The position numbers were made by a program, and so were the translations under genes. The notes beneath the pieces are model-generated. The model had not been told where the DNA came from, ran no database searches, and saw only the letters and a list, made by a program, of their open reading frames with translations. 43,255 nucleotides of DNA from Tannerella forsythia (lineage in GTDB: Bacteria; Bacteroidota; Bacteroidia; Bacteroidales; Tannerellaceae), in contig NZ_RQYN01000025.1 in NCBI RefSeq assembly GCF_003860135.1, forward strand, positions 1 to 43,255, read 5' to 3'. This document shows, in pieces, positions 1 to 43,255 of the stretch; the first letter of the stretch is position 1, and every line of letters starts with the position of its first letter.

Positions 1-2
1 AT

Positions 3-71
3 AACTTTATGGATATGGTATACTACATAAACGGAGGAAGGAATTTCCATTACCCACTCAAATCAACATAG
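3..71 (+). CDS. Possible C-terminal end of an upstream gene (partial)
   Basis: One plus-strand frame is open from the window edge and ends with TAG at 69-71, giving 22 residues rich in aromatic and polar residues (…DMVYYINGGRNF…). The composition looks like real protein rather than the repeat-like DNA that follows, but the piece is too short to identify a family. It could equally be chance, since the other frames also run for some distance. Confidence 0.3.
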   Translation, partial: NFMDMVYYINGGRNFHYPLKST

Positions 72-512
72 AGCCCCTTTTTTCCCCCAACGCTTCGCAT
101 TGGGCTGAATTAAGGCACCCTTTCAGGGCTCTTGTTTAATGTTAATTGTCATACCGGGTACATGGTTCGGCGTGTACCACGCATGACAATTGACAATTAA
201 CATTAATATGTCATTCCGAACATAGTGAGGTATCTCACGCCGAAAGAAGAAAGATTCATCGCTCACGCTCTGAATGACAAATTACGAATTACGATGTTCA
301 GAACGCAAATGACGCAAATAGACGCGAATTTAATTGTCAATGGTTATGCGTGTACCACGAATTCCCCCTTCGCTTCGCTCTTCCCCCTTCGAAGGGGGGA
401 AAGGGGGGATGTTCACCGACCAACACCTCAACACCTCAACGCCGGCAGGGCATACAAGGGCTGAAGGCCTGAATGAGATTCATGCTTATATTTTCTATTG
501 CGGAATCTGGGT
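72..512. repeat. Gene-poor region with dispersed and inverted repeats
   Basis: No credible gene is seen. The stretch holds small palindromic or repeated pieces: a 16-bp perfect inverted repeat (136-151 with 191-206), the perfect palindrome CCCCCTTCGAAGGGGG at 383-398, a recurring GCGTGTACCACG-like word near 172-183 and 348-358, short tandem-like ACGCAAATGACGCAAATAG near 303-322, and CACCTCAACACCTCAAC near 424-440. This looks like intergenic repeat debris downstream of porZ. Short ORFs across it have repeat-derived sequence and are not supported. Confidence 0.6.
136..206. repeat. 16-bp perfect inverted repeat, 39-nt spacer
   Basis: Left arm TTAATGTTAATTGTCA (136-151) is the exact reverse complement of the right arm at 191-206. 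The spacer itself contains near-repeats (GGGTACATG / GTGTACCAC). It could fold as a long stem or be the scar of a small mobile repeat. No poly-T tract follows that would make it a clear terminator. Confidence 0.7.
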
Positions 513-2816
513 TTATTTGACGACGGCGATTTTCGTCACCACACTTTCGGCGCCTTGCGCGGTGGAGGCCAGAACGAGGTAGATGCCGGTAGCCACGCGT
601 TGTCCTTTGTGTGAGCGACAGTTCCACGTCACCTGCCCGCCGGCCGATTTGGCCTGATAAATCAGGTTCCCGTTCAGATCGGTAATTTTGACGTTCGAGT
701 CGGCGATCAGCCCCGTAATCGTGACGCTGCCGTCGAAATCGGGGCGAACAGGGTTCGGGAAGGCGTACACATCGGAATAATCGGGGCTGCCTTGCGTAGC
801 GTCGCCGAGATAGGAGATGATGCCCTTGTCCGTGCCGATAAAGACTTCGCCCGTTTTATGATCGATGGCAATGCTCTGGATATGATTCGACAGAAGCGGA
901 GAATTTTCGGTTGTAAAATGTTGGATGGTTTCCGTTCCTGTGGGATTAACGAGGAAGATTCCGGAACTTCCGGTGCCGAGCCATTTGCGGTTTCCTCCGT
1001 CTACGGCGATGGCTTTGATTTGTTCACTGTCCAGAAAGACGCCATTCGAGCCGTCGTCGTTGGGACGTACAATCACACTTCCGAAGAACTTTTGCGGGTC
1101 TTTGATCGCTGCTTCGGGTGATGAACAAATCACCGGTCCATGATCCGTGCCGAGCCATACCTCGCCGTTCAGGTCTTCGGCCATGCAGTAGAACGCGCTG
1201 ACGTTAAGCGCTTCGCCGCGAGCGTTCCTGAGCAGGGTAAAGAAATTGGATTTATCGTCGGTATTGTCTGTCGGCGTGCCGTTGTCGTCAAACACCAGAA
1301 GGCCCGGCGTGCCGCGCGGCACATTGACCCATTTATGTCCTTTCGAGGTAACCAGAATCTTATCGACCAGCGGGACACCGCTCACCCCTTTATAAAAGAG
1401 CGATTTCCATTTCCCGTCGGCTGTTCGGACAACGATTCCGTTTTGGACGCCCGAGTTCGTCATCCATAAATTCTTTTGCTTATCGAACGATACGCCTCCC
1501 ACACGCACATAATTGGGCGAAGGATCGATCGCGGAAACGAGCGGCGTATTCTTGTGATTATATAATTGTACGTACTTATTATCTTTTATTTCGATGACGC
1601 CTTCGCCAAAGGTGGAGACAAAATAATGCCCGGCATCGTCGGGGTCGACGGCTACTCCGGTATAGTCGCGGCAAGCGTATCCGACAGCCTTATTGACGGT
1701 CGTTTCGTCAAAGTTTGTCCATTTACCTCCTTCGTAGGTCATTAATGTCCCCGGACGGTTGAAGCGGTCCGTCCATCGATCTCCGCCGGTAACGAGCAGC
1801 TTGCCGCCTTGTATCGTCATGAAAGTACAGAAGTTTCGTTTAGGTCCTTCGATATTCAGTCCCGAAACAAACGTTTCGAACGTATTCGCATTCTTACGCC
1901 GGATGCCGATCAGCCCTTTCGTGCCGGATGCCACCCAGTATGTATTTGTGTTTTTGAGCGCGGATACATCCTTGACCACTCCGGGCGAGACGATCTCGGC
2001 AGGGCTTTCGAGCGACGTGTAGATGTAAAGATTTTCGCCCGTATGAGCCAGCAATCGGTCGCCCTGAATCGTCATCCCTTCGATGTATATCTGCTTCAGA
2101 AAGGGAATGAATTGCCCGCCGTCGTTGCGATAGTAGAGCCCGGCGCCGGGAATACAGAGGCAGAGTTTGTTTTGAAAGATACCGATGCGAACGATTTTCT
2201 TGCTGTCAAAGTCCGCGCCATGAGTCGGGAGCTGCTTCCAGTTATTGAAATCCATCAAGTTGTCTTTTGTGGAAGCGGCGTAAAGACCTCGTTCGGTAGA
2301 AGCGTAGATCATTTCTCCGTGCAGGCAGGAAGAATATACTTTCATGCCCAGTTTATACGTCTCGGAGACTTCTTTTTTCTTCATATCAATCACGACAATG
2401 CCGAAGTGGGTGGATAAATACGCCCGATCTCCGACGAAGTTGATTTCGTTCGGAGTCTTGTCCTGAATGTTGCCCGCATTCTTGAGATAAGGCAGGTTAT
2501 ACATCCCGTCGCGGCTCATCAGGTCGATGTTGCCGTTTGAATAAACGATCATCAACGTGTGAACGGCCATGTTGTAACGGATCAGTTTGACGTCGGAATC
2601 GCTCAATCCGTTCAACTTCGTGTACATCTTCACGTTGTTGTCGTTCTTGCCGTAGCTGTAGATCGTACCGTCGGCCATGGCGTATACGTCGTTTTCCGCT
2701 TCGGCTACGGCCGTCGTGTTGTAACTCGCCAGATGCGTACGCCATCTCTCATACTGTTGTGAGTGGATGGAGGTGCTGATAACCAGCAAGCAAATAATCA
2801 AATATCGGATGTTCAT
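513..2816 (-). CDS. porZ: PorZ-like type IX secretion system surface protein
   Basis: The 767-residue protein starts with a signal peptide (hydrophobic core about residues 5-17, then SQQ) and contains two long beta-propeller-like segments of the two-component-regulator kind. It ends (about 684-767) in a typical T9SS C-terminal sorting domain: a YAFPNPV start, a GNLIYQ strand, a GIYLV motif and a short lysine-ended tail. The N-terminal WRTHLASYNTT and the propeller layout match PorZ, which in Porphyromonas gingivalis is a surface component of the T9SS attachment complex that supplies anionic LPS to the PorU sortase; length there is also near 770. It lies last in a probable leuS-yitT-rdgB-porZ run, 73 nt after rdgB. 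The family call is good; the partner LPS type is inferred. Confidence 0.85.
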   Translation of the reverse strand: MNIRYLIICLLVISTSIHSQQYERWRTHLASYNTTAVAEAENDVYAMADGTIYSYGKNDNNVKMYTKLNGLSDSDVKLIRYNMAVHTLMIVYSNGNIDLMSRDGMYNLPYLKNAGNIQDKTPNEINFVGDRAYLSTHFGIVVIDMKKKEVSETYKLGMKVYSSCLHGEMIYASTERGLYAASTKDNLMDFNNWKQLPTHGADFDSKKIVRIGIFQNKLCLCIPGAGLYYRNDGGQFIPFLKQIYIEGMTIQGDRLLAHTGENLYIYTSLESPAEIVSPGVVKDVSALKNTNTYWVASGTKGLIGIRRKNANTFETFVSGLNIEGPKRNFCTFMTIQGGKLLVTGGDRWTDRFNRPGTLMTYEGGKWTNFDETTVNKAVGYACRDYTGVAVDPDDAGHYFVSTFGEGVIEIKDNKYVQLYNHKNTPLVSAIDPSPNYVRVGGVSFDKQKNLWMTNSGVQNGIVVRTADGKWKSLFYKGVSGVPLVDKILVTSKGHKWVNVPRGTPGLLVFDDNGTPTDNTDDKSNFFTLLRNARGEALNVSAFYCMAEDLNGEVWLGTDHGPVICSSPEAAIKDPQKFFGSVIVRPNDDGSNGVFLDSEQIKAIAVDGGNRKWLGTGSSGIFLVNPTGTETIQHFTTENSPLLSNHIQSIAIDHKTGEVFIGTDKGIISYLGDATQGSPDYSDVYAFPNPVRPDFDGSVTITGLIADSNVKITDLNGNLIYQAKSAGGQVTWNCRSHKGQRVATGIYLVLASTAQGAESVVTKIAVVK

Positions 2817-2889
2817 TGCTGTTGATTGTTTTGTATTCGTTAAAAGGGTTGGGTTCGCTCTTTCTTGCTTGCAGTAACGGCTTGCCGTT

Positions 2890-3468
2890 TCACATTCCGC
2901 TCAAGAAACCGGTCAGTTTACGAATGGCTCGTGCCCGATGACTGATTCCGTTTTTGACACTCTCGTCCAGCTCGGCAAATGTTTGCTTGTATCCGTCGGG
3001 TACAAAGACCGGATCGTATCCGAAGCCGTTCGATCCGCGCATGGTCTGCGTGATACGTCCGTAAATCATTCCTTCGAACAGGTATTCACTGCCGTCCATA
3101 ATTAATGCGATCACCGTACGAAAGCGCGCGTTGCGATTGGCTTTCCCCGTAAGGTTGCCGAGCAACTTGCGAATGTTGGCGGTACTGTCGCACTCCGGCC
3201 CGGCATAGCGTGCCGAATAGACCCCCGGCTCACCGCGCAACGCATCGACCTCGAGTCCGGTATCGTCGGCGAAGCAATCGTATCCGAACTTCATTTTCAC
3301 GTAGCGCGCCTTCTGCATCGCATTGCCTTCGAGCGAAGGAGACGTTTCGGGCAGTTCGTCGGAGCATTTTATATCGGAGAGGCTCAGAATCTCCATGTCG
3401 GGAGGCATGATGGCGCGTACCTCCCGAAGTTTATGTTCGTTATTTGTAGCAAATACCAATGTTTTCAC
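2890..3468 (-). CDS. rdgB: RdgB/HAM1 non-canonical purine NTP pyrophosphatase
   Basis: The 192-residue protein has the full length of the Ham1/RdgB family. It begins with the substrate-binding motif [12 protein letters not shown], carries the central [10 protein letters not shown] motif with the catalytic aspartates, GFGYDPVF, and the C-terminal SHRARA motif. The enzyme hydrolyses dITP, XTP and similar deaminated nucleotides to monophosphates so that they are not built into DNA or RNA. The ATG at 3468 places the family N-terminus at residue 1. It lies between the YitT gene and porZ on the same strand, 87 nt and 73 nt from them. Confidence 0.95.
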
Positions 3469-3555
3469 TGCGTTTCTTTTTTCTTTTTAAAACATTCGAT
3501 GTTCGGCAAAGGTTCAATGTCAAAAGAACGCAATTCAAGCCGTAAAATTGTGTGG

Positions 3556-4431
3556 CTATGCTTTTATCGGATCGAAACCTTCACCGTATACGCCACGTAC
3601 GACGCTCTGTGAAATGAATGCCTGGGTATCGACCGATTTAATCAGACGGAAGATGGTCACACTCTCGCGGCGTTTGGCAATCAGCACAATCACTTTCATT
3701 GGTTTGTGCGAATACCCGCCTTCGCCGTTGAGGATGGTACATCCGCGCCCGAGGTCTTTGATGATGCGCTCCACGATTTCGTCATACTTGCGTGAAAAGA
3801 TCAGGAACTGCACCGATTGTGTATTGGCATTGAGAATACGGTCGAGCATATACGAATTGATTCCCATCTCCACGAACCCGAGCACAATCTTATCGACATT
3901 ATGGAAAATAAAATACGAACAACTCACAATCACAAGGTCTAATAAGACCATCCCCGCACCAATGGACACATGCTTATATTTGTTGATGATAGCGGCGATG
4001 ATATCGGTTCCTCCCGTACTGCCGCCAGCCGAGAACACGAGCCCCATACCGGTACCGCAGATCAAAGCTCCGATGATGATCGACATAAATACTTCGCCGC
4101 TCTCCATGATGGGTTTACCACCCAACAACTGTTCGAAAAACCAGAACCAGAATGACAGAGCTACTACACCGAAAATCGTTTTTAGCAGAAATTTAAGCCC
4201 CAGCACTTTGAACGCGATCGCGAGCAACAGGAGGTTGATCACGAAATAAGAGGTGGAAACCGGTATCCCCGTGGCAAAGTAGATCAAAGCGCCGATACCG
4301 CTCAGCCCTCCGGTAACTACTTGATTAGAGAGAATGAAACCATTGAATCCGAATCCGTACATGGCTGTGCCGAGACAGATCAGGAGATAGTCCTTCAAAG
4401 GATAATAAACTTTTCGAATCGAATCTTTCAT
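3556..4431 (-). CDS. YitT-family membrane protein with DUF2179 domain
   Basis: The 291-residue protein has about five to six hydrophobic segments over residues 1-200 (for example around 12-35, 50-75, 78-100, 115-135 and 155-180), with glycine-rich turns such as [12 protein letters not shown] and [11 protein letters not shown] that are typical of YitT membrane proteins. A soluble C-terminal DUF2179 domain follows (about 225-280; [16 protein letters not shown]). Transport function is assumed for the family but the substrate is unknown. Its ATG overlaps the leuS stop codon as ATGA, so the two are translationally coupled. Confidence 0.88.
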
Positions 4432-7265
4432 AGTACGATATTTACAATTTTATGAGGTACAACAATGATCTTTTTGGGTGTTTTCCCTTCGATCCATCGT
4501 GCGGAATTTTCATGCGTTAAAGCGGCCTTCTCGACTTCTTCGCGCGACAGATCGGCCGGCAGTTCGAGGCTGAACCTCGTCTTGCCGTTGAACGAAATCG
4601 CGTATGTCACCGAGCTTTCGATCAGGTACTGTTCGTCGTGCGACGGCCATTGAGCATCGCAGATGGTCGTTGTGTAGCCGAGCGCATGCCAGAGCTCTTC
4701 GGCGATATGCGGAGCAAACGGTGCGAGGACGATCAACAGCGGTTCGAGGATAGCGCGCTTGTGACATTTCAGGCTTGTCAGCTCGTTCAGACAAATCATA
4801 AACGCGCTGACGGAAGTGTTGTACGAAAAATGTTCGATGTCGTACGTTACCTTTTTGATCAGTTTATGGAGCGCTTTCAGCTCGTCGGCCGTCGGCTCGT
4901 CGGTAGTAACTCCCCATTCGCCGGCTTGGCAGTAGAAAAGCCCCCAGAGTCTTTTCAGGAAGCGATGAACCCCGTCGATACCGTTCGTGTCCCACGGTTT
5001 CGATTGTTCGAGAGGGCCAAGGAACATTTCGTAGAGACGCAGCGTATCGGCGCCGAACTTCTCGACGATAACATCGGGGTTGACGACGTTAAACATCGAT
5101 TTCGACATCTTTTCAATCGCCCATCCGCAGATATACCGGCCGTCTTCAAGCACAAACTCGGCGTCTTTATATTCGGGATTCCAGTTTCGGAAAGCTTCGA
5201 TATCGAGGTGATCGTTTTCGACGATGTTCACGTCTACGTGGATCGGCGTTACTTCGTAATTATCTTTCAGATGGAGCGAGACGAATCGATTCGTCCCGAC
5301 AATGCGATAGACGAAGTTGGACCGTCCTTGTATCATACCTTGATTGATCAACTTTTTATACGGTTCCTCTTCGCACGAAACGCCGAGGTCGTACAGGAAT
5401 TTATTCCAGAAGCGACTGTAAATAAGGTGCCCCGTGGCATGCTCCGTTCCTCCGATGTACAAGTCGACATTGCGCCAGTATTCGCCGGCTTGCCGTGAGA
5501 CGAGGGCTTTGTCGTTGTGCGGATCCATATAACGGAGATAGTAGGCCGATGAGCCTGCGAACCCGGGCATGGTACACAGTTCGAGCGGGAACACGGTACG
5601 ATGGTCGATTTTCGTGTTTTCTACGACTTGCCGCTTTTCGCAGTCCCAAGCCCATGTCGTTGCGCGTCCGAGCGGAGGTTCGCCGGTCTCGGTCGGCAGA
5701 AATTTATCGACATCGGGCAGTCTGAGGGGTAAACACTCTTCGGGTATCGGTTGCGGCATCCCCTCGGCATCGTAATAGATCGGGAACGGCTCCCCCCAGT
5801 AACGCTGGCGACTGAAAATTGCGTCGCGCAGGCGGTAGTTGGTTTTGACGTAACCCATTTTTTTGTCTTCGATATACCGCTTGGTCTTTGCAATGGCGTC
5901 GGGCACATTCAGTCCGTTGAGGACTAAACCGTCGGGCAGCTCTTTACCCGCCATCGGCGAGTTCATCATTTTGCCTTCTTTGGCGTCGAAGCTCTCTTCG
6001 GAGACATCGCACCCTTCGATCAACGGGACAATCGGGAGACCGAACTGTTTGGCAAAGGCATAGTCGCGGCCGTCGTGCGCCGGAACGGCCATGATCGCAC
6101 CGGTACCGTATCCGGCCAACACATAATCGCTAATCCAGACCGGGATCGGCTCGTTCGTCATCGGGTTGATGGCGTATGAACCGGAGAAAACGCCCGTCAT
6201 GCGTCGGTCGGAGATGCGTTCGCGTTCGGTGCGTCGTTTGACGGATTCGAGATAGGCTTCTACTTCCGCCTTCTGTCCGTCGGTCGTAAGTACAGATACA
6301 TATTCGCTTTCGGGAGCAAGGACCATAAAGGTGACTCCGAAGACCGTATCGGCACGCGTCGTAAAAATCTCTATCTTTTGGTCGCTTTCTGCAATGGAGA
6401 AATACATCTGAGCTCCTTCGCTTCGTCCGATCCAGTTTCGTTGCGTCTCTTTCAGCGATTCGGTCCAGTCGATCCGTTCCATTCCGTCGAGCAGACGTTG
6501 CGCATAGGCCGACACGCGCAGGCACCATTGACGCATCACTTTCTGTTCGACCGGATAGCCGCCGCGTATCGAAAGACCTTCGCTCACCTCATCATTGGCC
6601 AATACCGTGCCGAGCTTCGGACACCAGTTGACCATCGTATCTCCGAGGTAAGCCAGACGATAATTCATCAGGGTCTCCTGTTGTTCTTTCCGGCTCATCG
6701 CTTTCCAATCGGCAGCCGTGAAGGTCAGCACTTCCGTACAGGCTACATCCAGATCTTCCGTACCGCTCGTTTCGAAAGCTTTCACAAGGTCTTCGATGGG
6801 GCGAGCCTGCTGGGTGCGGTTACAGTAGTAACTGCCGAACATCCGCAGGAAAGCCCACTGCGTCCAGTGGTAATAACCGGGTTCGCAGGTGCGCACTTCG
6901 CGGTTCCAATCGAACGAGAACCCGATCTTATCCAGTTGTTCGCGATAACGGTTGATGTTTTTCTCCGTCGTCACTTCCGGATGTTGACCGGTCTGAATGG
7001 CGTATTGTTCGGCCGGGAGCCCGTACGCGTCATACCCCATCGGGTGAAGTACGTTAAACCCTTGTAGACGTTTGTAACGCGCGTAAATATCCGAGGCGAT
7101 GTATCCCAGCGGATGTCCTACGTGCAACCCCGCACCCGAAGGGTAAGGAAACATATCCAATACATAATATTTAGGCTTACGATCATCTTCTTTTACTTCG
7201 TAAGTCTTATCTGCGACCCACCGTGCCTGCCATTTCTTCTCGATTTCCCTGAATGTATAATCCAT
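4428..7265 (-). CDS. leuS: Leucyl-tRNA synthetase
   Basis: The 945-residue class I synthetase charges tRNA-Leu. The HIGH signature appears as HVGH (residues 48-51) and the second signature as KMSKS (about 719-723). Between them lies the CP1 editing domain with [14 protein letters not shown] and [12 protein letters not shown], which removes wrongly attached amino acids. The protein is somewhat longer than bacterial LeuRS of about 860 residues, as is usual in Bacteroidetes because of inserts (for example around 640-700). It begins with [13 protein letters not shown], the family N-terminus. A TAnnTTTG-type promoter element lies about 100 nt upstream (7363-7370). It leads the leuS-yitT-rdgB-porZ run. 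Confidence 0.98.
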
Positions 7266-7652
7266 ACTTTCACTGTTCGATTCGGTTAACTGTTTGCCAT
7301 ATCAACTCATACGACTCGTAACCGATCATTAAACGTTTTTTATATAATTCTTAATTTTGCTGCAAAATTAAAGGATTTTCTTTAAATCTCGCACTGCTCG
7401 TCCTTATAAAAAAATAGGAGAGCCACATCAAAATAACCCTGTCTTCAATATATGAAAGCCCTTAATACCTTGTTGAACACATTGAATCCACATACAGTCG
7501 ATCGCTGCGAACATAAAACTGATTGATAGAACAATAGGAAATAATTATTCAAAAGGGGGCTGAAGACAAGCGACCTTAAAGACCTGCTAAGGCCTTTGAT
7601 TCGGTTGCCCAGCAACGATTCAGGCATGATTCGAAGCGAAACAAAAACGTCT
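7266..7652. other. Intergenic region between the GT10 gene and leuS
   Basis: Contains the presumed leuS promoter near 7351-7371. The part from about 7440 to 7650 has no recognisable gene; a 76-codon minus-strand frame there runs into the GT10 gene and shows no family likeness. No convincing terminator hairpin for the GT10 gene was found. Confidence 0.6.
7351..7371 (-). promoter_or_regulatory. Probable leuS promoter inside a perfect palindrome
   Basis: TTAATTTTGC (7351-7360) and GCAAAATTAA (7362-7371) are exact reverse complements around a single T. On the minus strand 7363-7370 reads TAATTTTG, matching the Bacteroidetes -7 consensus TAnnTTTG, about 100 nt before the leuS ATG; the plus strand offers the same word. 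No clear -33 TTTG was seen at the right distance. The symmetry could also be an operator. Confidence 0.5.
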
Positions 7653-8696
7653 CTATCCGAACTTCGGTTTTCCACAGAACACGTCCTTCACGCGTTGTTG
7701 CAGTTTAAAAATGTTCCTGCGGATAAAGTAATTGTAGAGATTATGCCAACTTTGCATCGAATGGCACGGATGTATTTCCACGCGTTGCTTCGGGGCATCG
7801 GGATTCATCCTGTCGCACAGGGATGCGATATAATTGAACATATTGAACTCTCCGAGCACCTTCATCTTACAGTCGTGCAGGGCAGCACGGCGCCTTTCGT
7901 ACACACGCGAAGAAATGGCACGGTCAATGATCTCGATTGCTTCCTGCGGCCGACGGATATCAATACGGATAAAAGCATCTTCGGCGAAATAACGCTCCAA
8001 GTCGGTGCAACCGTAATAAAAGGGGAAAGCCTCCGCCAAAAAACAATCCGAAATCTTTTCCGTCCAATAATAATCTTGCGACGAATTTTCAAGGACAATA
8101 TGATATTGGTAAGAAGAAAGCACATCCCATTTATCGTCGAAATCCTTATAGCCACGTCCGAACACATCGAGTTTGTCGCCATAATGCGCTTTCATTTTCT
8201 CGACAAAGGCAATCCGCTCCAAATGACCTTTCGTAAAAGCCTTATTGCTCGTAATGACAGACAGCAGCTTTGTCTTAGGAGGCGTAAGCGAGTCTTTCAG
8301 ATCGTCGTAAGTGAGCGTAGCCGTACATTTCCCATCGGCCGATTCCTTGTAACCGACGAACCAAGGCAATACGGGTTGCGAAAGAATCAAACGTTCATGC
8401 TTCATGTCAGATTGGCACGAGCAGACAGCTCCGAACTGACGAATATACGGCTTCGGATATGTAAGTACGGATTTGGGTTCGGTAGTCAACAATAATGTAT
8501 TCTCCGGCGCCACATGACACGATTGCGGATGACGCAGTCCCTTACCTTGAACCACCCAGAAATCCGCCTCCTCCGTATCGTCGGACACAACAAAACGGTA
8601 TTTTCCGTCATCCGATAAACCACGACCGCCTGCCGTTTGACGAAACATGATCTCTCCAAGCTCTCTCCTATATGGTGTAAATTTGATGGTGTACAT
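7653..8696 (-). CDS. GT10-type (fucosyltransferase-like) glycosyltransferase
   Basis: The 347-residue soluble protein has the C-terminal GT10 signature at about 200-240: VLENSSQDYYWTEK followed by LAEAFPFYYG, corresponding to the family's conserved pattern of a nucleotide-sugar binding ENS…Y.TEK stretch. GT10 enzymes are mostly alpha-1,3/1,4-fucosyltransferases that use GDP-fucose; here acceptor and sugar are not known. An RR/K-rich linker near 305-310 follows. It ends a run of envelope-glycan genes (GT9, kinase-like, GT10), 10 nt downstream of the kinase-like gene, so it likely modifies LPS or another surface glycan. Confidence 0.8.
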   Translation of the reverse strand: MYTIKFTPYRRELGEIMFRQTAGGRGLSDDGKYRFVVSDDTEEADFWVVQGKGLRHPQSCHVAPENTLLLTTEPKSVLTYPKPYIRQFGAVCSCQSDMKHERLILSQPVLPWFVGYKESADGKCTATLTYDDLKDSLTPPKTKLLSVITSNKAFTKGHLERIAFVEKMKAHYGDKLDVFGRGYKDFDDKWDVLSSYQYHIVLENSSQDYYWTEKISDCFLAEAFPFYYGCTDLERYFAEDAFIRIDIRRPQEAIEIIDRAISSRVYERRRAALHDCKMKVLGEFNMFNYIASLCDRMNPDAPKQRVEIHPCHSMQSWHNLYNYFIRRNIFKLQQRVKDVFCGKPKFG

Positions 8697-8706
8697 ATCG
8701 CTTACA

Positions 8707-9468
8707 TTATTTAAATCTCTTCAGAAAAGCTTTCCGCCTGTCCCAACAAGCATCATGACGTCGCTTAATCTTTATTGCACGAGCAAAAGACGTTTCGATA
8801 TCCCATCCCCTGTATTCGATATATTTCGTCAACACAAAATCGTACAGCTCACCCTGCGCCGAAAACCGGGTGAGGTTATCGAAGCATTCACTTGGGGTAA
8901 ATTTCCCACCCAACGATTTGACACGCATCCGGTTCGTATCGATGAGCGAAAAAGTATAATGTCCGTCGCCACGCTCACGAAACAGCACATTCGTCGGGTT
9001 CAGATCACCGTGAAGGATGCTCTTTTGATGCAACGCCGCCACCAGCGCCGCAAAATCGTCGGCCATAACACGGTCGAAAGGCTGCTGTGCGACGAGACGC
9101 TCGTAGACAGCCGGCGCACCATCTTCTTCCGAAAGAAAGTAGCAGTAAGAAAGCAGTCTTGTCCGGCGTTCCTCAAGATAAGCAATTTCGTGCGGCGTAC
9201 CAAAGCCGCGATCACGTAAAACGGCGGCATGCAGAAAAGCACGCTTAGCCTTTGTCTTCTTGAAAAAGCTGTATACAATACGCTGGATCAGATTCGGTTT
9301 TTTGAAACGCTTCACGACGACAGGACGACCCGAAGGCAACACGAAACGTTTTACCTGGTTGCGTTTATCGTAAAGCATCTCTCCTTCATCATCGAACACC
9401 GTCGGCAGTCGCTTCAGGAAAGCTTCGATCTCTCTTCCGGAATAAGCAGGATGAATACCTGTCTTCAT
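8707..9468 (-). CDS. LPS-kinase (InaA/KdkA)-like protein
   Basis: Starting from the ATG at 9468, which overlaps the GT9 stop as ATGA, the protein has 253 residues. It shows a kinase fold of the LPS kinase type: a likely ATP-binding lysine in VVVKRFKK (about 51-58), the catalytic loop HGDLNPTNVLF (153-163) and a metal-binding aspartate in SLIDTNR (about 177). Such proteins phosphorylate heptose or Kdo in the LPS inner core. A longer reading frame that begins further upstream overlaps the GT9 coding sequence and is not preferred. Its place between two glycosyltransferases supports an LPS role; the exact acceptor is unknown. Confidence 0.8.
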   Translation of the reverse strand: MKTGIHPAYSGREIEAFLKRLPTVFDDEGEMLYDKRNQVKRFVLPSGRPVVVKRFKKPNLIQRIVYSFFKKTKAKRAFLHAAVLRDRGFGTPHEIAYLEERRTRLLSYCYFLSEEDGAPAVYERLVAQQPFDRVMADDFAALVAALHQKSILHGDLNPTNVLFRERGDGHYTFSLIDTNRMRVKSLGGKFTPSECFDNLTRFSAQGELYDFVLTKYIEYRGWDIETSFARAIKIKRRHDACWDRRKAFLKRFK

Positions 9469-10499
9469 ACTTGTGCCAGATAGTCGTTTACCTTTCGAAC
9501 AATTTGCTCGGCCGTAATTTGCGACATACAAGCCCAATCGCCACGATGACAAGGTTTATTTCCGTACGTTGAGCATGGCCGACAAGGCAAGTCGACCTGT
9601 ATCGCCAAATCGTACGGTTGTTTGTATCCGTAAAAACCTGCATAGGGATGAGTTGCCCCCCAAATGGAGACGACCTTCGTCCCGACGAGCGAGGCAAAAT
9701 GCATATTCGCTGAATCCATACACAGAAAGATGTCCAAACGACTGATCAGTGCGAGTTCCTGATCAAGTGTATGCTTTCCTGCCATATTTCGGGTATTGGG
9801 ATATTGAAATTCCCACTGGTCGAGAATGGCCTCTTCATAGCCTTTTCCACCGAACAGAAAAATCGTCATATCATTTTGTTCTGACAGGGCTTTAACCACT
9901 TCCTCCATCTCGTCGGTGGGATAAATCTTTCCGCGATGCTTGGCAAAGGGAGCGATACCGATCCATTTACTTTTCTTCTCACCGGCCATGGATGCGATCA
10001 ATGCATAATCAACAGGATGTTGCTCGTACAAAGAAACAAACGTGTCGGTAAAATGGAATCCGGCAGCCCGAAACACATCGGCATAACGGGCCGACACGGG
10101 GCGCAGGGGACGAATGGTCTTCGGAGGTCTTCCGGTGAGGTATCTCCGTTCTTCCCTCATCTTATCGACTCGATACACCGGCTTACGCTGCAATCGAAAA
10201 GTAAAATCGATCACCTTGCTGCGGATGACGTTGTGCAGATCGAGAATCTTATCGAACTTATAGCCGGTCAGAGCAAAGGAGAAGCGCAATATACCCCACA
10301 ACGTTTTCTCCGAGCTTTGAGTATTGAGACCGATAATCCGTACATTTTCGGGACGATGGATGAAAATAGGGATCAGGAACGATTGCGTCAGTACAGTGAA
10401 CGAATCCTGAGGATTTGCCCGCGCCACCGAATAAATGACAGGGACTGTCATCGCCACGTCACCGATTGCCGATAATCTTATGATCAATACTTTTGCCAT
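9465..10499 (-). CDS. Glycosyltransferase family 9 (heptosyltransferase-like)
   Basis: The 344-residue protein begins with the typical GT9 N-terminus (VLIIRLSAIGDVAMTVPV) and has the C-terminal donor-site region CMDSANMHFASLVGTKVVSIWG followed by GATHP. The GT9 family includes LPS core heptosyltransferases WaaC and WaaF. A cluster of cysteines near the C-terminus (PCRPCSTYGNKPCHRG and a later C) is common to many Bacteroidetes members. The next gene begins inside its stop codon (ATGA), and purN lies 43 nt upstream, so purN, this gene, the kinase and the GT10 gene probably share a transcript. Confidence 0.88.
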   Translation of the reverse strand: MAKVLIIRLSAIGDVAMTVPVIYSVARANPQDSFTVLTQSFLIPIFIHRPENVRIIGLNTQSSEKTLWGILRFSFALTGYKFDKILDLHNVIRSKVIDFTFRLQRKPVYRVDKMREERRYLTGRPPKTIRPLRPVSARYADVFRAAGFHFTDTFVSLYEQHPVDYALIASMAGEKKSKWIGIAPFAKHRGKIYPTDEMEEVVKALSEQNDMTIFLFGGKGYEEAILDQWEFQYPNTRNMAGKHTLDQELALISRLDIFLCMDSANMHFASLVGTKVVSIWGATHPYAGFYGYKQPYDLAIQVDLPCRPCSTYGNKPCHRGDWACMSQITAEQIVRKVNDYLAQV

Positions 10500-10542
10500 T
10501 CTCTTGTGTCGAAAATCATACGCTCAGCACAAAGGTACGATA

Positions 10543-11130
10543 CTAAATCGACTCGTGCAAGTTTTCACCGCGCAGCACACGCTCGATTACGACAGGGTAA
10601 TGCGCGTATTCGAGGGCATGCACTTTGGCCGCCACATCTTCGGGTGTATCGGTCGGCGCAACCGGACAACGCGCTTGAAAAAGAGCTTGCCCCTCATCAT
10701 ACCGGTCATTGATATAATGGATGGTAATCCCCGATTCCGTATCGCCGGCAGCCACGACAGCTTGATGCACGCGCATGCCGTACATACCTTTTCCGCCATG
10801 TTTGGGGAGCAAAGCCGGGTGAATATTGAGAATTTTTTCCGGATAAGCATGTAAAATGACGTCCGGAATCTTCTTCAGGAAACCCGCCAACACAATAAAA
10901 TCGACACCATCTTCGGCCAATTTCTTCAAAACAGGGGCGCCATCCGCAAAATTCTCTTTTGGAAAAGTCACGGAAGGAATTCCCAACCGTTTTGCACGAT
11001 GATGTACCCCCGCAGAAGCATTTTCAGAATACACCGAAGCCACTTCAACCATTTCACTATCATGAAAATACCGTATGATATTCTCTGCATTTGTTCCATC
11101 GCCCGAAGCGAAAATAACGATCCTTTTCAT
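10543..11130 (-). CDS. purN: Phosphoribosylglycinamide formyltransferase
   Basis: With the ATG at 11130 the protein is 195 residues, the normal PurN length; a longer frame from 11274 adds a hydrophobic, low-quality 48-residue extension over AT-rich promoter DNA and is rejected. Visible family features are IVIFASGDGTNAENII (phosphate binding), the catalytic NIHPALLP (Asn and His) and HYINDRYDEG (Asp). The enzyme transfers a formyl group from 10-formyl-THF to GAR in purine synthesis. It is divergent from acpP. Confidence 0.95.
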   Translation of the reverse strand: MKRIVIFASGDGTNAENIIRYFHDSEMVEVASVYSENASAGVHHRAKRLGIPSVTFPKENFADGAPVLKKLAEDGVDFIVLAGFLKKIPDVILHAYPEKILNIHPALLPKHGGKGMYGMRVHQAVVAAGDTESGITIHYINDRYDEGQALFQARCPVAPTDTPEDVAAKVHALEYAHYPVVIERVLRGENLHESI

Positions 11131-11202
11131 AGCCTTTTCAAAAACGAGAAATGCACAAAAAACATAAAAATGTGCAATACTCGGCTTTTTTTGCCTTAAA
11201 AA

Positions 11203-11235
11203 TTTGTTCTGTAAGATAAAAAATTCTTTCCTTTG
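11203..11235 (+). promoter_or_regulatory. Probable acpP-fabF-rnc promoter
   Basis: TTTG (11203-11206) is followed after 21 nt by TTCCTTTG (11228-11235), one base away from the Bacteroidetes TAnnTTTG element. It lies 54 nt before the acpP ATG at 11290. Confidence 0.55.
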
Positions 11236-11289
11236 CACTGCAAAAATAAAAAGGATTGCAAAAACAGTATTCATTTAAATTAAAAAATT

Positions 11290-11526
11290 ATGTCTGATGT
11301 AGCATCTCGCGTAAAAGCGATTATTGTTGACAAATTGAGTGTTGAAGAATCGGAAGTAACAAACGAAGCAAGCTTCACGAATGATTTGGGAGCAGACTCT
11401 CTTGACACGGTGGAGTTGATCATGGAATTTGAAAAAGAGTTTGGCCTTTCTATTCCGGATGACCAGGCTGAAAAAATCTCTACGGTAGGAGACGCCATTG
11501 CTTATATCGAAGCAAACGCGAAGTAA
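11290..11526 (+). CDS. acpP: Acyl carrier protein
   Basis: The 78-residue acidic protein has the 4'-phosphopantetheine attachment motif [11 protein letters not shown] with Ser37. It carries growing acyl chains in type II fatty-acid synthesis. It is followed 17 nt later by fabF in the conserved acpP-fabF-rnc order. The same carrier protein could supply acyl chains to the DarAB-like enzymes encoded a few kb downstream, because that operon has no carrier protein of its own; this last point is inference. Confidence 0.98.
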
Positions 11527-11543
11527 TCTGCTTTTTATTCAGT

Positions 11544-12800
11544 ATGGAATTAAAAAGAGTAGTAGTAACGGGTCTCGGTGCTCTTACTCCTGTCGGCAAC
11601 AACACCGCGGAAACGTGGGAGTCCTTGCAGAAGGGAGTAAGTGGCGCAGGGCCTATTACTCAATTTGATGCATCCAAGTTCAAAACACAATTTGCCTGCG
11701 AAGTCAAAGGATTCGATCCGTTGCAGTACTTCGACCGGAAAGAAGTACGTAAGTACGACCGGTATGCACAACTCTCGCTCGTAGCAGCGACCGAAGCCGT
11801 GACAGACTCGGCATTAGACTTGGAAAAGGAAGACTTGAACCGGATTGGAGTGATCTTTGCCGCCGGTATCGGAGGTATCCGTTCGTTCGAAGATGAAGTA
11901 CGGGACTACGATCCGGAACGCGGACCACGCTTTAATCCGTTCTTTATACCTAAAATTATCGCAGATATTGCCGCCGGTCATATCTCGATGAAATATGGTT
12001 TCAGAGGCCCCAACTTTGCAACAGTTTCGGCATGTGCCTCTTCGACGAATGCCATTGCCGATGCGTTCAACTATATCCGTTTGGGTAAAGCCAACGTGAT
12101 CGTGGCCGGAGGTGCCGAAGCTGCCATCGCCATCGTGGGCGTAGGAGGTTTCAACGCCATGAACGCGCTCTCGACACGCAATGATTCGCCACAGACGGCT
12201 TCCCGTCCGTTTAGCCAAAGCCGTGACGGATTCGTCATCGGAGAAGGAGCAGCCTGTCTGGTACTCGAAGAAATGGAACATGCTCTGGCACGCGGTGCGA
12301 AGATTTACGCCGAAGTAGCAGGAGCCGGTCTCTCGGCAGACGCTCACCATCTCACGGCAAGCCATCCCGAAGGATTAGGTGCGAAACTGGTGATGCTGAA
12401 TGCTCTGGAAGACGCAGAAATGAAACCGGAAGAAATCGACTATATCAACGTACATGGCACGTCTACTCCTGTGGGCGACATATCCGAAGTAAAAGCCATC
12501 AAAGATGTATTCGGTGAACATGCGTATAAGCTGAACATCAGCTCAACGAAATCGATGACCGGTCACCTGCTCGGTGCCGCCGGCGCGTTGGAAGCCACAG
12601 CCGCTGTGTTGGCCGTGCGCGACGATATCGTTCCTCCGACGATCAACCATGCCGATGGCGACGATGATCCGGAGATCGATTATAAACTGAACTTTACGTT
12701 TAACAAAGCACAAAAACGCGTGGTACGGGCTGCATTATCCAACACGTTCGGATTTGGCGGACACAATGCCAGTGTAATTGTGAAGAAATTTGAGAAATAA
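11544..12800 (+). CDS. fabF: 3-oxoacyl-ACP synthase II
   Basis: The 418-residue ketosynthase starts MELKRVVVTGLGALTPVG as KAS II enzymes do. The catalytic triad is visible: Cys at about 164 in VSACASSTNA, one His in VHGTSTPVGD and one in KSMTGHLLGAAG. It ends with the family glycine motif FGFGGHNASV. It condenses malonyl-ACP with acyl-ACP in fatty-acid elongation. It lies between acpP and rnc, only 2 nt before the rnc start. Confidence 0.97.
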   Translation: MELKRVVVTGLGALTPVGNNTAETWESLQKGVSGAGPITQFDASKFKTQFACEVKGFDPLQYFDRKEVRKYDRYAQLSLVAATEAVTDSALDLEKEDLNRIGVIFAAGIGGIRSFEDEVRDYDPERGPRFNPFFIPKIIADIAAGHISMKYGFRGPNFATVSACASSTNAIADAFNYIRLGKANVIVAGGAEAAIAIVGVGGFNAMNALSTRNDSPQTASRPFSQSRDGFVIGEGAACLVLEEMEHALARGAKIYAEVAGAGLSADAHHLTASHPEGLGAKLVMLNALEDAEMKPEEIDYINVHGTSTPVGDISEVKAIKDVFGEHAYKLNISSTKSMTGHLLGAAGALEATAAVLAVRDDIVPPTINHADGDDDPEIDYKLNFTFNKAQKRVVRAALSNTFGFGGHNASVIVKKFEK

Positions 12801-12802
12801 AC

Positions 12803-13618
12803 GTGCGTTTGTTTTTACAACAATTAAAAAGGCTCTTTGTTCTTCGGAATAAAGAGCCTTATTTGTCCTTATATCAACTGTTGGGCTTCCATCCGAATGA
12901 TGTGAAACTCTACGAACAGGCACTTACACATCGCTCGTCCCACTTACCCGACGGCAAACGGCCGTGCAATAACGAACGACTCGAATTTCTCGGCGATGCC
13001 ATCCTCGGAGCGGCCGTCGCCGATATCCTATACAAGCATTTTCCGAACAAAAAAGAAGGTTTTCTGACCAGTGTACGCTCTAAAATCGTACAACGCGAGA
13101 CCTTGAACCGTATCGCCCTCGAAATGGGGCTCGACAAGATGACCATCGCTTCGATCCGTCAGCATGCCCATAACAATTATGTGTATGGCAATGCACTCGA
13201 AGCATTGATCGGCGCGATCTATCTGGATCACGGCTATCGGAAATGCTTCAAGTTCGTCAAAGAACGGATGATCGGTCATTATCTGTCGCTGGAAAAAATA
13301 GCCCGCAAAGAGATGAATTTTAAATCGAATCTGTTGGAGTGGGGGCAAAAAGAAAAGCTGAAAATCGATTTCGAACTGACAAGTATATACTCAGACAAAA
13401 ATAAAAATCAAATATTCCGTACCGCCGTATCGGTCGGAGGTAACCCCTTAGGCACAGGCACGGGCTACACCAAGAAGGAGTCGCAACAAGCAGCAGCCAA
13501 GAAAGCGATCCGGAGAATTCGCTCGGATAAAAACGTGCAAAACCTAATCGCGGAACTGAAGCAATCACCACCTTCCTCCATGCAAGAAGTAGAAGCGCAA
13601 GATAAGTTAAACACATAA
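12803..13618 (+). CDS. rnc: Ribonuclease III
   Basis: The 271-residue protein has the RNase III domain with NERLEFLGDAILGA (about 52-65, catalytic Glu/Asp) and ALEALIGAIYLDHG (second acidic site), then a C-terminal double-stranded RNA binding domain (about 172-250, ending ESQQAAAKKAIRRI). It cuts double-stranded RNA in rRNA and mRNA processing. The ATG follows the fabF stop by 2 nt. A strong hairpin covers codons about 9-20 (see 12829-12860). The tail after the dsRBD (about 253-271) is not conserved-looking. Confidence 0.97.
   Translation: MRLFLQQLKRLFVLRNKEPYLSLYQLLGFHPNDVKLYEQALTHRSSHLPDGKRPCNNERLEFLGDAILGAAVADILYKHFPNKKEGFLTSVRSKIVQRETLNRIALEMGLDKMTIASIRQHAHNNYVYGNALEALIGAIYLDHGYRKCFKFVKERMIGHYLSLEKIARKEMNFKSNLLEWGQKEKLKIDFELTSIYSDKNKNQIFRTAVSVGGNPLGTGTGYTKKESQQAAAKKAIRRIRSDKNVQNLIAELKQSPPSSMQEVEAQDKLNT
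12829..12860 (+). promoter_or_regulatory. 14-bp UUCG-capped hairpin in the 5' coding end of rnc
   Basis: Left arm AAGGCTCTTTGTTC (12829-12842), loop TTCG (12843-12846), right arm GAATAAAGAGCCTT (12847-12860). All positions pair, one as G-U, and the cap is a stable C(UUCG)G tetraloop. An A-rich stretch precedes and ATTTGTCC follows, so it resembles an intrinsic terminator after fabF. Because it is double-stranded RNA at the start of rnc, it could also be a self-cleavage site or attenuator. Confidence 0.75.
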
Positions 13619-13749
13619 AGAACACTTATCAGCTTGCCTATCTCCTCCAACAAGCGTTTACAAATCAATGACCTACAATAAAATATTCGGAAAGTGTCCG
13701 CTAGGGAAAGACAATATAAAATGATCAGAATTGTGCACCTTACAATCTG

Positions 13750-14025
13750 ATGGTTTCTGCCGTATGGAAGAAAGAGGAGGAATTGCAGGAGCTGAAGAGA
13801 CAAGCCGCGGAGCTGGATCGCAAGATCGCCCTTTCGCTCAAAAAAGAGGACAACAGCGAAGTGAAACCGGAAGAAACGGTCGCTCCCGATGCGACCATCG
13901 CAGTCGATGCGCCCTTACGGGAGGAGCTAAAAAGGGAACGGTCTTCCGAGCGGAATCATACCGATTGGAAAGAAATACGGGAGGATGAAAAAATCAAACC
14001 CAGCATAAAGCCCGGAAGGTGGTGA
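13750..14025 (+). pseudogene. Remnant of a mobilization (relaxase-like) protein C-terminus
   Basis: A 91-codon frame encodes a highly charged, helical sequence: KKEEELQELKRQAAELDRKI, a short acidic linker and a basic end. The pattern resembles the C-terminal tail of Bacteroidetes mobilization/relaxase proteins as I remember them. No nuclease domain is present upstream; the 130 nt before it carry stops in this frame. It therefore looks like a leftover from an integrated or excised mobile element beside the accessory operon. The family link is uncertain; it may be an independent small coiled-coil protein. Confidence 0.4.
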
Positions 14026-14126
14026 GAAGAGCTTAGGTATTAAAAATCAGCCTGCTGTTTTCATATATGTGAGTCAACTCTACATTGGATTATTCAACAC
14101 GGACGATTTTTTTATGCTGTATTTTT

Positions 14127-14157
14127 TGCATCTCTTAAAATCTTTCTTACTTTTGCA
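14127..14157 (+). promoter_or_regulatory. Promoter of the tetR/dar operon
   Basis: TTTG (14127-14130), 19-nt spacer, TACTTTTG (14150-14157): an exact match to the Bacteroidetes -33/-7 layout. The predicted start of transcription falls in or just before the first operator palindrome (14165-14178), so a bound repressor would block it. Confidence 0.75.
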
Positions 14158-14164
14158 TCTGTAA

Positions 14165-14178
14165 ACCGACCGCTCGGT
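14165..14178. promoter_or_regulatory. TetR operator, copy 1
   Basis: ACCGACCGCTCGGT: 5-bp arms ACCGA/TCGGT around CCGC, in the form typical of TetR-family operators. It sits just downstream of the -7 element and 26 nt before the regulator ATG. Copy 2 (14820-14833) is its exact reverse complement. Confidence 0.8.
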
Positions 14179-14203
14179 CTTGTTTGCGACAAAGGATAAT
14201 GAT

Positions 14204-14800
14204 ATGAATGCAACAAAGAACTTTATTTTAGAAAAGTCGTTCGGCCTTTTTCTTCAAAAAGGCTATAATGGTGTTTCAATCAGAAATATCCAAGAAGAAA
14301 CCCGCTTATCAAAAGGGGCTATCTATCATCATTTCCAAGGCAAGGAAGAAATCTTTGCCAAAGCAATGGATTTGTTCTTTTTCCCGGCTCTCAGAAGTTT
14401 TCATTATTCTGATGATGAAACAAACACTCCATTGAAAAATGCACTTAATGAAGCTATTGAACATAGAAAAGGACATATTGATAAATTGCGGGAAATGACC
14501 GATTTCAAAGTTGATGACTTTTATTTTTTCAAGCTGGCCTTTCAGGTAGAAGAATTTTATCCGGATTTTAAGAGCAAAGTTGAAAATACATTTTCAGAAG
14601 AAGAAAATGAATGGAGAGAAGTGCTGCAAATGGCTGTTCAAAAGGGAGAAATCCGTAAAAATACGGATATTGATTTAACACTGTCTCTTCTTATGCTTAT
14701 CCCACGAGGATTGGGATTGAGTATGGCATTTTCTTCCGGTATTTCGACCGACTCACTGAAGGAGATATATGAAAAATTTTATCGGACATTGAAAGAATAA
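14204..14800 (+). CDS. TetR/AcrR-family transcriptional regulator
   Basis: From the ATG at 14204 the protein has 198 residues; an in-frame TTG start upstream would overlap the spacer behind the operator and is less likely. The N-terminal DNA-binding domain (about 5-55) has the TetR helix-turn-helix GVSIRNIQEETRLSKGAIYHHF. The remainder is a helical ligand-binding and dimerization domain of ordinary length. It is first in a same-strand run with the DarA/DarB-like genes and exporter, and operators lie on both sides of it. It probably represses itself and the operon until a hydrophobic effector, perhaps the product or its precursor, binds. The ligand is unknown. Confidence 0.93.
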   Translation: MNATKNFILEKSFGLFLQKGYNGVSIRNIQEETRLSKGAIYHHFQGKEEIFAKAMDLFFFPALRSFHYSDDETNTPLKNALNEAIEHRKGHIDKLREMTDFKVDDFYFFKLAFQVEEFYPDFKSKVENTFSEEENEWREVLQMAVQKGEIRKNTDIDLTLSLLMLIPRGLGLSMAFSSGISTDSLKEIYEKFYRTLKE

Positions 14801-14819
14801 TTTTTTTACTCCAATACAA

Positions 14820-14833
14820 ACCGAGCGGTCGGT
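14820..14833. promoter_or_regulatory. TetR operator, copy 2
   Basis: ACCGAGCGGTCGGT is the exact reverse complement of copy 1 and has the same AAACCGA flank. It lies between the tetR stop and the darA-like ATG (14 nt before it). No clear TAnnTTTG promoter is seen beside it, so it may control a weak promoter inside the 3' end of tetR or act as a roadblock to read-through. Confidence 0.78.
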
Positions 14834-14847
14834 ATCCTGCAAAGGAT

Positions 14848-15651
14848 ATGGAAAAAAGAAGGATACAAATAGTCTATTATTCGCAATCGGGTTCTTTGAA
14901 ATACTTGATAGAAGAATCGATGCGTCCTTATCTGGGAGATTACGTCCTTATCTGGAATCCCATTCATTGTGTGAAACCATTTCCTTTTCCTTGGAACAGG
15001 AAACGTTTCTTTAGTGTCTTCTGCGACTCTGTTTTACAGAAAGGATGCCGGATTGTATGCGACGAAATAAAGATTGAGAAAGATGATATGATTTTACTTG
15101 GTTTTCAGCCGTGGTTCCTTCATCTTTCATTACCCATACAGTCTTTCTTAAACTCTACGCAGTTCGGTCGGATCGTGAAAGATAGAGAAGTTATTCTCTT
15201 TACCTGCTATCGCAATACCGGAGCCATGGCAAGAAGACAAATGGCGGCGCATGTAGAAAGTCGTGGCGGGCATATAGTTGCCGAGCTGGAAATCTCGGAT
15301 CAATCCAAAGAGCGGTCAAGCGCTTTCCGATTTGTCAGATGGTTCTTTACAGGAAAGAATAACCCGTTTAGAAACATGGAAAAGCAGCAGGAAAAAGTTT
15401 GGAATGTTTTAGATGAAGTATTGCATAAGTCGAACCGAATCAGAATTCAATATCAAGAAAAACAACTTCTGAAAGAACAATATATACTTGGGAAATTTCA
15501 AAGATGGGCACATTTTATTCAGCCTGCAGACAAAATATATCGCTTTCGTTTATTGCTGTTTCAAATATGGATTTTAATGGCATTGATATTTGTTTCACCA
15601 ATCATGAACCGTATAATCAAATCAAAAAAAACAAAGAACAGTTATGAATGA
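14848..15651 (+). CDS. darA: DarA-like dialkylresorcinol condensing enzyme
   Basis: The 267-residue protein has a flavodoxin-like N-terminus (IVYYSQSGSLKYLIEE, residues 8-23) and features I recognise from DarA: a KPFPFPWNRKRFF segment, the ILLGFQPWFLHLSLPIQSFL core (about 90-110), a CYRNTGAMARRQM segment and RWFFTGKNNP. A single membrane segment lies near the C-terminus (about 232-252). In flexirubin and dialkylresorcinol pathways DarA works with DarB to condense two beta-keto acyl chains and make the resorcinol ring. It overlaps the darB-like start by 8 nt, which couples them. What is missing are the aryl-polyene genes usual in flexirubin clusters, so the acyl substrates must come from elsewhere. 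Confidence 0.82.
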   Translation: MEKRRIQIVYYSQSGSLKYLIEESMRPYLGDYVLIWNPIHCVKPFPFPWNRKRFFSVFCDSVLQKGCRIVCDEIKIEKDDMILLGFQPWFLHLSLPIQSFLNSTQFGRIVKDREVILFTCYRNTGAMARRQMAAHVESRGGHIVAELEISDQSKERSSAFRFVRWFFTGKNNPFRNMEKQQEKVWNVLDEVLHKSNRIRIQYQEKQLLKEQYILGKFQRWAHFIQPADKIYRFRLLLFQIWILMALIFVSPIMNRIIKSKKTKNSYE

Positions 15652-16774
15652 AGTCTTTATTACAAGAACATCTTCTTTCCTTCCTAACGAAGCCGTTGAG
15701 AATGACAACATGGAACAAATCCTGGGGATGGTCGGTGGTCATCCTTCCAGAGTCCGCAGTATCATTCTTCGTCAAAACGGGATTAAGAAACGCTATTATT
15801 CTCTTGACAGAGAGGGAAAGATTGTTTACACAAACGCAGAATTGACCGCTATTGCCGTAAACAAGTTATTCGATCAGGCTATTTCGTTTAAGGACATAGG
15901 TTTATTAGCCTGCGGAACGTCGCTTCCGGATCAACTTTTCCCATCACATGCCGTTATGACACATGGTCTTTTGGGGAATAAGCCGATAGATCTGCTTTCT
16001 CCTTCGGGTGTCTGTTGTGCGGGCATGAATGCTTTCAAACATGCTTATTTATCCGTTCTTTCCGGCATGTCTCAGAATGCCGTATCGACAGGCTCGGAAC
16101 TGGTCTCACCTGTACTTCGTGCCGATAATTTTGAAGAAGAATATAAAATGCTGAGTCTGGTCGAAGAAAAGCCGATTATTGCTTTTGAGAAAGACTTTCT
16201 CCGTTGGATGTTATCGGACGGTGCCGGAGCATTCTTATTCGAAAACAGATGCAGAGGAGATTTGTCTTTGAGAATCGATTGGCTCGAATCCATCTCTTAC
16301 GCAAATGAACTGGAGGTCTGCATGTATGCAGGAGCCATTTTCGAGAACGAGCGTTTCAAAAGCTGGAAAGAAGCCGATCCCCTGGAATGGGGACGAGAAT
16401 CTTATTTCGCTGTTAAACAGGATACGAGACTTCTCGGTGCCCATGTCATAGAAAAAGGAGTCGACTTCGTTTGTGAGAATCTTTGCAAACATGATATCGG
16501 CTTCAATGAAATAGACTATGTGCTTCCCCATATATCCTCAATGTACTTTTTCGATAAGTTGAAAAAAGGCTTTGAGATGAAAGGTTATCCGGTGGCGGAT
16601 GAACAATGGTTCCTCAATTTGCCTTATGTGGGAAATGTCGGGTCGGCTTCTATTTATTTAATGCTCGACGAATTATTCCATTCGGGTAAACTCAAGCAAG
16701 GGCACCGGGTTTTACTTATCGTACCCGAAAGTAGTCGATTCTCCTATTCAGTGGCGTTACTCACAGTTGTATAA
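15644..16774 (+). CDS. darB: DarB-like 3-oxoacyl-ACP synthase III
   Basis: The 376-residue ketosynthase is of the FabH/KAS III type. Candidate catalytic residues are Cys125 in SGVCCAGMNA, His296 in VLPHISSMYF and Asn331 in YVGNVGSASIYLM. Segments such as GHPSRVRSIILRQNGIKKRY, LRWMLSDGAGAF and SYANELEVCMYAGAI are characteristic of DarB of flexirubin and dialkylresorcinol clusters rather than housekeeping FabH. DarB elongates or transfers an acyl chain to form the beta-keto intermediate used by DarA. Its start lies within the end of darA (8-nt overlap) and the exporter gene follows after 23 nt. Confidence 0.85.
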   Translation: MNEVFITRTSSFLPNEAVENDNMEQILGMVGGHPSRVRSIILRQNGIKKRYYSLDREGKIVYTNAELTAIAVNKLFDQAISFKDIGLLACGTSLPDQLFPSHAVMTHGLLGNKPIDLLSPSGVCCAGMNAFKHAYLSVLSGMSQNAVSTGSELVSPVLRADNFEEEYKMLSLVEEKPIIAFEKDFLRWMLSDGAGAFLFENRCRGDLSLRIDWLESISYANELEVCMYAGAIFENERFKSWKEADPLEWGRESYFAVKQDTRLLGAHVIEKGVDFVCENLCKHDIGFNEIDYVLPHISSMYFFDKLKKGFEMKGYPVADEQWFLNLPYVGNVGSASIYLMLDELFHSGKLKQGHRVLLIVPESSRFSYSVALLTVV

Positions 16775-16797
16775 GTAAATTTCAAATTATATCGTAT

Positions 16798-19050
16798 ATG
16801 AACCGTATTGCAGAATTTATCGTCAAAAAACGTCTTGCCATCATTACGGCCGGCGTAGCAGTTACATTGATACTCGGCTATTTTTCGACCAAGCTGACCA
16901 TCAACTCCAATTTTATGTCCTACTTACCCGATGATGATCGGAAAGTTATGCTGTTTGAGCGAACGGACAGCTTATATGCCACAGGAAATATTATTGTAAT
17001 CGGGATAAGCAATACGGAAAATACCATTATAACGCCAGAAGGAATATCGGTTATACGGCAGGTTACCGACTCCGTCTCCGAAATAGAAGGAGTGGAGAAG
17101 GTAACCGGCCTGGCCAATGTAATCGATATCAGGCATCGTAACGACGGAGTGGAAATAGGCCGATTGATGGATGAAGAGATAATTTCCGACTCTTTACCCT
17201 CCTTACAGTCGTATATTTTGAATAAAGAGATGTATCGTGGCCGACTGTTGTCGGAAGACGGGCGAAGTACGGCAATCATTGTTTTTGTCGGAACAGCTGC
17301 CGACAAGGAAAAAGCTGCCCGGGAGGTAAATGACCTGCTTGATGAAGTCAGGCGATCGCATCCCGAATTAACTGTTTATTGCGACGGTTTGCCGATGCAG
17401 CAACAAAGCCTTACGGAATCAACGGAAAAGGATCTGATCCGGCTTGTTCCCCTTGTCTGCCTGCTGATTGCTCTTATTCTCGCATTGACACTGCATTCGT
17501 TGCGAGGCATATTCCTTCCGCTGCTTTCCGTGGCGATGGGCAGCATTTGGAGTATGGGGGCGATGGGACTGTTCCATGTTCAACTTTCTCCCATATCCGG
17601 CTCGATTCCGGTTGTCCTTTTTGCCGTAGGATCGGCTTACACAATACATGTTCTGAACTTTTTCAAATTGCTTGAAAACGGCGAAAATCATAAGGAAATC
17701 GTCGTAAGGGGAATAACGATTATAGGGGTTCCCGTAATGCTGGCCGGACTGACGACCATTGTCGGTTTCCTTTCATTTATTCCGGGAACATACCTGAGCA
17801 TCATTCGTGATTTCGGCATTTTTATGGCATTGGGTACATTCTTTTGCCTGCTTTTGTCACTCACCGTTATTCCGGCTGTCGAGTCCTATCTTCCACCCTT
17901 GAAACATCAGGAGAAAAAACAGAAGAAACACGTTCTTTCCGATGTTTTGCAATGGCTTGCCGGAGTTTCCATACACCGCAACAAAATGGTTCTTTACTGT
18001 GCCGGTGGCTTGATTCTTCTGATGGGAGCCGGCCTTTTCCGACTAAAAAGTAATATTGACGTACTCTATTATTTCCCAGAAAAGCATCCGTTAAGACAAT
18101 CCGCAGCCTTTCTCAACCGGGAATTCGGAGGAACCCTCCCAATTCAGATCAAGGTGACTGCTGACCTGACACGTCCCGAAACGCTGGCAGCCATGCAAGA
18201 TTTCGAAGATTTCCTTTCCGGACTTCCGCATGTGCATAATCCGCAATCGGTAACGGAGCTTATCAAAGAAATGAATCAGGCTATGGGGGAAGGCAAGCAA
18301 ATACCCGACACACAAGAGAAAATACAAAACCTCTGGTTCCTGCTCGAAGGAGAACCCGTAATGGAGCAGCTCTGCAATACCGACAAAAGTGAAGGCATGA
18401 TCCATGCTACCATGTGTAATGCACCGACCGGAGATTATCATGCGGTAAGCCGGAAAATCGACGAATATGCCGCCGCACATTCATCCGGTACGGTGCAATT
18501 CGAAACAACCGGATTGCCTTCCATCTATTCGAATTTTGACTATAATTTGATGCAGAATCTCTTCTGGAGTCTGCTGTTAGCCTGCGTATTGGTATTTATC
18601 TGTATGACATTTCTGGTCAAATCGCTTAAAAGCGCCCTTGTCGGATTTGTACCGCTTATGAGCGCCATCCTTTTCATCTTCGGACTGATGGGCTATCTCG
18701 GCATCGCCCTTAACCTCGCGACTGTGCTGATTGCCGGAGTTGCCGTAGGGATTGGGGTAGACTATTCCATCCACTTTATTTCCGGTTACCGAAATGCGCT
18801 CGTATCGGGGAAAGAATGTAATGAGGCTGTCATCCAAACACTTCAGACTTCCGGAAAGGGCATCCTGTTCAATGTAACGGCTGTTGCATTCGGTTTTCTG
18901 GTTTTGGTGTTTGCAGACCTCGTACCATTGAAAGAGTTCGGTCTGATCATGTTTGCCACCATGTTCGTATCCGGCTTGGCGGCAACTCTCCTCCTGCCTT
19001 CGATGATTCTATGTTTTCATATCAATCTTAATAAAACTCAGAAACAATGA
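16798..19050 (+). CDS. RND/MMPL-family exporter (HAE-3-like)
   Basis: The 750-residue protein has the repeat architecture of small RND exporters: a first membrane helix at about 13-31, a periplasmic loop, five helices at about 213-365, a second first-type helix at about 398-415, another loop, and five helices at about 584-745. The second half shows the family motif GVGVDYSIHFISGYR; the first half has a degenerate counterpart, VGSAYTIHVLNFF, that lacks the Asp. Relatives such as HpnN and mycobacterial MmpL move lipids or other hydrophobic compounds across the inner membrane. No separate MFP or TolC partner is encoded; the next genes give periplasmic and outer-membrane partners instead. Its stop overlaps the next start (ATGA). 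Confidence 0.92.
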   Translation: MNRIAEFIVKKRLAIITAGVAVTLILGYFSTKLTINSNFMSYLPDDDRKVMLFERTDSLYATGNIIVIGISNTENTIITPEGISVIRQVTDSVSEIEGVEKVTGLANVIDIRHRNDGVEIGRLMDEEIISDSLPSLQSYILNKEMYRGRLLSEDGRSTAIIVFVGTAADKEKAAREVNDLLDEVRRSHPELTVYCDGLPMQQQSLTESTEKDLIRLVPLVCLLIALILALTLHSLRGIFLPLLSVAMGSIWSMGAMGLFHVQLSPISGSIPVVLFAVGSAYTIHVLNFFKLLENGENHKEIVVRGITIIGVPVMLAGLTTIVGFLSFIPGTYLSIIRDFGIFMALGTFFCLLLSLTVIPAVESYLPPLKHQEKKQKKHVLSDVLQWLAGVSIHRNKMVLYCAGGLILLMGAGLFRLKSNIDVLYYFPEKHPLRQSAAFLNREFGGTLPIQIKVTADLTRPETLAAMQDFEDFLSGLPHVHNPQSVTELIKEMNQAMGEGKQIPDTQEKIQNLWFLLEGEPVMEQLCNTDKSEGMIHATMCNAPTGDYHAVSRKIDEYAAAHSSGTVQFETTGLPSIYSNFDYNLMQNLFWSLLLACVLVFICMTFLVKSLKSALVGFVPLMSAILFIFGLMGYLGIALNLATVLIAGVAVGIGVDYSIHFISGYRNALVSGKECNEAVIQTLQTSGKGILFNVTAVAFGFLVLVFADLVPLKEFGLIMFATMFVSGLAATLLLPSMILCFHINLNKTQKQ

Positions 19051-19781
19051 AAAAATTATCTTTCTTCTTCATGGCTGCCTTTCTGCTTTCGTATTCGGCA
19101 GCATTGGCTCAAAATGCCACAACCATTTTAGAAAAAGCAGACAGTGTGCTGAATGCACCTAAAGATGTGACAGCAACCAGCACGATGACAATCACTGCCA
19201 AAAACGGCAGTCGGAGTGTCCGCACCATGCAGGTCTTTCAGAAAGGAACCGACAAACGGTTGGTTCGGTTCCTCTCGCCTGCAGATCAGAAGGGCATCGC
19301 TTTTCTCTCGCTCCCCAACGACAATCAGATTCTTTATTTGCCGGCTTTCGGAAAAACGCGTCGGATAGCTTCGCACGTAAAGAACACCCGTTTTGCCGGA
19401 ACGGATTACACCTATGAAGATCTGGAGGCCAAACGTTATGCCGATAAATGGGATGCAGAACTGAAAAGTCGGTCAGCCGGCGAATACACATTGTCGCTTA
19501 CTCCGAAAAAGGGGGTCAAGACAGATTATGCCAAGATGGATATCCGGATAAAAGCGGATACCTATTTCCCCGTGGAAGTTGTTTTCTACAACAAGAAAGG
19601 AGTGGCTTCCAAACGGATGACCGTCTCGGAAATCTCCAATCACAAAGGTTTTCTTATTGCCAAAACATCTGAAATGAAAGACCTTTCAGGAGGCAGTTCG
19701 ACACAAACGCATCTTCAGCATGTGGAACTGAATACAGGCTTAAAAGACGATGTTTTCACCGAACGGAATCTGATGAAATAA
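19047..19781 (+). CDS. Periplasmic LolA-like lipid carrier
   Basis: The 244-residue protein has a signal peptide (MKKLSFFFMAAFLLSY…ALAQ) and the fold-level pattern of outer-membrane lipoprotein-sorting proteins (COG2834): repeated beta strands such as TMTITAKNGSRSVRTMQVF, DKRLVRFLSPADQKGIAFL and YFPVEVVFYNKKGVASKRM. The start codon overlaps the exporter stop (ATGA). LolA-like proteins encoded beside RND exporters of this type are believed to carry a hydrophobic cargo across the periplasm. Here the cargo would be the DarAB product. It is not LolA proper, which normally accompanies other lol genes. Confidence 0.82.
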   Translation: MKKLSFFFMAAFLLSYSAALAQNATTILEKADSVLNAPKDVTATSTMTITAKNGSRSVRTMQVFQKGTDKRLVRFLSPADQKGIAFLSLPNDNQILYLPAFGKTRRIASHVKNTRFAGTDYTYEDLEAKRYADKWDAELKSRSAGEYTLSLTPKKGVKTDYAKMDIRIKADTYFPVEVVFYNKKGVASKRMTVSEISNHKGFLIAKTSEMKDLSGGSSTQTHLQHVELNTGLKDDVFTERNLMK

Positions 19782-19792
19782 ACCATTGAACC

Positions 19793-21199
19793 ATGAGATT
19801 TCTTCTGTTTATCCTGATGGCATGTCTGACGATATTTGCCAAGGTGCACGCTCAAACCGTCGAAGATAAACCTTTCGAGCTGAATGGCAGTCTGCAACTC
19901 GATGACCGTATCCGCCTGAAAAGCGGAGGGCTTGACTGGCAGGAATACCGGATGAGCCTGCAACCCGTGTATAAGGTAAACGATAAGGCACGGCTCCATG
20001 CCGATATTTGGATTCGCAAACTTATCACAGCTTCACCTTTTGACCAACCGGTCGAGAATGTACAGCTTCGAGAGGCATACGTCGATTTATACGGCTTTTT
20101 AAGTGAGCATATCGATGTCCGTATCGGCCGACAGCGCATTGCCTGGGGAACGGCCGACCGGCTCAACCCTTCGGATAATATCAACCCTTGGGAGCTGGAG
20201 GACTTTTGGGATTTCGGACGGCATACACCTACCAATAGTCTTCTTGCCAAATACTATTGGAATGGGTTCACACTTACGGCTGTATTCACGCCCCGGTTTT
20301 CTCCATCCTTACTTCCCGACCAAAGTTGGAAAGCAGCGTTTATGCCTGAAGTTCCCGATCGCTGGCAAATTCCGTTACCAGACGGGACGATGACGGATAT
20401 ATGGCTTCAGCCTCTTTCTGTTTCCCGGATGGAAAATCTGCCCGAACGGAAACTGAAAGCATCGACTTATGCCGTCAAAATAGCCCGGGATATACGTAAT
20501 TATACCGTTTCGTTCGGATGGTTGCGCCAATATGCACCGATTCCGGTATTGACCCGTTTATCCGTTCAGGGAAAAATAACGAGCCTGCCCACTTCCCCTG
20601 ATATGCCTGTTCCGATGAATACGACGGTCGATGCAATGCTCTCATACTCGTTGCGCAACGTCGTGAGTGCCGATTTGTCCGGTTCCCTCGGAAGTGTGGG
20701 CGTATGGGGAGAGGCGGCTTTATTTATTCCTGAAAAAACGATACTCACGCGTTCGGTCTCTATAGAAAGTCCTATGGGAACATTTAATCCGGTTCTTCCC
20801 GACAGTACAATCTTTGACGGCAATCCGTATTTGAAATATACACTCGGATTCGATTACACTTTTCCGGCTAATATCTATCTGAATGTACAATACGTACATG
20901 GGTTCTTTCACGAGGAAGGGAGGAAGAACCTGACCGACTGGCTGGCGTGGACATGCGAATGGAAATCGGCCGATGAAAAACTGAAATTATCATTGTTGAA
21001 CGGAGCTTTTCAGGTTGCCGATTTCAATAACCTCAAAGAAGGGTGTACATTGTTCTGGTTGCCGGAGCTTTCGTATAAGCCGGTCGACAATGTCGAACTC
21101 AAGGCCGGTGCACACTGCATCTTCACCGGAAAAGATGCTCCGTTTTACCCCATAAGAAAAAACGGAGATGCGTATCTGAAAGTGAAATACTCGTTTTAG
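19793..21199 (+). CDS. Outer-membrane beta-barrel, DUF1302-like
   Basis: The 468-residue protein has a signal peptide (cleavage probably after KVHAQ) and alternating amphipathic strands to a C-terminal Phe (…LKVKYSF), as in outer-membrane barrels. The segment VRIGRQRIAWGTADRLNPSDNI with NPWELEDF matches the hallmark of DUF1302-type barrels, which in other phyla are encoded with RND exporters and LolA/DUF1329-like periplasmic proteins. It lies 11 nt after the LolA-like gene and completes an inner membrane-periplasm-outer membrane route. Whether it forms an exit channel or receives lipid into the outer leaflet is unknown. Confidence 0.75.
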   Translation: MRFLLFILMACLTIFAKVHAQTVEDKPFELNGSLQLDDRIRLKSGGLDWQEYRMSLQPVYKVNDKARLHADIWIRKLITASPFDQPVENVQLREAYVDLYGFLSEHIDVRIGRQRIAWGTADRLNPSDNINPWELEDFWDFGRHTPTNSLLAKYYWNGFTLTAVFTPRFSPSLLPDQSWKAAFMPEVPDRWQIPLPDGTMTDIWLQPLSVSRMENLPERKLKASTYAVKIARDIRNYTVSFGWLRQYAPIPVLTRLSVQGKITSLPTSPDMPVPMNTTVDAMLSYSLRNVVSADLSGSLGSVGVWGEAALFIPEKTILTRSVSIESPMGTFNPVLPDSTIFDGNPYLKYTLGFDYTFPANIYLNVQYVHGFFHEEGRKNLTDWLAWTCEWKSADEKLKLSLLNGAFQVADFNNLKEGCTLFWLPELSYKPVDNVELKAGAHCIFTGKDAPFYPIRKNGDAYLKVKYSF

Positions 21200-21240
21200 G
21201 AACAATCAGAAAGGAGCACTTATATCGTATCGGTTCCTGA

Positions 21241-21303
21241 TAAGATTTTGGTAACTGCCGGATTCAAAAGATTACAAGAGGAAAAAATTGAGAAAATTGC
21301 TGA
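21241..21303 (+). pseudogene. Fragment of the HAD phosphatase gene
   Basis: Encodes KILVTAGFKRLQEEK… and is nearly identical in DNA to the middle of the HAD gene at 22767-22830. It lacks the extra G that breaks the downstream copy but has one additional A in an A-run (six A against five), which changes the frame after EEK. It is a partial duplicate left beside repeat copy A. Confidence 0.75.
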
Positions 21304-21304
21304 G

Positions 21305-21465
21305 ACGATATTTTACAAAGAACAGGGACGAGCCTGCCATTTTGCCGGAGACGACGTATTGTTCCGGTTAGGACGACCCTCCGTCTGTTTTAGGTCGTCC
21401 TAATCGCTCCGTTAGGTCGACCTAAATGGCCGGTTAGGTCGACCTGACTTTCTGTCAGGGTCGGC
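21305..21465. repeat. 161-bp repeat, copy A, with phased palindromes
   Basis: Nearly identical to 23537-23697 (5 substitutions by my count, no gaps). Its second half has four palindromic units of the form TTAGG.CG.CCTAA, starting at 21368, 21390, 21412 and 21433, i.e. every 21-22 bp, about two helical turns. The first and last units are degenerate on one side. Confidence 0.9.
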
Positions 21466-21540
21466 CGTAAGTGAAGCAGATAACGGCAGAGATATCTTCC
21501 GTAGGTGCTTTCGGTGCTTATTACGGCAACTGCGACGTGT

Positions 21541-21837
21541 ATGGATCCTATGGAGATTCAGGAAGGGAAAAACCTGATCGCATATTGCCGGGAAAAACAA
21601 CAGGAGGCTCTGGTATTCTTTATCAACCTGTATTTTAACGATAGTCGCGAGACTGCCACCAAGGCAGTGTCCCACTATATGTTTTGCGTAATATTTTCAG
21701 AATATGGTGCAGAAATCGAGGCGATAAAAAATGATTGGAGACGTAATCAGTACAATCAAAAGGGAGCTTATATCGCACCGGTTCCAGAAATGTTCGTGAA
21801 GAAGTTCGCAAAAAGATTGTTTAATAAATTATTATAG
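21541..21837 (+). CDS. Hypothetical protein, 98 residues
   Basis: I do not recognise the family. From the ATG at 21541 the protein is 98 residues, helical, with basic residues at the end (KKFAKRLFNKLL) and no signal peptide or membrane segment. An upstream GTG in frame would add 12 residues and is less likely. The stop codon overlaps the Shine-Dalgarno sequence of the lipoprotein gene, so the two are coupled. A damaged copy of its tail lies at about 21210-21240, showing that it belonged to a duplicated unit. Confidence 0.6.
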   Translation: MDPMEIQEGKNLIAYCREKQQEALVFFINLYFNDSRETATKAVSHYMFCVIFSEYGAEIEAIKNDWRRNQYNQKGAYIAPVPEMFVKKFAKRLFNKLL

Positions 21838-21841
21838 GAGG
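21836..21841 (+). promoter_or_regulatory. Strong Shine-Dalgarno sequence of the lipoprotein gene
   Basis: AGGAGG, 6 nt before the ATG at 21848. Most genes in this window have no such site, so it stands out and supports this start. Confidence 0.8.
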
Positions 21842-21847
21842 AATTGT

Positions 21848-22375
21848 ATGATGAAAAAAATGTATGTATTTATTTTATGTCTGATCGTTTTCGCCGGCTG
21901 CAGCCAAACGGACAATGAACCGATTACCGAAGGGAAATCTTTGATAACGGCCGTCACAAGGAGCGGCAATGTGGAAGGGATCGTCTCGGAATATGAAACA
22001 GCATCCGATGATGAATCACAATATGGTTCGATTTCTGCAAGGCTCGCTTTCACGGGAGACGATATCGAATGGTTCAATCCGAGAACACGGGAAATTAGAT
22101 TCAGAAAGATCAACTCTATTCCGGTCTACGCACGAATAGAGATGAAGGTAGGGGAAGAAACGGTCTTTACGATTGTTGCTCATATAAGTCATGTTGTCAA
22201 CCGGGCGTACAACAATCTTGTGTTATTTTATGACATGGAGAAGAATGCCTATTTCCTGAACGATAATTGGCCGGATTATTGGGACCCGGAGGGTACTCGC
22301 CGGAATGCGGAGAAAAGAGCTCCCGGATGGGCTAAATTCCTGAATCAATTGAAGAAGGAAGGCAAACTCAAATGA
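21848..22375 (+). CDS. Small putative lipoprotein, unknown function
   Basis: The 175-residue protein has a lipoprotein signal peptide with lipobox VFAGC (Cys about residue 18), then a single globular region with beta-rich segments (INSIPVYARIEMKVGEETVF) and an aromatic, charged end (NDNWPDYWDPEG…). No family is recognised. It follows the 98-residue gene directly with a strong ribosome binding site and ends just before a good terminator, so the two form a small unit. Location would be the periplasmic face of a membrane or the cell surface. Confidence 0.75.
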   Translation: MMKKMYVFILCLIVFAGCSQTDNEPITEGKSLITAVTRSGNVEGIVSEYETASDDESQYGSISARLAFTGDDIEWFNPRTREIRFRKINSIPVYARIEMKVGEETVFTIVAHISHVVNRAYNNLVLFYDMEKNAYFLNDNWPDYWDPEGTRRNAEKRAPGWAKFLNQLKKEGKLK

Positions 22376-22394
22376 TTTAGTCATTTTCCTGTAG

Positions 22395-22435
22395 AGAGAG
22401 GATGCGGCTCCCTTGCATCCTCTCTTATTTTATTG
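22395..22435 (+). terminator. Intrinsic terminator after the lipoprotein gene
   Basis: Stem AGAGAGGATGC (22395-22405) pairs perfectly with GCATCCTCTCT (22415-22425), 9-nt loop, followed by the T-rich tract TATTTTATT. Confidence 0.9.
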
Positions 22436-22457
22436 AAGCATTAACACAAAGAACAAG

Positions 22458-23127
22458 ATGCAGGATCAGGTTATCATTTGCGACTTGGACAACACGATAT
22501 TCGATACTTCGAGCATCGATCCCGAATTGTTTGCGTCGTTGCTTCACAAAGCAACCGAGTATTTATCAGGACGCTTTACCGCGGAAATCATCCTCTCGAT
22601 CATTCAAGACATCGTATCCAATCCGTTCGACAGGGTATGCGAGAAATACGGATTGCCCAAATCAATGATATTACCTGTTTTGGATGAATTGAATGGTATC
22701 TCTCTGGAGCATTCTGCCATGGTGCCGTATGAGGACTATGCCGCTTTCAGAGCGATACCGGCATATAAGATTGTTGGTAACAGCCGGATTCAAAAGATTA
22801 CAAGAGGAAAAATTGAGAAAACTGCAGATAAGTCAAGACTTCGACCGGATAATCATCAACGATCCCGTCTATGCGAATTCGAGCAAACTGGATATCTTCC
22901 GTGAATTAAGCAGGGAATTGGACCTAAAAGACCAAAAGACGTATGTGGTAGGCGATGATCCCGCTTCCGAAATAAAAGCAGGACGGGAGTTGGGATTTAC
23001 AACCGTCCTGATGGTCAGAAAGGAATACCTTTCCAACCCCTACACCGATTATATTGTCTCCTCTTTCGAGGGTTTGAAAGACCTTTTGAGAGATAATATG
23101 GAAAACGATTGCGCCCTTAGGAAGTAG
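22458..23127 (+). pseudogene. HAD-family hydrolase broken by a one-base insertion
   Basis: The first frame (from 22458) has HAD motif I, VIICDLDNTIFDT, and continues to FRAIPAYKI. The second frame resumes with LVTAGFKRLQEEKLRKLQ and reaches motif IV, YVVGDDPASEIKAGRELG. The break is at 22773: the DNA reads AAGATTGTTGGTA where the fragment at 21241 reads AAGATTTTGGTA, so one G is extra. Joined, the product would be about 222 residues, a normal small HAD phosphatase; the substrate is unknown. It is either a pseudogene or an assembly error. It follows a terminator and has no clear promoter. Confidence 0.85.
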
Positions 23128-23146
23128 AATATTTTGCAAAAACTTT

Positions 23147-23377
23147 CTACTTACTCGTTGTGCCGATACTTCGGAATCGCTGCTGTAATTCTTTAATGCG
23201 AAGCAAAAGTTGTCCGAAAGAAATTTTGTTTCCGTAAATAAAAGATTCCTGTAAAGCAGCATAGTCGTTCTCCCAATCCTTTATACATTCTACAGGAGGA
23301 TAGAACTCTATTTTGTCCGGATAATCTTTATCACAGTCAGCATAGAGAACCGAACTTAAAAGACCGAAAAGCGTATA
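23147..23377 (-). pseudogene. Possible C-terminal relic of an AbiEii/AbiGii-type toxin
   Basis: A minus-strand frame without a start codon ends at TAG (23147-23149) and reads …KIEFYPPVECIKDW, ENDYAALQESFIYG, NKISFGQLLLRIKEL… The DY..MQE..IYG…SF…L pattern resembles the C-terminal end of AbiEii/AbiGii nucleotidyltransferase toxins. A stop (23378-23380) and AT-rich DNA precede it and no antitoxin gene is seen. The family assignment is from memory and moderate. Confidence 0.45.
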
Positions 23378-23536
23378 TTAACACGGCGATAATATAACGT
23401 TATTTTTATTTTGATAAAAACATATTAGTCAGATATTTAATAGTTTCAAAAATCACGAAATAGTCCCGTCGGGTTAATATACCCCGAATACATCGACGGA
23501 AATACAAAAACAAGTCGTCATTTTCCACCGATAAGA

Positions 23537-23697
23537 ACGATATTTTACAAAGAACAAGGACGAGCCTGCCATTTTGCCGGAGACGACGTATCGTTCCGGT
23601 TAGGACGACCCTCCGTCTGCTTTAGGTCGTCCTAATCGCTCTGTTAGGTCGTCCTAAATGGCCGGTTAGGTCGACCTGACTTTCTGTCAGGGTCGGC
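23537..23697. repeat. 161-bp repeat, copy B
   Basis: Same length and almost the same sequence as copy A (21305-21465), in direct orientation about 2.2 kb downstream. One palindrome unit has AGGTCGTCCT where copy A has AGGTCGACCT. It ends 9 nt from the stop codon of menE. Confidence 0.9.
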
Positions 23698-23706
23698 ATG
23701 GGTGGT

Positions 23707-24792
23707 TTATTGTCTCGTAGTGTGCAGATCAGAAGGGGGGTAAGAGTCGATATTCTTTCGGGAACGGATAAGTTTTCCGGATTTCGTCCTCGGAATGCGT
23801 TCCCTATATATAATCTCCCGGGGGATGGCATGACGGGGCAACAGTCTCCTGAAAACCGCATCCATCTTCCTGCGCTTTTCCGGCGACCACTCCATATCCT
23901 CCACCACCATAACGATACGTTCCCCGAGACGTTTATCGGGCAGAGAACCGATATAAAAAGGGACTTTCATCTCCCGGAAAACGAGGTCTTCCAATTCCTC
24001 GGGGGAAAATTTGATCCCCCCGCTATTGATTACGTAATCCAAACGCCCTTTCCACACGAAATGCCTCTCATCTACGAGCTCTACCATGTCCCGGGTGCAA
24101 AACTCCGATTCCCGAATATGGGGAGCATATATGCAAAGACATCCGGATTCGTCCCGGCGGAAACGCACTCCTTCCAAAGCCTCGAAACAAGCGGAAGCTC
24201 CCTCTCCGTTCAATCGCATAAGAGCCGTATGGGATGCCGTTTCCGTCATTCCGTAAGTAGCGAAAAAACGGGTGGGAATATCCGCCAACCGCTCTCTCGT
24301 AGTCCGTGCCAGGGGGCCTCCTCCTATCAAAAGATTTTCCACCTTTTCGAACCGGTGGTATTCCCCCGAAGACAGGATGTCCTCCACTTGCAGGGGTACG
24401 AGCGCTCCGAGTTTGACCTTCGTATGCAGGGAGGAAAGAGGCAAAGAAGAGGGAGGTTCCGGCAACAGAACGGCCCCTGCTTCGAATGCCCTCACCACCA
24501 TCATTTTACCGGCTATATAAGAAAGCGGAAGAGAGAGCATCAGTACGGAATCCCGGGATATGTCGAAAAAAGCATTGGTCAGCCGTGCCGAAGCCGCCAT
24601 CGCTTTTTTAGGCAGACGGATAAGCTTGGGCATACCCGTAGAGCCGGAAGTACGCACCTCTATAAAATCCCGGGAATCGCACCATTCCGACACGAATGCA
24701 CGCAATGCGGATTTCCACGGAACATCATCTCCCAAGGCTCCGGCGGCTATCTCCCGCAAACCGAAATACCTGTCCTCATACAGAATTTTCAT
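23707..24792 (-). CDS. menE: o-Succinylbenzoate-CoA ligase
   Basis: The ATG at 24792 lies 22 nt after the menC stop with a purine-rich GGAAAGGGGGG upstream; a longer frame would run back into menC. The 361-residue protein is an AMP-forming acyl-CoA synthetase with the ATP-binding motif TSGSTGMPK, a middle motif ATYGMTETASH, the adenylate motif VWKGRLDYVINSGGIKFSPEE and a C-terminal PRTKSGKLIR with the catalytic Lys. It is shorter than usual because the N-terminal part is reduced, as in other Bacteroidales MenE. It activates OSB for MenB and is last in the men operon. Confidence 0.93.
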   Translation of the reverse strand: MKILYEDRYFGLREIAAGALGDDVPWKSALRAFVSEWCDSRDFIEVRTSGSTGMPKLIRLPKKAMAASARLTNAFFDISRDSVLMLSLPLSYIAGKMMVVRAFEAGAVLLPEPPSSLPLSSLHTKVKLGALVPLQVEDILSSGEYHRFEKVENLLIGGGPLARTTRERLADIPTRFFATYGMTETASHTALMRLNGEGASACFEALEGVRFRRDESGCLCIYAPHIRESEFCTRDMVELVDERHFVWKGRLDYVINSGGIKFSPEELEDLVFREMKVPFYIGSLPDKRLGERIVMVVEDMEWSPEKRRKMDAVFRRLLPRHAIPREIIYRERIPRTKSGKLIRSRKNIDSYPPSDLHTTRQ

Positions 24793-24814
24793 AAGCCCCC
24801 CTTTCCATATCCGT

Positions 24815-25885
24815 TTACAATCCCCCGTTCCCGTATTTTTCCCGGAACAAGGCCTCGACACCGCAACGGGAAGGTCTCTTCCCTGCGGCATATCTCAAAT
24901 AACCGCCTTCCGTATAAAGAGGCGCATCCGTATTATTCGTAAACAAAGCGCCCGTACCCAATCCCTGAGGCAGGGGATTCCCATGAATATAGGTCCACTG
25001 GGCAATGGCATTCAGGCCTATATTCGACTCCAAAGCGGAAGTGATCCACCATGCTATCCCCATGGATTCGGCAATCCTTATCCATTGTTCCGTGCCGTAA
25101 AAACCTCCGACAAGCGAAGGCTTGAGTACGATACAGGCCGGACGGATATAAGCTAACATCTCCCGTTTGGAAGTTTCATCGTATAAGCCTATCAATTCCT
25201 CATCCAAGGCCACGGCAACAGGGGCATTCGCAGCAATCCTGCGCATAGCCCCGTAATTCCCGGCCCTGACGGGCTGCTCCACCGAATGGATGCCGAAGGC
25301 GGATAAACGTTCCAATTTATACATAGCCTCCTCCTCTTCGAAAGCCCCGTTCGCATCGAGACGGATAACGGCATCCTTCCCGAATTTCTCCCGGACCATC
25401 CGTACCAAAGCGAGTTCCGATTCGAAATCGATAGCCCCGATTTTAAGTTTTATACAGCAAAAACCCTCCTCCCGTTTCTCCTCCACACGCCTTCGCATAG
25501 CTTCGAAGCTCCCCATCCATATCAAACCGTTTATGGGAATCCCCGCCTCGCCGGAAGTGAAAGCCGAGGGAAAAAGCAATCCCCCGCCCTCGAAGTCGGC
25601 AAGCGCCGTTTCCATCCCGAAACACAAAGAAGGATATGCCTGCCAGGCGTCGGGAGTAAACCCGCAAACGCCGTTGCAAACCTCCGCCAGCCGCTCTTCG
25701 TAATCCGCTCCCTCTTCCGCACTCAATCCCCGGAATAAAGCCGCCTCGCCGTAACCTGCCCGAGAGGGGAAAGCATCGTCGTATACCCTCACGAAATAAG
25801 TCTGCCTGGTATGCAAAACGCCCCGCGACGTCCCTGCCGGCTCCTTGAATTTCAAGGTATAGGGGATATAATCGGCCTTAAGCAT
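24815..25885 (-). CDS. menC: o-Succinylbenzoate synthase
   Basis: The ATG at 25883-25885 overlaps the menB stop by one base (TGATG); a TTG just upstream is in frame but less likely. The 356-residue enolase-superfamily enzyme has the catalytic lysine motif IKLKIG, metal ligands in RLDANGAF, SVEQPV and ALDEEL, and a later lysine in CIVLKPSLVGG. It dehydrates SHCHC to OSB. The tight overlap on one side and 22 nt on the other fit one operon. Confidence 0.95.
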   Translation of the reverse strand: MLKADYIPYTLKFKEPAGTSRGVLHTRQTYFVRVYDDAFPSRAGYGEAALFRGLSAEEGADYEERLAEVCNGVCGFTPDAWQAYPSLCFGMETALADFEGGGLLFPSAFTSGEAGIPINGLIWMGSFEAMRRRVEEKREEGFCCIKLKIGAIDFESELALVRMVREKFGKDAVIRLDANGAFEEEEAMYKLERLSAFGIHSVEQPVRAGNYGAMRRIAANAPVAVALDEELIGLYDETSKREMLAYIRPACIVLKPSLVGGFYGTEQWIRIAESMGIAWWITSALESNIGLNAIAQWTYIHGNPLPQGLGTGALFTNNTDAPLYTEGGYLRYAAGKRPSRCGVEALFREKYGNGGL

Positions 25886-26709
25886 CAACCCGGGAATTTA
25901 GGGAACTTGTCGAAATCCGGAGTCCGTTTTTCCAAAAAGGCATTTTTCCCCTCCTGAGCTTCTTCCATAAGATAATACATAAGGGTAGCATCCCCTGCAA
26001 ACTCCATCAATCCTCTCTGGCCGTCGAGCTCCGCATTCAAAGCCCGTTTAATCATCCGGATCGCCATCGGACTCCGGCTCAATATCGTCTTGCACCAGTC
26101 CACCGTTTCGTCCTCCAACCTCGCGGCAGGTACCACCTTGTTTACCATCCCCATAGCTTCGGCCTCCGCAGCGGTATACTGACGGCATAAAAACCAGATC
26201 TCCCTCGTCTTCTTCTGACCTACACAACGGGCAAGATAAGAAGAACCGAAACCTCCGTCGAAACTCCCGACCTTGGGGCCGGTCTGTCCGAAACGGGCAT
26301 GCTCGGCCGCTATCGTCAAATCGCATACCACATGAAGCACATGCCCTCCTCCTATGGCATAACCGTTGACCATGGCAATGACGGGCTTGGGCAGAGAACG
26401 GATGGCCTTATGCACATCCAATACATTCAATCGGGGAACTCCTCCTCCGTCGATATACCCTCCCATCCCTTTCACATGCTGATCTCCTCCCGAACAAAAA
26501 GCCTTATCGCCGGCTCCGGTCAAAACGACTACGCCTATATCCGGACGCTCCCTGCATATATCCATGGCATCCAGAATTTCGGCATTCGTCTGCGGCCGGA
26601 AAGCATTATAAACCTTAGGCCGGTTGATGGTTATCTTGGCTATTCCCTCGAAATACTCGAATAAAATATCCTCGTATTTCTTTATTTCCTTCCATTCTCT
26701 CATATTCAT
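25885..26709 (-). CDS. menB: 1,4-dihydroxy-2-naphthoyl-CoA synthase
   Basis: The 274-residue crotonase-family protein has [11 protein letters not shown], the [16 protein letters not shown] oxyanion-hole region, [21 protein letters not shown] and the C-terminal [11 protein letters not shown] that is diagnostic of MenB. It closes the second ring of the naphthoquinone from OSB-CoA. It starts 18 nt after the menD stop. Confidence 0.97.
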
Positions 26710-26727
26710 CTGTTTTAATTGTAAGTT

Positions 26728-28464
26728 CTATCGGTTTACGGGGTAAGACTCCCCCGAAATATATGTAAAATACGATTTCAATACAGGGGCGTTTTCAAAC
26801 CTCGGCGTTTCCACCTCGAGCAGGACCGCCTTGTCGCCGGATGCGAAAAACGAAGGTAACACCGTTTCCAGTTCTTCGGCGGAAGCGGCCTTCATATATC
26901 TCCATCCGTAAGCTCCGGCCATTTCCCTTACGGGAACTTCGAGCGGAGTCTCGAAACAGGTCTCCAATTCCTTCAAAGAATCCGGCCCGGGAATAAAACG
27001 GAATATCCCCCCTCCTCCGTTACGCATCACGATCACCCGTATCCGCCCGTTTACATAAGGCATCCACAAAGCATTGGAATCGTACATAAAACTCAGATCT
27101 CCCGTAATCAAAAGGGTGGTCCCGGAATATACTTCGGAAAACCCCATTGCCGTGGAAGTGGCCCCCTCGATTCCGTTGGTTCCGCGATTGCTCCATTCTC
27201 CTCCCGCATAATGCGTGTGTTCGAATAATTGGAGATAACGTACGGGCGTGGAATTAGCCGCATGCAAAGCAGCATCATGGGGAATATGCCTTAAAATCAC
27301 TTCGAAAGCCTTGAGGTCGCTCCATCCCGCATCCGCCATAAAGGTACGGTGCAGAAGGTCTGCCTTCCGTTTTATCTTCTGCCACGAACCGGCATAGGAA
27401 ACTCCTTCCGGTGAGAGGGAGTCCGGTGCCTTGTCTTTCAACCGTCCGGCGAATTCCTTCCAAAAGCCCGAAGCTCCCGTACATATATGATGGGTAAGCG
27501 CACAGAAAGTGTCCGGAGCCGGAAACCTCTCGTCTATCCCCCAATGCTCCGCAGGTTTCGCCCTCCGTAAAAAAGTTTTCAACATACGGGAAACCAATGA
27601 GCCTCCGAAAGAAATAAGGAGTTCCGGATAAAGCGATTCGTCTTCTCCGGCTGCAGCCAATACCCGGTCTACCGTACATATCCCCGTATCCGTACGGATA
27701 TTGGAGAGACTCTCGGCAAACAAAACCGTATGGGGAAATTTGCATATATCCCGCAATGCGACGGACACGTCTTCGTCGGGAGGATAAAAACCGGCGACGA
27801 TCATCACCCTGGGAGCTTCCAAAAACCGCCTTACGAGCATATCCCATACCTCTTCCGGCAATTCTTGCCGTTCCCTAACCAACGTTATCGCCCGCTCTTT
27901 TCCGGAATATCCGGAGGAAGTCCCGTATAGCGGTTCGCAAAACGACATATTGATGTGCACGGGTCCTCGCCGGGGCATCAGGGCATGGTTCAACACCTCA
28001 TTCAAACGACGATTGGCATACCATGCCGAGGCGGAAGTATCGAATTCCGCTCTCAAGCTGCAATACGACTTAACGAAACCGGCCATAGCTCCCTCCTGTC
28101 GAATCGTCTGTCCCTCGTCCTGGTCGATCCATTCGGCCGGACGGTCGGCCGTCACCGCAACCAAAGGAATCCCCCTGTAAAAAGCCTCGGCAACGGCAGG
28201 AGCATAATTCAACATGGCCGTACCGGAAGTACAAACCAATCCTACGGCTTCACCCGAGGCCAAAGCCAATCCGAGAGCGAAAAAACCGGCGGAACGCTCA
28301 TCCGCGATCACGTATTTCTCGAAAGCGGGATTCCGGGAGAAAGAAAACAAAAGAGGAGCATTTCGCGAACCGGGCGACATAACGAGTTTACGTATGCCCT
28401 TCATCTCGAATAAATCCATCAATACGCTTACGCCTTTCTTATCCGAATAATCCGAATCCATCAT
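26728..28464 (-). CDS. menD: SEPHCHC synthase
   Basis: The 578-residue ThDP-dependent enzyme opens with the MenD region (VMSPGSRNAPLLFSF) and has the CTSGTAMLNYAPAVAEA motif, the cofactor-binding GDLSFMYDSNAL region and an N-GGGGIFRFIPG segment. It joins isochorismate with 2-oxoglutarate after decarboxylation. Two adjacent ATG codons (28464 and 28461) are possible starts; the menF stop is 10 nt upstream. Confidence 0.97.
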   Translation of the reverse strand: MMDSDYSDKKGVSVLMDLFEMKGIRKLVMSPGSRNAPLLFSFSRNPAFEKYVIADERSAGFFALGLALASGEAVGLVCTSGTAMLNYAPAVAEAFYRGIPLVAVTADRPAEWIDQDEGQTIRQEGAMAGFVKSYCSLRAEFDTSASAWYANRRLNEVLNHALMPRRGPVHINMSFCEPLYGTSSGYSGKERAITLVRERQELPEEVWDMLVRRFLEAPRVMIVAGFYPPDEDVSVALRDICKFPHTVLFAESLSNIRTDTGICTVDRVLAAAGEDESLYPELLISFGGSLVSRMLKTFLRRAKPAEHWGIDERFPAPDTFCALTHHICTGASGFWKEFAGRLKDKAPDSLSPEGVSYAGSWQKIKRKADLLHRTFMADAGWSDLKAFEVILRHIPHDAALHAANSTPVRYLQLFEHTHYAGGEWSNRGTNGIEGATSTAMGFSEVYSGTTLLITGDLSFMYDSNALWMPYVNGRIRVIVMRNGGGGIFRFIPGPDSLKELETCFETPLEVPVREMAGAYGWRYMKAASAEELETVLPSFFASGDKAVLLEVETPRFENAPVLKSYFTYISGESYPVNR

Positions 28465-28473
28465 CTTGCATTA

Positions 28474-29607
28474 TCATTTAAAATCCGCCTTATCTCCGAC
28501 GGAATGTATTCCAAGCACATTCAAAAGAGTAGCCGCCTTATCCGAGGTCTCTTCCCATTCGTCTTCGAATACCGAATCTATGTTTATACCTCCTCCCACA
28601 TAAAGCCGGAATGCCCCGGGAAACAATTCCATCGAACGGATGTTCACATACAATCTCGCAGCATCCTTACCCACAGGCCCCAAATATCCTCCGTAAAATT
28701 TGCGTTCATGCACCTCGACCTCCCGGATACACGCCAAAGCTTCCTTACGGGGGAATCCGCCGAGTGCCGGGGTAGGATGAAGCGCTTTGAGCAAGCTTTC
28801 TAAGCCGTCTCCGGTCAATGCCGTAAAATCCGTACACAAATGGCAAATATTACCGGCCATAAAGGTGCGGGTCTCCGACATCTCTACGCTGCGACAATGG
28901 TTCTCAAGCACTTCCCGGATATAGTCCCTGACTACTCCTTGCTCTTTTATCTCTTTTTGCGTCCACGGCTTAAGCAACTCGCCTTCGAAAGATACGGGCC
29001 TGGTTCCGGCCAAAGCCATCGTCTTTACGCGTCCTTCCGCATAATCCAACAGGAGTTCCGGACTCGCTCCCGCCCATACTCCCTTTCCCGGAATAAAATA
29101 GAGAAAAACGAAAGCATGAGGATAAGCCTTTCGGAGCAACTCCCAATAAGAAAAAACGTCGGAGAATCCGGAATCGCCCCTCTTAAGGGTCAAGGTGCGG
29201 GATAAAACGACCTTTTCCAATACCCCGGAATCTATCCGGCGCATGATCTCCTCAAAAGCCGTACGGTAAGCTTCCTTATCCATATCTCCGGATTCCGGAC
29301 AAGGCATACGGATACCGGAGAATACGGTATCCTTCAAATCCCGCACCGCCTTATCCGTCAAATCTCCCTCGCATTCGAATTCCCCCGGAATGAAGTAAGC
29401 CTCTTCTTCCGAATCGAAAGGAACCGCAATAAAACCGGGAACGGAAAAATCCGCCGGCTTACGCTCTATTCGTCCGCTCAGCGAAACTCCGAAACCCAGC
29501 CGTCCTCCCTCCCGCTCGGGCAAACGGTATAAATAAAACGGCACGAAAGAATCCAGACAATGAGTCACCGCCTCTTTCATACCCACAGGAAGATATTTCT
29601 TACACAT
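28474..29607 (-). CDS. menF: Isochorismate synthase
   Basis: The 377-residue chorismate-binding enzyme has the conserved C-terminal region: KVVLSRTLTL, GASPELLLD, MALAGTRPV, HPTPALGGFPRKEAL, the FYGGYLGPVG motif and YVGGGI. It converts chorismate to isochorismate and is first in menF-D-B-C-E. A minus-strand TATGTTTG (29612-29619) matches the -7 element but sits only 4 nt before the first ATG (29607). Either the mRNA is nearly leaderless or translation begins at the second ATG (29580). Confidence 0.95.
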   Translation of the reverse strand: MCKKYLPVGMKEAVTHCLDSFVPFYLYRLPEREGGRLGFGVSLSGRIERKPADFSVPGFIAVPFDSEEEAYFIPGEFECEGDLTDKAVRDLKDTVFSGIRMPCPESGDMDKEAYRTAFEEIMRRIDSGVLEKVVLSRTLTLKRGDSGFSDVFSYWELLRKAYPHAFVFLYFIPGKGVWAGASPELLLDYAEGRVKTMALAGTRPVSFEGELLKPWTQKEIKEQGVVRDYIREVLENHCRSVEMSETRTFMAGNICHLCTDFTALTGDGLESLLKALHPTPALGGFPRKEALACIREVEVHERKFYGGYLGPVGKDAARLYVNIRSMELFPGAFRLYVGGGINIDSVFEDEWEETSDKAATLLNVLGIHSVGDKADFK

Positions 29608-29611
29608 ACTG

Positions 29612-29619
29612 CAAACATA
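29612..29619 (-). promoter_or_regulatory. Probable -7 element of the men operon promoter
   Basis: Reads TATGTTTG on the minus strand, matching TAnnTTTG. No clear -33 TTTG was seen at 19-21 nt. Position favours the start at 29580 or a leaderless transcript. Confidence 0.45.
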
Positions 29620-29719
29620 GAAAAAAGCTGAATTTCCGCGAAAAAAACGACAAGAAATACGGATTAATTATCGTTTACTATTTTTATCTGCTCAAAGAAT
29701 GCTCTCGAAAATCAACCAC

Positions 29720-30730
29720 CTATACTCCAAACGAAATTCCCATACGCTCCCCTTGTTTAATAAGATCATTATCGGGTGATACGCGTTTCGTCTTTCCCGC
29801 AATTTCAGCGAGCGGCACGGAACCGATTTTCCCGTCTTTTAAACAGACCATACGTCCGAACTGTTTTTGAGCGACAAGCTCGGTAGCATGTCCCCCAAGG
29901 AGTGTAGCGAGATTTCGGTCGAAAGGAGAGGGATTTCCACCGCGCTGAATATATCCAAGCACTGTTTGACGTACCTCAATGCCTGTCGCCTCTTCTACCG
30001 CATGCGAAATATAATCGGCCGGACTGGGACGGTCTGTCTTCAATCCTTCGGCCGTGACAATAATTGAATACGGTTTGCCGAGGTGCAAACGGTGCAATAT
30101 CTTTTCATTGACTTTATGAATATCAAAACCCAGTTCGGGAATAAGAATTATATCTGCCCCACCTGCCATACCGGCATAGAGCGCGATCCATCCGGCGCTA
30201 TGGCCCATCACTTCGACCACCATCACGCGCTTGTGCGAGCTGGCTGTCGAATGCAGCCGATCAATGGCTTCTGCTGCAATATTGACGGCCGTATCGAACC
30301 CGAACGTGATATCCGTTCCATAAATATCATTATCGATTGTTTTAGGTACTCCTATCACATTCAGACCGATCTGGGAAAGTTTGTTCGCTGTCTTTTGCGT
30401 ACCGTTCCCGCCGATGCAGATAAGACAGTCAAGTCCCATATCCATATAATTCTGACGAATGATTTCCGGTTTCTTATTATCACCGGACTGAATAATCTTT
30501 TTGAAAGGTTTCTCACGTGAAGTCCCGAGAATCGTCCCTCCCAGGTTCAGAATACCCGAAAGCGTTCGTTCGGTGAACACCTCCACATCCCGATTAAGCA
30601 ACCCTGTAAAGCCGTTATGGATGCCTATCACCTCCATACCATAGTGCATAATAGCCGTTTTGCCTACCCCGCGAATGGTCGCATTAATGCCGGGACAATC
30701 TCCGCCCGACGAAAGAATACCAATCTTCAT
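29720..30730 (-). CDS. pfkA: 6-Phosphofructokinase
   Basis: The 336-residue protein has the PFK N-terminus (IGILSSGGDCPGINATIRG), the phosphate-binding IGGNGTQKTA, the catalytic PKTIDNDIYGTD and MGHSAGWIAL. It phosphorylates fructose 6-phosphate in glycolysis. The nucleotide-binding motif has Asn where most ATP enzymes have Asp (GGDGS) but keeps the Gly that usually means ATP; the PKTIDND Lys is common in PPi enzymes and in some ATP enzymes. ATP use is likely but not certain. A minus-strand promoter (TTTG-18 nt-TATCTTTG) lies just upstream. Confidence 0.95.
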   Translation of the reverse strand: MKIGILSSGGDCPGINATIRGVGKTAIMHYGMEVIGIHNGFTGLLNRDVEVFTERTLSGILNLGGTILGTSREKPFKKIIQSGDNKKPEIIRQNYMDMGLDCLICIGGNGTQKTANKLSQIGLNVIGVPKTIDNDIYGTDITFGFDTAVNIAAEAIDRLHSTASSHKRVMVVEVMGHSAGWIALYAGMAGGADIILIPELGFDIHKVNEKILHRLHLGKPYSIIVTAEGLKTDRPSPADYISHAVEEATGIEVRQTVLGYIQRGGNPSPFDRNLATLLGGHATELVAQKQFGRMVCLKDGKIGSVPLAEIAGKTKRVSPDNDLIKQGERMGISFGV

Positions 30731-30760
30731 ACATCTTATCCGTTAAAGAACTACCTCGCA

Positions 30761-30790
30761 CAAAGATAAGTTTTTTCGGAAGGATACAAA
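30761..30790 (-). promoter_or_regulatory. Probable pfkA promoter
   Basis: On the minus strand: TTTG (30787-30790), 18-nt spacer, TATCTTTG (30761-30768), about 30 nt before the pfkA ATG. Confidence 0.6.
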
Positions 30791-30841
30791 ACGTAAAAAA
30801 TAAAAAACAGCAAAGCAACACTAATGTAATATAAAATATAC

Positions 30842-30849
30842 TACCTTTG
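30842..30849 (+). promoter_or_regulatory. Probable -7 element for the 5'-nucleotidase gene
   Basis: TACCTTTG matches TAnnTTTG 25 nt before the ATG at 30875; the -33 part is not clear. Confidence 0.5.
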
Positions 30850-30874
30850 CACCAAAGATAAAAAAACGGAATTT

Positions 30875-32311
30875 ATGTTGAAGAAACTCACTCTTTGGAT
30901 CATACTGTTCTGTTGCGTGGCATGTCAAGAACAGGATAAGCAGATTGTCGTACTTTCAACAAACGATATGCACGCACATATCGATGATTACGCGAAAGTA
31001 GCGGCTTACGTCGAACAAGAACGACAAAAAAATCCGAATGTATTGGTATTAAGTGCAGGCGATTTATTCTCGGGTAATCCGATCGTCGATTATTGTCCAA
31101 AATACGGTAACGGCTTCCCCATAATCGACTTGATGAACCGCATCGGATACCATTTTACGGTATTCGGAAACCACGAATTCGACTATGGTCAACAGATTTT
31201 ATGCGACCGTATCGCCCAAGCCGAATTTCCCTTTCTTTGCGCGAATATGACAGTAAACGACAGTCTTTGCATTAAACAACCCGAAGCTTCGGCCATAATC
31301 GAAATCGACGGGGTGAAAATCGGAATCATTTCGGCCATTCAGATCGAAAATGTAAACGGCCAACTCATTCCCGCCACACATCCCGACAAAGTTAAAGGTA
31401 TCACGTTTACAGAACCTGTCGAAGCGCTTCAGACATTGCGTGAGATGCGAAATAAATGTAACCTGTTTATCGCTTTGACACATACGGGACTCGACACGGA
31501 TAAACAAATTGCCGAACGTATGCCCGAACTTGATCTGATTGTAGGAGGACATACACATACGAAACTCGACACGGGAATCATCGTAAACAACGTCCTGATC
31601 ACACAGGCAAATGAATACCTGAAATACATCGGCAAAACAACAATTACGGTCAGAAATGGTAAAGTAGTCGATAGAAAAAACGAATTGATTAATCTGGCTA
31701 AACTGCATGACGAAAATGAAGCCATCAAAGCATTAATCACCAAATACCGCGACGAATCACCGATGAACGAGGTGATTGGAGAAGTAGGAAAACAATTTGA
31801 CGGAAAAGAAGCGCTCGGTAACCTGATGACCGATGCCATCGTAAACGTACATCAAACGGATTTCGCCTTTCAAAATGCCGGTGGAGTACGCATCGGACAA
31901 ATCGAAAAAGGTGATCTTACCATGGGTAAAATTTATGAATTGGACCCGTTTAACAACCGTATCGTCATTCTTGAAATGAAACCGGACGAAATCCGTTCGC
32001 TCATCAAAAATTCGCATAAACGCAAAAACAGGCGTGTCGATCTGTTCGTTTCGGGAATGACGTATAAAATTTTCACGAAAGACGGTGAAGCGGAACGCAT
32101 CGAAATGAAGATGACAAACGGAAAGCCGCTCGATGAAAACAAATATTACCGTGTCGGAATCAATGATTATCTCGCATCGGCTTATAGATACGATCATGAA
32201 AAAGCGCCCCAAATCACCGACAAAACATCAGAGGAAACAATTGTGGAGTATATCCGAAACAAAAAACAAATCGTTCCACAGTACCCTCGTACGGAAATTA
32301 TTGAAAAGTAA
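30875..32311 (+). CDS. 5'-Nucleotidase/metallophosphatase lipoprotein
   Basis: The 478-residue protein has a lipoprotein signal (LFCCVAC, Cys about 18). The metallophosphatase domain (about 24-260) shows LSTNDMHAHIDD, AGDLFSGNP, FGNHEFDYG and VGGHTHTKLD. A 5'-nucleotidase C-terminal domain (about 290-450) shows the substrate-binding QNAGGVRIG and LDPFNN. The UshA-like family hydrolyses extracellular or periplasmic nucleotides; the natural substrate here is not known. It is divergent from pfkA and has no obvious partner downstream. Confidence 0.92.
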   Translation: MLKKLTLWIILFCCVACQEQDKQIVVLSTNDMHAHIDDYAKVAAYVEQERQKNPNVLVLSAGDLFSGNPIVDYCPKYGNGFPIIDLMNRIGYHFTVFGNHEFDYGQQILCDRIAQAEFPFLCANMTVNDSLCIKQPEASAIIEIDGVKIGIISAIQIENVNGQLIPATHPDKVKGITFTEPVEALQTLREMRNKCNLFIALTHTGLDTDKQIAERMPELDLIVGGHTHTKLDTGIIVNNVLITQANEYLKYIGKTTITVRNGKVVDRKNELINLAKLHDENEAIKALITKYRDESPMNEVIGEVGKQFDGKEALGNLMTDAIVNVHQTDFAFQNAGGVRIGQIEKGDLTMGKIYELDPFNNRIVILEMKPDEIRSLIKNSHKRKNRRVDLFVSGMTYKIFTKDGEAERIEMKMTNGKPLDENKYYRVGINDYLASAYRYDHEKAPQITDKTSEETIVEYIRNKKQIVPQYPRTEIIEK

Positions 32312-32400
32312 CGATAAAATCGTTTGATTATCGAATATACAAGAATAACATGATTATCAAAGTAAAAAAGAAATTTATTTAACTATTAATACAAGCACTT

Positions 32401-35400
32401 ATGGTAAAAAAAATCAAATTTCTTGCAGTAATGTTTCTTCTTATGACAACTACTGCAATACAAGCACAAATAACGACCGCAAGTATGAGCGGGCATGTTA
32501 CAGATAAAGAAGGAGCAGTTATAGGTGCAACAATTGTTGCTACCCACGAACCTTCAGGAACAACGTATGGAACAATTACGAATGTAGATGGACGATATAA
32601 CTTAAATGGAATGCGTGTAGGAGGTCCATATAAAGTAGAAGTATCGTATATTGGATATAAAAAATCAGTAACAACAGGAATAACACTTTCATTAAGTGAA
32701 AATTATGTATTAAACATTGAACTTACAGAAGAAGCCGTGGGATTAGATGAAATCCAAGTTATAGCAAAAGGTGGAAGTTCGAATATGAATAGTGACAGAG
32801 CTGGTGCTGTGACCAATATTAATACAAGACTCATTAATACATTACCTTCAGTTAGCAGAAATCTAACAGACTTTACAAAACTTACTCCTCAAGCAAATGG
32901 AGCAGCTATTGGAGGAGGCACTTATCGCCAAAATAACATTACAATCGATGGAGCTTCTTTTAATAATAAATTTGGTATTGGGCAGAGCATGCCTGCGAAC
33001 GGTTCTCCAATTTCGTTAGATGCGATTGAACAAATATCGGTAAGCGTTACTCCTTACGATGTTCGACAAAGTGGATTTCTCGGAGCTTCTATAAATGCAG
33101 TAACTCGTTCAGGAGATAATGAATTCAGAGGATCAGTTTATAGTTATTTAAACAACGAAAAATTTAAAGGGAATAAAGTAAAAGATCAAACTTTTAAGCG
33201 CACAAAAAGTAGATACAATCTATACGGTATACGTTTCGGAGGCCCCATTATCAAAAATAAATTATTCTTTTTCGTTAACTTTGAAGCAGAAAAAACGATT
33301 GTTCCCGGCCCATCAAGAGTAGCTGCAACAGATAATAATCCTTATACTGACGGATCAAATAATATAGCTCGTCCGCTTGCCAGCGAAATGGATATGATCA
33401 GTAAATATTTATCTGAAAAATATGGTTATGAAACAGGTCCCTATCAAGATTATTCAAATGAAAGTACAGGAATGAAATTTTTAGCTAGGGTAGATTGGAA
33501 TATAAATAATAATCATCGTTTAAATATCCGATATAATATTACAAAAAGCAAAGAACCTTTATATCCAAGCACTTCCTCATCACAAATTTTCCCTTCACCT
33601 TATGATAGAAGCTATAATAGAAGAGGAATGTATGCAATGTGGTATAAAAATACAGGCTATTTTCAAGAACAAAATTTTTCATCTGTTGCTGCCGAACTAA
33701 ATTCTTCATTTGGAAAATTAAACAATTTATTTAGATTTACTTATACAAATCAAGACGAACCTCGTTCTACTTCTGGTAAAGCATTTCCTTTTGTAGACAT
33801 TCTAAAAGATAAAATTCCATTTGTAAGTTTTGGAACTGAACTATTTTCATACGGAAATTTACGAAAAGTTAATTCTTTTACTATTAATGACGATGTAATC
33901 TATAATTTTGGAAAACATACTATAACAACTGGTTTACAATATGAATACAACTATACTAAAAATGGATTTCAACGCTTTGGAACGGGATATTATGCTTATA
34001 ATTCGTGGGAAGATTTTATATCTGATAAACCTGCAAAATCATTTGCAATTACACATCCAAACGATCTTTCTATTTCACAAGCATTTCCTTCTTTTAAATT
34101 TAATCAATTCACCTTATACGCACAAGATGAGATAAATATATCTAAACAACTAAAAATATTAGCTGGAATACGAGCTGATCTACCTATTTATCCAAAAATA
34201 GATACGTATAATCCTAAAGTTGCTGAATTAGATTTTAATGGTAAAAAATTTGATACGGGAGAATTACCTTCAGCTAAAATTCTACTTTCTCCTCGTTTAG
34301 GATTTAATTATGACATAAAAGGTGATCGTTCTATTGTTTTAAGAGGAGGTACAGGTCTTTTTACAGGAACTATTCCTTTTGTTTGGATTGTAGCTCAAGC
34401 AAGTGATGCAGGTGTTTTACAAACGACTTATACTAATAAAACCATACCTTCATTTAAACCATCAGTATCTGAAATATTAAAAGAAATATATCCAGACGGC
34501 CTAAAGGCAGAACCTTCTATTAACTCTGCTATTGTTAAAATTGATGATAATCTAAAATTACCACAAAATTGGAAAAGCAGTCTTGCCATTGACATTAAAT
34601 TACCGTGGAATATGAATGCATCATTAGAAGGAATTTATAGTAAAGATATAAATTCGGTAGGAGTAACTAATGTTGGATTAAAACCTGATGCTTTCCGAAT
34701 AAATGGATATCCTGATCAACGTCCTATCTCCAAAAAGCAATATTATCAATCCAAATTAAAAAATGTATATTTACTCAATAATGCAGGAGAAAATAAATAT
34801 TGGTCGGTTACAGCAAAATTACAGAAATCATTTGAAAACGGTTTTGATGCTTCAATAGCATATACACGTAGTTATGGAAAAAGTTCAGGTGATGGAATCG
34901 GTGATCAAGTAGGTTCTGCTTGGTTCAATGATCCTCGCACTTATGGTTCAAATTCTCATGATATAGGCTATATGAATTATATTTTACCCAATCGTCTAAT
35001 AGCATCTATTTCATATAGAAAAGAATATGCTAAATATTTTGCTACAACCATATCTTTATTTTATGAAGGAGGAGAACAAGGTCGCTTTTCTTACACATAT
35101 GCTGCTACTAATTTAAATAAATATCCTAATAACTTAAACAATGACGGAGGAGGTAATGCTATGCTTTATATTCCTAAAGATAAATCTGAAATAACGTTTG
35201 TTGATATGTTAGATACAGACAAAAAAAGTCCCAATTATGGTAAAGTTATTTACACTGCTTCGCAACAAGAAATTGATTTTTGGAATTACATTGAACAAGA
35301 TAATTATTTAAGAAATAACAAAGGAAAATACGCAATACGTAATGGTGTACTTATGCCTTGGATAAATACTTTCGATGTAAAAATTTTACAGGACTTCTTT

Positions 35401-35682
35401 ATAAATGCTGGTGGAAAACGAAATACAATACAAATAGGTTTAGATATCATAAATGTAGGAAATCTTCTAAATAGCAAATGGGGAACACATAATAGCGTAA
35501 ATAAAAATAATATTTTAGAAGTAGCAAACATGAAAAAAGTTGTGGAAGGAAATGGATCAGTAAAACCAACTTTCAACTTTCTTAAAAACGGAAAAGAAGT
35601 ACTTAAAGAAACTTATAGACCTAATATAGGATATGCTTCGACATATTATATGCAACTAAGTTTACGTTATATATTCAATTAA
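32401..35682 (+). CDS. TonB-dependent receptor (Oar-like)
   Basis: The 1093-residue outer-membrane protein has a signal peptide (MVKKIKFLAVMFLL…IQAQ), an N-terminal carboxypeptidase-regulatory-like domain (about 27-112: GHVTDKEGAVIGATIV, NVDGRYNLNGMRVGG, VSYIGYKK), a plug domain (about 115-235: NNITIDGASFNNKFG) and a long barrel ending in LRYIFN. The layout resembles the Oar/CarboxypepD family. No SusD partner follows, so glycan uptake of the SusCD type is not indicated; ligand unknown. Its DNA is clearly more AT-rich than its neighbours, with many AAT, TTA and ATA codons, suggesting different origin or expression. A terminator follows directly. Confidence 0.9.
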   Translation: MVKKIKFLAVMFLLMTTTAIQAQITTASMSGHVTDKEGAVIGATIVATHEPSGTTYGTITNVDGRYNLNGMRVGGPYKVEVSYIGYKKSVTTGITLSLSENYVLNIELTEEAVGLDEIQVIAKGGSSNMNSDRAGAVTNINTRLINTLPSVSRNLTDFTKLTPQANGAAIGGGTYRQNNITIDGASFNNKFGIGQSMPANGSPISLDAIEQISVSVTPYDVRQSGFLGASINAVTRSGDNEFRGSVYSYLNNEKFKGNKVKDQTFKRTKSRYNLYGIRFGGPIIKNKLFFFVNFEAEKTIVPGPSRVAATDNNPYTDGSNNIARPLASEMDMISKYLSEKYGYETGPYQDYSNESTGMKFLARVDWNINNNHRLNIRYNITKSKEPLYPSTSSSQIFPSPYDRSYNRRGMYAMWYKNTGYFQEQNFSSVAAELNSSFGKLNNLFRFTYTNQDEPRSTSGKAFPFVDILKDKIPFVSFGTELFSYGNLRKVNSFTINDDVIYNFGKHTITTGLQYEYNYTKNGFQRFGTGYYAYNSWEDFISDKPAKSFAITHPNDLSISQAFPSFKFNQFTLYAQDEINISKQLKILAGIRADLPIYPKIDTYNPKVAELDFNGKKFDTGELPSAKILLSPRLGFNYDIKGDRSIVLRGGTGLFTGTIPFVWIVAQASDAGVLQTTYTNKTIPSFKPSVSEILKEIYPDGLKAEPSINSAIVKIDDNLKLPQNWKSSLAIDIKLPWNMNASLEGIYSKDINSVGVTNVGLKPDAFRINGYPDQRPISKKQYYQSKLKNVYLLNNAGENKYWSVTAKLQKSFENGFDASIAYTRSYGKSSGDGIGDQVGSAWFNDPRTYGSNSHDIGYMNYILPNRLIASISYRKEYAKYFATTISLFYEGGEQGRFSYTYAATNLNKYPNNLNNDGGGNAMLYIPKDKSEITFVDMLDTDKKSPNYGKVIYTASQQEIDFWNYIEQDNYLRNNKGKYAIRNGVLMPWINTFDVKILQDFFINAGGKRNTIQIGLDIINVGNLLNSKWGTHNSVNKNNILEVANMKKVVEGNGSVKPTFNFLKNGKEVLKETYRPNIGYASTYYMQLSLRYIFN

Positions 35683-35710
35683 TTATCTAAATAATTTATC
35701 AATATTTAAG

Positions 35711-35747
35711 TTCCCCGGAAACTTCTTATTTTCGGGGAATTTTTTTA
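35711..35747 (+). terminator. Intrinsic terminator after the TonB receptor gene
   Basis: TTCCCCGGAAA (35711-35721) pairs with TTTTCGGGGAA (35729-35739) with one G-U pair and a 7-nt loop, followed by seven T residues. Confidence 0.9.
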
Positions 35748-36213
35748 TCTTTTACTTTAGAAGAAGGAAGCTGAAAACTCAGGAAAAAGTTGTTTATAAA
35801 AACTGAAAAAGGAATTTGATTAATTGGTTCGATTTTTAAATAGGCATCAAATTTTATCTCCCGAAAAAATTATACGAATTCTTTTATGTACTTTTCAAAC
35901 GACAAAATCCACAAAAAAAATGATTTTTACGATGCTAAAATATCCCCTGAAAAAGTTTTCAAACTTTGTTTATAAATTACCTCTAAATACTATTTATAAA
36001 TAACTTATCTTGTTTATATCTTACTCAAAAAATAATCCTTTTATTTGAAAGAATGAAATACAAAAAATCATAGAAAAAAATATCAACACTTTAAACAGCC
36101 TATCATCTACATCATTTTAGATTTTTAAAAATTAATCTGATGTATATATCCATAAAAATTGGTTGAAATCTTTCTGTGCTTTGGGTTTATCTGCCGTAAT
36201 TTAAAATAGACAA
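35748..36213. other. AT-rich gene-free region
   Basis: About 470 nt between the terminator and the promoter of the DUF4254 gene. All frames are broken by many stops; no hairpin, repeat or RNA gene could be supported. Confidence 0.6.
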
Positions 36214-36244
36214 TTGGTATATTGGAAAGAGTTACGTATATTTG
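36214..36244 (+). promoter_or_regulatory. Probable promoter of the DUF4254-GT9 pair
   Basis: TTG (36214-36216), 20-nt spacer, TATATTTG (36237-36244), a good match to the Bacteroidetes promoter. The ATG at 36261 is 16 nt downstream. Confidence 0.7.
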
Positions 36245-36260
36245 TCGACTTTAAAAATTA

Positions 36261-36875
36261 ATGTTTATGGAACGTTTTAGTGAACTATGTTATCCGATTT
36301 TTGAACAGGCTACGAACGATTACCACTTAACAGACGACGTTGATGCCATGATTCGAAACCCTTACCCGCAAGAAAAAATTGAATGTTATCTCTATTTAAA
36401 AAATTGGATTGATGCGGTACAGTGGCATCTTGAAGATATTATTCGAGATCCAAATATAGATCCTTCCGAAGCTTTGGTTATTAAAAGACGTATTGATAAA
36501 TCCAATCAGGATCGTACGGACTTAGTCGAACGAATTGATAGTTATTTTCTTGATAAATATAAAGATGTATCTATTTTACCTGATGCAACTATCAATACCG
36601 AAAGCCCTGCATGGGCTATTGATCGTCTTTCTATTTTGGTATTGAAGATTTATCACATGAAAGCTGAAGCCGATCGTACGGATGCTGAGACTGATCATCT
36701 TGAGACTTGTCGCCGTAAACTGGATATATTGCTTGAACAGAAGAAAGACCTTTCGACGGCGTTAGATCAGTTGTTGAACGATATCAGCGAGGGACGGAAA
36801 TACATGAAAGTTTACAAACAAATGAAGATGTATAACGATCCGTCGCTTAATCCTGTATTATACGGTAAGAAGTAA
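36261..36875 (+). CDS. DUF4254 protein
   Basis: The 204-residue helical protein matches DUF4254, found in Bacteroidetes beside glycosyltransferase genes. Typical are the charged helix QWHLEDIIRDPNI, RIDKSNQDRTDLVERID and a C-terminal CRRKLDILLEQKKDL-like coiled coil. No signal peptide or catalytic motif is visible. The ATG at 36261 or the one 6 nt later (36267) may be used. It stands 10 nt before a GT9 gene, suggesting a joint role in surface glycan assembly; the function is unknown. Confidence 0.88.
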   Translation: MFMERFSELCYPIFEQATNDYHLTDDVDAMIRNPYPQEKIECYLYLKNWIDAVQWHLEDIIRDPNIDPSEALVIKRRIDKSNQDRTDLVERIDSYFLDKYKDVSILPDATINTESPAWAIDRLSILVLKIYHMKAEADRTDAETDHLETCRRKLDILLEQKKDLSTALDQLLNDISEGRKYMKVYKQMKMYNDPSLNPVLYGKK

Positions 36876-36885
36876 AACTTCGGCA

Positions 36886-37947
36886 ATGAAACCACGAATT
36901 TCGGTTAAAAGAGCATTGGTGATTCGTTTCCGACGAGTGGGAGACTCTGTTTTGGCTGTTTCCGTATGCAAGAGTTTGAAAAAAACATTTCCCGGAGTTC
37001 AGGTCGATTTTGTTTTAAATGACAATATAGCCTCTTTGTACGAAGGTCATCCCGATATAGATCGGATCATTACCTTCAGTGACGAAGAGAACTATAATTT
37101 ACCTAAGTATTTGAAACGTGTCCGTCGTTTAATGCGTGAGACGTATTACGATGTGATTATTGATATGCGTGCTACGGTAAAGACCCTATTTTTCAGTCTT
37201 TTTTCGTTACGTACACCTTTTCGCATAGGGACAAAGAAGGCCTATAGTCTTTTTCTGAATAATTATCGAGTGCCTAATCGGGATGATAGTTCGTTAGATA
37301 TGGTACAGTGTAATTTAAGATTGTTGGAACCTTTGGAAAAGATTGCCGATGTTAAATATGAAACTTCGTTTAGTTTATTTGTTCCGGATGAAGAGAAAGC
37401 TGTTTATCGTTCCTATATGGAGCGTCAGGGAATCGATTTTAAGCGTCCCATAGTCCTTGCGGCTGTTGCTACCCGTATTGTGGGGAAAGGCTGGGATATG
37501 GAACGTATGAAGGTAATTATTGAAAAAATGATCGAAAGATATCATCCGCAGATTATTTTGAATTATGCTGGAGAACGTGAGAAAAAAATTTGTAATCGGT
37601 TATATGAGGATTTAGGCAAAGATCCTCATATTTTTATGAATATAGAAGCAAGTTCGCTTCAAGAATTACGTGCGCTTACGTCGCTTTGTGATTTCTTTTT
37701 TGGAAACGAAGGAGGTCCTCGTCATATTGCTCAGGCTTTAGATGTACCTTCTTTTGCCATTTATCCTCCAGGAATACGTAAAAGCCTTTGGCTTCCGGGA
37801 TATTATGTACGTTTTCAAGGCATAAGTCCGGATGATATTCTTCCTGATGACGGAACGATGACAAAAGAAGAACGTTTTGAATTATTGACGACTGAACGTG
37901 TTTGGGAAGGACTCGATGAAATGTTAAGTGCTTATCTTCTCTGTTAA
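36886..37947 (+). CDS. Glycosyltransferase family 9
   Basis: The 353-residue protein opens with ALVIRFRRVGDSVLAVSVCKSL, the GT9 N-terminus, and has the donor-site segment FFFGNEGGPRHIAQALDVPSFAIYPPG. It resembles ADP-heptose:LPS heptosyltransferases. It follows the DUF4254 gene and ends before a pair of terminators. It is not closely similar by eye to the GT9 protein at 9465-10499, so the cell has at least two different members. Confidence 0.9.
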   Translation: MKPRISVKRALVIRFRRVGDSVLAVSVCKSLKKTFPGVQVDFVLNDNIASLYEGHPDIDRIITFSDEENYNLPKYLKRVRRLMRETYYDVIIDMRATVKTLFFSLFSLRTPFRIGTKKAYSLFLNNYRVPNRDDSSLDMVQCNLRLLEPLEKIADVKYETSFSLFVPDEEKAVYRSYMERQGIDFKRPIVLAAVATRIVGKGWDMERMKVIIEKMIERYHPQIILNYAGEREKKICNRLYEDLGKDPHIFMNIEASSLQELRALTSLCDFFFGNEGGPRHIAQALDVPSFAIYPPGIRKSLWLPGYYVRFQGISPDDILPDDGTMTKEERFELLTTERVWEGLDEMLSAYLLC

Positions 37948-37990
37948 ATGAAGTAGCAGATTTATAGGTAAGTTTTGAATAGAGTAGGGG

Positions 37991-38020
37991 GTATTTCGGA
38001 ACTGGTCGGAAATACTTTTT
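37991..38020 (+). terminator. Intrinsic terminator after the GT9 gene
   Basis: GTATTTC (37991-37997) pairs with GAAATAC (38008-38014); the six T residues after it make a classical terminator. A second, longer hairpin follows at 38028-38070. Confidence 0.7.
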
Positions 38021-38027
38021 TATAGGT

Positions 38028-38075
38028 ATAAGTCTGTTGTAACTATTTTTATAGTTTACAACGGACTTATTTTTA
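38028..38075. terminator. Bidirectional terminator between converging genes
   Basis: A 15-bp stem (38028-38042 with 38056-38070, one G-U pair) followed by TTTTTATG and preceded on the other side by A/T-rich sequence. It sits between the GT9 gene and the converging gene at 38087. Confidence 0.75.
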
Positions 38076-38086
38076 TGTTTTCCGGT

Positions 38087-38797
38087 TTATTGAAAGGAAT
38101 AAGCTATTCCGATTGTCCCGAAAGGTTTATTTTCTAAACCATAAATAGGTTGCGCATAGGCGATATCTATTTGTAGTTTCGGATTGATGATATACAAGAT
38201 TCCTGCATCTATGTTATGTTCGTTTCCGTTTTTTGAAAGAGTAGAAAAATATTCGATAAAGGTAGATATTTTGTCGGTTATATTGTATCCGAGAGCTGAT
38301 GATAAGTTTAAGTCTTTAAATTGATTAGAAGTTCCCAAATTATATCCGATCGAAAATTTGTCATTGATTTCATTTTCAAAAGCCATTTTGATTTCAAAAG
38401 GTATGCTGTTTCCTTTGAAATCTTTACTTGCAAGCTGTTCGAATGCTACGTAACCTACTAAGGTCATAGCCGGAATGATTTCTTTTTGTTCTATGATTCT
38501 TTGTTTAAAACTAAGTGAAATAGGTAATAATCCTTTATTTTCAAATTCTTTGCCTACATCTAATAACAGACGTATTTCAGTTGAAGGAGTTAATCCGTAA
38601 CGTAACATTAAGTTATTTATAACTTTCTGTTTAGCTACTGTTATACCGTTTTCAAGTTGAAATGTATTTTTGGGAATTGTATATACTCCGTCACTTTGGT
38701 CGGGTCTGTCTGTATTAATACTTTCTACTTGTGCCATAGCATTGTTTACCGATATGAAAAGGCTAAATATGAATAATAGATGGTATATAGTTTTCAT
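38087..38797 (-). CDS. Outer-membrane protein of the PF13557 (phenol MetA) family
   Basis: The 236-residue protein has a signal peptide (MKTIYHLLFIF…NAMAQ) and the start ESINTDRPDQSDGVYTIPKNTFQLENG, a mark of the family called putative MetA-pathway of phenol degradation. The rest consists of beta strands ending in IGIAYSF with a terminal Gln, as in a small barrel. The family name does not prove a role in phenol metabolism; no such genes are nearby. It stands alone, convergent with the GT9 gene. Confidence 0.8.
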   Translation of the reverse strand: MKTIYHLLFIFSLFISVNNAMAQVESINTDRPDQSDGVYTIPKNTFQLENGITVAKQKVINNLMLRYGLTPSTEIRLLLDVGKEFENKGLLPISLSFKQRIIEQKEIIPAMTLVGYVAFEQLASKDFKGNSIPFEIKMAFENEINDKFSIGYNLGTSNQFKDLNLSSALGYNITDKISTFIEYFSTLSKNGNEHNIDAGILYIINPKLQIDIAYAQPIYGLENKPFGTIGIAYSFQ

Positions 38798-38942
38798 CCT
38801 TATGTCTGTCGCTAAGTATAATAAATAATTGTCTCTATTGAATTTGTTTTACGGTGGTATAACAATTATCTATTTTAAAATGTTTACTTATTGATTGAAA
38901 CTATATTTTTTAAAGAGTTTTTTATTTGTGTATGTCTTTGAT

Positions 38943-38950
38943 TATCTTTG
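38943..38950 (+). promoter_or_regulatory. Probable -7 element of the mnmG promoter
   Basis: TATCTTTG matches TAnnTTTG, 29 nt before the mnmG ATG. The -33 part is not clear. Confidence 0.5.
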
Positions 38951-38979
38951 CACCTCTTTTTAATCAAGCTAAGTAATAG

Positions 38980-40857
38980 ATGAGATTCGATTATGATGTG
39001 ATAGTAGTGGGAGCAGGCCATGCAGGCTGTGAAGCTGCGGCTGCGGCTGCGAATTTAGGTTCGCGCACGTTACTGATTACGATGGATATGAATAAAATTG
39101 CCCAGATGAGTTGCAATCCTGCTGTAGGTGGAATTGCGAAGGGGCAGATTGTTCGTGAGATCGATGCTTTGGGAGGTTTTATGGGAATCGTAACCGATCG
39201 TACCGCTATTCAGTTTCGGATGCTGAATCGCAGTAAGGGACCTGCCATGTGGAGTCCTCGGGCACAGAACGATCGAGTCAAATTTATTCAAACTTGGCGC
39301 GAGATTCTTGAAAATCTCCCTAATTTGTGGATATGGCAAGATACCGTCGCTGAGTTACTTTTAAATGGAAATCGTGTTTGTGGTGTAAAGACGGCTTTAG
39401 GGGTCGAATTTAGAGCAAATTCGGTTGTTTTGACGAACGGCACTTTTTTGAATGGATTGATGCATGTCGGTCGTGTACAATTTTCGGGCGGACGAATTTC
39501 GGAACCGGCTGTAGGTGGATTAACCGAACAGTTGATTTCACTCGGTTTTATTTCCGATCGGATGAAAACAGGCACTCCTGTTCGAATAGACGCTAGAAGC
39601 GTTCATTTTGAAGAACTTACTGAACAGCCGGGCGAAAATGATTTTCGTAAATTTTCTTATTTAGACAATGTCAAAAGAGAACTTAAACAATTAAGCTGTT
39701 GGACTTTATATACGAATGAGGAGTGTCACAATATCTTACGTAAAGGATTATCGGAATCACCTCTGTATAATGGACAGATACAAAGTATAGGTCCTCGTTA
39801 TTGTCCGAGTATTGAAACAAAAATCGTCACTTTTGCCGATAAAGTACAACACCAATTATTTTTGGAACCCGAAGGTGAATCAACACAGGAATATTATTTG
39901 AATGGATTTTCTTCGTCTCTTCCTTTTGAAATTCAGTTGAAAGCTTTACAAAAAATATCGCCTTTTCGTGACATTCAATTGTATCGTCCAGGATATGCGA
40001 TCGAATATGATTTTTTTGATCCTACACAGTTGTTACATACTTTAGAGACAAAAAAAATTTTGAATTTATTTTTTGCCGGTCAGATTAATGGTACTACCGG
40101 TTATGAAGAAGCGGCAGGGCAGGGGATCGTAGCGGGTATTAATGCGCATCTTCGTTGTCATGGTGAAGATACGTTTATTTTAAATCGTGATGAGGCATAT
40201 ATTGGAGTACTGATCGATGATTTAGTGACGAAAGGAGTAGATGAACCGTATCGTATGTTTACTTCGCGTGCGGAGTATCGTATTCTTTTGCGTCAAGACG
40301 ATGCTGATATGCGTCTTACCGAACGAGCTTACCAATTAGGACTTGCCGATACTTATCGTTACGGTTTGTTGGAAACGAAAAAAGAAATGATTGATCGAAT
40401 TACAGAATTTATTCATTCTTTTTCCGTCACACCTACTCAAATTAATTCTACATTAATTTCTTTAGGAACAGCTCCTATTCCTCATGCGTATAAACTGGCC
40501 AATATATTAACTCGACCTCAAGTTTCGTTTTCCGATATCAAAGAAGTGATACCGGAGTTTAATCAGTTGACAGATGTGATTCCGATTTCTCGTCGGGATG
40601 AAATTTTAGAAGCGGCTGAGATCAGAATAAAATACAGCGGATACATTCGACGCGAAAGACAGATTGCGGATAAGGTATCTCGATTGGAAAATATTCGGAT
40701 CAAAGATAAGTTTGATTATTTATCGATTAAATCTCTTTCGACGGAAGCTCGCCAGAAGTTACATAAAATAAATCCGGAAACGATTGCGCAGGCAAGTCGT
40801 ATTCCCGGAATTTCTCCGAGCGACGTCAATATTCTTTTAGTACTATTAGGTAGATAA
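38980..40857 (+). CDS. mnmG: tRNA uridine-5-carboxymethylaminomethyl modification enzyme
   Basis: The 625-residue GidA protein has the FAD-binding VIVVGAGHAGCEAA, the NPAVGGIAKGQIVREID segment, VVLTNGTFLNG, GRISEPAVGG and GTTGYEEAAGQGIVAGINA, all characteristic. With MnmE it modifies the wobble uridine of certain tRNAs. It begins MRFDYDVIVVG as the family does. The parS-like site lies 9 nt after its stop. In many bacteria mnmG is near the replication origin. Confidence 0.98.
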   Translation: MRFDYDVIVVGAGHAGCEAAAAAANLGSRTLLITMDMNKIAQMSCNPAVGGIAKGQIVREIDALGGFMGIVTDRTAIQFRMLNRSKGPAMWSPRAQNDRVKFIQTWREILENLPNLWIWQDTVAELLLNGNRVCGVKTALGVEFRANSVVLTNGTFLNGLMHVGRVQFSGGRISEPAVGGLTEQLISLGFISDRMKTGTPVRIDARSVHFEELTEQPGENDFRKFSYLDNVKRELKQLSCWTLYTNEECHNILRKGLSESPLYNGQIQSIGPRYCPSIETKIVTFADKVQHQLFLEPEGESTQEYYLNGFSSSLPFEIQLKALQKISPFRDIQLYRPGYAIEYDFFDPTQLLHTLETKKILNLFFAGQINGTTGYEEAAGQGIVAGINAHLRCHGEDTFILNRDEAYIGVLIDDLVTKGVDEPYRMFTSRAEYRILLRQDDADMRLTERAYQLGLADTYRYGLLETKKEMIDRITEFIHSFSVTPTQINSTLISLGTAPIPHAYKLANILTRPQVSFSDIKEVIPEFNQLTDVIPISRRDEILEAAEIRIKYSGYIRRERQIADKVSRLENIRIKDKFDYLSIKSLSTEARQKLHKINPETIAQASRIPGISPSDVNILLVLLGR

Positions 40858-40866
40858 TATAGAAAT

Positions 40867-40880
40867 GTTCCACGTGGAAC
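40867..40880. other. parS: parS-like palindrome
   Basis: GTTCCACGTGGAAC is a perfect 14-bp palindrome, and with its left T it matches the parS core used by ParB (TGTTCCACGTGGAAC…). It is intergenic between mnmG and uvrC and no second copy was found in the window. ParB and ParA are not encoded here, so function is inferred. Confidence 0.78.
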
Positions 40881-40901
40881 GTGATTTTTTATAAAATAAG
40901 A

Positions 40902-42707
40902 ATGGATGACAGGCTTAGCTACATATTAAAAATTCTTTCTACTATACCTGAGAAGCCGGGATGTTATCAATATTTCGATCGTAAAGGAACGATTATTTAT
41001 GTAGGGAAAGCTAAGAATTTACGCAAACGAGTTTCTTCTTATTTTCAGAAAGAGCATGAAAATAATAAAACTCGTGTTTTAGTCAAACATATTTACGATT
41101 TAAAATATATTGTAGTAGATTCGGAAGAAGATGCCCTGTTACTCGAAAATAATTTAATCAAACAGTATCGTCCGCGTTACAATGTCTTATTGAAGGACGA
41201 CAAAACGTATCCTTCCATCGTTATTAAAAACGAGTATTTTCCACGCATATTTCAAACAAGAAACATTGTAAGGGATGGTTCTTTGTATTTCGGTCCGTAT
41301 GCTTCTGCTTATGCTGCGAAAGTCATGCTGCAACTGATAAAAGAATTGTATCCGATTCGGACATGCAAACATGCCTTGACACCCGAATCTATTGCTTCGG
41401 GAAAGTATAAAGTTTGTCTCGAATATCATATTAAACGATGTAAAGCTCCTTGCGTCGGATTACAAAACAAAGAAGAATATAATCGGAATATTTCCGAAAT
41501 AAAGGAAATATTGAAAGGAAATAGCTCGCGGGTAAGTGCACTTCTTCTAAATCGGATGCGGAAACTTTCGGAGGAAATGCGTTTTGAGGAAGCTCAGGAA
41601 ATCAAACATCAATATGATTTGATTGAAAATTTTCGGTCGAAGTCGACGGTTGTCCCCATGTTGCATAATGTAGATGTATTTTCGTTGGATGAAAGCGAAC
41701 AATCCGTTTATATCAATTACATGCATATAGGGAACGGAGCGATTGTGCAGGTATATACGATTGAGTATCGGAAAAAGCTGGATGAACCAAAAGAGGAGCT
41801 TTTAGGTTTGGGTATTGTAGAAATGAGAGAGAGATTTCGGAGTAATGCTTCCGAAATAATTGTTCCTTTCATACCTGAAGGCGTATTTTCGAAACGCATT
41901 ATTTTTACGGTTCCACAACGAGGAGATAAGAAGAAATTACTTGATTTGTCTATTCAGAATGTAAAGCAATACAAAATCGATAAGTTGAAACGTTCGGATA
42001 AATTTAATCCGGAACAGCGATCGACTCGTCTCTTGACTACGATTCAAAAGGATTTACATTTACCTGTTCTGCCGATGCAGATAGAATGTTTCGATAATTC
42101 CAATATACAAGGTACAAACCCTGTTGCGGCTTGCGTCGTATTTAAAAAAGGAAAACCGTCGAAGAAGGATTATCGTCATTTTCATATAAAGACTGTTGTA
42201 GGTCCCGATGACTTCGCTTCCATGATAGAAGTTGTTACACGTCGTTACACAAGATTATTGGAAGAAGGTTCGCCTCTTCCGCAGCTGGTTGTTATCGATG
42301 GAGGAAAAGGGCAGTTGAATGCCGCGACGGAAGTACTTCGGCAATTGAATTTGTTGGATAAAATATCGATTATTGGATTAGCAAAACGGTTGGAAGAGAT
42401 TTTTTATCCGGGCGATCCGATACCGCTCATACTCGATAAGAATTCGGAAACATTGAAAGTTATTCAACATCTCCGCGACGAAGCCCATCGGTTTGGTATT
42501 ACATTTCATCGGAAAATGCGAAGTAAGAAGCAAATTATTTCGGAATTGGATGAAATTAAAGGTATCGGAGAAAAGACGAAAGAGGCGCTATTGAAAAAGT
42601 ACAAGAGTGTAAAACGGATTAAGGAAGCTCCGATGGACGAACTCATCGAATTGATTGGAGAGAGTAAGGCGGGAATCTTAATAAACAGTTTTAAAAAATC
42701 GGAGTAA
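40902..42707 (+). CDS. uvrC: UvrABC excinuclease subunit C
   Basis: The ATG at 40902 is preferred; a GTG start at 40881 would begin directly at the edge of the parS palindrome. The 601-residue protein has an N-terminal GIY-YIG nuclease domain (GTIIYVGKAKNLRKRVSSYF), a cysteine-containing segment, a UvrB-interaction helix (about 205-240), an RNase-H-like nuclease domain (IECFDNSNIQGTNPVAACVVF, VVIDGGKGQLNAA) and C-terminal helix-hairpin-helix repeats (IKGIGEKTKEALLKKY). It makes both incisions in nucleotide excision repair. dtd follows 31 nt downstream. Confidence 0.97.
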   Translation: MDDRLSYILKILSTIPEKPGCYQYFDRKGTIIYVGKAKNLRKRVSSYFQKEHENNKTRVLVKHIYDLKYIVVDSEEDALLLENNLIKQYRPRYNVLLKDDKTYPSIVIKNEYFPRIFQTRNIVRDGSLYFGPYASAYAAKVMLQLIKELYPIRTCKHALTPESIASGKYKVCLEYHIKRCKAPCVGLQNKEEYNRNISEIKEILKGNSSRVSALLLNRMRKLSEEMRFEEAQEIKHQYDLIENFRSKSTVVPMLHNVDVFSLDESEQSVYINYMHIGNGAIVQVYTIEYRKKLDEPKEELLGLGIVEMRERFRSNASEIIVPFIPEGVFSKRIIFTVPQRGDKKKLLDLSIQNVKQYKIDKLKRSDKFNPEQRSTRLLTTIQKDLHLPVLPMQIECFDNSNIQGTNPVAACVVFKKGKPSKKDYRHFHIKTVVGPDDFASMIEVVTRRYTRLLEEGSPLPQLVVIDGGKGQLNAATEVLRQLNLLDKISIIGLAKRLEEIFYPGDPIPLILDKNSETLKVIQHLRDEAHRFGITFHRKMRSKKQIISELDEIKGIGEKTKEALLKKYKSVKRIKEAPMDELIELIGESKAGILINSFKKSE

Positions 42708-42738
42708 ATATAGGCGGAAGAATTTAATTTTTTGTGAT

Positions 42739-43203
42739 ATGAGAACAATCATACAACGCGTCCAACACGCGTCGGTTACGATTGATGGAACAATACGGTC
42801 TGAGATTGGTAAAGGTCTATTGATATTGGTGGGTTTTGAAGATTCGGATACGGATAAAGAAATTCTCCGGATGGCGAAAAAGATCGTAAATATGAGAATT
42901 TTCGATGATGACGAAGGTGTTATGAATCGCTCTGTATTTGAAATCGGGGGAGAAATTTTAATCGTCAGCCAATTTACTTTATATGCTTCGACAAAAAAAG
43001 GAAATCGTCCGTCGTATATTCGCGCCGCGAAACCGGATATTGCGATTCCATTATACGGGTTGTTTTGCAAGGAAGTAGAAATACAATTAGGTCATGAAGT
43101 AAAAACGGGTGTTTTCGGTGCGGATATGAAAGTTCATTTATCGAACGATGGTCCCGTAACCATCATTGTCGATACAAAAGATGGTATTGTTAAATATATA
43201 TAG
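42739..43203 (+). CDS. dtd: D-aminoacyl-tRNA deacylase
   Basis: The 154-residue protein has the family's cross-subunit motif (SQFTLYASTKKGNRP), the C-terminal NDGPVTIIVDT, and the start MRTIIQRVQHASVTIDG. It removes D-amino acids (and glycine from tRNA-Ala) from mischarged tRNAs. It is third in mnmG-uvrC-dtd and complete; the remaining 52 nt of the window hold no visible gene start. Confidence 0.97.
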   Translation: MRTIIQRVQHASVTIDGTIRSEIGKGLLILVGFEDSDTDKEILRMAKKIVNMRIFDDDEGVMNRSVFEIGGEILIVSQFTLYASTKKGNRPSYIRAAKPDIAIPLYGLFCKEVEIQLGHEVKTGVFGADMKVHLSNDGPVTIIVDTKDGIVKYI

Positions 43204-43255
43204 CTATTTCATTGTTTAGTTTTAGAAAAAGTAATTTTAGGGATTTTTCTATCAT

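Follow-up and report, generated by a model that had tools for sequence, protein, structure and literature searches.

A probable mobile TetR-DarAB unit joined to a borrowed envelope exporter in Tannerella forsythia

Introduction

What is a DarA-DarB enzyme pair doing between a TetR-family regulator and an envelope exporter, and how did these parts come together? The question is raised by a six-gene run in Tannerella forsythia, which we analysed within a window of 43,255 nucleotides (the whole stretch of DNA considered here, contig NZ_RQYN01000025.1, forward strand). DarA and DarB also form the core of darABC of Pseudomonas chlororaphis and Photorhabdus and of the Azoarcus dar locus (DarA, DarB, BtrH-like, ABC), which make dialkylresorcinols. 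Like the window locus, these DAR loci are compact, their gene number ranging from a few up to roughly a dozen. A sequence-only reading of the run had stated that DarA and DarB sit in large clusters, but compact dar loci are described in PMC3949708 and PMC6403133. According to PMC3992019, darA and darB of C. pinensis sufficed for dialkylresorcinol formation in a heterologous host.

Gene content of the operon

The run consists of six genes on one strand:

14204-14800, + strand: TetR-family regulator, grouping with DarB-linked TetRs
14848-15651, + strand: DarA, divergent and putatively flavodoxin-like, probable aromatase, with a C-terminal hydrophobic stretch (by eye); 47-nt gap after tetR
15644-16774, + strand: DarB ketosynthase/cyclase with Cys124, His296 and Asn331; 8-nt overlap with darA
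16798-19050, + strand: MMPL/RND exporter, HAE3-like; 23-nt gap after darB
19047-19781, + strand: LolA-like periplasmic carrier (PF17131); 4-nt overlap with the MMPL gene
19793-21199, + strand: DUF1302-like outer-membrane barrel with C-terminal Phe; 11-nt gap after the LolA-like gene

All six genes are open and their counterparts in Porphyromonas loveana are 98.1-99.6% identical at the protein level, so the run is not a product of chance. The sequence-only reading had therefore listed real genes in their correct order (TetR, DarA-like, DarB, MMPL/RND, LolA-like, barrel), and its placing of DarB, a DarA-like partner and an envelope exporter in one run is supported. Its statement that accessory genes are missing holds for the locus. 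No polyene-forming genes were found among the operon and the scanned neighbours (fabF, rnc and downstream genes to 29.6 kb), and the DarG, DarH and ABC genes of a canonical DAR locus are absent between 11.5 and 26 kb of the window. It does not hold for the genome, where a second, ordinary DarA-B-G-H-ABC locus is present. This second locus, the horizontal transfer and the TetR-DarB relatives had not featured in that reading.

Unlike the DAR loci, the window operon lacks ACP, DarG, DarH and ABC genes, and has an RND/LolA/barrel exporter and a mobile-element context. The regulators named for DAR loci in the cited work are AraC-type or LuxR-type, in contrast to the TetR found here.

DarB and DarA

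On sequence grounds, the assignment of DarB to the StlD/DarB family is secure. The protein scores 527.1 bits against the NCBIfam StlD/DarB subfamily NF005293 (cut-off 450) and matches the StlD structure 5gk0 at E 4.6e-109. Its Cys124, His296 and Asn331 align with those of StlD and with 11 other sequences, bearing out the proposed DarB-like enzyme with intact Cys/His/Asn. The DarB exception model NF053539 is missed narrowly (548.3 against 550 bits, 1.7 short), and the canonical DarB2 of the same genome also falls under this cut-off (542.9).

DarA gave no family match at E 0.01 in profile searches. The protein was identified by homology to DarB-adjacent proteins, namely DarA2 of its own genome (E 7e-21) and that of relative G122 (E 8e-31). 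DarA matches occur in 24 of the 123 genomes of the T. forsythia family, its own included, and the window protein is 21-30% identical to its relatives. The motifs FPES, RNMW and P..AG, present in at least 90% of relatives, are replaced by FCDS, RNTG and an alignment gap; the frame is full-length and the N-terminal YYSQSG loop is retained. A profile of 28 DarA proteins matched 2mwm (putative trp repressor binding protein) at E 6.7e-5, over positions 1-105 only. Weak matches to Flavodoxin_4 and Flavodoxin_1 were seen in five and two of these 28, respectively, and in neither case for the window protein. DarA is a divergent family member and the likely aromatase. It had earlier been read as a condensing enzyme, whereas a table in PMC3949708 labels DarA as DAR-aromatase and DarB as DAR-cyclase.

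A horizontally acquired block

Positions 13749-23345 match P. loveana DSM 28520, in a region of conjugative-element genes, at 98-99% identity (blastn), while the adjoining fabF is just 72-73% identical; the block is thus a recent horizontal transfer. Its parts outside the operon are as follows:

13749-23345, no strand: acquired block, with loss and rearrangement 3' of the barrel gene (blastn against P. loveana L105/L106; genome search)
13749-14025, + strand: left junction, 3' end remnant of a 2393-aa methylase/helicase gene, 97.8% to the P. loveana gene
21492-21837, + strand: remnant of a DUF7689 lipoprotein gene (809 aa, whole in P. loveana), from comparison with P. loveana
21848-22375, + strand: small lipoprotein (by eye), 97% to P. 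loveana
23147-23345, - strand: right junction, 3' remnant of an AbiEii gene, start approximate, from comparison with P. loveana

The P. loveana copy sits after TopB and the methylase/helicase gene, with TraN/M/K/G, MobB and MobC further upstream. The downstream part of the window block is decaying. A HAD gene is split and the DUF7689 gene deleted. Across the six operon genes and the next one, 50 synonymous and 29 nonsynonymous changes separate the two species (P 6e-15). For these pooled genes, nonsynonymous changes lie far below neutral expectation, a pattern that may predate the transfer. DarA alone, with 4 synonymous and 6 nonsynonymous changes (P 0.12), exhibits no significant constraint. 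No DNA-level match to the block was found among 72,556 plasmid records, and within the family of P. loveana only one of 38 genomes, P. loveana itself, contains DarA.

TetR and its candidate operators

Three features precede the first two genes:

14125-14155, + strand: promoter, Bacteroides-type, TTTG-N19-TACTTTTG
14163-14180, no strand: palindrome 1, core ACCGACCGCTCGGT, directly 3' of the tetR promoter; probable (predicted) TetR operator
14818-14835, no strand: palindrome 2, core ACCGAGCGGTCGGT, in the tetR-darA gap; probable (predicted) TetR operator

The promoter was assigned with what we take to be the Bacteroides-type consensus. Since this pattern has two full plus-strand matches in the window against 0.58 expected from mono-nucleotide shuffles, the call is weak alone. 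The two matching palindromes are the only exact copies across the 3.3-Mb genome, in a search whose pattern was derived from these very two sites. Single palindromes were no better than shuffles for most regions tested, the window included; the matching pair is what stands out, and P. loveana keeps both cores. Their presence at the tetR and darA leaders supports the proposed TetR control of the run, from which we infer repression.

In a TetR tree, the window protein joins four DarB-linked TetRs with support 99/100, against 36 TetRs of exporter loci (most, not all, share the run of the pump); the analysis carries a warning of long branches meeting. Leave-one-out scores likewise favour DarB-linked over exporter-locus TetRs (139.1 versus 52.9 bits). 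As tree and scores oppose it, we dropped the idea that TetR is the exporter cassette's own regulator. DarB as a rule beside such TetRs was also dropped, being adjacent in just three of 30 TetR-profile loci, the window included. The TetR-DarB pair of genome G311 scores 129-130 bits, under several TetRs without DarB (up to 176-178).

In the DarB tree, the window and P. loveana sequences fall together with locus L035 and five DarBs linked to TetR (support 97/83), so that both phylogenies join the window TetR and DarB to TetR-DarB pairs. Where two loci overlap, one gene can fill two of the 73 rows of the DarB tree, and the number of independent genes is therefore smaller; partial or stop-broken DarBs (G122, G024, G083:C196 and further ones with fewer than 300 residues aligned) were left out, and "mobile" is a row label given to L285.

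TetR-DarB pairs on mobile DNA

Phocaeicola, Bacteroides and Prevotella plasmids carry a TetR or HTH gene directly 5' of DarB. Four Bacteroidales DarB plasmids were collected, that of B. faecis (H4) being known from its listing alone. Three Bacteroidales TetR-DarB plasmids carry annotated transfer genes (relaxase, Mob or Tra), despite which PLSDB classes them as non-mobilizable. The G311 pair adjoins a tyrosine-recombinase-like gene, and that of G287 lies on a chromosome-size contig with an IS66 transposase nearby. In five relatives, the stretches covered (one only 3.6 kb) contain TetR-DarB and none of the genes labelled as exporter or DAR. DarA is retained in three of eight TetR-linked loci, two of them near-identical; tblastn (E 1e-5) revealed none in two complete TetR-DarB plasmids or in three additional stretches with the pair.

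Plasmid pBACSA01 contains a 31-bp sequence (30/31 identical) both upstream of tetR-darB, at 172-202 bp ahead of the tetR start, and just 5' of the tra operon. Found post hoc, it is one of 19 listed repeat pairs of at least 24 bp and, as a lead only, points towards transfer control. Its core had three loose matches in the B. ovatus plasmid versus 5.07 expected. A palindrome shared 5' of tetR by the window and the TetR-DarB plasmids was considered and dropped, as none was seen in the alignment. The Prevotella plasmid palindrome ACGGAACAAACGTTCTGT resembles the window site in position only.

An exporter cassette with a separate distribution

The MMPL protein scores 152.4 bits against Pfam MMPL (cut-off 20.5) and remains under the curated HAE3 cut-off (TIGR00921; 244.8 versus 351.9). 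The carrier matches LolA_like PF17131 (160.4 bits, cut-off 30). The barrel is below the DUF1302 cut-off (20.4 versus 23.2), but in an alignment of 31 barrels, 28 have a DUF1302 match at E 0.001.

This trio is a cassette spread across the order. Among 53 exporter ortholog loci (the best-scoring places besides the window, with the more distant L206-L208 excluded), none contains a Dar gene. Lipid-type genes (acyltransferase, patatin, GT2, SDR, KAS III/ACP) occur in 13 of them, and one cassette holds KAS III plus ACP. Conversely, 46 of 48 Dar loci lack the exporter (many contigs cut). These absences are lower bounds, since gene picking drops some overlapping genes (e.g. DarA of L037) and contig ends often fall within the region. 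DarAB and exporter occur together only in the window and P. loveana, which are 99% alike and thus provide no independent conservation. The observation that the sequence-only reading had named as refuting it, trio regularly without enzymes and the reverse, was made in both directions, and we abandoned conservation of the trio with DarAB. As exporter and Dar genes each occur without the other, their pairing is a special combination in two near-identical copies rather than a conserved system.

Related combinations have been described. Flexirubin and arcuflavin (aryl polyene) clusters likewise combine DarAB with LolA and a predicted exporter (PMC3992019, PMC3949708). Here, in contrast, the neighbouring genes that were scanned include none for polyenes, and the exporter belongs to a different cassette, one that has a DUF1302-like barrel. 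In Castellaniella defragrans, AmeABCD (PMC6394551) comprises an HAE3-type RND pump, a DUF1302 outer-membrane protein, a LolA-superfamily periplasmic protein (DUF1329, in contrast to PF17131 here) and AmeC, for which the window has no further operon gene. AmeABCD is tied to monoterpene metabolism, whereas the window exporter is tied to DarAB.

Discussion

We lean towards the view that the operon is a mobile TetR-DarAB unit for a dialkyl-cyclohexanedione or resorcinol, controlled by TetR and joined to a borrowed envelope exporter. The operon would be a remnant of conjugative-element cargo. DarB would couple two fatty-acid-derived beta-keto thioesters to a 2,5-dialkyl-cyclohexane-1,3-dione, which the divergent DarA may aromatise to a resorcinol, and pump, carrier and barrel would carry the product across the envelope. 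TetR, on two palindromic operators, is predicted to repress its own gene and the operon, with the product or a precursor as the most likely releasing ligand. The TetR-DarB core would share descent with the TetR-DarB pairs. Since three of these lie on Bacteroidales plasmids that also have transfer genes, the core most likely represents a regulator and synthase spreading together with mobile DNA. The exporter would have joined from a separate, widespread lipid-export cassette.

A variant compatible with this view, possible if somewhat doubtful, is that DarA is inactive and cyclohexanedione (CHD) the sole product, as would be expected of DarA-less TetR-DarB pairs. The deviating motifs, the lack of clear constraint and the DarA-free plasmids and stretches agree with it, as does the description of CHDs as DAR intermediates that are themselves sensed by PauR (PMC4414361); the full-length frame, the kept YYSQSG loop and the presence of DarA in three of eight TetR-linked loci (two near-identical) do not. 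The sequence-only reading favoured a structural or secreted outer-membrane lipid; taken with TetR as metabolic feedback only and no cell-cell signal, we consider this rather unlikely. Efflux genes are commonly under feedback from a TetR, and the lipid-type genes of exporter loci fit envelope lipids. Flexirubin clusters, with LolA and exporter, make a pigment located in the outer membrane (PMC3992019). However, the window TetR resembles DarB-linked TetRs instead of those of exporter loci, and the five exporter-less TetR-DarB relatives (one a 3.6-kb stretch) are difficult to accommodate.

It is improbable that the exporter is an AmeABCD-type detoxification pump and a chance operon partner, sharing no substrate with DarAB. 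Monoterpene export by AmeABCD, proposed from a deletion mutant's tolerance and Nile Red tests (PMC6394551), offers a precedent, and the cassette lacks Dar genes in all 53 loci. Yet DarAB stands behind the same palindromes, placed between regulator and pump and connected by overlaps and a 23-nt gap. That the operon is a stranded, non-functional conjugative-element fragment heading for loss appears quite improbable: truncated genes at both junctions, the DUF7689 deletion and the split HAD gene would fit, whereas the six open genes, the few nonsynonymous changes in the pooled set (which may predate transfer) and the palindrome cores kept in P. loveana argue otherwise.

Returning to the mobile TetR-DarAB unit, a signalling role for its product would be plausible; what was observed is linkage, grouping and palindromes. 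Photorhabdus asymbiotica DarABC/PauR uses the CHD/DAR class, the class predicted here, as a signal (PMC4414361); its receptor is LuxR-type, whereas TetR is the candidate in the window. A more specific and speculative proposal, which we regard as unlikely, is that TetR-DarB is a signalling system of Bacteroidales conjugative elements. TetR would read CHD (or resorcinol, with DarA), allowing element or host to sense how many of its neighbours are already carriers, and the window version would have gained an export route.

To our knowledge, little has been established about chemical signalling in Bacteroidales or about how their common conjugative elements are controlled. Accompanying a signal-class ketosynthase both in integrated copies and on plasmids from three genera, the regulator is a concrete, testable candidate, with two defined palindromes, one enzyme pair and one exporter. 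The exporter suggests a general rule, in which an envelope lipid-export cassette hosts varied lipid-making genes. The TetR-enzyme pairs on plasmids with transfer genes hint at chemical signalling carried along by mobile DNA.

The operon and its gene products

The six genes stand in the order and orientation given by the sequence-only reading, all on the forward strand and with gaps or overlaps of at most 47 nt:

14204–14800, +, TetR regulator
14848–15651, +, DarA-like protein
15644–16774, +, DarB
16798–19050, +, MMPL pump
19047–19781, +, LolA-like carrier
19793–21199, +, barrel protein

As judged by sequence, the ketosynthase is DarB beyond doubt. In family-model searches it passed the StlD/DarB subfamily cut-off of 450 with 527.1 bits, and its 548.3 bits to the DarB model fell narrowly below the cut-off of 550. 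StlD (5gk0) was its nearest solved structure, and alignment bore out the intact Cys/His/Asn proposed earlier, placing them at Cys124, His296, and Asn331. The DarA-like protein matched no family model in these searches. It is homologous to DarA proteins adjoining DarB in relatives, with 21–30% identity to the DarA proteins of a 28-member alignment. Here, the N-terminal YYSQSG loop was kept, while three motifs kept by at least 90% of the 28 proteins differed. When solved structures were searched by sequence, DarA had weak matches to flavoproteins and the barrel had none. The pump scored 152.4 bits to the MMPL Pfam model (cut-off 20.5) and the carrier 160.4 bits to LolA_like (PF17131; cut-off 30). 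The barrel reached 20.4 bits to DUF1302, below the cut-off of 23.2; this family was matched by 28 of 31 aligned barrels.

Three reports bear on enzyme roles. PMC3949708 gives DarB the label DAR-cyclase and DarA the label DAR-aromatase. PMC3992019, citing earlier work, describes Chitinophaga pinensis darB and darA yielding dialkylresorcinol in a heterologous host, and in PMC6403133 P. chlororaphis darA and darB mutants lacked resorcinol while darC mutants made less. Given these roles, the term condensing enzyme, previously applied to the DarA-like protein, fits DarB instead. Because of the same reports, the short gene list of the operon is unsurprising by itself.

Horizontal transfer of the block

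Searching GTDB contigs with the DarB protein returned three loci, one of which, in Porphyromonas loveana DSM 28520, was 99% identical. The six operon proteins are 98.1–99.6% identical in P. loveana, and DNA identity is 98–99% over window positions 13749–21208 and 21549–23345. The fabF gene adjoining the block matches at 72–73%. This fabF divergence, together with the lack of any 98% match within the window organism's own family, suggests that P. loveana belongs to a different family. DarA was found in 1 of 38 genomes of the P. loveana family, that of P. loveana itself. These comparisons indicate that the block arrived by horizontal transfer. Its surroundings are as follows:

Left junction of the block (13749–23345): cuts the 3' end of a 2393-aa methylase/helicase gene
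Right junction of the block: cuts an AbiEii gene
23707–29607: a gene set of menaquinone type following the block (enzymes: chorismate-binding, TPP, enoyl-CoA hydratase, enolase-like, AMP-binding)

In the close relative G078, the sequence of window position 29730 comes 0.7 kb after rnc, so that this site lacks both the block and the menaquinone-type set that follows it. The operon in P. loveana is preceded by TopB, whose score falls just short of its NCBIfam cut-off, and by the methylase/helicase gene named above; TraN, TraM, TraK, TraG, MobB, and MobC, all above their cut-offs, are found farther upstream.

A 161-bp direct repeat (97% identical; 21305–21465 and 23537–23697) flanks lipoprotein and HAD remnants. 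A fragment of the HAD gene has a further copy at 21248–21286, and the HAD-hydrolase gene itself (22458–23127) is split over two frames; it is whole (222 aa) at the P. loveana locus.

The six operon genes and a small lipoprotein gene of the window carry 50 synonymous and 29 nonsynonymous changes relative to P. loveana (pN/pS 0.17; P 6e-15 against neutral expectation). Taken singly, DarB and MMPL each showed significant constraint and DarA did not (P 0.12). The differences may be older than the transfer.

A regulator linked to DarB

The motif ACCGASCGSTCGGT, a pattern derived from its own two window sites (14165–14178 and 14820–14833), is expected 0.01 times in shuffles with one mismatch allowed. 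Across the 3.3-Mb genome these are the only exact sites, with two further sites at one mismatch; the reversed control pattern gave one site per strand. The first site comes after a predicted promoter, TTTG-N19-TACTTTTG (0.58 such matches expected by chance), and the second lies between tetR and darA. P. loveana retains both cores, and no other locus compared does so unless it overlaps these two. The paired predicted operators are consistent with TetR repressing itself and the operon.

A tblastn search of plasmids with DarB yielded 22 records, including four from Bacteroidales at 45–48% identity. In the three of these that were opened, a TetR or HTH gene directly precedes DarB. Relaxase, Mob, or Tra genes are annotated on each of the three, yet PLSDB classes them all as non-mobilizable. 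DarA was not found by tblastn in two TetR-DarB plasmids read whole or in the other stretches searched. In a tree of 41 TetRs, flagged by the tool for possible long-branch attraction, the window TetR grouped with the three plasmid TetRs and that of genome G122 (99/100), apart from 36 exporter-locus TetRs. Leave-one-out profiles gave it 139.1 bits for the DarB-linked set vs 52.9 for the exporter-locus set. In a 73-row DarB tree the window and P. loveana proteins grouped with five TetR-linked DarBs and that of locus L035 (97/83), far from the second DarB of the same genome.

At E 1e-12, 72 of 393 genomes had a match to the TetR profile. DarB was adjacent in 3 of 30 such loci (window, G287, and G311), read about 1.5 kb per side with some cut. 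The G311 pair adjoins a tyrosine-recombinase-like gene, and its TetR scored 129–130 bits; several TetRs that lack DarB scored higher, including a second TetR of the window's genome. TetR and DarB genes are linked in the window, P. loveana, G122, G287, G311, and four plasmids (three opened). DarB is not next to every TetR of this kind.

The window's genome holds a second TetR of the DarB-linked kind (contig C182, locus L283, 6702–7322), with no DarB adjacent and followed by a 269-aa gene without a Pfam hit. On a B. ovatus plasmid (L291), a repeat of about 150 bp (13175–13326) precedes tetR-darB; it recurs nearly full length at six other places, one directly preceding a coupling-protein gene, and once in part.

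An additional DAR locus and a separate exporter

Contig C1 of the window's genome encodes DarB2 (49% identical to the window DarB) within a radical-SAM/B12, DarA2, DarB2, DarG, DarH, ABC ATPase, and permease locus. DarG scored 128.1 bits to DarG_fam (cut-off 70) and DarH 398.5 bits (cut-off 300). DarB was matched in 31 of 123 genomes of the surveyed family, five weakly (E 1e-4 to 1e-3), and the loci read usually had the order DarA-B-G-H-ABC. The locus in the window thus counts as an extra copy. At L035 (G112, contig C237), DarA-DarB has a different kind of exporter beside it: the neighbours are a divergently oriented AraC-type gene and genes of the outer-membrane efflux, HlyD, and ABC-2 types.

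Among the matches listed from 393 genomes of the order, orthologs of the window MMPL were 33–43% identical. We sampled the best 53 of these places, excluding the window. The run containing MMPL also held LolA in 49, TetR in 30, the barrel in 26, and all three in 23. The pairing of DarAB with this exporter, proposed as a single system, was seen in none of these 53 loci, where tblastn (E 1e-10) found neither DarA nor DarB. Lipid-type genes (acyltransferase, patatin, GT2, SDR, KAS III + ACP) were in the run at 13 of 53, labelled by Pfam scans of ten proteins and BLAST of the others to those ten; they often separate TetR from the pump or LolA from the barrel. Listed MMPL places never share a contig with DarA places, except in the window and on contig C9 of G404, where they are 470 kb apart. 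From these neighbourhoods, the exporter is a borrowed cassette. Its nearest characterised relative is AmeABCD (PMC6394551).

A second TetR-MMPL-LolA-barrel cassette, without Dar genes, occurs in the window's genome (contig C114, locus L100, 5609–11784), with a 199-aa unknown preceding the barrel. Locus L197 (G296, contig C536, 2102–7372) holds TetR, KAS III, ACP, MMPL, and acyltransferase in a single run, an exporter cassette carrying a different lipid-making pair.

Proposed function

We lean modestly towards a mobile TetR-DarAB unit, making a dialkyl-cyclohexanedione or resorcinol, joined to a borrowed envelope exporter; the non-mobilizable plasmid typing and the G311 TetR score weigh slightly against it. 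The literature searched, which took in few subscription papers, gave no account of TetR-DarB pairs or this gene set. DarB would form the dialkyl-cyclohexanedione, which DarA may aromatise, and the pump, carrier, and barrel would carry the product outward. TetR would set the level, relieved by product or precursor. In Photorhabdus, compounds of this class are reported to act as a signal through a LuxR-type receptor (PMC4414361). The operon product may also have a signalling role, as suggested by how regulator and synthase group and by their mobile settings.
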